Shown piece after piece: positions 1 to 64,000 of a stretch of 64,000 nt of DNA. The stretch lies in assembly GCA_949358305.1 (NCBI GenBank), contig OX442316.1, positions 7,688,001-7,752,000 on the forward strand, written 5' to 3'. This DNA comes from Strigamia acuminata (taxonomy: Eukaryota > Arthropoda > Chilopoda > Geophilomorpha > Linotaeniidae). The translations under genes and the position numbers were made by a program. Within the stretch, counting starts at the first letter, position 1, and each line of letters starts with the position of its first letter. The notes beneath the pieces are model-generated. The model did not search any database, was not told where the DNA came from, and was given only the letters and a program-made list of their open reading frames with translations.

Positions 1-2094
1 AAATAGAAAGTATAACGACGCTGGCTGTCTTTGGCTCCATTTTGTGGAAGATAATTCAGCCAGTGAGAACATTATCGAGCGGTGGTTGGAGCATGGCAAT
101 GAGATGATTCTAGATTTGTTACTCGACCACGGGTCAAATAACCCGCTGAGTAAATTCTCCATTTTTATCTGCAACTTTCGTGTCAGCACATAAAATTAGA
201 GAAAAGTTCTGCTTGTTTCTATGGTGTTCGTGAGAGTGTGTGACAAAAGTCATTAGTTTTATTGCACTCGACAATGGGCAGTCCTCGTTACAAAAACACC
301 CAGTAATGGGGTTTACATCGTGCACTTTTCTACGAACATCTCGTCATTTCCATAATTTACTTTCACAACTTATTTATTGACCACCACTCTTACGCTTGCT
401 TTCCATTCAAAATTACACTGCAAGTTTCAGCTCCAATTTGTCCTTTTCTTCGTCTAATCAAAGAATGAAAAGAAATTTGAAAGAAAACTCTGTAATTAAG
501 TTAGTCGGCAAATAAAGCTGGCTATAAATTGTTAGTGTTTAAAGCAAAATAATGACCGAAAATTAGAGGGTGTTTTAATTTCTTTGAGCCCTTCTTTTTA
601 TCTGGTTTGCAATTTTGGTGATGTTCTGGAAAGTGGAACGATGTAAATATCACTATCGCGTGTCACTGACTTTAATTATGGACGAGGGTAAAGTTGTTCT
701 TGCGCTGTTTACGTCTAATCATTCTCAGCAGCTATCATGTCCCTTTTTTCTGTCTCTGTGAAGAGACCGCCCCAGTGGGGTGTTTTGCCATTAAGCCAGT
801 TTACACGAGAACTTAATTATACGGCAAGGACACCCATAAATATAACTTAGATACAAATGACAACCTCTCATATTATAGCTCGCATTAATGCACTTTGTAT
901 ACATATCACTGCAAATATTGTACACGAAAACACGATTTAAAATAAGTGTTTTATCTCATTACGGAGCAATACGATTGACGATGTAACGGTATAATGAAAG
1001 TTAATTACAAATTTAAAAGCTTACGGGGAAATTCAATTTTAGGGACATTACGAGTGATGCCAAATTTTAGTCACTCTATACGGGCCGGGATATACTCTTC
1101 AATTTCAAACGCTATTAAATGACTGCATGATTAATTTGTGAATTAGCTGCCATTTAATAGCTTGATTAATATCGCTGTATTTGAAGGAGGAGGATGCATT
1201 CATTTTGAATGTGATTGGTGAAGATTCAACGGGATGTCATGGACCTTGGTACCAATTCAAGGATTGGAATGATCCATCATGAATCAAAGGGAAGTGGAGA
1301 GTGATAGGGTGGTGGCTGGCCAGGCCAGCAGAGTCTTGTCTCTTATCACCAAGGTGAACGGATATGTCGCGGGAATTGACAGCTGGTTCACCCTCGAGGA
1401 CGGCTGGTCGCGTATCCCCGCCAATTTTCCACAGGTTGAACGCAAGCACGACATCGTAAAAGGTGATCTAAGAATTAAACTCGGACTGGTTTGGACTTTG
1501 GCACTTCCGTTAGAAGTTAGCATTCAAGCCACGAGTAAAGTCAAATTATTTTCTTAACCTGCACATTGGAAAGCAAGGCAAAATCAATCAGATCTTAGTG
1601 AGAGACTATTTGCTCTGAAAAATTGAAGTGAGTGAGAATATTTTGATTTATTTCTCAACAATTTTCACTTATGTTTGTAAGAGGGCAAGGGTCACCACTC
1701 ATCAGAGGACCAGGAAGAGAGTGGGCGTATGTGGAGTCAATCATAGAATTATTCATTTTGTATGAATCGGAGAATAAAGCATTCAAAAGTTTGACGTTAT
1801 GAGTCAGTTACGTACGTGCGTATTAGAAAACAGCGAAAGACTGATTTATTTCGGATAAAACAAGATGGCGATCAATGGAGGTTTACGGGAGCCAATCCGT
1901 AAACCCCTTACAATAATGGAATGCCTTCTTACGGTAAGACAGTGAACTGAGGACAGGGGTCAGTGTACGGAGCCCGAGAGTCACAGACGTTAACCTGACA
2001 AGTCTTGTTTCACACTACCTAAGGTTGATAAAGAGCTCGGCTCTGTGCTTCTGTGATTTAGTCGAGTCCTGGACAGCGCAGTGGTTTTCACCTG

Positions 2095-2148
2095 ACTGAC
2101 AATCAGGGAGGTCTGCACAATACTGACAATCAGGGAGGTCTGCACAAT
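2095..2148. repeat. 27-bp perfect tandem duplication
   Basis: Two identical adjacent 27-bp copies (2,095-2,121 and 2,122-2,148), each beginning actgacaatc and ending gcacaat. No other copy was noticed in the window. This is a simple recent duplication in noncoding sequence. Confidence 0.9.
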
Positions 2149-5100
2149 TCGATCGCAGCCTGGATTCCTGTCGATCTAGACTGTTTACTTTTTCCAGCTA
2201 TATTGAAGATTGAGGGATGTCATCGCATCACGTTTCAAGATTCTAAAGGGATTCGACATTCGATAGATTGAGATGTGAAAGGATTCGACTGTGGGTGCTT
2301 TTAGTGGCTGCTTTTTTTTTAACTCTTTCTAACTGGAATGTGTTGTTGAAATGGGTAAAATGGGCAGTTGTTTAGAAGGAATCCTTATTTATATGCGAAA
2401 ATTTATCTTGAGCTGAGTTTAATTATTTGCTTGGACGATTTCTTGGTTGTATCTTGTAGAAGCAGTTGTCCGTAATGCAAGTTTGCCAGGTGCAAGGCAA
2501 TTTCAAAACATTGCAACATTTATTCCTAGTGGTGATCAGAGGAAGAAAAATAAATCTCGCAGCGTCGGTTCATTGCAAAGTGCAAATAATAAAAATATAT
2601 GAAATTCATCCGCAAACGAATTTTTTTTAAGAAGCTAGGAAATACGATTTTGTTTAACCGAGATCCACTAGAGACTGTGCGGCGGAAATCTTAAAGAAGA
2701 GAGGAAAAGAAAAAAAAACGGATGCCAGGCGCTCGTCTGAAGATGAGACTTTTGCTTACGTCATCTGCAAACCACGAAAAGTAAACGGAGCGTGTTTTCT
2801 GCAAATGCTCACCAAAGAAGAAAGTTTGGCCCATTGCCAATGGTTTTCTACTGACCACTTTACTGGCCACTCTGTATAATCTTTCATGTAATATATTTTT
2901 TTATATATTAATTTTGGAAATGAAGGTGGTACTTACAGGATTGAATTTTTTTCTTCTTATTGGTTTATTGTTTTATTGTTTAATCAAGATGTTTTTTTTT
3001 TAATTTTTAGGCCGATAACATCATAAATTTAAGCGTTTTTTAAACTGAATATCTGTAAATAAATATTAGATGATCCTTCATCAGTCAATGTTTTGACTGC
3101 ACCCAATTTTTCATGCTTGGATTATTTTATACGTATGTCAAATGCGTTTTTCCTACATAAATAACTGACTTGAGTTGCAGCACTGCATTGAAGCCAAAAC
3201 GAATATTTTGGTTGAATCTTGTAAAAGTTAGTCTTGATAAATTATGGTGAAAAGCCTTTACTAATTGTGCGAGCAGTTAATGATCTAAGAGAAAGGTTAG
3301 TAATTTTAATTTCAGTATGTGCAATGAGTTAATATTTATTCAAGGGCTAAGCTTGCAAGGGATAAGACTAATCCTTGCACTATTACAGTCTAAGTAGCTT
3401 TGTTTTCTTTAAAACTAAAAACATACAAAAGGAAAAAATATATACCTTAAGTTCTTAGGCCAGTTTATAATTAAGTCTGTTTGCTTTTGAGATCACTGAC
3501 AAGCTAATTAAGCAGTTTTACATCTAAAGTGGGATTTTACAACTGAAGAAAAAGTTAAAGATGGGGAGTTAACGTTAAAGAAAAAGGATGAAGAAAAAGA
3601 AAAAATTATTTTGTGCGATTGGGATCCAGGATTATAATGTTAAATCACTGTTTGATAGTACTTTTTGGTGATATTTTGCGTTGTTGGTAGACAATTAATT
3701 GCGCAACCATCATGAATCAAAATTGGAATATAATATGTAGTTTGTAGGCTTATAATTGGAAATAGCAGTTTTCCACGAACCTTATCCAGTGGAAGATTGT
3801 GGCCTGAAAGGTAATTTTTTTAATGGAGGGTTATGATTCTGAAGGATCTTGTCTTAAATTTCAAATTTCTTCAAAATGAAACTACCAATAATATTTATTT
3901 TGTGAAGCGATATTGGAGAAGGCAGATGATTCTTGTATTTATTTTGGGCGTATTTAGACTTCTTTCAGTTGTTTTGTCTATTTTTTCCGCTGGCTTGGCT
4001 TTATAATGACCATGCAGAAACCAACAAAATCGAAATTGCATCTACATTATGGTTTGTGGTTGTGGTTGAGGATTTTATTATGGTTCTGGTCAGGTTTCTT
4101 TTTTGTTCGTTTTATTACCGTAAATAAAGCATGTTGTGTGTATTTTGGTAAATGTTTTGCAGTAAAATAGAAATTAAATATTTCTTATTTATCGATTTTG
4201 AATATTTCAGCTCAGGCTGTGAGATATTGATAAGTAATAAACCACAATTGTTATTTATATTTTAAAAATGCATGTCCAAAGCGCTCGTGTGTAAAAGAAA
4301 AAGAATTCTCCCTGAAGAAATTGTACAAACTTTTTTGCATTACATTTTGTCGGCAACTGTGTGTTTCATGTGTATGAAAATGCCTTATAGCTGCATCGTT
4401 CTGTTGAACGTTATTTTTAAAGGGTGTGTCGATGCTCTTTATTTTTTTTTTACTATTTTTTTAAAGGGGAAAAGCAGAGTTTACATTTTTTTTAAAAAAT
4501 CAATGGTCTCCAGTTCCTGTTCCTGGGTTAATAATCTGAACGACACATTGGCCGAAAAGTCGGCTTTACTGCCCTACCCGGCTATTTCATGATGGCTTAG
4601 AATGAATGAAACAATTGATGTCAGTTTTACCAAAAGTAAGGCAATGAATTCTGCTATCCGACCGCTATTCCGTTTTAGAGCAATTTTTGTAAAGATTTTT
4701 GAATTTTACTGAATAATTCAACATGGTAATTAATTTTACAAGTAGTTGAAATGGAGACGGTGAAAAAATGGTTATTTTATGTTTAATTTAAAAAATATTA
4801 GGTCATGCAATAAGAATCATGCAAGCATTCTATTGAGAACAGACCAGTTAAATCAAATTTTCATATTTTTCTTTTTGTATCGTATTTGAATACTTTTTTT
4901 TCTATGTTTACACGAGGATTGAATCTCACAGCAATGCAAGATTCTGGTAGATTGTGGCAGAATCAAAGAAATTTGTAATATTATATCAGAAAATATTTGT
5001 TTTATAAAGATTTTTTTTATTGTAAATATTGAAGATTTTTAGTGTTTACCTGTGGGTATAACAGGATGCTTGCTAATTCATTCTTTTTACAATTTGATAA

Positions 5101-5431
5101 TGAAACTACCGGATTATTACAAATAATTTGTAATTTAATATAATGGTAAAAAAGGAAATTAAATTTTGTCCTGTATGTGAGAGCTTTTCGGAGATGAAAA
5201 AGACTCTTTTTAAAAGATCAAAGCTTTAGAAAAATAAAAAATATACAGTCGTAGTTTATTTTTACTTTAATATTATTAAACATGAAAGTTTCATGGGATT
5301 AAATTATTTCTTCACTATTTTCCCTTATTTTTTACACTAAAAATCCCTGACTTTTACACCAAATTTCTGAATATCACCACTATTTTCCCTTATTTCTGCA
5401 CAAAATAAATTCATACACATCAAAGACCTGT

Positions 5432-5456
5432 TTAGGTTAGGTTAGGTTAGATTAGG
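5432..5456 (+). repeat. Short interstitial TTAGG run
   Basis: Four consecutive TTAGG-like units followed by a variant and one more unit. TTAGG is the canonical arthropod telomere repeat. A short run on the other strand (CCTAA units) lies at 37,386-37,403. Runs this short can arise by chance or by break repair, but they fit an arthropod origin. Confidence 0.7.
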
Positions 5457-8400
5457 TAGAAAAAAGAAGGTGGGGTCGTGTAAAATGTATTTTTTTTAAG
5501 TGTAAAAATAAGAGAAAATAATGTACAATTAAATGGAACCCAAGTTTCATTAATCCATAATTATATTCAAAAATGGACATAGCATAAATAATGTATTGTT
5601 GTTAATTTCATTTACGTGGGAATTTGTGTTTGCAAACACAAAAGAGTTGTAGAATTGAATTTACACTATACATTTATTCAGAAAACCGTAAAGCATTGAA
5701 ACATTAAATTACCGTCCTTTATTGTCTTTTAACTGAGTTTTAGAAAGCATTCATTAGCAGTTTTATATTCCTTGCCATCCAGTTTAAGCTTGGAAGAAAG
5801 AATTGGAGTGAACCTCCTTTATTGAGACATCTGCACAGATAGGTTTATGTAAATTTATAATACGCTACTATTTCAGCTTTATTTATTTATCCACTTTTCA
5901 AATCAACTTACTCTGTTTCTTAAATTTCTTTTATCTTTGTTCCAAGGACAGACCTTGGTTAAATGGATTCTGTGTGAATGGGTTGAAATTCAATTGCGAC
6001 CTCACGTTTGGGAAATAATTATTGTCAATTCCTTGTTTCATTTAGTCTATTAAAAATCAATTGCTGTCGCTTTTGATGTGAATTATTGAAGATTTCTGCC
6101 ACGTACGTTGCGAATGTGAGTGCTGTGGAAATATTAAAAGGATAAATCATAGATGTCAGTAACTTTTTTGTAACATCAAGTGACAAAAAAATTAAGGATT
6201 ACTAAAATAAAATATAAAAAGGTTTTGAAGATTTTTTTTTGAAAAAAAAAATCTTATGAAGTCTGGGGATCAAATGGATGAATCCTATGTAGTTTCTGTC
6301 ATAACATTGAATGAGGGAAAGCACACGAATTTTGGTTTAAAAAATCGATTTTAAATTTTTATTGCTTCTATTTTGCAGCATTGCGCTTGAAAACCTATTT
6401 ATTCTTGCTATTGCTGTTGATATTTCTTTTAAAGCATTTTTGTCAAGTAAAAGGGAGTAGATGTTTTATATTTATTTGGGAAATAAAAAATAAAATAAAA
6501 AAACTGTTATTTTAAAACGAGAATAAAAGAAAAAAAACGACTATTGTTTTCTTAATAATTCTTGTTTTACTTGTATTTTTTATGTTTGTTTATTTTGAGT
6601 TCGCCAAAAAAATATGTAAGTAAGGGTTTTTCTTTTTTGGTTTTGTTTTGGATGAGAATAGTTTTGAAAGGACTTCGGAGAACAAAATGAAAGAAACTCG
6701 AAGAAGAGGAGAATAGGAAAAACATTCCATCATTCGCTCAAACAAACAAAAAAAATAGCAATACAATTTTCTCCATGAAAGACGACCTACACAAGCGTGT
6801 CAATGGAAGCCAAAGGCACGCCATTAATATAATGACAAGAATAGCTGAGTTGAACATAATTCCATGATGCATCCATTGCTGTCTTGTTTTGATTTATATC
6901 ACGCTGGTCAATTTGCTCTTAAACACGTTTTGCCGCAATCTATTCTCGAGAATTTTGCTCTCAGCTTCTTTTTACACTGGGCAAAAAAATTGAAGATTAT
7001 ATCTGCTTCTATTACTTTCAACACCCTTTTTCCGATCATAAACTACTCATGAGTGTTGGCAGAAATATATTGCAGGAGATTATTGATTTTTTTTATGAAT
7101 AGTGAGAATGGTGTCATATCAAGCTATTGATAAGTGATTAACGATCAATTAGTGGAAACTTTTTCTGTTTTTAATTTTTTTTTGGGTGTTATTTAGTGCT
7201 AACAAGTATTGGGTTTCATGTCAACAAATTACAGGATGGTTGAATGTTTTTTAATTAATAGTGATGTGTATATATTTGTGATGTACATTTGAGGATTGAA
7301 AAATGTGCAACTAGAAGTTGTTAAATTGGCAAATTCTAGGCGAGAATAAAACTAGCTGAGAATTTAAAATATGTGAGCGATTTTTCAAGTGTAGATCAGA
7401 CTTTTCCTCAAGGTTGATTCGGTTTAAATTGTCGTTTTTTACCGTGTCTTTGCAAGCCTCAACGTCAATTTTATCTGAGCAAAGAACATTTCATATATTG
7501 TAAAGGAAGTAAAAGAAAGAATTGAACACACTTATAATGACCTACAGCTATGCTCCATGAACAAAGTGCAAAGGGAAAAGTGAAACTCGACAAGAACTTA
7601 TCTATAAATAAATTTTAGCCAGTTTCTTGTTCAAGGAATAACACATCTGGCGGTCATCAAATATACTTTTTGAGATTGGAGCTGAATCTAATGATTGAAT
7701 AATCAGCGAAGAAAATGTTTGAGTTTATATCAAAGCATAATATTCATCAACTTCACATGAAGAGTTTAATAATGTATGATTTGTGCAAGGAATAGCCGTC
7801 TGCTTGACGACTCCTCTTTTTTGTCTGCACACAAAGTTTGCAGTCGTACTGTTCAATAATAAATATCCGTTATACCCAAAGGACATGTCAGTGGCAAATA
7901 GAATGAAAGAATAACATGTGAAAAGTGAATTTAGACTTGAAGGTGAAGAAAAGTTTAAAATTTTAGTTATTCAATAAAGAATGTGATAAATTTAATCTTC
8001 ACAGTCTTATTGTGGACACTTTGTATGCTGGTAAATAAATGATAAATGTCTTTTCGGTAATGGGACGCAATGTGAGATAAGACAGGTAACACAGTCTGAA
8101 AATTTTCGTGACATTAATAAGATGACATGTTCGCTTACGCGAGTTACTCTTGTAACGCCATCACTGACGGATCGTGGAATGATTTACGGTGCGACAATTT
8201 ATTTAAGCAACCCAAATAAAGTCGGTTATATGCGCAAAGGAATGGAAATGAATGGAAATTCCAGTTTTAATAACTGCTGACTTCTCATAAAACTTGTCAA
8301 CTCATTTCAAATTCTGATTTGTGCTTTTACCATTTGAAACCCAGAATTTTCCATTTATGCTTTTAATGGATATTTTTTTTTTTTACTTTTTTTTTTTAAG

Positions 8401-9531
8401 TCGCATCAAATTTTGCATTCAAATTGCTTGTCGTGTACTGGAAATAACAATTTGTATTTTAAAATTGCAATTTTTGTACGCTTACACTTCTTAAATGTGT
8501 TTTAAGAAGCTTTGGTGACTTTAAAATATGCTAAATTTATTTAAATATTTTAAAATTTTATCGGAATTGATTAGAATTTATTGCAAAAGCCCAGTGCTAG
8601 GATAACAGCTGCAAGCAGTGTAGTTTATGGTAGACTGGGCTTGATTTAAGAAGTTTGGTAAGGACTTGCAATGCAATAGTGGTAGTCATCTCGTTTTACT
8701 CGAGATTCGAGAGCTTAATTTATAAAGAAATATATTTAGGTTATTTTTCTGCAATGGAAACACCAAACATTAAGTTCTGAAGAGTCAGACTTGGAAGTGA
8801 CAAGTCGCTTTATTTTTAATGCTGCATTACATAAATGCCATGACAGTGTGATTAAACATTTGTATCTTTAGGATTTAACAAAGCTGACTGACATTTTCGT
8901 GCAATACTTTGAAAAGGGTAAAGTTCGGAATGTGTGCAGAAGGCAAATGTATATTGGTGGCAGTATAGGAATTGGATAGATCGATTAACTGTCTTGATTC
9001 TTCCTTTAAAAGTGACATTTGAATTTAATGAGTTTTTCCCATGTTAATTTATCAAGATAAAAATGTTGCATCAATTGATTTGACTGCTGAGTGGAGAGTA
9101 GTGAAATTGTTAAAAATTCTATTCTCCAGCAACTAGAAAAAAAAAACAATAGATATTATTGTAGAAAATCTAGTGTTTCAGTTTTTTAGTTCAGCTGTAA
9201 CTGGTCTTCAAACTTACACCTAGATCGATCGGACCCACTAGCTCATCAAGTGGATCGGAAGAGAGTCCAATTGTTGGCCTCTAGAGATTTATTGAACCCA
9301 TAGCTGAGTCATACCTAGCTGCCATTATTTTTTCACACATCGGCATCTCACTTCAGTTCAAATATAGCTCTCAGTATTCTTGAATTGCCGATGAAAGTGT
9401 GGGTTTAGTATCTATTGAATGTGCTCCTCCTTTTCCACAGTCTCTCAAATCTGTGATAAATTGTATTCGCACAAAAGAAGAAAATAAAAGTAAATCTAAA
9501 AAAAAATTATTATTTTTTTTTTAAATTTCAG

Positions 9532-12500
9532 GTGAAAATGTCAACGCCAATGCATCTGCAGTCGTGAAAGGAAGTGTGAAATTACCATGTGATATTACAC
9601 CATTGACGTCTGATGATAAAACGCATTTAGTTCTTTGGTTTAAAGATGGAGCGGGCAGTCCAATTTATAGGTAAATAACTAAATTATCAATCAGGTAAGA
9701 ATGACATTTTAAATGTTTTAAAGGGTAAGTATAGTTTGGGGTCAAATGTGTGCAGTGCTACGCACGTTTAAGTGCACGGCAGCGACGAGCATTTGCGTAC
9801 GGTAATCTCATGCATTAGCGCCCATGGGTGATGAGTCGAATTAAAGCCTTTTTCTGCGAAATTTAAGTGGGAAGCGGTTTGGTTTATTGCCATGGGTGAT
9901 AAGGTGATTAGACCTCAGCGTGTATGGCATGTTGTTCGCTGGTGAAGCATATTTCCGTTGGGTTTCCATCTTGAGCTGGATTATCCAGATTATTTTTGGC
10001 ATGTAAACTCCTCGGGTCTAACAATAACATGTGCGTTGTTTTGCCCAGGTTTGTTTGCTCGTGGGCAGAGAGTCTCTCTGACCCAAAATTGAACGTGTAA
10101 TTGGTAGGGAAAATATCCTAGAGCTTGTAAGCAATTTGAAACAAACCAATAGAATTTTGTTTACAAGTTTGAAGCCATTTCTGAGAGGATTTTGCAAGTT
10201 GGTTGGTTAACCACGTGACATTTGAAAATTAATTAATTTTTTTTATCTAAGTTTATTGTCCAGAAAAATGTTTTTTGCGAGTGGTTTTTTTTTTGTATTT
10301 TAGCTCGAGGGTTTAAATTGGATTATGGGATATATTTCGAATTATCGCCCATGTGACTAATGCACTTTTGCACTGCAGGGTGAACAGTAGTTTCTTCCAG
10401 AAGAGTTTCTTCCCTGTAGGGAAATTGCTTGGTTTGTCCGTGTTGATGGGCAATTGGTCGGAATTTATAGGTATTCGCAGAATGGTTTTTCATAGCAAAG
10501 AGGTGACTTTTTAGCCACGCAAAGGGGTGCTTGTAAGTTGCAGCACAAACTAAATAATTGCTCAATGAACATATGCATTCTCAAAATAGCCGTTATTAGT
10601 ACAAATGGAAAGTAGGCCAGACCAGCACACTCACTCAATGAAACTTTTCGAGTATCGTGCAAATGAGGTGATTGATTAAAGGATTAGCGAATGGGAATTA
10701 ATTGACAATTAAAGTCATTATTTTATTATTGAGATTAGTTTTTCTCATTTTAATTATTTTTTATTTTATTTCGTGTGGTTCAAAAATCACATTGGAATTG
10801 TGTTTTTTAATACATTTTTGCGTACTTTTGGTTAAAATGTATTATGAAATGCATTCTCAATATTATTATTTGTCAAAAATGAATGTATTTTCAAAGTAAT
10901 TTTTTTTCAATTGTATTATGAAATGCATTATTTAATGTACAAACAATACACTGAACTCTGCGAAATGCTCTTGGAAAGCATTTTGGAATGCATTAAGTGA
11001 AAAGCAAATATATTTTTGAACCATATGGGTTGCCTCGATGTTTAATCAATAAGTATGGACCAATAATTTAAATTGTGTTTTGAATGATTTGACTTGTTGA
11101 CTTTTTATTTGAACAGTACAATAGAATCGTATTAAAAAGAAAATGTAAAAATAGATCATTTGTACAACCACTCCTTCTTCGAAGTAATGATTTTTTGCTG
11201 TACTCTAATGAGATTATTTTGACAATGCAGCTTCGTTGTAAGGAGATTTAAGTGTCTAACTGCATTGAAGAATAGAAACGCAGCAGAAAGTGTGTTTCAT
11301 CCGTGTTTTGTGTTTGCTTTTACGTTGTTCACCTTTCCACGACTTTGGCTACTTCATTCTAGCAAACTCATCTTCCATTTGGCTGTCACGTTTTCCTCTG
11401 CACGATCCCAATAGACAAAGCTTCTGACAAATTGAAGGCAAAATTTCTTTTTTTCTTTTACGGCAGTTAGTCGGTGCATGGGAATCCACCTAGGATTTCT
11501 TGCCCATTAATTGTCCGTGATGCAGCTGTCTATAGAATGGCAGATTGGGTGTGTGTGTGTTAGTTTGACACCTTTCACAAAGCAAACTAAGTGATGTGGA
11601 AGCAATGAAATTCGTTTGGCAAGAAGAAATAACGAGACAGCAGGCAGCAGCGGCAAGATGTGATCATGCAATAAAAGTATAATTTGCTATCGACTGAAGC
11701 TGCATGCGATCAATAGAGACTTTTATCTGATTACATTGGCAATGAATTGAAAATATTGGTATTTCCTGTTATTCAATCGATAACTCGGAATGTGTAAATC
11801 ATTTGGGGATTTGGAATGACAGAAATTGTAAAGAGCAGTGAACGCACTCGCCAGTCGAATGCATATTCTATTCTGTAGAAAAGCATTTTCATATCAGTAT
11901 TCCCAGTAGAATTTTAATGGTAAATCTCATGCGACAAACGGCCTCCATCCATCGGGTTTCATTAGACTTTGTTAAAACTGTGGTGTTGTAGAAAATTCGA
12001 CCGCAGACAAAACTGGCACTAAAGAGATGAATTAAATTGCTTTGTTTACAGCAGTTAACTAAGAAAATAAAAACTATACGATTTTTCAGCGTTTTAAATA
12101 ATAAAATCGTATAATTGTATGCAATGTAGTCCAACGATATTGAATAACTACCGCAATTCGCTTTTTTATGTGAAGAATTTACGTTACAAAGTGGATATAG
12201 AAGAAGAAAGTAAAACACATTCAGGTTGAACTTTGGTTATTTAGCAGCAGTAAAACAATATATTTTGTTGTTATTTTTTTTTACTGCAGACATAAAAGGG
12301 TCGAAGGGCTCTTGCAGAGAAATCTAATGATAACCGAAAAGGTCGTGTTCTGAAACCTGAACAAAGGAATATACTGCGTGTTGAAAATTATCCAAAAACC
12401 AGTTTATTCTCTTAAAGAAGGAGCATGGTTTACATTTTTTTAATTAAGCTGTTTCAATCAAAAACCTCAATTCGGGTTATTTGTGGTAAGTTCTGCACAT

Positions 12501-15500
12501 TTGCAAAGCCATCTGTGCATTCTGTGGGCTGTGAGATCTATTCATGCAATATATTTAAAGCTGTTGTGTACATTAACATAATCAGTCTTTAATAATCAAT
12601 TTGAGTGTGAATATACCTCATTGTGTACAAATAACAATTTAGTTGCGGTCATAAATAATTCTATTTTTTTGCACTAAGTGAATCAACATCGTATCATCGT
12701 AGTGATGAAAATAAGAGAGCAAACTGGACAATGTGTGCAACGTCAAATCTTTACCAATAAGTATCTTTTAGACCGAATTAGCGTAAAATTACGAGCTGCA
12801 TTTATTATTTTATTTCCTTCATGGCTTTTTGTTCCCGCATAAATTTGTGAATAAAACATTACATATAATTAATTCAGTACTTTGAAAGTTTGCACTCTTT
12901 TACTTAACTTTACTATATTATACAAGTTAAAAACAAAATCAGAAAAATATATATATACAAAAAAAAATAAGGAAGGAAGGAGGAAACTAATGGAATAGTA
13001 TTTTTTTTTCTTGTCTTTACAGTCTCGATTTACGTCAGAAGACAGTATCAGAAGCGATGGTTTTAAATTATTCAGCAAGTGACATCCGTAGCAGGTCCTC
13101 TTTTCACATGGAGACTTCACCGGCGTATTTGTTGGTGAACGACGTGCGAGATGAAGATGAAGGTATCTATCGATGTAGGGTGGACTTCCGCAAGGCACAT
13201 ACCCGCAATTACCTGGTTTATATGGCAGTCGTAGGTGAGATTCTAGAACCCGGCTCAAGTACTCATTGGGGAGGTGTATGGGGTGGTAAAGAAACAGAAA
13301 CGACCCAAGTTACATTAATTAAAGACATTTAAAAGCGTCTTCATTATCAACAGCCATTCAAACTCGGTCGAGCAAGTTGTTGACGAAACTCAACAACTTT
13401 TCTCGTCTCAACATTATATAAAAGCATGTATGAAGAGTAAGAAGCATGTTTATAAATAGGCTCTTGGATGATATAGATTGACGCAGAACGTCTTAATTAC
13501 ATATACAAGAGACGATTACCAAGTGAGTTGATGCCTTGCCTGTTAATGTCGCCGCCAAGTGGTGAAGAACTAACGTTTCGTTTGCATAATTTTATTCATC
13601 TATCATTTTTTTTTTGTATAAAGTCTGTGACACTAAATGTTTTGACGATTGTTTATGTTAAACATCAGAACATTAAATATTAGTGGCGGAAAATTAGCTT
13701 TCTTATATGTTGATATTAAAGCGACATAAATTAATTTGCAGATAAATGCGTCGCGTAAACACAGACGGTGTTTGGGTTTTATGAATAATTGTTATTTCTT
13801 AACTATTTTTCGTTTATTTAAAATTATTTAAATTTTGAAAATTATTTAGAAAGTATTTGTGTTGTAGATTTGCACAAGAATTCACTTATACGAGACTTGA
13901 ATGGCTTTTGTATTTAATTCGTCAACTTTGCTGTATTTTTGAAGCAGTGAAGGTGGAAAACTTTTACTTTGTGATCTCTGAGTTTTATGTACGCACATAA
14001 AAAAAAATTCAATTTATTTTTTTTTCTTTAGAATTTTTTTTCTGCTGTTTTGGAGTTTTTTTTAAGAACCTCAAAACTTCTAAATAAATTTAAACGTGAT
14101 TCGCATTTTAATTGATCAAAAAATAAAAACTTATTCCTTTGTATTCAGTTGCGTGCATTAAACGGCAAGTGAAATGACATGATATTGTACGAAAACTGCA
14201 TCAGTGCAATGTTGTTTAAAGGTTTCTTTTGAACAAACTTTATGGAGTGGAACGAGTATGTTTTGGGTGTTTTGTTCAGCATTCCTTAAAAGCCTAATTT
14301 TAAAAAGACAACGCAATTTTCTTTATGTTTAACCACAAAAAAAAATAATCTTTTTTGCAATAATTCACTTAACACGGTGCACAGATAAGACAACACAATT
14401 ACACTGATGTTACAAATTTAATTTTTCATTTGTACTTTTCGATTTTTCGTAACTTTCTGTTTTCTTTTTTAGTTCCACCCAGAAAGCCAACAATACTGGG
14501 TGAAAAAGGATTGGAACTCAACAGTGTGGTTGGTCCTTATAACGAAGGTTCCAGTTTTTTCTTGTCGTGTGAAGCTGTTGGAGGTGGGTGTTGTGGCATT
14601 TTCTTTTCTTTATTTGTGTCCAAAGTAAAAGTCTGACCAATCGAATAGATTTCCAATGATGGACAGGCTCCGTTTTCTTCACAGCACAAGGGCAGATTGC
14701 AAAAAGGATACTCGGCTTGTCACTTTTCTATTTCATTCCTTTTCAGAGATAACTGACAGGCAAATTCCTCTGTCATGGTGGTTATCTAAAAAAAAAAAAA
14801 AAGAACTAACATTTCCTGACGCCTAGAAATATCATTGCCAGCAATGGCAACATTTGACCCGTTAGCAATCATACGAGGTTCCTTCCTTTGCCTTGGTTTC
14901 TTATCTTATCAAGCAGGTGTGGAAACATTCATTCATACAAATAATAAGCAAAATATCAGTTGACCCTAAATATCTATTATGTAATAATTTACGTGCGTCG
15001 GAAGAATGATTTTTTTAAAAAAAAAAAAATAGTCAATAGGCGCAATTGAAGTTTCGATTGTTATGGTCTTTACCGTTTCTATAAACGGAATAACATCAAA
15101 AACAGCCAAAAACCATCACCAAAAACCAAAACCATTACCACGACTGGAGTGGTTTATGAATCGGTTTCTGTTTACAACTAAATTCAAAATGGCCGTCTCG
15201 AACGTTAGAACGTCATATCAGACTTTCAAGTGTCATAAACACTTTCAGATGAAGCATCCACACCAAAATGTGAGTAAATGCTAAATTATGTGCAAATAAA
15301 TAAATGAAAGAAATGGAATTTTTTGCGAACTATTTTGGCCGTTTTTATGAACGAAACTTTAAACGCACCTATTCAAATTCTACACCATTTCACATAAATA
15401 AATGTTGTCAAATTGGTTAAATTTTGCTTTATTTCATTACAAAAATTTGAAATTTTGAGTGATGTGTATTGCGTTTACCAATATTGATGCATTTTTGTCA

Positions 15501-18500
15501 GCTTTATTGACTCCCAATACTGCAAATACCCTTCTTAAAATAATTGGTTTATTCTTTTCTCGTTATTTTATAGCTTATTTTATTCTAGTCAACAAATTCT
15601 CAATCACAAAAACAGGGCTGAACCGAAATATATAAAAGCAAAATGATTTTCAAACAATTCATCCCATTCTGAAAGCTTTTTACTATTGGTTTTATTTTAT
15701 TTATATGGTTTTCTCTTTTTGGTAACTCTCGAAAAAAAAATTTAGTGAAACTTGTCAGTAAAATGTATCGATTTTTTATTTTTTTTTTTGTGGACGCGAA
15801 CAATTTTGATTTCACATTTCTTTAATATGACAGCTGAACAATCTTCCAATCTAACGATGTGGTGTTATGGACTTTTCTTTTATTTTTTTTCTTTTATTCT
15901 GATATTGTGTTGCTTTCTTAAAAAAAAAATAGATGATGGAGATAAAACTAAAGCCGATAAGAATGATGGTTATGCTGGGTAATGAACCTCCCGATGTCCC
16001 GAATTTAATTTTCTCCCAGCTAAAGAAATAAAGATAATTTGTCCAGAGTGTCATGGGTAAATTTTTGCCCTTAGGCAGGCCGCCCCCTCGGGTCACATGG
16101 TGGAGAGAGGACCAGCTGCTGGATGACAGTTACGAGGTCACATCATTGGGAATTGTCCGCAATGACTTGATAGTATCAACTCTCACACGGCAAGACTTTA
16201 ATGCCGTGTTCGTGTGCAAAGCCAGCAACAACAACATCACCGAACCAGCATTTACCTTTGTCACAGTGGATATGAATTGTAAGTAGTCTTAAGGCGAATT
16301 TAACAGCAGTTTTTGTGTGTGTGTAGTGCGCTAAGTAAATCCTAGGGATTTAGTTAATTCGGGAATTAATCTTCAATATTAATCTCCCGTCATTAATCTT
16401 CATGAAAAGAAATGTTGGACTCTTGAGGTAGAAGGGGATAAGGTAAAAGTAGTGCTCGGGCAAGGTGACCTATAGTTCAAAGCGAAAAGAAAAATGAAAT
16501 AAAATAAAAAAGAAGTTGTAGCAATTTGTTGCCAGGCCAAAAGTGAACTTATGTTTTTGAAAGTCCATTTCTCAAGGCTCCAATTTTCTTGCCATCAAAC
16601 GGCAATTGGATTCACAGTAAAGGAGAATAATTTATTCTTTCTTGATATCGATTTATCAACGTTGGATTTTGAGTACTGTGTGTAGTTGGGATCGGCAAAT
16701 CAATTGAATACGATACATGACAGAGGATTTGTATAATATTTTTGGGAAGAAAAAAACAAATGGGTTTAGACAGGACAAATTTTTACTGAAAATTCGATTA
16801 TTGTGTGAAATTGAGATTGAAAAGAGGCAATATTTCCTGGAAATCGGTTTGGCGTTGCATTGAACGGTTGAACCCGAGCAATGAAAAGTATAAAAAATAT
16901 AAAAAAGAAATTTATTGCGCTGTTCCATGCAATTGAAACGATTTCTCGGAAACCATGCTACCTGCACTTAAATAATAATTATTTCTTTTTGTTTTTATTG
17001 TTTCCGTGATATACTACCGTATCAAAATATATAAATACATATAAAAGATTTTTAGAAAAGAGGAAATTGTCGTGAAGTGTGTGATTGCTGGTTTATCGAC
17101 TAGAAATAGTGTACATAGACAAACTTGATATTGTAATAAAAGCGTGTAACAAAAAAGCTCTTTTCAACTCAACATGAGAAGATAGACACGTTGGGAACGA
17201 AGGGTATATGCAACGTCTTTAATACAAAACTTTTCCATTAGCCAATTTGTAACATCCGACGTGAAAATATCGTATTTCATTTGTTTGTCGCTTGGTCAAT
17301 CTTTCAAACCGCGAGATGACAACTTCAATATATTGTAACCCATAACTAAATGCATCCACTTAATCACTTTGATACTTAATAAAAGAGCCATTTCGATTCG
17401 AAAGTTGTCGAGGAAAAGTGTTGACATTAAACAACTTGGCGAGAATTTAAATATTTAAAGATTTATTTGTAATTAGTTTGTGTTTTATCGCACAGTAAAA
17501 CCATTGGAGGTAAAAATCCTGACATCAAACCGACCTCTATCCTCCAATCGTCGTTATGAGTTGGTGTGCCAGTCAATAGGCTCACGACCTCCACCCATCA
17601 TAGCGTGGTGGAAAGGAGAGAAGAGAATGAAACACACGGAGGAGACCATATCACCAGACACAAATGTCACCACAAGTATCCTCATCTTCACACCCACCAG
17701 CCAAGACCATAACAAAACGTTGGCATGCCGAGCAGAAAATCCTGCCATTCCTGTTAGTGGAATCCAACACACATGGAAGCTTAACGTTCATTGTGAGTAC
17801 AAATAATCGATTCTAATAAAGAGGTGTCGTAGTCAGGGAAACCGCATGCACCTAATTTGCAGTTGCTTAGCATTGCAATCATTGCGTACCGAGTCAATTC
17901 TTTGGGTTTTGGGTTTTAGAGTATGCAGTGCACCGAACCATTGCTAGTTTTATGTGCGACTGCGCCTAAGTACAAATGAGGTTCGAACTAGTAGTCAATT
18001 TGGAATTGAGGGGACGAGCAGCTATAAAAAACAGCGAAACCTCTCTATTACAACCTCCAGAATGACCCCCTAGAGAAAAGTCAGCAGCACAGCAGTTTTC
18101 GGAGTAGTGCACACCGAATTGCTATGTAAACCGGCAAACAGGACCCTCCTTTCCTTCCTCATTTCCTCTCCCATCGTGTTAGAAAGGACTCTTACACGAA
18201 ATGAGACACCAAAGAAAATAGCGTAGCCAAGTCAGTATAAAAATATATATATATAACCGTCCATCATGCAGCAATGTGTGCTCGGAATTTAAAAATGAAA
18301 TCCAAATGAATTACACGGCCGTATAGCGAAACTCACTTCTTTTTTTTTTTCTTCTTCTTCTCACAAACGGAGAAAGAAGTCTACTGAACACTCGGCTCCA
18401 CTTGGAGTATCAAATTTAATTTATCCGATTTGATTTTCTCTGTACTCTATTGGGCGCTGCTCGGCGCAACTCATAATTAAAATCCACCTTTAAAGTGGCA

Positions 18501-21500
18501 TATCTTTGCCGTCAACTTCCGTTGACCTAATCCGGTGCTTAGCTGCAAATAAATTGGATGCTTGTGAATAAGATATCATCTTAAAATTACTTTGCTTCTT
18601 TTTAAAAAGAGGGGATGCAAACTTTGAGCATCTAAATTTCTATGTATCAATCAATATGGTAAACACGCAGAAGTTGCTTGTGATGCGTCTTCTCGTTCGT
18701 AATAACGTTCGTGATGGAAGACGGTGGTTTAAGCTAAAAACTAGCGGGTATAATGTAAGAATGTAATGTTGACAACATTACGCGATTGCCTCAAAGCACG
18801 TTTTGATGGAGACAGTTTCACCACTAATTACATGCCTTTTATACTTAACGCATTTTACTCTTTTATTGAACATGTTTGCATTTTATTGAACATAATAATC
18901 ACTGCAGTGAACTGAAATTGTCCAAAAATATACGAAGTTCGTGAAATGTAATAAATCGGGAATTTTTATTGCGTTTTTATAGTGTTGCAATAAAAGTTGT
19001 AAAAGAAAATTCATACTTTATATTAAATTTTCTTCTTTTTTTTAATTATTTGGAACTGAATACTTTTTTTTTTTTTTACTTTTTTTGTTGCATTGCAGAT
19101 CGACCTACTGCATCGTTGATGCTTGGCAATTCTTTCAATATTGATAACATTCGCGAAGAAGACGACGTGTATTTAGAGTGCACTACTGAAGCAAATCCGT
19201 CCACCGTGAAGGTTCAGTGGAGATTTGAGGTAATGTAAGCTTATGCAATTTATTTTATTGATTGATCGTCTACTAAAGGTACTTACGATAACAAATTAGA
19301 TAATCAAGCAATCGACAGGTCTAATTTACTTACTATAATCTGGTAATGGACCTAGTTGAATTTGCTTGCAAAAAAGCCGAAAGTAAATTCTGTTTTTAGC
19401 TACAGGAAAAAAGATTTGAAAGACCCTGTTTACAAAAATAAATCAAAATGAGTAAAACAATCTGCTAAATAATTTTAGTTTTATGCTAAAGTTCTGGAAA
19501 TATGACTTCCTTCCGTTTTTAACAGGTCTTTCCTACTAACGTTTTGAAAATTATCTCAAACATTTAGTCTGCTTGAAAAATCATGTGTCCAAAATCTTTC
19601 AGAATTTCGGCAATATAGTATGTTTTTCTTATAACGAGATCCCATCGATTTGGATTCCATTCGCTGTGGCTTTACTGGCATGTGCATTTCGTGGACATTT
19701 GTGGTCACGTGTGGTCATCTGATGGACCAAATTTTAGACTCCATGGTGTATACTGTATATTATTAGTCAACAAAGCATTTTATTATTACTGTATAAAAAT
19801 ATGCTGAAAGTTTGTCGTCAAATTTAATTGCATACTTAAGATCTAATATGCAGTTTTCAATTTTAATTTTAACCAATCTTTGTAAAAATTTATTACACTG
19901 AGGTGTACTTGTTTATTCAATAATTGTATCAATTAATCACGTTTTAGCACATTTTTGCTACGTCTCAGACGTGATTGAATACGACACTTAAAAAAAGAAA
20001 TAATTTTTAAATTTTCGTCAGATTTAATCTCTTTTTAGCGATTTCTCACGAGAAAATTAAAAACGAGATATAAATTTGGGATAGGCCTACACTAAGAGGT
20101 GACTTTTCAGTTTTCACAAATTCCTCAAACGATGGCGTTTTAAGCCAGAACTGATGATTAATTAGGTTTAGTAAACAAAATTAATCCACAGAAAAAGACT
20201 TTACCAGCCAGTCCTCTTTATGGATTATAAATTTACCGACTTAACCTATTTATTTACGAGTTGTGGCCGAATTGGTATGCCCTCATTGGGTCGACGAGCA
20301 TTCTCTCTACAATTGATTATCAATGTTTAAACTAAAGTATAACTAAACCAGCTAACTGACGTACTATTTAAAAATCTCGCCCGTACATCAATAAGTTTGT
20401 GAGTACTAGGCAGAACTATATAAAAAACAAATCGTATTTTCAACAGAGAAAAATAAATCAAAAGATGTCATCCATTCGAGCGTGACATTGTTTTTTTGTC
20501 ATTATGGCTCTTAACGTTAAATTATAACGATATTCACACATAAAAAACACGCTTCTCATCTCATATTGGATCAAATTACAAGAAAAAGAAGCCATTCGGA
20601 AAAGGAAGACGGCCTAAAGTGGCCGTCCTGCAAGTACACTTGATTTTTTTTTCTTTTTTTATTCTTTTTTGTGCCCATAATTCTCTGTCCACCGAAGTCG
20701 TGGTATCAGTAAAATCAGTTGACAAATGCGAAGGGCACTTAACCCATGTGTACGCCTGATATGTAAAGAAAGCACTCCAAAGTCTTGATTTATTTCGTCT
20801 CTTCCCCAACACCGATCTCATAACGGTTCAGGAGACTTCTAGATCGCTTCCGATAGAATTTGCTTGCACGAGAAGAAAAACGTGATAAGTGTTCCAAAGC
20901 CCATACATAACGCAACTCGAAGGAAACTTTCTTTGTATGCGTTCAACAATCTTTTTTCTTTTTTTTTTTTTTTTTTTTTTGCATGCTTTACCCGATACTT
21001 TTTTTTCAATTTGAACTTCAAAAGACCAAAGCAAAGCTTCCGAATAAAAACGAAACTGCAAACGAGATTGTCTTTTCTTTTTCTTAAATAAATATTTGTT
21101 TGGAATATCAATCGGAAAAAGTATTTTTTTTTATTTGTCATTTTAAAATGTTTTTGTTTTATTTTAGGGATTTCTGTTTGAGACTTGTGAATTTGTTCAT
21201 TGAAATTTGATTTGTTGTCTATTTAAGGGTAAATCCCTGCGAGCTGATGTGGGCAATGGCCTTATTACCAGCAATCAATCGCTAGTGCTACAATCAGTTC
21301 GAAGGGCACAAGCGGGCAGCTATTCCTGTGTAGGGATTAATAGTGAAGGTGAAGGCGAAAGTAATCAGATAATGCTGCGCATTAAACGTAAGTACAGAGT
21401 ACTGTAGTATACGAGTGTAATTTATGGTTTATTCTAACATCGTGGTATTGGTAACAATGCAATGCGTTCGAGGCCTATTCATCTTGCGTTACAACAACAA

Positions 21501-24500
21501 ACTGACAAGTTTATTTCGTATTGATTTAATGTCAACACCTAACTGAATTTACGAGCAAAATGAGATACAAAACATTTTTTTTTTTTTTTTTTTTATTTTG
21601 GCTTAAAAAATACAACACCTGAATAATTATATTTAATTTTGTCAATATAATTCTAATCTAGGGTTGTTAACATTTTGAAACTTTTATGCAATTTTCTTTT
21701 TAGCTTGTCATTTTGAACATTATAGATGATTTGAATTCACCAGCAGCAGCTTATGAATATTCATCATTCGGAGAAAAAAATGAAACTCTGCTGACTAAAT
21801 TAATGAAACCTGCGAAGCTTTTTTTTTTTTATTTGTGATTTTTATTTGTGATTTTTTTTTTTCTTTTAAATTTAAAAAAAAAAATTTTTTTTGTTGTTTT
21901 ATATTTTTGCAGATATTCCAGTGTGCAGAGACGGGCAGAAAGCCAATTACAGAACGGCGAGGCACGAGACAGTCACTTTGTCGTGTGAAGTTGACGCCTA
22001 CCCACCGCAGGTACAGAATCCCTCGCCTTCTTACATGCACAGCCAATGTTTACCGTGTTTATTTACCTCTTCCTTATGACAAGTTGACTTTTCGTTGGGC
22101 GTTCAACCATACCAACAACATCGTGGACGAAAAACGTGCCCTTATCACCACCGAGCGGCTGAAAAGTTCACTAGTCTATACACCAAGAATAGAAAATGAT
22201 TTTGGTGTGTTATACTGTTTTGCTTCAAACGAGATGGGAACTCAACATAAGCCTTGTGTTTTCACACTCACTGCAGCAGGTAATGTTTATTTTAAATTAG
22301 TTTAGGTCACTCTATATGTATTCCAGTGAGTGATAGTGGTGTGGCATACGACCAATGTATTTTCATTAAAAATTCTTTACTTAAAAGAGTGTTCCCTGCA
22401 ATAAATAAATCCCGTTGATTCTGTTTGGTAACTTCGGGGGCACTTGGCGCAGAGCAACAATTGGGCCTCAAACCCAACCGCTTATGGTTGGCCCTGCGCA
22501 GCTGCACCACTTCAACCACTGTTTTAAACTTTTATTGGTACTTTTTATTAGCATCGTTTGAATTGTTTTCATTTTGACGACACTTTGTACGAAACATTAT
22601 GGGTAAACATTAACTGCTACGACACTTAAAAGTAAATCGTGGATCCCGAATCAATTATTAATGAAGTGCCGTGAATTCCCGCATTGAAGTTCTGAGGTTT
22701 TAACAGAAATTACATTTCTTTTTTCGTAGGCCCGCCCGATCCTGCTTACAATTGTACCATAACAAATGAAACGGACACTTCGATGCTAGTTGTTTGCCAG
22801 TTTGGATATAATGGCGGCCTTCCTCAGACATTTGTGTGTCAAGTAAGGGACGCTGAAACACATCAGGTAATTTAATTTTGTGATTTCCCCGGACTCTCTT
22901 AGATTTTATTTTATTTTTTAATTAGGCTAAATGTTGAAAAATTAAATTGAATTTGAAAATAATTCAAAGTGAGTCGTGATAAAGTTGACTAATTACATAT
23001 AAAAAAAGAAGTGAACGCGCGTTCGTGGAATTTAAATCGAAGGAACCAGTGGAAATAAGTTTGGATATCTTTAATCAAGTATATAAAAAAAAAAAAACGG
23101 GATGAAGGAGGAAATCACTATTCTTTTTAGCTTTTCAAGTTTTATTACTGGTGAAAGGCAGATAAACATCAAAGTGTAGAGTATTTCACTATCTAGGCCA
23201 TACCAAACTCTCTAAAAATACTATTCCATTGGAAACTTCATTTAAGCGCACAGGAAACTCAGTTGCAGATTTAGATCTCTTTCAATTTCGCGTTAGACTG
23301 AGAGAAAGTCAGACTAAAAGAATCAATGAACTACAAAACCACCCTCAGGACTCTTTGTTAGTGACAAGTGGAAAGCAGCAAATACCGTAACAAAAAGTAC
23401 TACTGCTTTAGAAAAGGGGGAAAAAATCGTTAAATCTTCTTCATGGAAAAAAATGTATTATGAAAACGGAGGAAATACTGGAAGAGGAAGAAGATTCTAT
23501 TATTAGACTTAGGTTTATTTATGTAAGACGTAAATCATGAAATTGTGGATGCAGTCTGCATTGCCTGCAATATACACAATTCGGAAACGAAGGGCAATAA
23601 AATTTACATTTTGATTCATTCACTACGAGGGTTTAAAAATGTGTTTTTAATTCGGTATCAGCAACACATCCAGAATATACTGCTGTTTATCCTAAAGTTT
23701 TATAAACTAGTTGGAAATTTGCGCAGTTTTAGTTTGTTTTTGTGAAATGCGCAGAGAATTTGCGACTGCATATGCTGTGTGCGTGAGTTTTTTGTTTAAA
23801 TCATCTTAAACAAACCACAACCCTAACTTTTGAGTTGAAAAATGTGTAGAACTGTGGCTGTGGTTGTTGCATAAATAAATTAAATTCTCGTTTTCATTTT
23901 TCTCATGATAAATCACAGAACACGGCACACGAAATTACATTCACGAGGCTAAAATATTAGCGTTTTTAAAGTCTCGTCATCGTCTTCTAGTTTGTTTTTG
24001 TCCCATTACGAGAAACGAAAGATGGAAATATTTATTCTTGCAAATGTTTTTTTATTGATGACATTTCTACACAATTGTGAAGAAAAACCAAGAGTTTTAT
24101 AGCCATATGTTTTTTTTTCGCTACTTTGTAAGGTGGTTACGAAACTCAACTCCTCCCAACCGTCCTTCCACGTGACTCATCTTCCTTCTAACAGCCGCTT
24201 CCTCATCTCAATCTACGCTGCTAATGCCAAAGGCAGGAGTGAAGCAACCATAGCAGCAGGAAATACTGCTGCAACCACGCATGATGAAAGCTTTGGTAAG
24301 AAGTGCTTTCATTTTTTTTTCTGTGTTTCTGTAATGTTAATTGACAAAATGGAAAAAAAGGAGATGAAATTGGCAAGAAAACTGTCCTTTTTTTAAATTA
24401 GTTTATTTCATTTTGTTTTATATATAAATGTACAAACAAAAGTCGTTTAAGATGTAACAACGTCTGAGCATGAACTTGTTAGTTAAGCAAGCATTTACAA

Positions 24501-27500
24501 TATAATGAACAAACAAGAGTTTCAAGGCTGAAAAGCTGCCCGGAAAATACATTAGGCAAAGATAGGTCTGCTAATTCTTTGCAAATGTCTCGACCTGTAT
24601 TAAATTACTAAGAACAAAAGCTGTGCACGTCTTTTATAGCCCGCCCATTAGTAAGTGCAAACATCTGACGGTGTTGCGTTCAATAGACGAAACCTAGGCT
24701 ACGTATACAGTATGCAGCGAATAAAAGGAAGAATCTGCTCGTGCTGCCTTCGTTATTTCGTCTTGCTCTCCTACTGTGAGAACAATTCATCGAGGATAAT
24801 TCTACATGAACCTTCCTTCCATTGCCGTTATGAAATACCAACAATTTATTCCAATAATTTGATAACATCTGGAGCACATTACAAGTCGAATGAATGCAAA
24901 CAGACAAAAGATCAAAATGTTAGCGCCCTTGCTCAGAGAAAAGCAAATTGAATTCGATTCACTCGCAGAAATTTGGAATCCTTTTCAGATGTCGAAGCCT
25001 GGTTCTCCACCCTTCTGGGCGCAGCGTTGGGTGCTGTGGTGATTCTTGCATTCTTAGGCATCATCTTGATCGTTGTGGTTCGCGTGCGGAGTAGATGTCA
25101 TTGCAGTCGAAAAAATTACGAGGCCGAACGAACTGACAGGTAAAGTACGACATACCGTAGATGTTGCCAACTTGAGTTTATTTTCAAATATTTATTTTAA
25201 ATTTAATCATTGATTATTTAGCAGTGTAGTAGAACCAATTAACAAGCACTGGTCTGATTTATGTAATCGTAAACTTTTTTATTTAAAAAATGATTAATGG
25301 AGTTGCGTTTTTTCGAAGCTGGCAATTATATTCCATGATAATTCCCTGTTAGTTAATTGGTTTTTTTTCATAGCGAGTCATTGAGTGTCATTTTTCATTG
25401 ATAAATCTTGTCAGAAAGTTTTAATATAAAAGATTGTTGCTAGCGTTATGAATAGCGGCACAAAGGGTGGCTCGTCCAAAGGCAGATTTCGAATTGAAAA
25501 TGCCCAAGATATCATTCTAACAGACGAGCAAGACCCGCTATTAAATATTAATGTGCGTGAAAAAGAAACACGACAACAATGCCAAAATGCACGACCCTTG
25601 GCTTTTTTTAAAGTTCAAAGATGAGATGAGTGAGCACGAGCACCGAGTTTGGTTGACATGGGAAATCATAATTTTGTTAAACATTTATGAATGCCACGTT
25701 GAAATAGTAATTTAAATTTATTGACAGGCAATTACCGGATTTAAGAAGGAAATTGAAATAACAGGCGGTTTGTGACTTTCCATTTGTTAGTATGCAAAAT
25801 TCAATTTAGAGTTAATTAATTGTTTTCGCCTGCTAACATTTGCGTGCACAGATGGTTGGAAAATCGAACACGGTCGCTGGCAAAATGTTTTATGGAACTA
25901 ACAGAAATATAAAAACAAGAAACGCTTAAAACGAGAACAAGTGCGGAGATAGCGCGTCCCTAGAGTGAAGGGCTCTAACGAGAGCAAGGTGAGGCCATGT
26001 GCATTGCACCGTTTTTGGCCCTCTAAAACTCTGGTGTTTGCATGGCGGTTATTTGTTTGGCTGTTGGAAATTCCAGCTCAACACGCAGGGAATGCGCATA
26101 CATATTAAACATCCATAAATCATTAATACGAGCAGTCCGGAGCTATAGTTTAACACTTAAGTACGAAGAAGTAAGATAGAGATGATCATGCCTCTTCAAA
26201 GTCGAGCACGTTATGTACATATGGCTCTTATCGTGTTTAGGTTTCACGTTGAGGGTGTGCAAAGAGAATGGGAATAATTTTATTAGATGGATTCCAAAAA
26301 ACCGTCGTCTTCAGTGTCGTGTCTAATCGAATCCAATGTTCTGCTATTATGACGTCAATTTCGTCCCCTTGGTCGTTTCTGCAACTTGCGTCGAGTAAAA
26401 GTAGAACGCGATTCGGTTCACGTTTTAGACATTTTTTAGTGTTTAAAGGTTTAAAATTTCTGTCGCAAAGGCATTATTTTTCGTTTGCTATTGTTGCGTA
26501 AAAGTGTACAAAGATATTGACGTAATTAAGATGGAATAAAAAGAATTAAGAATTAGAAGGGGCATCCAAGGTGTGCTAGAATGTAACGGTTTCTCGAAGT
26601 TGTTGTGAATTGTGTGCATGCCACAATTCAGACTAGCTATTAAATTGTGAATTATTAATAAATGTGAGTAGTTTACTATTTTGGCAGAAGAAAACAGCCT
26701 TTTCTCCTTCGAGGCTACATAAAAACTCAATTTTCATTCTAATATATTGCCGAAATTATGTGTTCGTACGTACACGTTTCACTAATGCCAAGACATAATT
26801 TGTTCGTGAGAGTAACAGAAGTGGAAAAACATTCCAATTGAAAACTTTTCTCCTTTCTACGTGCAGAGTGGAGAACGAAGTTTTTTGCCTTTTATGTGGT
26901 TCATGCAATGGACTAGGAATGATTTCATTAAACATTTTAACCGCCAGCTCAACATTCTGATCGTGAGTTTATTTCTACTCAATCTCCCTTCGTTTTCATA
27001 TTTTAAGACATTTCTCAAAATCTTACTTAACACCTTGCGAAATAGATTTTCATTCGTCGGGATTTGCTGTTTCTTCAAACAGGTCGTGTGTAAAATCCAA
27101 TTAGTGTAATGAAGTGTAAATTAAGTTCAAAAAAAGGAATTTCCTTTTTTCCCTTTTAAATTATTTGAAACTATTTGCGCTTTTTTTGGGAGCCCGTTTA
27201 ATGAAAAAAGAAATGTTAGTTCTTTGGACGAAAAATTATTGATATTAAATTTGAATCGGATTGGTGGTTGCAACTTCAACTCTAAGAGATTTGGACAATT
27301 TTTTGTGCTGGTTTGCTCCCTCACCTAATATTCCTTGTGCGGGAAAAGAGCAATAAGACGCTTAACGTGAGTCATATCATAAATTCATGATTAAGAATTT
27401 CACACAATTTTCTTTCTTTTCTATTTCTCTATTTGAATTTCATTCCGTTTACTACAGTCTTTCAAATGCTCGGTAATTAGACTTCACACCTCATCTCATA

Positions 27501-29179
27501 CACGAACAAGAATGTGATTTAGCTGCTGAATTTATCAATATTTGCATAATGAAACTAGAAATTTACTTTTTTTCTCATGCTGTATAAGTAAAAGGAAATT
27601 ATTATTGGAAGTTTGACAAGTTTACGATTTTTAAATTTTTTTTAAAATTTTTTAATTGTAAAGAATGTTAATTTTGTGCATACGGAAAAAACAAATGCAA
27701 AACTGCATTTTGTAGGTGCAAAATGGTGTAAAAAAATTAATTTTAATATTTCCATTTAGTAATTTCAGCTTTAACTGTTTTGTTTTATATTCTTGCATTA
27801 TTTGTGGGAGAAAAAAAAGCAGAGAAAAATAAAAATCATAAGACACGTATAAACTGAAATGACTTACATCTTGGGCTCTAATGTTTATGATTCATTTTGC
27901 GAAATAAGCAGCCACCTCGGAAACCTATTGCATTATTTGAAATTTATTGCTTTTTCCAAAAACACACGAGTGTGTAAAAGACCCCAGTCAAAACAAATTC
28001 CAATTGCATTCGCAGTTTTAAATATGCAATTTACAGCATGTGCTGGTTGGTCAGGGATTAAGTAACACAATTAGAAACTCATGGAGAATTCAAAACAGTT
28101 TCGGAAAAATTTTCAAATATATTCCACTTGGGGCTTTGTTTATGGAATTAGTTGAAAATTCGCCAAACTTTCAACTTCAATAACAGTGAACTACAGTCAA
28201 TTTTAATTCTATTTACGAAAAAAAAGACGAAATTGAGAAATTAAATTTGAACGTTAATAACCAACATTTGCCATGGTATAGTTTAATAACATTCGAATGA
28301 AATTGAAGGAAAAAATGTAATGTTTATTACTGCAGACGAGTGTTGTAGCGTCTAATTGCCAGACTCCTTAAATGACATTCCCATCTGGTACTGATCAAAA
28401 CATTTACCGATATTGGTTTTTCAAAATTGGCTAACCCAAACATTAGCAACACGAAACTTTGTAATACCAACAACATGAATCGTTGCAACATTGGTTTACT
28501 GGGCTTTAACAGCTGCTTTGAAGCAAAAAAAGAAATGGTACGCAAGAAGGACTTAACAAACTGTGCGCCAGAATCAATAAATAAAAGATAAAGACAAAAG
28601 TTTAATAATTACGAGTGGGGCGCCCAACTCACAGGTGACAGTTGGCGACATGTAAATATTAAATTATAAAATGTTTGTGTGTTGGTTTTGTTGGGACTGG
28701 CATTTTACACAGAGTAAATCTACTTTTTAAAATGCTTTCATGTGCTGATATTTTATTTGTTTGTACTTTTGTTGTATGCATATTGCAGATCACATATTCC
28801 ACTCCGTAGAGATTTGGATGGGGAAATGGAGGAAGGTGAACCCAAACGAAGTCCTGACATCATTCCCAACAACACAGGTCTGACGTCTGAAGTAACTTTT
28901 TATGCATGCTTTTAAAATGGTTTAGAAACATAGGTTTTTTGTATTAAATATTTATAAAAGGTTTTTTTTTCTTTTTTCTTGTTGTTCTTAGATCAAGAAT
29001 TTCCTTCTGTGAAGGTGAAGTGTGTTCAACCAAAGTGGGCTTATTGCACACAGGGTCCATGCGATAACTGCACTCAAGCAAATATCCGAACATTTAAAGG
29101 AAATTTACCTCACGATAACAACTACAAATACCAAATGAGAAAAATTAGTCCAGTTGAGTATCAATCTCTTCTTGCGTAG
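9532..29179 (+). CDS. side: Sidestep-family Ig/FN3 transmembrane receptor (5' end missing)
   Basis: Fourteen exons join in phase: 9532-9670, 13023-13234, 14473-14583, 16075-16278, 17496-17792, 19099-19229, 21228-21387, 21913-22010, 22084-22279, 22730-22866, 24133-24295, 24989-25139, 28789-28877, 28992-29179, giving 757 codons before TAG. The order is a V-type Ig (cysteines in KLPCDI and GIYRCRVDF), four or so further Ig domains ([63 protein letters not shown]), an FN3-like region, a hydrophobic TM helix (exon 12) with a basic stop-transfer segment, and a cytoplasmic tail. [17 protein letters not shown] spacing followed by VPP is typical of Sidestep proteins, which act as cell-surface partners of Beat receptors in motor-axon guidance. 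The exon 8/9 junction uses a 73-nt intron. Exon 1 enters in phase 1, so a signal-peptide exon lies upstream. Confidence 0.85.
9671..28788 (+). other. Long introns of the Sidestep-like gene
   Basis: The introns range from 73 nt to about 3.6 kb (25,140-28,788). Apart from homopolymer runs and the 31-bp dispersed repeat at 15,137, I see no nested gene, RNA gene or intact transposon. Open frames inside them (for example 24,655-24,951 and 26,857-27,109) lack domains and splice context. A search for alternative cytoplasmic exons in 25,140-28,788 would be worthwhile, because the tail exons sit far from the TM exon. Confidence 0.5.
15137..15167 (+). repeat. Dispersed repeat, copy 1 (inverted partner at 38,956)
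   Basis: A 31-bp block beginning accacgactggagtggt matches, in opposite orientation and with one mismatch, 38,956-38,986 inside the giant element. The block contains a small inverted repeat (ACCAC/GTGGT). The flanks are A/C- and aaacgg-rich at both sites, which suggests a larger degenerate repeat family. Confidence 0.7.
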
Positions 29180-29422
29180 CAAAAAGTATGGTTGAGTTGG
29201 AATAGTTGAACAGTTTAAAACAATTGCATGTTTTGTCATCCATCATCAAAGCCGCAAAGAATTTGTCAGGCTAATTCCATACTCAAACGTCAAAGAAAAT
29301 TTGCATGAGTATCAACTTTGACAGGAATCTTCTACAAACTAGGTTTTTACTTTTACCACGATTCTCAGTTGTCACATGGCGAATCTGGTCACACGACTTC
29401 AGTTATTGATGATTTTTGCACC

Positions 29423-29628
29423 CAGTGGCGGATTTATAGTCTGCAGGGCCCTATTTGTTCAAATAAGTGAAAATTCTTTGAAACACAACTGCAAACAGCG
29501 AAAGCTGAACGCAAACTCAAAGTACTTAAATGTATTTACGCTCGGTCCAAAAAAAATGTCGATTGTAAAAATAATATTTTTCTTATTTGTGAGCAGAAGA
29601 ATTGCGAGCACTTATAGATCCGTCACTG
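29423..29628. mobile_element. Non-autonomous hAT-type MITE
   Basis: The left end is cagtggcggatttata and the right end, read inward from the other strand, is cagtgacggatctata. Imperfect inverted ends starting CAGTG fit the CAGNG rule of hAT elements. The flanking 8-mers (tttgcacc and tctacact) agree at only five of eight positions, so a target duplication is decayed or absent. There is no coding capacity. The element lies between the receptor stop codon and a candidate alternative last exon. Confidence 0.6.
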
Positions 29629-29683
29629 TCTACACTTTTTGTACAAAAATTGTACGAAATTAACAGAAATGTTTGTGTTTCAG

Positions 29684-29809
29684 TATGAAGATAGTATTGA
29701 GCAAGAAATACCGCTTCATTTGAATGCTCGAGGAAACCAACTTGAACAGTGGCACTTACCTGAAATTGCAGAGGTCGAGATACCAGGAAAAACAGATACA
29801 AGTTTATGA
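29684..29809 (+). other. Candidate alternative last exon of the Sidestep-like gene
   Basis: A good acceptor (tttgtgtttcag) precedes a 42-codon open frame ending in TGA. It starts in phase 0 and could be joined to an internal AAG|GTGAAG donor in the last annotated exon near 29,015, extending ...FPSVK with an acidic, non-repetitive tail (YEDSIEQEIPLHLN...). The composition looks coding. The main alternative is chance in the 3' flank. Confidence 0.35.
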
Positions 29810-32624
29810 GTTAAATCAGTTGATCACAATTTTTTTTAAGCAACGATACCACAAGAAACATTACTGTCACACGAATGTAACTGATTTTGAGAAGTAAGGT
29901 AAAAATTCTCAGGTTGCTGTGATTGCTTGGAAGTCAGAATTGTGCCTTTGAAACTGATATGTCTGCTGCAGTCGGGACAAAAAACACGTTAAGCACTAAA
30001 AATTGTTTTCCCTGGCACTGTCATAGGATTAGCATTTTTGTAATGGTCTTGGATTTCGAATCAATACTGGGTGACCAACAGAAGGCTTTTGAGAATTAAG
30101 ATTCAAGCTGGACGCTTTCAAAGAAAACATTTCAATAGTTGTTTGAGATTTGGACAGTGATTGACAGCTTTTATTTTCATCATTGAGAGAAGTTTCTATA
30201 GTTCTTTTATATTCAACCGAAAAAGGCTCCATTTTCTCCATTGACTTAAAGAAATTCGATAAGTCAGAGTGAATTCACCCTTAAATATTTTTTCAAGTTG
30301 TTTAATGAGAATTACTTGTATCTAAAATTAAAAAAGAAAAAAATGCCTTTTAACTTTTGAAATTGTAGGAATGTAAAAAAAAAAAAAAAAAAAAAAAAAA
30401 TGAGAAGAAAAGAAAAAACGAAAAAAAAATTGTAAGATAATTTTTTGTATAGTTTTATATACAAAAATAACTTTAACAAATTCATCCAAAAGCAAATCCC
30501 AATCCTTTATTGTAAAGATCAATTTATACATCATTTTGTTTTTCGACGGGAAAAATTCCGAATAAAAAAAATGTTACTCAATCATTTTTTATAGTTCATG
30601 GTCAACGGTGTGGAAAAGAAGGATGGAAATTTAGACAGTTTGAACAGGGATATGAAACGATGCCTCTTTCCAACTTGAAATTGTCAATTTCCTGGCTTAC
30701 GAATAATTATGGAAACACAAATATTATTACCGCGTATTTGAATATCAGCAAACAGCAACAATCTTCTAGCTTTCCTCAATCTAACCTTCACCAATTTCGT
30801 AAACACAAAATGTGACAGAAAAACAAGCAGCCCGGATCAGGGGAACTCTGTGTTCAATTCCCAGTTCGTGATTCCTGGGGATTGAGGCTGTTCGTTTTTC
30901 TGTCGCAATTTGAGCTCCCAAATGCAGCGAATAGATTAAATCAAAGCATCAAGAAGTTTCCCAATAAAATGTAACAATTTATAGAGTTGCTTATTTGCCA
31001 ACAAATGAAATATGCATTTTTTGGTACCATTAAGGTCCTTCTATTTCTAGAAACGTAGCATACAGACTATATTAAATTCCAGCATGTATCTGTATCTACA
31101 GAAACTGATTGAAGTACTTCAATGACCTGGGCCTTGGGCTACAGCCCAATTAGCCCATGTCTGGGATTCATTCCAGGTTATTTTGCTGAATAATGAGGTC
31201 CAACATGCCTGCAAGAGATGGTGGACGTGATGGGGAACAAAGGGTTCATTATAGTTGCCACCTGGTGGCCGGAAACACAGGTAAATCAAGGCGTGCGCGA
31301 GTGATTTGATTAAATTGACTTAATTTTTTCCAGGTTTTGTTTTTGCATGCTAAAAGTGGCTACACTTCCTTTATGACGGAAGAAGGGGATTTCGGGATGA
31401 TATTTTTTCGTCTAAACAATTGCGTCGAATGTACTTATGAATAGAAATGGAAAATTAGTCCGATAATGCAGATTTAGTTTAATCTCTGTTCATTATGCGA
31501 ACTCGCGTTGCTGATATCGCACGACTCATTCAAGGTGTTAATCTGATCCTCAAAGTGACACGTGCGCACGTTTGCCCCATGAGGTGTTAATTGGGAGCAA
31601 AAAAAATTAAAAGATTATTTAGCAATTGAAATTCCAAAAGATAAAGCAGCTTATAGCTCTTACTTTGTTCAGTCGCCTGGGATTGGAAGAATGTAGATGT
31701 AAATGTTAGGCATTTAAAGTTAGAAGCATTTGAATAATAAATATGCATGGAATGATGAAATGTTTTGAATTTATTATTCATATGGATATGTAGTGGTAGT
31801 TTATTGTTTGGGAGTTGTAGTACGACAATTAAGTTGACATGAGGCGCTGAAACCATCTTTTAGCTCAAATTTTAGATGTTTACATGATAATTTGTTTTTT
31901 AAAGTAAGTACAGGTAAGCAACAATTATTTTATATGGAGTAGATTTTTGCAACAATTCAATTATAAAATTCCGATATATTTCCCCCATCTGTTATAGTTT
32001 TTTCGGTTTGAGAAGATCAAACACGGGTTTGAAATTCAGGTGGTTTGTTACTATACAAGTATGAATTGAGCCCTAAAACTGATAAAAACGGAATGAGAAA
32101 GAACTATACTTTGTGAAATGCAGATACGAAGTCTGGTTTAGTGTGGTTTATATTTTTTCTCACTTCAATGATTGCAGTAATAGTTTGTTTTGACCTCGGT
32201 TGTGTCCGGAAACAAAGCACCAATAAATTTAAAATAAAAATTTAAGAAAAGGGTAATTCGGTTTTTATTGCAAAAAAATATACGATCCTTTTTCAAAAGT
32301 TAATATTATTTTTAATAGTTCTGTTTGCTTTTTAGTTCGTTTTATTGCGCAATATTTTCCTTCGTGTATAGTTTCACAGCCAAAACAATTACGTTCAATG
32401 AGGCCTCATACATTTGTACGCTCAATGAAGGCACGGGTTTTTAAACACTTCACGCCGCCTTATTTCAACAATTTTCAACAAATTAGTTTTTTGCCATTAT
32501 ACTGACTATACTACTGTCGCGCCACCTATTATCTACAAACCCAATTATTTAAGTAAATATTTCTGGTAATTACGTCATTTCCTTTATGACTGTCGCCCAT
32601 GTTTGAACTGCAAAGCGCCTTTTA
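29810..32624. other. Intergenic: receptor 3' flank and probable original Spindly upstream region
   Basis: It contains a run of about 26 A at 30,369-30,400, an AATAAA at about 30,561 that could serve a long receptor 3' UTR, and a 70-codon minus-strand open frame (30,029-30,241) without recognisable domain. If the 16.6-kb insertion is real, the last few hundred bases before 32,625 are the original promoter and start of the 5' UTR of the Spindly-like gene now at 49,314. Confidence 0.45.
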
Positions 32625-32632
32625 CATTGCAC

Positions 32633-33008
32633 GATAGGGTGGAATATTTTCGACCCGGATTCCTTTCGACCGGGATTCTCTTCGACTGGATTTTTTGCGA
32701 CCGGATTTTTTTCGACTGGATTTTTCTCGACCGAGAAACTTTTCGACCAGGAATTCTTTCGACCAGTAAATATTTCGACCGGATTCCTTTCGACCGGGAT
32801 TCTCTTCGACCGGGATTCTCTTCGACCGGGATTCTCTTCGACCGGGATTCTCTTCGACCGGACATTTTTCGACTTCAACAATGGTTGGGGGTTTATATAC
32901 CCCAAATAATGTCACGCATTATATACGTGACGATGTCAGTATACAATACGTGACGATGACACGTATTGTATACATGACAGGACTAATGTACGATATATTG
33001 TTCAATCC
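32633..33008 (+). repeat. Left terminal inverted repeat of the giant element
   Basis: After ten terminal bases (gatagggtgg) comes aatattttcgaccc, then an array of about 16-20-bp units of the type ttcgaccgggattctc with variants. It ends in an inner part containing a perfect 14-bp stem (32,939-32,952 and 32,960-32,973, gtatacaatacgtg) and the boundary motif ttcaatcc. The reverse complement of 48,955-49,281 has the same order. Open frames on both strands here are products of the repeat, not genes. Confidence 0.85.
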
Positions 33009-33137
33009 AATACTATATTTTTTAATGGAAATTGCTGGAATTGTGTTTCTTGAATAAGCATTTTTTACAAGCAAATAATCTACTTTTGCAGTCTTCTTTA
33101 TAGCATTTACTCACTAAAAGTTTAGTTCTAATTGCAG

Positions 33138-33377
33138 ATTGTGTTGTGCAATCCGATCTGTTTAATCGGTTACACTATCGCATCAAGGAATTTCTTTAAC
33201 GAGCGGATATACGAAGAAGAATTCATTCTTTTAAATTTTTTCGGTCAAGATTACGTGAAATATCAGAAGAAAGTGCCTACTGGATTACCTTTTATATCGG
33301 GATTCAGGGTAGAGTACCAAAAATCTTTATTTTTAATTCAATTTCTTTTTTTAATAAACAAACAAACAAATAAATAA
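33138..33377 (+). pseudogene. ICMT: ICMT last exon (captured 3' fragment)
   Basis: A clean acceptor (ctaattgcag) opens a frame whose product carries VLCNPICLIGYTIAS, RIYEEEFIL, FFGQDYVKYQKKVPTGLPFI. This is the C-terminal catalytic part of protein-S-isoprenylcysteine O-methyltransferase, an ER membrane enzyme that methylates prenylated CaaX proteins (family consensus EEExxLxxFFGxxYxxYxxxVPTGLPFI). No other ICMT exon was found in the window and the left terminal repeat lies directly upstream, so this is a fragment without its 5' part. The frame runs about 18 residues past the usual C-terminus. It faces the AAR2 fragment tail-to-tail, 34 bp away. Confidence 0.85.
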
Positions 33378-33411
33378 AAACTGTGTAAATTAATTTCAAA
33401 CTTTAATTTCA

Positions 33412-33870
33412 TCATTGCAGTCGCAAACATGCAGAAATCAAACCTATTTTTCTACTTTTGAAAAAACATCGGATTCGATTAAATTCGTGTGAAAATGCTT
33501 TTATTTTACAAAATAATGTACAAAAATTTAAATATTTTTTAAACCTTCTACCCTTTTCTACAATTTCGTGCGGTACTTGTTGGTTCCCGTTCAAATTGGA
33601 GAAGAAAGAATGCAATGTGTTGACGAGGAAGTTTCTGAAGTTGGTGATGAAGTACAAAAATGAATTTTGAATATAAATCTGCGTATTTCGTAAGAGCATT
33701 GTCACACGAGCACAGCAAGTGGATTAAATGTTTCCATTCTTCAAATGCGTCGTACATCTGTTCTAAAATGAAACAAATAAAAGCCATTTCAAGTTCGCCG
33801 AGAATGTCTTCAGGATCTGTATAGGTCAAATCTAAACTGTGTTTTGTGATTTCAGCTGCCATCGGGATAC
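33412..33870 (-). pseudogene. AAR2: AAR2 C-terminal fragment with frameshift
   Basis: Read from an acceptor at 33,870 the frame encodes AEITKHSLDLTY, ILGELEMAFICF, YDAFEEWKHLIHLLC and VLHHQL. These are hallmarks of the C-terminal helical domain of AAR2, the U5 snRNP (Prp8) assembly factor. After VLHHQL the homology continues in another frame (FLVNTLHSFFSNLNG...), so a small deletion with frameshift has disabled it. Only the 3' part is present. Its tail abuts the ICMT fragment, which suggests the two were captured together from one locus of convergent genes. Confidence 0.8.
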
Positions 33871-35510
33871 CTGGCAATGTGTTACTTTTTTAAAATCAAA
33901 ATTGTCTTTTTTTTTTCTTCTTACTTTTTTTCAGGAAATTTGGAAAAACGATTTTCCGTTCCGGGTTTTTGACACATTTTCGTAAGAAAATCATCTAGTT
34001 TTGGTAAAAAATCTTTTTTTTTGGCATAAAATTACATTTTATTATTACAAAATTGCATTTTTGAGTGTAAAAGTAAAAAAGCACATTTCATATAAGTGGC
34101 AAAAAAATAATTGACGAAATAAAAACCAATAAATCCAACAAATCGGTAACAAACAACAATAACAACAACAACTACTCTTTCTTTTTTTCAACAAATTTGC
34201 AGTTTAAGTCGCGAAACGCAAACGTTAATCTGGCTTCCTCCATTTTGCACTTGCATTTTTGGCACACAGATGGCGCCAAAGTTTTCCCAAGTTAAAGTTT
34301 TTCTCTCTTAAAAATGAGTTAATTTTTTTATTTTCGTGTGTCTTTCCTCCACAGATTTTTATTTTTTGCAATGTCTACAAAGTGTTATCCAATTTTCGTG
34401 ATTAAACATTTGAGCACGGAGTATACATATTTCTGGTCTGTTTCCTGATTTAATTGAAATTAAAAAAATTCAATTTTTTTAATTTTTGACCTTTCTTAGA
34501 TTAAAAGGGGTGAGGCGAACAGCTCCCCTACTTAATCCCTAGGGTTGCAGGTGCTGCCTGCCATTTTGTTTTACATTTTGTTTTATAGACAAATCAAATC
34601 AAACCAAATCAAACAATCTTTTTGAATAAAGCTTTTATGTGGGTGATTCAAATCGAGTGCGCTACTACCGCAGATTGTTTCGCCATTGCGGTGACCGTGA
34701 CCGTGCAAAAAAACGTTTGAAAAAAGAACTTGTTCTTAACAATATAAAAGAACAAAATATATGGGCAGATAAGAATTTTGATTTTAATCAGGTTACGCCA
34801 AAAAAATTAAATTTAAAAAATCAAACAAAATCGTTCGCAGACGAGACGTGGCGACCGCGAAGGTGTCCGTGTCTCAAACTCGCAAGCCTCCGACCGTTGC
34901 GTCGGTGTTTGTTCGTTCGTCGCCATTTCAAGTCGATTTCACGGATATATATACGGCACACATCAGCGTCGGGTTCAAATCGATGTGTTTTGTTACAAAT
35001 ATTCACAAGGTTTAATTACCAGAAAAAGATTAAACAAAATACTTTATTTTTTTAATCAGGTGATGCCAAAAAAATTAAAATTAAAAATCAAAGAATCGTT
35101 CGGAGACGGGACGCGGCGAACGTGGATCCGACGGTGTTTCGGCCAAACACTCACGGTCAAATAAAAAAAAAAATGTTGACAAAAATAAAAAAGCACGGTG
35201 GTTCACCCACTCACCATGCCGAGCCGACCCCACCTACTCCGGCATCGATCCCCAACCCCCGTCGAAACCAACAAAATTAAAAAAAAATGAAATAAACACT
35301 AGTTGCATTCAAAAATTAAAATAACAATTTCAGTTTAAGTGTGGTGTAATTCAAGTCGATTTCACGGCGAACATCGCTTTCCATGCCGCGATGTCTCGAA
35401 CTAAAGTACGTTTTACCGTGTGAATGTTTTTTGGGCCCCCAGATTTCCGGGGGCCCCATTTCAGTTAATCAGTTTTTCAAAAAATAAATAAATAAACAAA
35501 TAAAATATTC
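33871..35510. other. Noncoding interior of the element with degenerate direct repeats
   Basis: Two diverged copies of a block beginning ttaatcaggt...gccaaaaaaatt occur at about 34,784-34,880 and 35,050-35,130, roughly 267 bp apart. A smaller repeated motif (aagtcgatttcacgg) occurs at about 34,930 and 35,350. A GTG-started frame at 34,639 (basic, RLFRHCGDRDRAKKRLK) could be a decayed exon but has no ATG. A GC-rich hairpin (gggccccc/gggggcccc) lies near 35,435-35,458. No confident gene. Confidence 0.5.
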
Positions 35511-35641
35511 CTATGTTCATTTTAATTTTATTTTATTAACATAATTTCCTCTCCAAATCCGCGATCTTCAAACACACGGCTCCAGCGTGTACGCGATTAC
35601 GTAGATTTCGGCGGCCTTTTTAATGTAAATGTTAAACATCT
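35511..35641 (+). repeat. 131-bp direct repeat, copy 1
   Basis: Nearly identical to 37,934-38,064 (same length, a few substitutions), starting ctatgttcattttaatttta and ending gttaaacatct. Copy 2 lies just downstream of the stop codon of the gene at 37,420-37,866, so the block may be a 3' UTR/terminator module and copy 1 the leftover tail of a lost paralogue. The two copies bracket both unknown genes. Confidence 0.85.
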
Positions 35642-35852
35642 GCAACGAAATTAAATTAAAAAGTAAAATAGGACTTATTCCATCAAATAATCAGATTTTA
35701 ACGAAGGTGATATTGTTTTGAAAACAATCATTTGATCGTCAAAAAAATTTTCACTTGTATCCGGACCCCACTCAAAATTACTTGCCGACCCCTGGTTTAC
35801 AGTGTGTGTAGAGGGGCCGGAAATGTCTTTACCCTTGAGAGGTGTGATATAA

Positions 35853-36371
35853 ATGGCAGCAGGTGTTCCTCCCCCAATATTCAGTAAAGAGACACCGGTC
35901 CCCTTTAGGCAAAGTCAACTCGGCAGGTGTTTGAAGGGAAATGCAAGAAAAATAAATGGAAAATATGATTGGGACGAGGTGCACGAATTCGTGAAACGGT
36001 GTTTGAAATCGGAAGATGAAATATCTCGCTTCAAGTGCCAATTAGCAGTTGATAATGTCAATAGATTCAAGCAGCAAAATCGACGTGCTAATTTGTTTAC
36101 AAAGCTGTTGAGAAATTTAGATTTCACGCAACTAGATAAGTTTTTAGAGTGGTGTTTTGAGGCTGATATTGAGGAAATTAGTAACTTAAAAAAACGTATG
36201 TTTGAAGGCACGATTCCGTCCGATTTCGTCCGTTTAATTAGTTATTTAATTCGGAAGGAGGTGATAAAATTTAAAAATGAATTGATGATTTGTGAATGGA
36301 TGGATGATAATAATAAACAATTTAAAAAAGAAATAAAACAAGAATTTCTGTTCCAATTCCTACTAATGTGA
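35853..36371 (+). CDS. Unknown 172-aa helical protein carried by the element
   Basis: Uninterrupted ATG-to-TGA frame of 172 codons in a region where frames of this length are otherwise rare. The product is hydrophilic and rich in K, E, F and L: a Pro-rich start (MAAGVPPPIFSKETPVPF), then amphipathic helices such as DEVHEFVKRCLKSEDEISRFK and ANLFTKLLRNLDFTQLDKFLEWCFE. The second stretch faintly resembles the latter half of death-fold (CARD/DED) domains, but this is only an impression. No enzyme motif, signal peptide or TM helix. It lies between the two 131-bp direct repeats, 1 kb before the next unknown gene. Function unknown; a decayed cargo gene is the alternative. Confidence 0.55.
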   Translation: MAAGVPPPIFSKETPVPFRQSQLGRCLKGNARKINGKYDWDEVHEFVKRCLKSEDEISRFKCQLAVDNVNRFKQQNRRANLFTKLLRNLDFTQLDKFLEWCFEADIEEISNLKKRMFEGTIPSDFVRLISYLIRKEVIKFKNELMICEWMDDNNKQFKKEIKQEFLFQFLLM

Positions 36372-36655
36372 AATTTTATTTACTTATTGATAAAATATAA
36401 AAAAAAATAAAAAAAATTGAAAATTAAATTAATTATTTTAAATTTCGACTCTCTTGTCGTGAAAGATGCTATTTTTGCGGAAAATAAATTTCGTTGAAAA
36501 TGTTTTTAAAAGTGTGGATAATGCAAATGGATCATTTTAACAACAAAATTTTTTAAATTTGAGGTGGTTTTTGGTCTGCAATTGCCGCAATCGGGCCGTA
36601 ATGCCGCAATTGGTCAATATTTGAGCGTGTTTCGGAAAAATTTAGAGAACGTACG

Positions 36656-36673
36656 TATTACGTATACGTAATA
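36656..36673. repeat. 18-bp perfect palindrome
   Basis: tattacgtatacgtaata reads the same on both strands. It is followed by a second cgtat/atacg cluster and a TATA-like gtatataaac at about 36,708-36,717. It may be a binding site or promoter remnant of the element. Confidence 0.6.
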
Positions 36674-36760
36674 TCGCCGTATCGGATACGTCAACACGAC
36701 TTTTTCGTATATAAACACTCTGTATGCATTGGTATTGCCACAACAATCCTCCATGAAAAC

Positions 36761-37060
36761 TTCAAATTTCGTTTGAAAACTTCAAATTTCGTTTGAAAAC
36801 TTCAAATTTCGTTTGAAAACTTCAAATTTCGTTTGAAAACTTCAAATTTCGTTTGAAAACTTCAAATTTCGTTTGAAAACTTCAAATTTCGTTTGAAAAC
36901 TTCAAATTTCGTTTGAAAACTTCAAATTTCGTTTGAAAACTTCAAATTTCGTTTGAAAACTTCAAATTTTGTTTAAAAACTTTAAACTGCCTTTAAAAAC
37001 TTCAAATTTCCTTTATAAACTTCAAATTTCCTTTAAAAACTTCAATTTTTCGTATAAAAC
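36761..37060 (+). repeat. 20-bp tandem array (about 15 units)
   Basis: Unit ttcaaatttcgtttgaaaac. Ten units from 36,761 to 36,960 are perfect or nearly so; the remaining units degrade progressively toward 37,060. Homogeneous units on one side and decayed units on the other fit slippage or unequal exchange. There are no spacers, so this is not a CRISPR array. It lies just upstream of the promoter of the gene at 37,420. Confidence 0.95.
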
Positions 37061-37355
37061 CTTGAAATTTTGGTCAAAAACTTCCCGGATGAGCCCGCAA
37101 TAAGTCCGCAAAATGCCGTTTTTTAATGCCGCTTTCCACCCGCAATTTCACTGTTTTAAGTCCGCAAAAATAGCAACTCCACGTCGTGATGTCTTGCTTC
37201 TGATTGGGTGTGATACGGTTTTCCATTCAGGCATTGAATTTCGACACATTTTTGTACAAAATCTATAATCCATAATCCATTTCTAAGACCACTACCTCCC
37301 TCCCCCCGCTCAACCAATCATCACCTTGTTATTTTAATCCTTTTAGTGGCGGTAG

Positions 37356-37363
37356 TATATAAG
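37356..37363 (+). promoter_or_regulatory. TATA box of the 37,420 gene
   Basis: TATATAAG lies 57 bp before the start codon, in less AT-rich surroundings (ggcggtag before, cgtgtgg after). A transcript starting about 30 bp downstream would have a 25-35-nt leader containing CCTAA repeats. A real TATA box here argues that the gene is expressed. Confidence 0.6.
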
Positions 37364-37419
37364 CGTGTGGTCTAAACGCCAAAAACCTAACCTAACCTAA
37401 CCAAGGTACCTTATTACAG

Positions 37420-37866
37420 ATGGCTAACCACAACACACTTTTCGAAGAGGAAAAATATACATATGAAGACTTCTTCGAATGGGGGTACGAGGGCATTGAG
37501 GATTTTAAAAAAAGAAATCCGCCGACAAAGCCATGCCGCACGCTGCCACCGGACGACGATCCGATGGAGTGGCTGTCAACAGCGTGGATTGGCGGTTGTG
37601 GCCGCTGGCGAAAACCCCGTCCGCCGAATCCGATAAAATTCCACAATTTCGACTCAGACGAAGAAGAATTGTCAAAGATTGATGCGGCCTTGGAGTTGCG
37701 AGAAGCTGCATGTGAGTATTTGTTTATATATTCTATTTTGTGTAATCTATTTATTAATTTGTTGTTTCCTAAAGTGCTGAAAGCGGAACCGTTGGATGGT
37801 GAATTGCAAATCGAGGAAGAAGATGTTGATGTTGATTTTGATGAAACGAAAAAAGAAGAATTCTAA
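37420..37866 (+). CDS. Unknown acidic 127-aa protein carried by the element
   Basis: Two exons, 37420-37711 and 37775-37866, split by a 63-nt GT-AG intron. The intron has no in-frame stop and a length divisible by three, so retention would give a 148-aa form. The N-terminal part is aromatic and acidic (YTYEDFFEWGYEGIEDF), the middle is Pro/Arg/Trp-rich (WIGGCGRWRKPRPPNP), and the C-terminus is strongly acidic (EEEDVDVDFDE). No known domain was recognised. A TATA box lies upstream and the 131-bp repeat downstream. The acidic end with aromatic patches could be an activation or protein-binding tail; this is inference. Confidence 0.6.
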   Translation: MANHNTLFEEEKYTYEDFFEWGYEGIEDFKKRNPPTKPCRTLPPDDDPMEWLSTAWIGGCGRWRKPRPPNPIKFHNFDSDEEELSKIDAALELREAACEYLFIYSILCNLFINLLFPKVLKAEPLDGELQIEEEDVDVDFDETKKEEF

Positions 37867-37933
37867 ATTAAGTGATTTTGTAAAATTTTGTAAAATGTTA
37901 ATAAATCGAGAATTCACTGTATACACTTTTTGT

Positions 37934-38064
37934 CTATGTTCATTTTAATTTTATTTTATTAACATAATTTCCTCTCCAAATCCGCGAAGTTCAAACACAT
38001 GGCTCCAGCGTGTACGCGATTACGTAGATTTCGGCGGCCTTTTTAATGTAAATGTTAAACATCT
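37934..38064 (+). repeat. 131-bp direct repeat, copy 2
   Basis: Partner of 35,511-35,641. Around this copy the motif aataaatcg...aattc(a/g)ctgtata occurs on both sides (about 37,901 and 38,066), so a roughly 165-bp unit has begun to tandem-duplicate here. It includes AATAAA polyadenylation signals suitable for the preceding gene. Confidence 0.85.
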
Positions 38065-38680
38065 TTAATAAATCGATAATTCGCTGTATAAACTACGTGT
38101 CTATTTTTATTTTCATTTTACGAGGACTGAAAATTGAAAAAATAAAGTTTTTGCTAATAACTTCAATTTTGGGCTAAAAACAAAATTTTCAGGTCAGAAA
38201 TGTTATTTTTTGGTTCAAACTAATTTTTTTTTTTACTAAAATAATGAATTTTTTACTAAAACCATCAATTTTTTGTTACGTTGCAAGGACGAACTGGCGC
38301 ATGGGCGCCAGTACCGTACCGTCCGTGTGTTGCGGTATTTCGTGGTGTGGTATTGTTGCCATTTAACCTAAAATGTGTAGACAACTGTCTAGACACAACT
38401 AAGACTAGTAGAATAGTTACAATTAAGAGATTAAATTTCCTCAAATTAAAACATCGTTTCAAGTTCACAGAAAGTTGACAAATTCCTTTTTTGTTCGCTT
38501 TACAAAAGAAGCCATGGGGGATCCAGGCTGAAGGGATTGTGTGAATAACCCCTTCACCTTCTCCCATTTCCTGCTTCAGGATTTGGGTAAAAGTTGTGTT
38601 TAATTTTGGAGCTCAGAGGTCATTGATAAAGCAACATTGAGCATAGGCAGACGGAATACAGCAGATCTCGAGCAGCAACA

Positions 38681-39824
38681 ATGTAAGTAGTATATTATTT
38701 ATTACACATTTTTTGGGTCGCTTCTTAGCGTTGGCTGCATGCAATGCTCGGTTTCCCTGGTAACGGTAATAATAATTTTTTCGAATTTTTTTGAATTTTT
38801 ATCGTATTTTTTATTTATTCTTATTGGTTTTTATATGAAATAAGTGCTTTCAAAATTTTGGGTTTTTGCCGTTTATGCCGTTTATAACCGCCGAAATCGT
38901 GCGCAAAAACCGTTTAAAAAAAACCGTTTAAATTGCAAACATCAAAATCAGCATAAAACCGATTCATAGACCACTCCAGTCGTGGTTTTTAAAATAAAAA
39001 CACAGATAAAAATCAATAAATAAAAATAAAAAGTAATAAAAATGTCATTAAAACATGTTGAAAAGGATGCTGAAACATCGCGAAGATGATGCGGAAACGC
39101 AATCGTTGCCCCAAACTTTGTTTTGGTTGATTTTCTGATCAGTTTTTGATTTTTTTTGGTGTTAATTTGGGTTTTTTTTGATTTTTTTGGTTAATTTTGG
39201 CCTTTTTATTTATTTTGTTTGGTTAATTTTGGCCTTGTGCCCCCCACCCCTCACCCCCGCCTTGAACAATGGCGCGCATCGCCGCTTGAATCTCGGGGGT
39301 CCCTGCTGTTCGTTTGGCGTCCTTTCAGCGCCTCACTCACATTTCTTCAATTAAAAAATACAGTGGAATGCAATAAATTATGGTATTTGTCATTTTATTT
39401 CGTCAAAAAACTTCAAGCAAATGACACGTACTGCAGTGAAGCCCAACTCCCAAATCTTTCTCTATCCCCTGCTTCTTCTTCTTCTTTTTTTATCACTCGT
39501 GGACATAATTTAAAAAAAAATGCATTTTCAAGTAAAGCATCGATTATTTTAATTAAAAAATTTCCATCTTCCAGGTCACAATCAACTTCCGCCAATCCTG
39601 CCCCAACCTCGCAGAGACCCAGAACCAGAAGAAATCTGGCTGCATTTCTGAATCTGAACCAGCCAACAGGGAACTGCAAAATTTGCTGTGCAGCGGATAT
39701 TGAATACGCCCTGATTCCATGTGGGCACACTTATTGCATAAGTTGTGCCGAAAAATGCTGTCAAAATAGAAGATGCTACTTCTGCAACAATACAGTGTCA
39801 GATAAACTAAAGTTTTACATGTAG
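38681..39824 (+). CDS. Stand-alone RING-finger protein (83 aa) with split start codon
   Basis: The terminal exon 39575-39824 follows a good acceptor (catcttccag) in phase 2 and encodes a C3HC4 RING: CKIC, 11 residues, CGHTYC, ISC, then CYFC. Upstream, ...gcagcaacaat|gtaagt (exon end 38,682) offers a donor whose last two bases AT plus the first base G of the RING exon create ATG, followed by SQSTSANPAP. The model is therefore a 5' exon ending in AT, an 892-nt intron, and the RING exon. The RING exon enters in the same phase as the RING exon of the transposase at 45,454 and has the same layout, so it probably derives from a transposase C-terminus. RINGs of this type usually act as ubiquitin E3 modules. 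Confidence 0.6.
38956..38986 (-). repeat. Dispersed repeat, copy 2
   Basis: Reverse-complement partner (one mismatch in 31) of the block at 15,137-15,167 in a receptor intron. It lies inside the intron of the stand-alone RING gene. Confidence 0.7.
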
Positions 39825-40279
39825 CGAATAAATCAGTCATAAGTTCGAAACAAAACGTTTCTTTATTTCAACCGTAAAAACAGTAAATAAATAAATAAAT
39901 AAATAAATCAATAAATCAACTAATCAATCAATAAAATAAACAATAAGTAAATGAAATAAACAAAATTGACTGCCGGAACTTTATAAACACAGTCGACCGG
40001 GTTTGAAAGCTAAAATACGGCCGAAATGTCTCGATTTTGCCGGAACATTTTAAGACAGTTGCCCGCGTTATTATAATTTAATACATTGACAAAAAGCTAA
40101 ACACGAATACAACGATCTATATCATAATCCTACCGTCAATTTGGTTGAAAAATAAAGCGACAATAAAACGATAATGCAGCGGCGAAAATCAAGCGGCGAA
40201 GCTCGAAGCGGAGGACACACGCGCGAAGCACAAAACAAATACACACACACGGCGGCGAAACGTCCAGTTAATTCAGTTA

Positions 40280-40465
40280 CAGTGCTGGACTGGCCCGGCG
40301 GGCTACCGGGAGTTTCCCGGTGGCCTGTGGCCGCTGTGGCCTGTGGCCGCTGTGGCCTGTGGCCGCTGTGGCCTGTCGCAGCCCGCTTTGGCCGTTCCCG
40401 ACTTCATTAATTGTGACCGGACACCCAGATTTCCCGGCCATAAATTTGTTCCCAGTCCAGCCCTG
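40280..40465. mobile_element. hAT-type MITE with perfect 8-bp target duplication
   Basis: The ends are cagtgctggactgg and, from the other strand, cagggctggactgg. The 8-mer ttcagtta flanks it exactly on both sides (40,272-40,279 and 40,466-40,473). An 8-bp duplication and CAGNG ends are diagnostic of hAT elements. Its GC-rich interior contains three copies of a 16-bp unit (gcctgtggccgctgtg, 40,323-40,370). It has no coding capacity and is nested in the giant element. Confidence 0.9.
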
Positions 40466-41205
40466 TTCAGTTATTACAATTAAAATGTTAACCACTGGAA
40501 AAACACAAACACTTAGGTAATCCAACTAAAGTTGAAGTCAAAACTTGAATGCCATTGAAAAACTTTTGAGTTCCTAAACCCAAATACAGATGACAGTAAG
40601 ATTTATGATTGCTACTGCACAATTAAGATAAGTTATGATGTCATTCCATCAAAATGGCTGCCAATGCTAAAAATGTTATACAGTTAAAGTTATACAGTTA
40701 AAGCCAACGCCACCGACAGATGGCGCTAATTTCAATAATTGCTATTGACATTTTTGTGCCAATCTAATGGGTTTTGTTTTGGTTTTAGTGAAAAAATGTA
40801 TTAATAAACTGAAATGAGTTTTGATTAAAATAAAAAAATATCTTTAAAACATTTTCATTCTTATTTTTCATTGTACAACTGTATAAAGTCTAAATTTAAT
40901 TCCACAAGAAGAGACTAACACAAATGAAAATACTCTATGCATAAAGGTATATTTTATTTTTCATTATTTAATCTCCTTAAAAATCCCAACCAAACTTGAC
41001 CTCAAACACCGACCAAATTCCAATCATACTTCTGAATTCACAACTGGAAGTCAAAATGGAAGCAGAGAGAGGTTCAAGTCCCTATTAAAAAGATGTGCCC
41101 CTTGAGAGCACTGTGTATGACTGGTCACTACGTATTCAGTTGACTAGCCATCATGTCGGCGTTTCGTTGACCAGCAGCCTATCACGTATTCACACGTTAT
41201 TTCTT

Positions 41206-41212
41206 GTATAAA
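41206..41212 (+). promoter_or_regulatory. TATA-like box of the transposase gene
   Basis: GTATAAA about 97 bp upstream of the transposase ATG, giving a predicted leader of about 70 nt. It is the best-placed TATA-like site before the gene. Confidence 0.4.
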
Positions 41213-41308
41213 TTGTCTTGTTTCTGTCAAATAAAGTAGTGAATTGAGTAAACTCAAACCACACGCTTCGTGATCGACTCACAATCACATTACAATATTT
41301 TAGTAAAG

Positions 41309-44300
41309 ATGACATCTTTCGAAAAAATTCCAAGTGGAAAACCAGGAAAGTTTATGTATGCAGATCTAAATGGCTACCTGTGGAACAAAAACAAGATTAA
41401 ACCGACAGGCATGTATCTGTGCTGCAGTAAAAAACCTTTATCTAAAGGGGGATGCAAAGCCACAGCAGTCATCTCCGCTGATAATGATTTAGTGGTAACA
41501 ACACTAAACAATTATCATAATCACGCTCCAATGACTAAAGACATTGAATGTAAAAAGGCCCTTATCTTGATGAAGAAGAGGGTTCAGAGGGAGCCTACAT
41601 CAACGCGTCAGATTTTTAATGAAGAGCGGGCAAAACTGTAAGTGATTTCCCGAAAAAAATTTACTTTTTGTAAGGGGCCGTGAGGCGCATGATATATCGC
41701 GAAAGTTGCAAGTTCAGGTTTTTAATGAGTATTTTAGAAAATTCGAATTATTAGTTAATGTTTCTAGCATTTTCAGGGCTGTTTACAGTCTTAAGTTGGG
41801 TTTTACGCGTTTGAGTTTCCCGCCGTCTTCGCCCCGCTTGTTGGTCTGCCATAGTTCCCATTCCGTGTCGGTTAGCAGTCTGTAATTTCGATAGTTTATA
41901 GGGATGCCAATGTTTTACTCATCTGACTCAGCTGTCGTTTCATTTGCGAGTCGCTTCTAGTTGTTTCGGGGTCGGGAGTCGGTCGGCCTTGGCTTGCCTC
42001 GTGCACGCCATCGTCGGCTAGAGCGGCTAATCGAGCGATCTCCGTCTTCTCGTGCCATACTGATTGAAATCGACTATTGTTGTTTATTTACTTTATTGAA
42101 AGTGTTTTGCGCAATCGAGTGGTTGGATTTAAAAAAAAAATAATGTTTAAATAACGTAAATCGATTTATTTCTGGTATTAAATATGACATGGCAATACAT
42201 TAAAAAGTCGGTTTTAATTGACGAGTGAGTTTAGTCTTCTTTTAGAGCGTTGTAGCAGTCTTCATCCATCCGGAGACCTCGAATTTACTCCTCAGAATCA
42301 TTTTGGGTCTAGAAATTTAATTAAATTTAACTTAATCGAATGTTTAAAAATTAAAAATTTATTCACCTTCTGTACGAGTTGTTCAACGTGCTCTTTTTTA
42401 ATTTCTCTTTATTCAGTTTTATTTCCCTATGTTTTATTCCATTTCCAGCCCTCAGGCTGATTGTGGTCACTTTTCAGTGATCCCCCTTGTCTCTTGAGTG
42501 ACTCACGTTACTCCAAGACAGTTTTAGTTTTGGTTTACAGAAGCAGGGAAAAACCCAGAACTATATCGCCATCTAGTGGCCTAAAAACTAACTAACAGTA
42601 TATCATTCAAGACTTTCTCTTTGCTGCACGCGACTTTCAAATTATCCTGTTATTTTCGATTTGTTTTTAATTTGTTTTAATTTTTTCGATTTATTTCGAT
42701 TTGTTTTTGATTAAATTTGACGAATTTTGATTCATTTTTGATTTAATTTGATAAATTTTGTATTATTTTGGATAAATTTTGATTCATTTTTGATTTATTT
42801 TTGATTTATTTTTGATTTATTTTTGATTTATTTTTAATTTTTACCAATTTTGCTTGCCATTCTGCATTCTCCGTTTTGATGTTGTCGTAGATTTGACCTA
42901 ATTTCGTCTTTTATTCGTATTTTGAATGAATTATCTGTCTTAATTCGTCCAATTTGGCACTTTTCTTTAATTCCAAACCATTGAAATCAATTTTTTTCTT
43001 TTTTTTCATTTTTCTCTCTCTTCGATTTACCACAATTCTTATTTCTTCTTCGTCGTTTTGCCGTATCGTAAGACGGTCTAGTTTTTTCCTTTAATTATCA
43101 TTTTTTCTCGTCCACGTCCACTCCTGGCATTTTTCCTTTTTAATTTCCTTAAAAATTTTAGACATAAAATTCTAAAAACATTTAAAAAAAAAATGATCTT
43201 AAATTTACCTCTTCCATGTTCTTATGTTACCCTTTTTATCCAGTTTTTCACGATTTGCACTTGGTTTTTCACGATTTTTACAGTTTTTAATGATTTATTT
43301 TACTGATTTTTACATTTCTTAAAAATATGTTTTAAAATCTGTTAAAAATTAAAATCTGTTAAAAAGCATTCATTTATTTATTAAAAAATATTAATTGTAA
43401 TTTTGTTTTATTTTATAGTTCACAAATTGCTTCGACCCAATTAAATTTTATAACGGTCGAATCTAATTTGCGAAAGACAAGGGCGCAAAGCAAACCAAAA
43501 GCGCCAAGTACTGCAGAAGAATTTGCAGTACAATTGCAAAATGCTGATTATCGAGCACGATTTATTGAGCCTCCCATGCAAGTGGAAATTATAAATTCTA
43601 ATGAGACCTCCATTATTGTGCTCATAAATTCTAACATTCTAACATTCATAATTGAAAATGCTCTGGAAAGTGCAACATATCATATTGATGCAACATTCAA
43701 GCCTTGCCCACGTTTTTTTAGTCAGCTGTTGACAGTTCAACTGAACTATGATCGAAATGTATGTAAACCAAACTCATTTTTTTTCTTTTTAATTCATATT
43801 ATTTCATCTGTACAGGTGTTTCCGGCATTTTATGTTTTAATGCGAAACAAGACTGCAAATTCATACTCTGCAGTCTTGAATTACATCAAAGTCAAGATTC
43901 CGAATTGGGCACCGAATATCATTTCGGATTTCGAAACTGGGATCCTTGCGGCAGTGAATGCGTCTCTGCCTTTATCCAGGCACCATGGTTGCTGGTTCCA
44001 TTTCTGCAAAGTAAGTTACTTTTCCCAATTGCTTTTTTCCCGACAGTAGTACAAACTTTTTTTTTTAGGCACTTAGGACAAACATGGTAAAGAGACCATA
44101 CCTAAGTGCACTGATTGCAGGAAATGCAACAGATGCATTCATTCTGAGAATTCTGAAATTGGCAATGGCATTGCCCTTACTGCCGGTAGATGCGATACCA
44201 GAAGGGTTGCAAGTGATTCGGGTAAACAAAAAATTAATTTATACACATATATTTTGCAATTACACATAATTTCTTATTTATTTACTAACCATTCAGAGAA

Positions 44301-45640
44301 CCTTTACGACACGACAACAGGAATATTTGCAACCAATTAGGAACAACATTAACAATTTTCTCCAGTATGTCCAGAATTATTGGATTGGTCAGGTGACACC
44401 AAGACGGTTCAGCGTCCACAATGATCCTGAGCGAACCAATAATTTGCAGGAAAACTTTCACAGGCATTTCAACTTTTATTTGCCGCCATCGTTACCTCAC
44501 TGGGAATTGATAAGTAAGAAAAATTCAAATTAGCATGTGTTATTGTATTTTAATTTCATTATTTTTTTTCAGAAAAAATTAACCTGGACTGTCAGTCAAA
44601 ATATACTGACTTGTCAATAGTGCAATCGGGTCGTCCACTAAGCCGACCACGACGATTGCACGACAACTCAGTGAGCATTACCCTGGCAAGTGAAAGGCTG
44701 GCAACTGGAGAATACACCATCCAGCAATTTTTGAATGCTATGGCCCACCAAACGGATGGCTTCGTTGAATTTGCAGTCGGGCAATTGGAAAATCTGGAAA
44801 ATGAGGAACTTCAACAAAATCAGGAAGATGAAAATCTGGAAAATCCTGAAAATCCTCAAGGTATCTTTGAAGAGTTGTTAATAAATTTAATTCCAATAAT
44901 TAATTTTTTTTTTAATTTTTTTTTTCTTAGAACCAATGCAACAAATTCAGGAAGATGAAAATCCTGAAATTCCTGAACCTCAAGGTATCTTTGAAGAGTT
45001 GTTAATAAATTTAATTCCAATAATTAATTTTTTTTTTAATTTTTTTTTTCTTAGAACCAATGCAACAAATTCAGGAAGATGAAAATCCTGAAATTCCTGA
45101 ACCCCAAGGTATCTTTGAAGAGTTGTTAATAAATTTAATTCCAATAATTAATTTATTTTTTAATTTTTTTTTCTTAGAACCAATGCAACAAATTCAGGAA
45201 GATGAAAATCCGGAAATCCCTGCACCTCAAGGTATCTTTGAAGAGTTGTTAATAAATTTAATTCCAATATTTAATTTGTTTTTTTAATTTTTTTTTCTTA
45301 GAACCAATTCAACAAAATCGTCGGTCCGGAAGAACTGTCAGAAGGCCCAGAAATAGACATCTGGATTCACCGACTTCAAGGTAAAAATTAAGGTATAATG
45401 TGATACTAAACATTTGCTATTTGAAAATTTTAAAACTTAATGTGTCATTCCAGGATGGGCCGACAACAACCAGTGCCAGACATTGAGAGGTGCACAATCT
45501 GTGATGGAATCAGAACACATGTTTTGGTTCCCTGTGGTCACAGATTTTGCCAAGAATGTGCCACGTTGCCAGAAAGGAACATGGGACGATGCCTGAGATG
45601 CAGGACAGACATTGAAATGGCAATACGGTGCTATGATTAA
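41309..45640 (+). CDS. FLYWCH - MULE transposase - RING fusion protein, 649 aa
   Basis: Eleven exons join in phase: 41309-41637, 43419-43758, 43816-44010, 44069-44221, 44297-44513, 44573-44860, 44931-44984, 45055-45108, 45178-45231, 45302-45380, 45454-45640 (1,950 nt). Residues 10-75 form a FLYWCH-type zinc finger (GYLW, C38/C39, C49, H70, H72). The MULE core has HIDATFK (D200), ISDFETG (D261), GCWFHFCKAL (C282, H285) and the conserved RTNNLQENFHRH. An acidic linker carries 18-residue repeats (QEDENPEIPEPQ). Residues 601-635 are a C3HC4 RING (CTIC, CGHRFC, QEC, CLRC). MULE transposases cut and paste DNA in the nucleus; a RING suggests ubiquitin-ligase activity. There is no stop or frameshift, so it may be active. 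The third catalytic acid was not assigned. Confidence 0.85.
42650..42850 (+). repeat. T-rich tandem degenerate repeat in transposase intron 1
   Basis: Runs of gattt(a/g)ttttt-like 10-12-bp units, most regular at about 42,780-42,835 (gatttattttt). The remainder of this 1.8-kb intron (41,638-43,418) contains no supported exon. Confidence 0.7.
44861..45301 (+). repeat. Tandem array of exon+intron units in the transposase gene
   Basis: Four near-identical introns of 69-70 nt (starting gtatctttgaagag, ending ttcttag) alternate with three 54-nt exons of 18 codons. The repeat unit of about 124 nt thus contains one complete exon and one complete intron, both borders in phase 1. Each duplication adds 18 residues without breaking the frame. 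Homologous part-units lie in the 3' end of exon 6 and the 5' end of exon 10, marking the ancestral boundaries. Confidence 0.9.
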
Positions 45641-45651
45641 AGAGGCATAAG

Positions 45652-45842
45652 ACTTGCATTCAATTGAAATGCTTTTTTATCTTTAATCTGAAATTAAAAG
45701 AAAATAAATAAAAATTCAATGTACGTATGTACATTGAACTTATATTTATTTAAGGTATTTAAACATTGAATTTTTAGTTATTTTCTTTTAATTTCAGATT
45801 ATTAGTGTATGATAAAAAAAAGCATTTCAATTGAATGCAAGT
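45652..45842. repeat. Long inverted repeat at the transposase gene 3' end
   Basis: Arms 45,652-45,722 and 45,763-45,842 are nearly perfect reverse complements (acttgcattcaattgaaatg at the outer end, attcaatgt at the inner end) with a 40-bp loop. One arm holds the AATAAA signal about 60 bp after the stop codon. The transcript would end in a stable hairpin, or the second arm is an inverted copy of the gene tail. Confidence 0.85.
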
Positions 45843-46238
45843 GTTGCAAACAGCAAATAGATTGTTCACGTGTTGTATTATTTTCCTATTTAAAGAAATT
45901 TAAGTTTTTTAATACATTATCTTTGGTTTATTAATTTTTGTTACGTATCTAATTGAAGTGTTTCTCTATTGTGCGTAATTCCTATTGAAGTGGTATTTGT
46001 TGATGTGTTTCAATGTATCATTTTCCGGTTAAGTTGCGCTATGTTAATGATGCGTGTTTCAGTTTCCAGTCGGTTTGTGCGATGATTCTGAAAAGGAGTG
46101 TTTTTAGGTTGAAATATTTCGTGTAAAATTCTTAATTATAAGCGTTTTTTTGTATTTTTACCTGTTGAATCAATTTTTAATGTTTTCATGATGATCTGAC
46201 AACTCTGGAGGTCTGTTTGGTGCCTTTTTTGTCTGTTA

Positions 46239-46266
46239 ACGACCAAGGACAATTGTCCTTGGTCGT
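46239..46266. repeat. 28-bp perfect palindrome
   Basis: Half-site acgaccaaggacaa followed directly by its reverse complement, with no spacer. It lies between the transposase gene and the FBXW4 fragment. It may be the core of a small foldback remnant or a binding site. Confidence 0.9.
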
Positions 46267-46480
46267 GGCTCATGTTGTGCGCTTTCAAAGTGTCATTCAT
46301 TTCCTAGAAGTTGTAAAACAATTAATTACGAATTATACTCATGTATTCTTATGTTTTGTATCGATTTTAGTGGTAATCCATCGCTGGTTCGTGTGTAAAC
46401 CGCTTGTTTGAGCGAGAACCGGAAGTGTCCTCAATGTCGGGCGCCATGTTGGATTTTACCAATGATTTGTTATTAATTTG

Positions 46481-46790
46481 TAATATATATATATATATAT
46501 ATTATATATATTTTATGCTGAAAAGTCAATTTTTAGTAAAAAAAATCTAAAAATAATTTAATTTTTTTTGTAAAAGTATTAAAAAAATTCAATTTCAAAT
46601 TTCTTTCAAATTTCAATTTTTACTCAAAAAATATTAAAAAAATTCAATTTTTACCAAATTAATCTTTAAAATTCAAATTTTTACTCAAAATATCTTTGAA
46701 AAATTCAATTTTTGTGAAAAAAATATTTTTAAAATATTAATTTTTATAAAAAGAAATTCAATTTCTTTTTTTAAAAATGGACTATTTTCT
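46481..46790. repeat. AT microsatellite and ttcaattttta-type degenerate repeat
   Basis: About 14 TA units at 46,483-46,512, then a stretch of variants of aaaattcaatttttac to about 46,760. Noncoding. It separates the transposase side from the captured FBXW4 fragment. Confidence 0.7.
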
Positions 46791-46930
46791 GGCATCCGTA
46801 GAGAACCAATGGAATTTAGCGTTTTTTCTGCCAATAAATGCTAAATCTTTAATTTAAAGTTACAAAATCTCGAACTAAGATTTGATGAAAATTACTTGAA
46901 TTTTGATAAAAATTACTCGAATTTTGACAG

Positions 46931-47385
46931 GCGGGTACGACACCTACATTAGAATGTGGGATTTACGAATTGAAACATGGTAGCGAACATTTTGTTTGTA
47001 AAAGAAATGGAAGCGATTTATTGTTTAAAATGTTTCAGTGTTCTCCTTTGGGAAGATCCTCACGATTCTGTTGTGTATTGTGTTGCAACGGACGATAAAT
47101 ACACGATTTTGAGTGGTACGGCATTACACGGCTTAGTTCGATTGTGGGATAAACGATTAACTAAATCAGTACAAGTGAGTTTTGTTTGCAAAGGTACTTT
47201 TCTGTACCGCAGTTACTTAACGATTTGTGTGTATTTTCCAGATGTATTACGTTGGGCATAGAAACAGTCCCGTATATTCAGTTACCGTTGACCACTGTTA
47301 CATGTATGTGGCATTGGATTATTCTGTAAACTTTTTGAATTTTGACAATTGTTATTTTCCAAATAACTTTTCTAGTTTCATGTAA
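46931..47385 (+). pseudogene. FBXW4: FBXW4 3' fragment (last three exons)
   Basis: Exons 46931-46979, 47039-47174 and 47242-47385 join in phase to ...GYDTYIRMWDLRIETCVLLWEDPHDSVVYC, HGLVRLWDKR and MYYVGHRNSPVYSV...MYVALDYSV, then a stop. This matches the last WD40 repeats of F-box/WD-repeat protein 4, the substrate-binding end of an SCF ubiquitin ligase. Splice sites and frame are intact, but the F-box and earlier WD exons are absent; upstream lies AT-rich repeat and then the transposase. It reads as a truncated captured fragment that could still be transcribed. It faces the lipid-phosphatase fragment tail-to-tail about 220 bp away. Confidence 0.75.
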
Positions 47386-47601
47386 GAAATAATGAATGAT
47401 ACAATAACATCCAATTTTTAATACACTTACGTATAATGTTATAACAGTGAAAAAAAATATTGAACACTATTGAAAAATATGTAAAAAAAAATATAAATAA
47501 AAATAAAAAAATTTAATGATTACCAAATTTAAACGAGGTGATTAAACTTCAATATTTTATGCTCGCATTGCACTTAATTTAAATCCTCAGATCGTTCAAA
47601 C

Positions 47602-48549
47602 TTAGAATGTTGTTGAGGGATTGATGATGCAAGAGAACATTCCGAATGTATATTGTACACTGATGATGTGCACAACATAAGCACAACATAAGCGCCACGA
47701 CTGACCTCGCCCTTTGACGTTGAAACAATACAACTTTCCAGCGAGGTAAAGGGCTGTGAAGCCCATACTTGCGAATGTAACTGCATGGTTTAAATTTAAA
47801 AATTAGATAAAAACTTACATTGTTTTCATTCTTTTCTGTACGTACAACTAGAAAACTTGGAAAACTTTTGCGGCCGTTTGATATGTCTAAAATATTACCC
47901 GTAAAATTCATTTCTGAATTGACATATCCATCCGGAAAACATCGCCAAAAGAAATCTGGCCGTGGTCTAAAAATCTGCGTTTCACTAACGAGAATAAATG
48001 CAATACTCACCTTCCAACTGCTAATTTTATCACGTTTGTGAGGACACCATTCAAACATAAAGTTAATGACAAGCAGCTGCAAAATAATAAAAGAAAAGAA
48101 CCATTTTAAGTCGTATTTATATATTCTGAAAATAAGATATTTTAATATTTACCTAAAATAGCTTGCAAAATATCCGATTTATCTCGTTTTGTGACTCCGA
48201 AAACAGTTATGAAAAATAATGGAACAAATAAGACGAAAGGCTACAACACAATATCAATCTAAGTTTTAAAATTAAAAGGTATGTGCAAATTTATATTTAA
48301 AAATACAATTACCCATAAAATTGCTACAGGTACGGTACATAACTAGGTGTTCTAGGATTTCTATACAGCCATAATTCTTCACTGTGAATTTTCCGTTGGA
48401 AAGGTTCAGTCAGCTCGGTTTTCCTAAAGTCAGAAAAATAAGCGAGATTAAAAATTCAGCTTCATATTATTTTTTTTACCCTAGTCTTACCAAAACATTA
48501 ACAGCAATATTACTCTTACAATAATTTCCATGCACATACTATTGCCCAT
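47602..48549 (-). pseudogene. PLPP4/5-type lipid phosphate phosphatase, decayed
   Basis: Pieces on the minus strand, in order: 48549-48491 (MGNSMCMEIIVRVILLL), about 48423-48339 ([16 protein letters not shown]), 48240-48153, 48076-48011 ([14 protein letters not shown]), 47966-about 47850 ([22 protein letters not shown]) and about 47790-47602 ([27 protein letters not shown]). These match phosphatidic-acid phosphatases of the PLPP4/5 type. The donor after GRKSFPS is lost and the catalytic PSGH motif cannot be assembled. A frame shift separates the third and fourth pieces, and the SRxxDxxHxxxD motif at the end is missing. It is therefore a pseudogene, though its first exon and several splice sites remain. 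Confidence 0.7.
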
Positions 48550-48570
48550 TTTCTCTACTGAATGTTTGGT

Positions 48571-48768
48571 AGAATGACGGTTTACGGGCGACCCGAAAAT
48601 CAAGTTTATAATTTAATAATTTAATTTAGTTAATTAAAACCCCAAGAAGGGCTAACAAGGGGGGGCTGCGCCCCCCCTTGACCCCCGCGAACCTCACCTT
48701 GCTGGTTTTTTTATGCAAACCACTTCTTTGAGCCGACTTGTCGTGAGTCGCCCGTAAACCGTCATTCT
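48571..48768. mobile_element. 198-bp inverted-repeat element at the PLPP fragment start
   Basis: Perfect 22-bp inverted ends (agaatgacggtttacgggcg..., 48,571-48,592 and 48,747-48,768). The interior holds a GC-rich perfect hairpin (caaggggggg...ccccccttg, about 48,656-48,681). The 10-mer tgcccatttt occurs at 48,543-48,552 and again at 48,768-48,777. It may be a target duplication of MULE length, but 18 bases lie between its left copy and the left inverted end. The left copy contains the PLPP ATG. Confidence 0.6.
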
Positions 48769-48954
48769 GCCCATTTTACGACCATTTTGTTCATCAACAA
48801 ACACACATTAAATAAGCACTTAATTTTCCTACAGTATATTGTTCTAGCCGGGATTGAATAAGGGATTGGCTGTATAGTACCATACATTTTGATTTTTTGT
48901 GCAAAAATTTGGACTTTTTCTGCAAACATTTATGTTTTTTGTGCATAAAGTGTG

Positions 48955-49281
48955 GGATTGAACAATACACATTAGTCCTTTCATGTCTACAATACGTGAC
49001 ATCGTCACGTATCTAATGCGTGACATTATTGTTGAAGTCGAAAAATGTCCGGTCGAAAAAAATCCTGGTCGAGATGAATCCTGGTCGCAAAGATTCCTGG
49101 TCGAGTGGATTCCTGGTCGAAAATAATCCCGTTTGGGTCGAAAATTTTCCTGGTCGAAAATTTTCCTGGTCGAAAATTTTCCTGGTCGAAAATAATCCCA
49201 GTCGAAAAAAAGCGCACTTTACCTCGAGTCGAAAAGAATCCCGGTCGCAAAGAATCCGGGTCGAAAATATTCCTCCTCGCC
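48955..49281 (-). repeat. Right terminal inverted repeat of the giant element
   Basis: Reverse-complement counterpart of 32,633-33,008. Going inward from 49,281: ten terminal bases, aatattttcgaccc, minisatellite units of the type ttcgaccagg(a/g)..., then cattagatacgtgacgatgt and ggactaatg, ending at ttcaatcc. It is about 50 bp shorter than the left copy because of different unit numbers. Open frames on both strands are repeat artefacts. Confidence 0.85.
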
Positions 49282-49313
49282 CATTGCACCGGTGATTTTC
49301 ATGCTGTCTTGTG

Positions 49314-50921
49314 ATGAGTTTAAAGGAGGAATATGAGGTAATGTTTTTATTTGCTACAATATGTACTTTCTCTACATTTTTGTTTTATTTATAGTCGATG
49401 TTGCGTGGTTGTCAAGAACTGGAAAATGAAGCCGCGAATTATGAATCTGCGATTGTTGAATTGAAGTGTAAATCCGAATCAAAACGATCTGTTTTTATTC
49501 GAAGCGTGCAATCGACTATCTGCGAACAAGTCAAAGGATTGAAAAAAGAAGTGGAAATGGTTACAACAGAAGTATTGATAATTATAAAATTTCCCTTGAC
49601 TATTTGATCGCCAAATTATCTTTTTTCCAAACAAGGTAAATCTCTTGGAACAAAAAAGAAACGAACTAAAGCAAACAAATGAAAATTTGGAAGCGGAACT
49701 GAAATTACAATTACCAGTACCACTTGACGGAAGAAATACATCCAACGTTGCAAACGATTCGATATTAATAAATGAAATAGATGCGTTGCGTGATGAGCTT
49801 AATCGGTTAAATATAGATATAGTAATCTTAAAAACCTGATAACATTTTTAATGTAAGCAAAACCTCGGTTACTAAAGCATTCTTTTTAGGATGAATTCAA
49901 AGCGAGAGACGATAAAGTTGTCGCTGAGCTCAATGACGTACATTTGGATGAAAATTTAATAGAAATCGGTTTGAAATCTGTTGAAGAAGAACTTTCAATG
50001 AAAAATAAGCAGATTGGTGAATTAGAACGCGAGTTACAGGTCGGTTTAGGAAAAAATTGTCATTATTAATAAGAAATTTTTAAGATATTGTTTTTAGACA
50101 TCAACGGAGGAAGAAACTGATTTCGATTTCAATTCTCAAGTACTGTCTAGTAATACAAAATCGTTGTTTTCCGAGGTTAATGAGTGTTTGGAAAGGAAAT
50201 GGACTTTTTTTTATATAACTAAACATGTTTTTTCAGGTAGAAGAAGGACGTGCCGAGGGTATAACGGAGTTAAGCGAGTTGAAGGAAAGATACGTCTCAT
50301 TGAAGAGAGGTCACGAAGATATTAAAGAAAAAATTAATAGAATGGTAAGTCAATATAAGTAATTGCTTAAAATTAAAGTGTTTGCATGGTATTCAACTAT
50401 TCATCTGTTACAGTCTCAAATAAAGCTGCTGTTTGATTCTCGATTGGATGTTTGTAAAGAGAATTATGTCAAATATGTACAAGGGATGAATTTCGTTATC
50501 AACAATAAGAACAAGCACTTGAATGATGAACTTGCTCAATTAGAAACTGTTTATAATTTGAATAAGGTAAAAGGAAAGATGTTTATGATTTTATATGTTA
50601 TGTAATAACATATTTCTTTTTTTTTATTAGGATAAACATCCGACACGAAATGAAATCAAATGTAAATCATTTTTTGATGGAATGATCTCGACCATTGAGT
50701 ATGTGAATAGACATTTCTTTAAATTAATAATTTATTTAACAAAGGTTTTATTTAGAAAATCTCTGGCTGAAATGTCTGAACAAAGAGAGGAGATGAATAC
50801 CCAAGAGATGGTGGTGTTTGAAAGGTGCCGTGCTATGAAGCAGTACGCATTTAGAATGGAAAAGGAAATACTTAATAGACAAAATAAAAATTCCACAATG
50901 AGAATTATAAAAGATTTATAA
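49314..50921 (+). CDS. Spindly-like coiled-coil protein, 369 aa
   Basis: Nine exons in phase: 49314-49337, 49395-49571, 49636-49821, 49890-50039, 50098-50175, 50237-50344, 50414-50566, 50631-50698, 50756-50921. Almost the whole product is heptad-rich coiled coil. At residues 201-210 it has SLFSEVEEGR followed by ELKERYVSLKRGHEDIKEKI, the layout of the Spindly motif that binds the pointed end of dynactin. Near the N-terminus SMLRGCQELE sits where dynein adaptors carry the CC1 box (AAxxG); only the Gly is kept. Spindly recruits dynein-dynactin to kinetochores through RZZ. The size is shorter than human Spindly. Exon 1 is only eight codons, directly downstream of the giant element, so the promoter has been displaced or replaced. 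A generic coiled-coil protein is the alternative. Confidence 0.65.
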
Positions 50922-51177
50922 AAATACTTCATGTATCTAAAGAAAAACTTGTTAATATGGCCACAGTCCATAGATAAAATTCTATTCTATGGTCTGTGAG
51001 TCTGTGATATAGCTGTTGATGCATTTATTGTTGTATTTTTTACTACTATTCTTGGTTGTACATTAAGAAATGATGAAATATATTGTAGGCTTATACATAA
51101 TTTAAATAAAATCAACTGTTAGATACAGCTAATTTTGTTTTGAATGAGTAAAGTACAGTAGATGCTGTGGATGTACA
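50922..51177 (+). other. Spindly-like gene 3' flank
   Basis: AT-rich, with an AATAAA at about 51,105 suitable for the preceding gene, then the short 5' leader of the next small gene. Nothing else seen. Confidence 0.5.
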
Positions 51178-52024
51178 ATGGTGAGTAAATTGTTTTTTAT
51201 ATTTTACAAAAACTTTGTGCTCTTATTTAATGAGTTAATCTTCTTAGCCTGGTTTTCTGAATCGTATCAAGTGTTGAATGAAATAAGATGAATAAATATA
51301 TTAAGTTTAACACGAAGGAAGAAAATTTCAATTTTTTAGTACAAAATATTTGGGAGAATAGAACTTTGTGACATTTTCTACAGATGTAGTATTTCAGCAA
51401 GTACTAAAAAAATTTCCGTGATTTTTTATCACTAGGTGGAATATGTGTGGCAGGAAGTTGTCACACTTCTAGAAGTTTCCATAGTTTTTGATTGGCTATG
51501 TTGATTAGTCTGCATGCCAGGACTACTTAGCATATTTTTTTTTCAAGCTGGCCTTCGAGCGCATTTTTCGTCATTCGGTGCCTGGCACGGTGGAGGACGA
51601 AGACGTCGAAGATTCTCTATGGTGAGTAAATTAATTGATTTTATTTTAATTTACACTTTGTTCTGTTATTTATTCGTGGTTTGTTTTGTTTTAACACTGC
51701 GCTGTTAATTTAAAAAGCGCAATAAGTAAATTACTGTAGTTTTTTAGCGTGTTAATTTTTTAGCAGTTAATTGTAGACGTTTATCGTATTAAAGTAGTTT
51801 CTACATTCAGCTATCGACTTTGTTTTGACCTTTTGTCTTATTTTTGTATGGTTCATTAATTTTATAAATTACTAATAATTGGGTATTTTATATTTTTTAG
51901 GTTGATTCAATCATCACTTCTAGTGCCAATTGCCAACCCAGCCAGAGGATTCGACGCTCGAAGAATTTTATTTGGATTTATTGTAATTTCTATTTATTTT
52001 ATTGTACTTTTTTGTATTTTTTAA
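51178..52024 (+). CDS. Putative 66-aa small membrane protein
   Basis: Three exons, 51178-51180 (only the ATG), 51548-51621 and 51901-52024, join in phase into MLAFERIFRHSVPGTVEDED... with a C-terminal hydrophobic stretch of about 20 residues (RILFGFIVISIYFIVLFCIF) ending at TAA. Both donors share gtgagtaaatt and the acceptors are standard. AATAAA follows at about 52,028. Topology would be that of a tail-anchored or single-pass protein. The hydrophobic end comes from very AT-rich DNA, which encodes such residues by chance, so a noncoding spliced RNA is a serious alternative. Confidence 0.4.
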
Positions 52025-52442
52025 GGTTAATAAAATTATTTGTGTTGTCTTTATAATTTTTATGTAATTTTATCCAACTACATAAAAATTATAATTACAT
52101 AGTATATACTTTTAATTAAAATGTGTCGTCATTTAATTAACATTCAAATAAAATGGGAAATCTGTATACCCACCCTCCATCCCCCTTTTTATACTAAGTC
52201 CAAACCTATAAAAATTTGGCAGCGATTCGCCTTAGTGATTTTTGGACTTAGAATAATTTTGCGAAGAAATGACATAGCTTATAGAAAATAAAACTTTATT
52301 AAAATGAAAATATACTTTTACACAAATATTTACAAATTTTTCCTTAAAAGGAAAATAAATGGCTAAAAACACATTGAACCGGGTTGTACGGACCATTTAA
52401 AGGATTGTCTCAGGTAAAGATCCCCCTTGAGACTCCACCGTT

Positions 52443-53358
52443 TTACCCACACGGGACCCAGAGTGTGCCACGCTTTGGGCCCCCAAAAAGATGTCCCACG
52501 ATGTCTTCCTGTTGATGTAAAACTAACCTAAAAGGAAGAAAAATTAAATACATACATAACTGCAAAAATATGAACATACTGTAAATAAAAGTTATACAAA
52601 GATATAAGCACGAATAAAAATGATACAAAAATAGTAATTAAAAATTTTACAAAAATACTAATTAAAAATTTTACAAAAATACTAATTAAATGTTTTACAA
52701 AAATACTAATTAAATGTTTTACAAAAATACTAATTAACTGTTTTACAAAAATACTAATTAAATGTTTTACAAAAATACTAATTAAATGTTTTACAAAAAT
52801 ACTAATTAAATGTTTTACAAAAATACTAATTAAATGTTTTACAAAAATACTAATTAAATGTTTTACAAAAATACTAATTAAATGTTTTACAAAAATACTA
52901 ATTAAATGTTATACAAAAAAAAAACAAATTAAATGTTATACAAAAAAACAAATTAAAAATTTTACAAAAATACTAATTAAATGTTTTACAAGAAGACGAA
53001 TGAAAAATTTTACAAAAATACAAATTAAAAATTAAAATGACGCTCGGAATTCCCTTACTGCTTCATGAATTAGTCGTTCGCCTTAACCGTTATGCATTTG
53101 CGATAAAAAAAAACTATGTCTGACACGGTAAAAATAAGTAATACTTAAACGCGTAGATAAATTAACTAATATATATGACCTAAAACGTCTAAGTAATAAT
53201 GATTTACATGAAAAACAAGAAAATTATAAAATTAAAGCTAAAAAGTAAAATTTGAGAAAAACTCACCTCAGAACAACGCCGTGTATTTCGCCTTCCGTCG
53301 GAAAAAACACTAGTGAAAAACTTAGCGAAAATAGAAAGATGCAAAATATCAAATCCAT
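52443..53358 (-). CDS. Putative secreted peptide precursor, 58 aa
   Basis: Exon 1 (53358-53267) encodes a textbook signal peptide (MDLIFCIFLFSLSFSLVFF, then PTEGEIHG) and ends with AG|gtgagt. Exon 2 (52527-52443) starts after ttag and completes the Arg codon, giving LVLHQQEDIVGHLFGGPKRGTLWVPCG and stop. The KR pair is a possible prohormone cleavage site, and a C-terminal Gly is a possible amidation donor, so a neuropeptide-like or other secreted peptide is conceivable. The intron (52,528-53,266) is largely filled by a 24-bp minisatellite. A minus-strand AATAAA lies about 150 bp after the stop. No family was recognised. Confidence 0.5.
52632..53030. repeat. 24-bp minisatellite (about 16 units)
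   Basis: Unit actaattaaatgttttacaaaaat repeated from about 52,632 to 53,030. The central units (52,690-52,910) are nearly identical and the ends are decayed. It lies within the intron of the secreted-peptide gene. Confidence 0.95.
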
Positions 53359-54480
53359 CGTAATTTCATTTGAATAACCAATCAAAAATCAGAGAAATTT
53401 CAAGAAAAAAACGTCAAATTCATCCGAGCTGTCACCTGATGATAAAAATTATAAATAAAGAATTCTCAAAGGAGTTGCTAAGCAACGCCACATTAACTGC
53501 ATAATTTCCTTTTACGTACTAAGTTTCATTTTACTTCCTGCTGTCTCTAATGTATGAATAAATTGAAAGAGTTATATAATGATCAAATGGTGAGATATTT
53601 ATTGTATTCTGACAAATGCAACACTTTTAATGTACAGTTCATCCTGCTTTGCAAAAGACTCGCCAAGTCGCCCATGGATGTTGTGATTTCAAGCGATTGC
53701 TTACTAGGGTCCGGCCCATCATTTAAATTTCCTTTCCTTGTTCTACTTCTAATTTACCATCCAATTCTTTATGGTTGATAAGGATCACATGTCTCTACCA
53801 GAAAAACACAATTTATTTATTATTTATTTATTCTATACACGCCTATGCCTTGTAAAATGAAGTGTAGACATCTAGTGAGATTTTTTGCAAATAAAAAACC
53901 GAGAACTGTTTCAAACGATCACTTTTAACTGATAAATTATACATTTTTTTTTCTGAAACATAGAAAAGATAAAAACCATAAAACCTAATTACCCCCCTCA
54001 GAGAAAGCTTGTAAAATATAAGTCACGCGACGTGTCTGCACCGCAAATGCATGATGGGATACGCGTGATCCACGAACACAAACAGCTGTTTCTGACTTCT
54101 TTTTCATTCTTTTGACCGATGTAATGTAAGGACTGGAATCTCATTGTTCTCCTCGGTCAAGTGTCAAGAATCTGTAAAGTAAATTTCCGTGTGCAGTTAA
54201 TAGATTTTAAAAAATAAAATAAAAATGTGCATAAAAACTAAACAAAAACTCATTGGTTACTTTTGAGTTTTAAACGTGGATATCAATTCAAAACTAATTT
54301 CAATTCCCCGCACTGAAAACAATTGATAATCTAACGGTACGGAAGCCGCCAAATCATTCAAATTTCGTCGTTTACATCATTTCTACCGTGCTCTATTGAT
54401 TGTTAACAAAGGCTTTGAGTTAATAAAAAGCTGCACCTTGCTGCGAAAATACATGTTCCTTCATCGGCCATCTGCTCTTA
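53359..54480. other. Intergenic region between the secreted-peptide gene and E2F
   Basis: Shared upstream region of a minus-strand and a plus-strand gene. It contains a 74-codon plus-strand frame (53,554-53,778) with no domain or splice context, and no RNA gene that I recognise. Confidence 0.5.
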
Positions 54481-54509
54481 TTTCGCGGGAAATACGATTT
54501 GGCGCCAAA
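54481..54509. promoter_or_regulatory. Two E2F binding sites upstream of the E2F gene
   Basis: TTTCGCGGGAAAT (54,481-54,493) and the perfect palindrome TTTGGCGCCAAA (54,498-54,509) both match the E2F/DP consensus TTTSSCGC on both strands. They lie about 330-355 bp before the ATG. Autoregulation through such paired sites is well known for activator E2F genes in other animals. Confidence 0.75.
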
Positions 54510-54835
54510 ATCCAGGCTTCTTTGTGAGTGCTGGAATGAGTGTGTTGATGGGGTGCTACTAGCGACCGCAATCGAAGCGGGGGCTGTGGAAGCCCATCGG
54601 AATCTGCGCTCATTTTCACATTTAAACCAAAAACTACACTCATAGTTGGGAAAAATGGAGTGAAAAAGGTTCGATCAGTATTAATTAGGCCTTGATGGCT
54701 ACGATTTAACCGTGGATTGAGTTAGATCGATATCGAATGGATCTAGTCGCCTGGCTCCATTGTTTGTTTCCTGTTTTACCAGAATGAAGTCGGGAGTTTG
54801 TGAAATCGAGAAATAGAAAATATCAGGATAGAAAA

Positions 54836-56722
54836 ATGCCTCGTGTGCGAGGATTAACTAACTCGTGTCGAAGTCGTGGCCAAGGCGGAAGAGGTGGCAA
54901 AGGTCGAGGACGAGCCCGCAATCGTCCGGTGGCAAATAGCGTTTCGTCGGTCTCGTCGAGCGACTCCGTCGATGTGTACGCCGCATTTGGGTTCACATCT
55001 ACGGCATCAATGTACGACGATGAAACAACGACCATCACGTTTATGGATCAGTACGGACAGACTCCTGATCATTTGTATTTAGCCACACCGATTAAAATGA
55101 CATGTGAGACTAAGACACAGGAGGTAAATAGAAATTTAAAGGGCCATGCGCTTGTGGCTAACGCCACTTTGTTACAACTTTTTTTTTTATTGTTTAACTT
55201 TAAATTTACTTTTCCTTGGTGGATTTAATCGTGTTTTGCTTTCTATTGTTCAATTATCAGCACGTGAAACGGTGTTTAGACTTAGATGGCAGTAAAAATG
55301 TGTTCAAAACACCAAAGTTTAAACGACAAAGGACTGTGTCGTCAAACTCATCCATCTTTAGCAGTCCCAAAGGTATGTGATTTTCTTCATTGTTTGAGTT
55401 GTGGAATTAAAGTTTTGATTTTGAAATAAATTTTGCATGTTTAGTCGCCAAATCTCCTCAGGAAAAATCACGTTTTGACACATCGTTAGGAATTTTGACT
55501 AAGAAATTCGTCAGCTTACTGTGTAGTGCACCGAATGGAGTAAGAAAGAATTATTGAATGAAAAGAAAATTAATACGAATTTTTTTTACTTAAACTTTCA
55601 GGTTTTAGACTTGAATAAAGCTGCCAATGAATTAGAAGTGCAAAAACGTAGGATTTATGACATCACCAACGTGTTGGAGGGCATTCATTTGATAGAAAAA
55701 AAATCAAAAAATAATATCCAGTGGCTGTGAGTTGACGAATGATTTTTTTGTGCCAGAATGTGAATTAATTTGTTTTGTTTCTTCAGAGGCGTTAACAACA
55801 CTTTTGGTGATTCTGACTTACAATCGCAATCAGCCTTGAGTTCTGACTTGACTGATTTGGAAGCCAAAGAAAATCGCTTGGATGAATTGATTCGAACTAC
55901 CAAACTCGACATGAAGTTAACGAGTGATCAAGGGAAAAAATATCCTTTTTACAATTATTTTTTATATCATAAAAATGTATCCAGTATTTTGTTATCAATC
56001 CTTAACGCCTGATCACGTACGAGTATGTCACATATCAAGATATCCGCAGTATTAAATCATTTAATGACCAAACTGTAATAGCGATTAAGGCCCCACCCGA
56101 AACAAATTTGGAAGTTCCAGATCCCCAAAAAGTTTGTCATTCGCACGGCGAAATTTTTTAAAAGTATAATTAAATCCGTTTCAAACTTCCAGGCCTTACA
56201 AATGTGGCTGAAAAGCGAAAATGGTGAGATCGAAGTATTTCTTTGCCCCGAAGAAGACCACGCATCCGACACAACGTCGAATATTTTTGACGACAGAGCC
56301 GATTCGTTCGATGATAGCTTTAGAGGTGATAAATTTATCAGTTGAATGATAATTGCACTTCTTAAGTATTTCAATTTTCAATTACTTGTCACAAAAACTA
56401 TTAATTTATTAATAAAATGTAAATTTCTTTTGTCGTTTGTATCGTCCTAAAATTATTACCTAAAGCAATGTTTCATGTTGTTACATTTATTTTAGGCGAA
56501 TGCAGCAGTGACCCCAGTTTCAAACAATTTTTCATCTCGGAAGATGATGATTTTGGCCCAATGGGAAGCCGCAGCATTCAACTTCAAACTGAAGATCAAA
56601 ATATCGACATGCAGTCGTTTTTAAATTTAGAACCCCCTTTTTCCGAAGAAGATTACGCTTTTAGTCTTACTGACGGCGAAGGGATAGCTGATCTCTTTGA
56701 CGCCTACGACATTGAGTTCTAG
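54836..56722 (+). CDS. E2f1: Activator-type E2F transcription factor, 415 aa
   Basis: Eight exons in phase: 54836-55123, 55261-55372, 55445-55539, 55602-55726, 55787-55939, 56017-56131, 56193-56325, 56496-56722. Features in order: a Gly/Arg-rich basic N-terminus; [10 protein letters not shown], like the cyclin-A-docking KRRLDL of E2F1; the winged-helix DNA-binding domain at about 139-207 ([27 protein letters not shown]); a leucine-rich dimerisation region; the marked box ([20 protein letters not shown]); and a C-terminal Rb-pocket-binding acidic end ([17 protein letters not shown]). It drives S-phase genes as a heterodimer with DP. A short uORF (54,784-54,816, ten codons) precedes the chosen ATG. 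Exons 5 and 6 are joined by a U12-type intron. Confidence 0.92.
55940..56016 (+). other. U12-type AT-AC intron in the E2F gene
   Basis: No GT-AG pair joins exons 5 and 6. The sequence ATATCCTTTTT at the 5' end, TCCTTAAC (55,999-56,006) with the branch A about 11 nt from the end, and a terminal AC match the minor-spliceosome consensus exactly. Splicing restores ...[15 protein letters not shown] in frame. Confidence 0.9.
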
Positions 56723-57369
56723 CTTTTAATTATTTGCTCGTTTTTATAAACCATTCGTTCAAATATTGCAATTTGTGAACGTTAACTTGTATACCGCATA
56801 AACAAAGTCACAATTTTGCCTTGTGTAAATACAGTATTATATTCATTCCTTGTGGAATTTTTTTTAAATGTTTATTATATTTTAAGGTGGGTTTGTACGG
56901 AGCACTGGCAGTTTTATATATTCCACACTTATGCAGGGTCGTTGGCACTTTTTAGAAATTAAAGTTTAATTTTACGAAGTTTGAATGCAAATTTACACGT
57001 TACGCTAGCTTGGGAAAATTTATTCGAGACGAAAGAAAACATTGTTTGCTCGTTACAATCACATCTAAACTGTATTTATGTTATTTTAAAACATGAAGCC
57101 AAGCTTAAAGGGATAATCAGCATCAACTGCCATTTTAATTAGTCATAGATTCAAGTCTTTTGAATTAGTTGACAGGTGTAAAATAGTTTAAATATGTATT
57201 AATTACTCCCAATTCTCGTGCCTTAAATAGTCAAACCAATTATTTTTTTATTATACTGAAGAAATAAAATGTAAAATGGAAAGAAGAAATTATTATATGT
57301 TAAAGTAATGTAATTTCTGTTTTACGTAATAAAAAGAAAGAAAATTAAATAAAATAAAACCTAATTAAT
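56723..57369. other. Convergent 3' flanks of E2F and beta-glucuronidase copy A
   Basis: AT-rich spacer between two tail-to-tail genes. From about 57,000 it belongs to the duplicated 3-kb unit (matching 60,020 onward). No gene seen. Confidence 0.6.
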
Positions 57370-59856
57370 TCATACGCAGGACAGCAACAAATCAGACGGC
57401 GTTTGATTATAGTTGTCAAGAGACAACGCTAATTTCCAGTAATGACCTCTCACAACACGAGCTCCGAACTTAGGTTGTCGTTGTCGAGTAAACACTCCTT
57501 TCTTGTTACCATTAACACGACTAACTTCTTGTTCAGTCATAAAATCGGCGAAATTCCATATCATTTCTCCCGAAATGTGTCCATTCGTGCGCAGATTATT
57601 AAAAGCAGAAAAGTATCTCATCAAAAATGCCGCTTGATAATCTTCAGAAAAAGCAACTGGAGGATCCTGAACAAGAAAAATATTATTTTATTTCGTTTTA
57701 ATAATTTTTATGTCAATTTCCTTTACCACATGTAATCCCGTAATTGTTTCGGCCCCATATTCGCTATTTATAACAGGTCTGTTATATGTTTCATGCCATG
57801 CTTTGTACTCTTCTATTACCTGATTTTCAATCAAATCTAACTGGCCTATATCGGAGTACCAACCAAAATATCGGTTTACACATATTACGTCTAAATACTG
57901 GGCCTGAAACAAACATTAATACGTAAAATAAAACGGCAAAATTAAAATATCATCTACAGCTTTATCTGCGTGTAAACCCTGACTCAAAACGAGCGTTGAT
58001 GGCCGCGTGGGGTCAAGACTTTTCATCAAAGCAACTAACTGCCTGTGAATGGAAAATATTTTCCTTATCACTTTATCCTATACGTTATACTATAAAATAT
58101 TACCTAAAATAAGGACCAGCTGCAGGTCTTTGTGACGCTGGTTCATTTCCAATTGACCACATGACAACTGACGGTCGGTTTTTATCCCGCTGATACAATT
58201 CATTCATTACCTGCATGTGGGTATTTAATAATTTTTGGTCGAAATTACTAGTTAAGTAATAAAAACAATTAATAAAAATAAAAATAATCAATCATGAATG
58301 TTTTTACTCTAAACCAACAGCAGGAGATTCGTCAATAACGACAATACCCTCGGCGTCAGCTCGATCCATGATCTCTTCGGCGTAAGGATAATGCGATGTT
58401 CGAAAAGAATTGGCGCCGATCCATTTCAATAAATTAAAATCTTTGACGACTAATGGGTAATCCAATCCTTTTCCTCGTAACTGAAAACAATAAAAGGAAG
58501 CAAGGTATTAGTGAAATTTAACCAAAAATAAAAATAAAATGATTTTACATCGGAATCTTCATGTTTACCAAATCCACGAAAGTAAAACGGTCTTTTATTA
58601 ATAAAAAAGCTTTTGCTATCCCAAGAAATTGTTCGAATGCCTATTTTAAGTCGATAAACATCACTCGAAACTGGATTGACAAGGTATACCTACAAAATAA
58701 GTATTATTATCAATAATAATTCAATAGATATTTTTAATCTACAATTTCGAGAGGTAATTGTTCGTACTTTGAATGTGTATAGATATGCTGGCGTTGAATT
58801 TGTAAGATAGGGCCACCAAAAATGAGCATTGCTAATTTTTAAGCTGCCGTTCAATGCATTTCCTTTAGCAATTTCATTTCCCTTTTTATCCAAAACCTGA
58901 ACGACGCAATTTGTGTTTTCACTCACTGAGGGTTGAACTACATAATGTATAACACCTGTGGATTCATCGAGAATGTCGGTTACAACCGTAATGTCATCGA
59001 TGTATACTGTTGGGACTGTGTACAAATAAACTGGACGATGAACACCAGCATAATTATAAAAATTATAGTTATATTCCTGCACAAAATACCCCGGTGGATA
59101 TCTATTTTAAAAATAAAAATAAAAAATTAATTTTTAATTAATTTTTAAACTTTATCGGATTTATTTGTTTTACCTTTTGGAATCATTCACAAAATGAATT
59201 GAACCCTGGGGAATTGTTTCAGGAGTTAACGTATTATTAACAGCAACCGTCACTCGATTAATAGTCTCAAATTCTAAATATTTGGTTACATCTTTTTGGA
59301 ATGGTAAATGTCCCACTGAATGATCTACCACCTGGATTCCGTTTATCCACTGTTTAATCAAAGGATTGCAAATCACGTAAAATATTGTTTTGATACAATT
59401 ATCTCAATAATGTTACGTCACTTACAACAATCGCGTTATAATGCACACTTCCAAAACGAATAAAGATTCGTTGTGTTTTGTTATTCCAGCCATTGGGAAC
59501 AAACGTTTCCTTATCGTACCAAACCCATCCAATGTGATCACGTATTGTCCGGTTTTGAGTTACATCGTTAAAACTAGATGGTACGGGCATGGGAATAACT
59601 TCCCCAGTCTGCAAAATAATTGTTATAAATAAAACATTTCCTTATTACAAAAATGGCTATTTACCTGATCTAGAGGAAATGAATACCATTTTTCTCTGAA
59701 TCCCTTTTCCTGGTCATAAAGCGGCGTGATTCTAAAATTCCACAAACCACCCAACTCTTTAGTGTCTCTTGTTTCGGAATCTTGAGGATACAAAATTCCA
59801 CAATCTGCATAATAGAAGCTAATGGACACTAGAATAAAACTACCGATAGTTCCCAT
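57370..59856 (-). CDS. GUSB: Lysosomal beta-glucuronidase, copy A (633 aa)
   Basis: Ten exons (minus strand): 59856-59665, 59608-59426, 59349-59174, 59101-58768, 58689-58549, 58480-58308, 58247-58104, 58042-57958, 57903-57727, 57666-57370; total 1,902 nt. A signal peptide ([17 protein letters not shown]) precedes the GH2 sugar-binding, Ig-like and TIM-barrel domains. Key motifs are WSIGNEP with acid/base E435 and NSEYGAET with nucleophile E524, 89 residues apart as in human GUSB (E451/E540), plus [10 protein letters not shown] and the C-terminal [13 protein letters not shown]. It removes terminal glucuronic acid from glycosaminoglycans and conjugates. No defects seen. Confidence 0.95.
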
Positions 59857-59952
59857 TGCGACGAGAGATACCGAACACTCTACCTAGAATACGAATCCAA
59901 GCCGCTTACTCATCACGAGGAATTATTTGGGTCTCGGGCTACAACCTACAAC

Positions 59953-59958
59953 CACGTG
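59953..59958. promoter_or_regulatory. CACGTG E-box upstream of GUSB copy A
   Basis: Palindromic CACGTG about 95 bp upstream of the copy A ATG, in the conserved block accacgtgtggcacc. Copy B keeps it at 62,946-62,951 and has another at 62,893-62,898. CACGTG is the core of the TFEB/MITF (CLEAR) sites that control lysosomal genes in animals, but the flanks differ from the full CLEAR consensus. Confidence 0.35.
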
Positions 59959-60361
59959 TGGCACCTTGGCGACATCTGATAGTGATTAAGTGTAAACAAA
60001 TGTTTTAAATTAGAACAATTTACGCTTGCTTGAGAAAATTTATTCGGAACGAAAGAAATCATTGTTTGCTCGTCACAATCACACAAATTATATTTGTTAT
60101 TTTAAAACATTGGGATAGTCAGCATCAACTCCCATTTTAATCAGTCATAGATTCAAGTCGTTTAAATTACTAGTTTAAATATATATTAATTACTCACAAT
60201 TCTCGTACCTTAAATAGTCAGCCCAATTATTTTTATGATATTGGACAAATAAATTGGAAAATGGAAAGAAATTATTTTACTTTACGTTAAAGTAATGTAA
60301 TATCTCTTTTATGTAAGAAAATAAGAAAGAAAAAATATAAAATAAAATAAACCTAATTAAT

Positions 60362-62826
60362 TCATAAGCAGGATGACAACAAATCTGATGGTGTTTGATT
60401 ATGGTTGTCGTGAGACAAAGCTAATTTCCAATAATGACTTCTTACAACATGAGCTCCGAATTTAGGTTGTCTTTGTCGAGTAAACACTCCTTTCTTGTTA
60501 CCATTAACACGACTAGTTCCTTGTTGAGTCATAAAATCGGCGAAATTCCATATCATTTCTCCCGTAATGTGGCCATTCTTGCGCAGATTATGAAATGCAG
60601 AAAAATATCTCGTCAAAAATGCCACTTGATAATCTTCAGAAAAAGCAACTGGAGGATCCTGAACAAGAAAAATATTATTTTATTTCGTTTTAATAATTTT
60701 TATGTCAATATCCTTTACCACGTGTAATCCCGTAATTGTTTCGGCCCCATATTCGCTATTTATAATAGGTCTGTTAAATTTTTCATGCCATGCTTTGTAC
60801 TCTTCTATTACTTGATTTTCAATCAAATCTAACTGGCCTATATCGGAGTACCAACCAAAATATCGGTTTACACATATTATGTCTAAATACTCAGCCTGAA
60901 ACAATCATTAATTCGTTAAATGAAACGGCAGAATTAAAAACAAAGCTCAAATTTACAGCTTTATCTGCGTTGTAACCTTGATTTATAACAAGTGTTGATG
61001 GACGCGTCGTGTCGAGACTTTTCATCAAAGCGACTAACCGCCTGTGAATTTAAAATAGTATGCTTCTCAATTTATCCTACACATTATACTAAAAAATATT
61101 ACTTAAAGTAAGGTCCAGCTGCTTCTTTTTGTGACTTTGGCTCGTTGCCAATTGACCACATGACAACTGACGGTCGGTTTTTATCCCGCTGATACAATTC
61201 CCTCATTACCTGCATGTGGGTATTTAATAAATTTTGGTCGAAATTACTAGTTAAGTAATAAAAACAATTAATAAAAAGAAAATAATCAATCATGAATGTT
61301 TTTACTCTAAAGCAACAGCAGGAGATTCGTCAATAACGACAATACCCTCGGCGTCAGCTCGATCCATGATCTCTTCAGCGTAAGGATAATGCGATGTTCG
61401 AAAAGAATTGGCGCCGATCCATTTCAATAAATTAAAATCTTTGACTACTAATGGGTAATCCAATCCTTTTCCTCGTAACTACACAAAATAAAAGGAAACA
61501 AGGTGTCAGTGAAATTTAACAAAAAAGAAAAATACAATTATTTTACATCGGAATCTTCATGTTTACCAAATCCACGAAAGTAAAACGGTCTTTTATTGAT
61601 AAAAAATCTTTTGCTATCCCAAGAAATTGTTCGAATGCCTATTTTAAGTCGATAAACATCACTCGAAGCTGGACTAACAAGATGTACCTAAAATATAAAC
61701 ATTATTATCAATAATAATTCAATACCGGTAGATGTTTTTAATCTACAATTACTTTGAATGTATATAGATATCCTGGCGTTGAATTTGTAAGATAGGGCCA
61801 CCAAAAATGAGCATTGCTAATTTTTAAGCTGCCGTTCAATGCATTTCCTTTAGCAACTTCATTTCCCCTTTTATCCAAAACCTGAACGATGCAATTCGTA
61901 TTTTCACTCACTGAAGGTTGAACTACGTAATGTATAACACCCGTCGCTTCATCAAGAATGTCGGTTTTAATTGTAATGTCATCAATGTATACTGTTGGAA
62001 CTGTGTACAAATACACCGGACGATGAATACCAGCGTAATTATAAAAATCATAGTTATAATTCTGCACAAAATACCCAAGTGGATATCTATTTTAAAACAA
62101 AAGAAAAATTATTTTTGAAATTAATTTTGTAACTTTATTCATTTAATTTACTTTTTGATATCATTCATAAATTGAATAGAACCCTGTGGAATTGTTTCAG
62201 GAGTTAACGTATTATTAACAGCAACCGTCACTCGATTAATAGAATCAAATTCTAAATATTTGGTTACATCTTTTTGGAATGGTAAATGACCCACTGAATG
62301 TTCTACCAACTGGATTCCGTTTATCCACTGTTTAATCAAAAGATTGTCATTGCACTGTTCTGATAAAATTGTCTTAATCATTTTACGTCACTTACAACTA
62401 TTGCGTTATAATGGACACTGCCAAAGCGAATAAACACTCGTTGTGTTTTATTATTCCATCCATTTGGAACGAACGTTTCTCTATCGTACCAAACCCATCC
62501 AATATGATCACGTATTGTCCGGTTTTGAGTTACATCGTTAAAACTAGATGGTACCGGCATGGGAATAACTTCCCCAGTCTGCAAAATAATTGTTATAAAT
62601 AAAACATTTCCTTATTACAAAAATGGCTATTTACCTGTTCTAGCGGAAATGAATACCATTTTTCTCTGAATCCCTTTTCCTGGTCATAAAGCGGCGTGAT
62701 TCTAAAATTCCACAAACCACTCAAGTCTTTAGTGTCTCTTGTCTCGGAATCTTGAGGATACAAAATCCCACTATCTGCATAATGGAAGCTAATGGACACT
62801 AGAATGAAATAACCGATAGTTTCCAT
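60362..62826 (-). CDS. GUSB: Lysosomal beta-glucuronidase, copy B (633 aa)
   Basis: Ten exons: 62826-62635, 62578-62396, 62327-62152, 62086-61753, 61687-61547, 61478-61306, 61246-61103, 61041-60957, 60895-60719, 60658-60362; exon lengths equal those of copy A one for one. The catalytic motifs WSIGNEP (E435) and NSEYGAET (E524) and the signal peptide ([17 protein letters not shown]) are intact. Differences from copy A cluster in the signal peptide, the N-terminal domain and surface positions (for example [15 protein letters not shown] versus [15 protein letters not shown]). It has its own upstream block with two CACGTG sites. Both copies look functional; which is expressed where cannot be told from sequence. 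Confidence 0.95.
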
Positions 62827-63337
62827 CGTGACGGGATAGCGGACTCGCTATCTATAGAACAGCAGTCCTGGGTCCAAACCGCCTATATTCATCACGTGGA
62901 AGTGTTTGGTGATCTCGGTGGGTGTCTTGAGCTACAACCTGCAACCACGTGTGGCACCGTCGCGACATCTGATACTGATTATCTGTAAACAAAATTGTTT
63001 AATTAAAATAAATTCTTTTTGATTAATAATAAATATTTTGCATTCGGGAATTAATACATAAAATATTACATAGAAAAAAGTTTTTTTTATCTTCTTTGTA
63101 GTTATCCGCTTACAATTAAAAAAAACAATAGTCATCTCGACCCCGCAGAAACGAAAACGTTTGACGCGATTTATAGGCATGAATTCGTGTTTAATGTGAT
63201 TGTGTGTTGTTCGCAATAGTACATAAAACAAATAAATATTAAACTAACAAACTTTTTATTAATTTAGAATATCTTATTCGCTTCGTTGCGATCCAATGCT
63301 TTTTGTACACCGGTACGTGAAGTGAATTTTGTCTCAG
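62827..63337. other. Divergent upstream region of GUSB copy B and UBE4A
   Basis: The first about 165 bp belong to the duplicated GUSB 5' flank; the rest is unique and leads to the UBE4A start. No TATA box or other gene is evident. Confidence 0.5.
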
Positions 63338-64000
63338 ATGAGTGCGATGGCAGACGAATTAAGCACAAATCCCTTCGTTGCGCTGTTTCCAACGATCCAA
63401 GAAGCGCAACAGTTTAGAAATGAAATTGAACTGCATCGAGACATTATTTTCGGACCAAGGCATTCAGACTCCAGTGATGAAATATGTTTGTCGCCTACTA
63501 GTAGTGGCAGCGCAAAGAACACAGTGTCTATGGAAAGCGTGATCCCTCCAAGACCCAAAGTTAATTTAGTAATTGAAAATATATTCTTGATCACAATAGA
63601 TAAAGGTAGAAAATTATTATCTATAATAAATAAATTGATTTTAATTTTTTTTCTTCTATTTTTTAACAGTGTTGAGCAGCACTTTAAATCGACCCAGCAG
63701 ATGTGTTTACCTGACTGATGTGCATCAATTGTTAGGCGACAGAGATTGGTTGGATTTGGAGTATATTGAGCAGGCAGCCTTTGAGAGGTTAATGTTGGAC
63801 GACCCTGCAAATTTCGTGATTGTAACCAGGGGAAATTATGAAGATGAACCTGCGGAAAGGGATGCCGGTGAAAAATGCAAATTGAAATACTTGTACATGT
63901 GTTATTATAGGTCTTTAAAGCAGAAAGAAATCTTTAAAGTAAGGTTTTTTCAATTGTATTCGATGCGAGTGAATAAAATACTATTTTTTTATAGGCTTTT
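63338..64000 (+). CDS. UBE4A: UBE4A ubiquitin conjugation factor, N-terminal part (cut by window end)
   Basis: Exons 63338-63605 and 63670-63938 join in phase, and a third begins at 63,995 after ttttatag. The product has [58 protein letters not shown] and ERDAGEK...YLYMCYYR. These match, in order, the N-terminus of UBE4A (family [52 protein letters not shown]). UBE4A is a U-box E4/E3 that extends ubiquitin chains; the U-box lies beyond the window. ATG 63,338 gives MSAMADELSTNPF; a second in-frame ATG is three codons later. Confidence 0.9.

Follow-up and report, generated by a model that had tools for sequence, protein, structure and literature searches.

The 64,000-nucleotide stretch of Strigamia acuminata DNA analysed here (the window) contained a transposon of 16.6 kb with its ends at positions 32633 and 49281. 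The same 8-bp target-site duplication, CATTGCAC, lay directly outside both ends (32625-32632 and 49282-49289, no strand assigned) and occurred at three other plus strand and two minus strand sites of the window. Exactly ten bases (read inward, GATAGGGTGG on the left and GGCGAGGAGG on the right) separated it at either end from the 20-mer AATATTTTCGACCCGGATTC, which was present once per strand in the window, at the two element ends, confirming the arrangement described in the original prediction. MULE transposons make target duplications of 8-11 bp and the duplication found here falls inside that range. Nested repeats are part of the 16.6-kb length, among them a high-copy dispersed repeat of 20-bp tandem units at 36462-37178 (no strand assigned).

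The left terminal inverted repeat (32633-33506, plus strand) contained a 10-bp end motif, subrepeats of about 16 bp and a unique inner part, and the right one (48945-49281, minus strand) contained subrepeats up to 49274. Arrays of the roughly 16-bp unit (TTTTCGACCGGGATTC type) occupied all of 32647-32861 and most of 49051-49274, and by eye both ends ran from the motif through GGA into the tandem units. When aligned, the two end repeats were 71-75% identical over 313-378 columns with a score of 263, whereas 300 block shuffles never scored above 31 and 300 random pairs from the window never above 37. The inverted homology of the ends was as originally predicted, but the length given for the left repeat was not, as it extends to about 33506 when its inner limit is taken from relative A, a family member carrying approximately 0.87-0.9 kb of left-type repeat at both its ends. 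Because relative A has this long repeat on both sides, the window copy seems to be truncated on its right. Subrepeat spacing was mostly 15-16 bp, with 13-17 units per 400-bp end in the 11 copies counted. The ends are of the foldback type, as had been proposed, with short tandem subrepeats whose number varies among copies. The tips GATAGGGTGG, GGCGAGGAGG, GGCAGGGTAG and GGTGAGGAGG were judged by eye not to be palindromic.

Between the ends lay an open transposase gene on the plus strand, for which predicted splicing gave a single gene of 11 exons and ten introns, all GT-AG, encoding 649 aa. Predicted exon 1 (41309-41637) encodes a FLYWCH zinc finger, predicted exons 2-6 (43419-44860) the MULE DDE domain with D200, D261 and E391, and predicted exon 11 (45454-45640) a C-terminal RING finger and the stop; in the predicted exon 7-10 region (44931-45380), exons 7-9 repeat in tandem as 124-bp units of exon plus intron. 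The MULE domain (PF10551) scored 46.3 bits against a cut-off of 27.6 and the RING was above its Pfam cut-off; for FLYWCH, the cut-off of 23.6 bits was exceeded in the exon frame (26.4) and narrowly missed in the spliced protein (23.0). A domain scan up to an E of 0.1 matched no PHD finger in the transposase, the RING being present instead. The catalytic residues are separated by 60 and 129 residues, which fits the spacing reported for most arthropod MULE families, 60-76 and 120-135 (PMC13359780).

Two RING genes had been predicted within the element. The upstream one was found as a RING-finger coding frame with a Pfam match and the ligand pattern, 5' of the transposase at 39543-39824 (plus strand). 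According to the splice model, the RING adjoining the transposase forms the final exon of the transposase gene and is thus one of its domains, not separate cargo. We regard it as unlikely that this RING belongs to a neighbouring gene outside the transposase: the upstream RING frame is a separate piece, and in the aphid Ghost element the RING frame is described as separate from the transposase frame (PMC6446971), but here a single continuous reading frame passes through the ten introns and reaches a stop only after the RING, and the same exon joins were found in X1, a copy diverged by about 15%. X1 has kept the RING exon and 18/19 splice sites, which are partly non-independent because exons 7-9 map to one X1 unit. 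The RING exon of X1 contains a stop, and so does that of a truncated Y-chromosome copy. Comparison of the transposase with X1 gave a Ka/Ks of 0.52 over 434 codons, with exon 1 and the repeated exons left out, and 0.91 and 0.71 for exons 2 and 6, respectively. Constraint on the transposase is thus weak, and X1 itself may be decaying. Protein database searches, with 8,000 candidates scored per search, returned four distant relatives of the transposase (two from Planococcus citri, one unnamed from ENA and one from Brachionus) and no further FLYWCH-MULE-RING protein among the candidates scored.

Host-gene fragments had been predicted inside the element, and two were identified and their donors located. 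A fragment of AAR2 with intron sequence (33528-34005, minus strand; Pfam AAR2) was 82% identical to a donor at C3:28.566 Mb. The second segment (46922-48885, plus strand) was derived from an F-box/WD40 gene, of which it covers the WD40 part with introns and the sequence on the 3' side, and matched a donor at C3:23.426 Mb in three aligned pieces at 93-96%; it lacks about 195 bp present in the donor and contains an insertion of approximately 206 bp at 48568-48773 that was absent from the donor. Both host segments in the family are genomic sequence that includes introns, both donor loci are still present, and the captured segments measure about 0.5-3 kb. The element thus shares with Pack-MULEs the host gene fragments between MULE ends with a donor elsewhere; the other part of the Pack-MULE definition, non-autonomy, does not fit a copy with an open transposase gene. 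Two further plus strand frames had no assigned function. One, of 172 aa (35853-36371), encodes a protein identical (100%) to that in copies B, C and X3, and no donor outside the transposon family was found among the 40 scored of 1,422 candidates. The other, ORF37k (37420-37866), has a 64% identical relative near a diverged transposase copy, with a Ka/Ks of 0.14.

Elsewhere in the genome the family was represented by copies with other target duplications, the check that the original prediction had proposed; its reading of the window locus as one MULE-type insertion is supported. With the window copy included, 13 of 16 two-ended copies had perfect 8-bp duplications that differed between sites, and the three without a duplication were all F-type; this count leaves out copy D (left end cut, adjoining 8-mers agreeing at 6/8 positions), the rearranged cluster E, C1:14136 and C8:6718 (one end off the predicted place) and X3 (left end at a gap). 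Uninterrupted paralogous sites without the duplication were found for three of the five sites tested, those of A, C and F. The predicted empty junction of the window copy, ttttacattgcaccggtgat, was not found in its own genome. An assembly artefact or a chance pairing of unrelated repeats is, in our view, practically negligible as an explanation: X3 does adjoin a run of N and the three F-type copies do lack a duplication, but the perfect duplications, the three empty paralogous sites and the far lower scores of the end-repeat controls all argue for true insertions, and the assembly is reported as HiFi with a quality value of 59.6 (PMC10556566).

Several family members were nearly or fully identical. 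B and X3 were 100% identical over 10,352 bp, and when F was compared with eight copies three matched at 100% over 6,932 bp. The gene-carrying F-type derivative was present in at least 14 copies, and the seven compared in full with F were 99.9-100% identical to it. Judged by this near-zero divergence, relatives with the same kind of ends have jumped very recently. B and C are shorter relatives, each without a different part of the transposase block (about 37.5-46.5 kb), and their joins show microhomology of about 6 bp and 4 bp, so that by sequence they look like microhomology deletions. On the Y chromosome, the 3' part of the transposase is joined to the right half of the element and the right repeat.

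The structure of these copies bears on whether the transposase block is a transposon in its own right that sits inside a non-autonomous foldback element, which we consider very unlikely. B, C and X3 do have both flanks with the block absent. However, the stretches missing from B and C differ, their joins carry microhomology and no 8-bp duplication, copy C retains the first 32 codons of ORF37k, a frame which extends into the block, and the Y-chromosome copy spans the right border of the block with the order unchanged.

A more serious alternative, although still doubtful, is that the transposase is dead or irrelevant and that another MULE of this genome moves the 6.9-kb relatives. MULE domains are abundant in the genome (at least 118 matches from the 150 candidates scored out of 169, with many long open frames among them), the 16 two-ended copies contain just one of these matches between them, and of the two F-type ends, GGCAGGGTAG... 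is unlike both window ends. That one match is the window's own, however, and the other 15 copies contain none; the window gene is open, the transposase block and the family right repeat occur together at two loci, and the other F-type end equals the window right end over the 40 bases compared. Among the copies found, the complete transposase gene was present only in the window copy, and identical transposase-bearing copies, which would have backed autonomy, were not found.

We therefore favour the reading, with a probability of roughly 0.85, that the locus holds a full-length, probably autonomous MULE DNA transposon with foldback-type ends, its autonomy being something we infer. In such an element, all 11 predicted exons would be joined in one transcript, and the transposase would bind the approximately 16-bp end subrepeats, probably via FLYWCH, and cut and paste the element with an 8-bp stagger, acting also in trans on relatives without a transposase. 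Faulty repair after excision could yield copies trimmed at microhomologies and could also lead to host DNA being picked up. The RING may act as a ubiquitin-ligase domain, either adjusting how fast the transposase is turned over or clearing a host repressor. A wider account, which we put forward tentatively and hold to be slightly less than an even bet, is of an autonomous multi-gene animal MULE whose transposase acquired a RING ubiquitin-ligase domain, in which ORF37k encodes a companion protein under purifying selection and whose transposase-bearing lineage has itself taken in as much as 3 kb from a host gene. A single genome would then combine gene capture and amplification with an active source, and its donors and empty sites can be read.

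The original prediction that no animal element with this combination had been described was too strong, since Muta1 of Aedes aegypti (PMC5225508) and Tm1 of Meloidogyne (PMC3169594) are known. Muta1 has a FLYWCH-MULE transposase, its foldback ends consist of tandem repeats, its target duplications are of 8 or 9 bp, and derivatives of it contain pieces of host genes; it and other A. aegypti MULEs share with the centipede element long ends in which short tandem repeats come after a 10-bp motif (there termed type 2 foldback), end-sharing derivatives and near-identical recent copies (PMC5225508). In contrast, Muta1 is 3.2 kb with a 504-aa transposase in two exons, its 10-bp tip is an imperfect palindrome whereas the centipede tips by eye are not, its host fragments lie in non-autonomous derivatives whereas here they are also in the transposase copy, and no RING is mentioned in the excerpted description (PMC5225508). 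Tm1, also a FLYWCH-MULE with foldback ends, is similar in its asymmetric outer motif, GGA and 13-15-bp tandem units of varying number and in having one autonomous copy with deletion derivatives, but it is 2.6 kb, has 9-bp duplications and a 496-aa transposase, and is described, in the excerpted account, without a RING (PMC3169594).

Among other arthropod MULEs, Ghost of Myzus cerasi has its RING frame beside the transposase frame whereas the centipede RING is joined to the transposase, Phantom shows duplications of 8-10 bp and, in some of its members, a FLYWCH finger, both of which the centipede element shares (FLYWCH by exon frame), and Rehavkus likewise carries a minisatellite but has a PHD finger, none being found in the centipede transposase (PMC6446971). 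As in plant Pack-MULEs and animal Pack-TIRs, host DNA is duplicated between transposon ends with the donor elsewhere and has been amplified to many copies with distinct duplications, although the median duplicated size in animal Pack-TIRs is 224 bp compared with about 0.5-3 kb here (PMC8277862). In its excerpted text, that 2021 survey of 100 animal genomes identified no Pack-MULE in reference genomes, and it labels a Drosophila FB4 case, from populations, Pack-MULEs (PMC8277862). No paper on centipede MULEs was found in the literature searched, supplementary tables being outside its scope.

Since mosquito and nematode elements provide precedents for most of its parts, we would class the centipede element as a striking variant and not a new kind. 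What is new is its size (16.6 kb against a published arthropod maximum of 10.0 kb among the reports found), the predicted fusion of RING to transposase and the presence of captured host-gene pieces in the very copy that bears the transposase. Host-gene pick-up by DNA transposons has been studied mainly in plants. In the centipede, a putative source element, deletion derivatives, a multicopy gene-carrying derivative, both donors and several empty target sites occur together in a single genome, which opens the steps of capture and spread to reconstruction and testing; in Aedes, gene fragments in Muta1 derivatives were already described in 2017 (PMC5225508). A transposase joined to a RING gives a starting point for asking how elements of this sort might influence host control. 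The Drosophila foldback element FB4 is moved by an unknown transposase (PMC8277862), for which the centipede element suggests a candidate type.

The interior stretches of A, B, C, D and F contained 203 ORFs of at least 55 aa passing a composition filter, of which 10 were scanned singly against Pfam and 46 as a set pooled with two window ORFs. A 501-aa frame in copy A turned out to belong to another high-copy repeat, and the AAR2 similarity of copy D rests on 37 bp. The carrier of one weak PAP2 match was not found on rescanning 10 of the 46 ORFs. The scans also matched copia-type proteins nested in B and AAR2 in F.

The ~16.6-kb foldback-type MULE element of the window (W, with ends at 32633 and 49281) is real and recent. 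The target duplication claimed in the original prediction was present, with CATTGCAC at 32625 and 49282, and the claimed spacing of ten bases followed by a shared 20-mer was found at both ends. The inverted repeats measured 378 and ~327 bases and were built of ~16-bp units; their alignment score was 263, against maxima of 31 in 300 block shuffles and 37 in 300 random window pairs. The window is located at C4:7688001-7752000 of a genome that comprises 237,517,015 bases in 157 contigs, and the published Strigamia acuminata assembly is given as 237.5 Mb in 158 scaffolds, with chromosomes of 66.99, 37.79, 19.35 ... X 9.63 and Y 10.34 Mb (PMC10556566). Contigs C4, C11, C12 and C13 are very probably chromosomes 3, 9, X and Y of this species.

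Searching the genome with the left repeat, with 40 scored out of 136 candidates, yielded at least 48 matches; the right repeat yielded at least 56, with 40 scored out of 122. Both outer junctions were read in 16 two-ended copies, D, cluster E, X3, C1:14136 and C8:6718 having been excluded beforehand. A perfect 8-bp duplication was observed in 13 of the 16 and all 13 differed, so the search for further copies bounded by other 8-mers succeeded. These were W (CATTGCAC), A (CGTGGGAC), B (ATGGGGAT), C (AATTTGTG), F (GTTTAGAT), the copies at C4:5683 (CTCCAAAC) and C12:4769 (GTTGGGGG), and copies H, I, J, K, M and N. The three copies without a duplication were all of the shorter F-type: G at C1:8695692, C5:4699883 and C8:12252911. 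Flanking 8-mers agreed in 1/8 letters for the G and C8:12252 copies and C5:4699 was judged by eye; G was 100% identical to F over its full length, and the other two were read at their ends only. This could be due to exchange between copies, deletion of a flank or misassembly.

To look for the predicted empty site, the two flanks of each of five sites (W, A, B, C, F) were joined and searched against their own genome; for A, C and F the alignments covered three places per site. These three related copies have uninterrupted paralogs in which the target stands a single time, unduplicated, but none was found in this genome for the window copy itself, and B gave partial matches only. The 8-mer was exact in 3/3 places for C and in 2/3 for F, whose remaining place differed by one letter. 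For A, the last letter alone was missing in one place, and the other two places had two changes. Copy F interrupts one unit of a local array of similar sequences (C4:5523-5576 kb), whose uninterrupted paralogs have the target once.

The family has moved very recently. At least 14 F-type end repeats were recognized, and in 12 of these copies the two ends were both seen, ~6.93 kb apart. Eight copies were compared with F (F not counted): three matched it perfectly along the full 6,932 bp, two were 99.99% and two 99.91% identical, and one was 99.90% identical over the 1,021 bp fetched. Copies B (chromosome 9) and X3 (C3) were identical over 10,352 bp, nested copia-type LTR retrotransposon included (L011:6025-9900 in B), and since this retrotransposon is common to both it was probably carried along with the copy. 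W and B showed about one difference in the last 1,473 positions.

The predicted transposase gene has 11 exons and ten introns, all GT-AG, giving a single 649-aa frame that starts at 41309 and ends with a stop at 45640. The protein gave a MULE match of 46.3 bits and a RING match of 28.8 bits (cut-off 27); FLYWCH scored 23.0 bits in the spliced protein, just below the cut-off of 23.6, and 26.4 bits in the exon frame alone. The RING fits the C3HC4 ligand pattern. Residues D200, D261 and E391 were invariant against three distant relatives, and their spacing falls within the published arthropod range. Exons 7-9 each belong to a 124-bp unit, one whole 54-bp exon with its ~70-bp intron, which recurs in tandem (44812-45316) and gives the predicted protein in-frame 18-residue acidic repeats. 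In the C1:58.0 Mb copy (~85% alike) 18/19 of the splice sites tested were kept, the RING exon's included; not all of these are independent, as a single unit in that copy corresponds to exons 7-9. Since the RINGs of the C1 and Y copies each contain one stop, the window copy was the only complete gene found by DNA search (best 40 of 1,281 candidates scored). Between the window and C1 copies, the 434 codons compared in exons 2-6 and 11 gave a Ka/Ks of 0.52; among single exons it was lowest in exon 4 (0.12) and highest in exon 2 (0.91), and the RING exon had 0.44. For the open frame at 37420..37866 (+), ORF37k, Ka/Ks was 0.14 over 91 codons (Ks 1.46, near saturation), and this frame thus looks like a conserved second gene and companion of the transposase.

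Relative to W, copies B and X3 lack 3918-14004 and copy C lacks 4885-13888 (coordinates within the element). This could reflect a second transposon, the transposase block, nested in the element. However, the joins show ~6 bp (B/X3) and ~4 bp (C) of shared sequence and no 8-bp duplication, copy C retains the start of ORF37k, and both right-hand borders are bridged in the Y copy, where the 3' part of the transposase gene is followed by the right half and then by the right repeat. Internal deletion from a transposase-bearing parent therefore fits better than nesting.

The element also contains captured host DNA. Of 21 AAR2 Pfam matches in the genome, one is at C3:28.566 Mb, the likely donor, and 20 are in or near family copies, the C8:11358 match lying ~10 kb from an end repeat. 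The AAR2 protein is 89% identical between this genome and Strigamia maritima (exon joins by eye). Donor DNA amounts to ~1.4 kb at 92.6% in F, introns included, and to ~0.5 kb at 82% in the window copy. Window positions 46922-48885 align to C3:23.426 Mb as three segments of 93-96% identity. This locus holds a gene with an F-box exon (50.8 bits, above cut-off), which falls outside the captured part, and then WD40-like exons, each below the WD40 cut-off. The piece of this donor in copy C is longer, spanning positions 448-3423 apart from a 147-bp gap, and stops at exactly the base where the window copy's piece stops; the Y copy has positions 448-3351. We read these as one capture, inherited and later trimmed, and on this reading gene-packing extends to the lineage that bears the transposase (window and Y copies).

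The DDE transposase would probably cut and paste the element with an 8-bp stagger, recognizing the repeated ~16-bp units, probably through FLYWCH. Repair after excision may give rise to microhomology deletions and captures. Only one of the 118 MULE matches in the genome, that of the window copy, falls within any of the 16 two-ended copies, from which we infer that F-, B- and C-type copies are mobilized in trans, although the same genome has many other MULEs. That the RING acts as a ubiquitin-ligase domain is a guess.

Muta1 of Aedes aegypti already combines the main features: it is a FLYWCH-MULE, its foldback ends consist of tandem repeats behind a 10-bp tip, its duplications are 8-9 bp long, and it has derivatives that contain host fragments (PMC5225508). 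Tm1 of Meloidogyne, with 9-bp duplications, has the same end order of motif, GGA and tandem units as the window element (PMC3169594). In Ghost the RING adjoins the MULE transposase as a separate frame (PMC6446971), whereas in the window element the gene model joins the two. In a 2026 survey covering 4,268 arthropod genomes, lengths range over 1.4-10.0 kb, and Strigamia is not named in the main text (PMC13359780). The length of 16.6 kb is notable because, according to a review, all the plant Pack-MULEs in Jiang et al. 2004 stayed within the length of the 7-kb full-length element and DNA transposition efficiency falls above 6 kb of cargo (PMC6431247); part of this length is nested repeats (36462-37178, 46010-46468 and others). 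Compared with known foldback MULEs, the window element appears new in its larger size, its modelled RING fusion and its gene-packing together with its own putative transposase.

By plain tally, X (C12, 9.63 Mb, ~4% of the assembly) contains several non-identical copies: A, D, cluster E and those at 7910 kb and 7951 kb. Inside copy A, a 501-aa open frame without Pfam match (L009:4954-6456, minus strand) belongs to another repeat with at least 40 copies at 100% identity (40 of 232 candidates scored), which is a very young mobile family. In a rearranged end cluster (L016/L017, C12:7518000-7529900), one right repeat is flanked on its outer side by AGAGTCGA and the left repeat by the reverse complement, TCGACTCT, as would result from inversion of one end together with its duplication.
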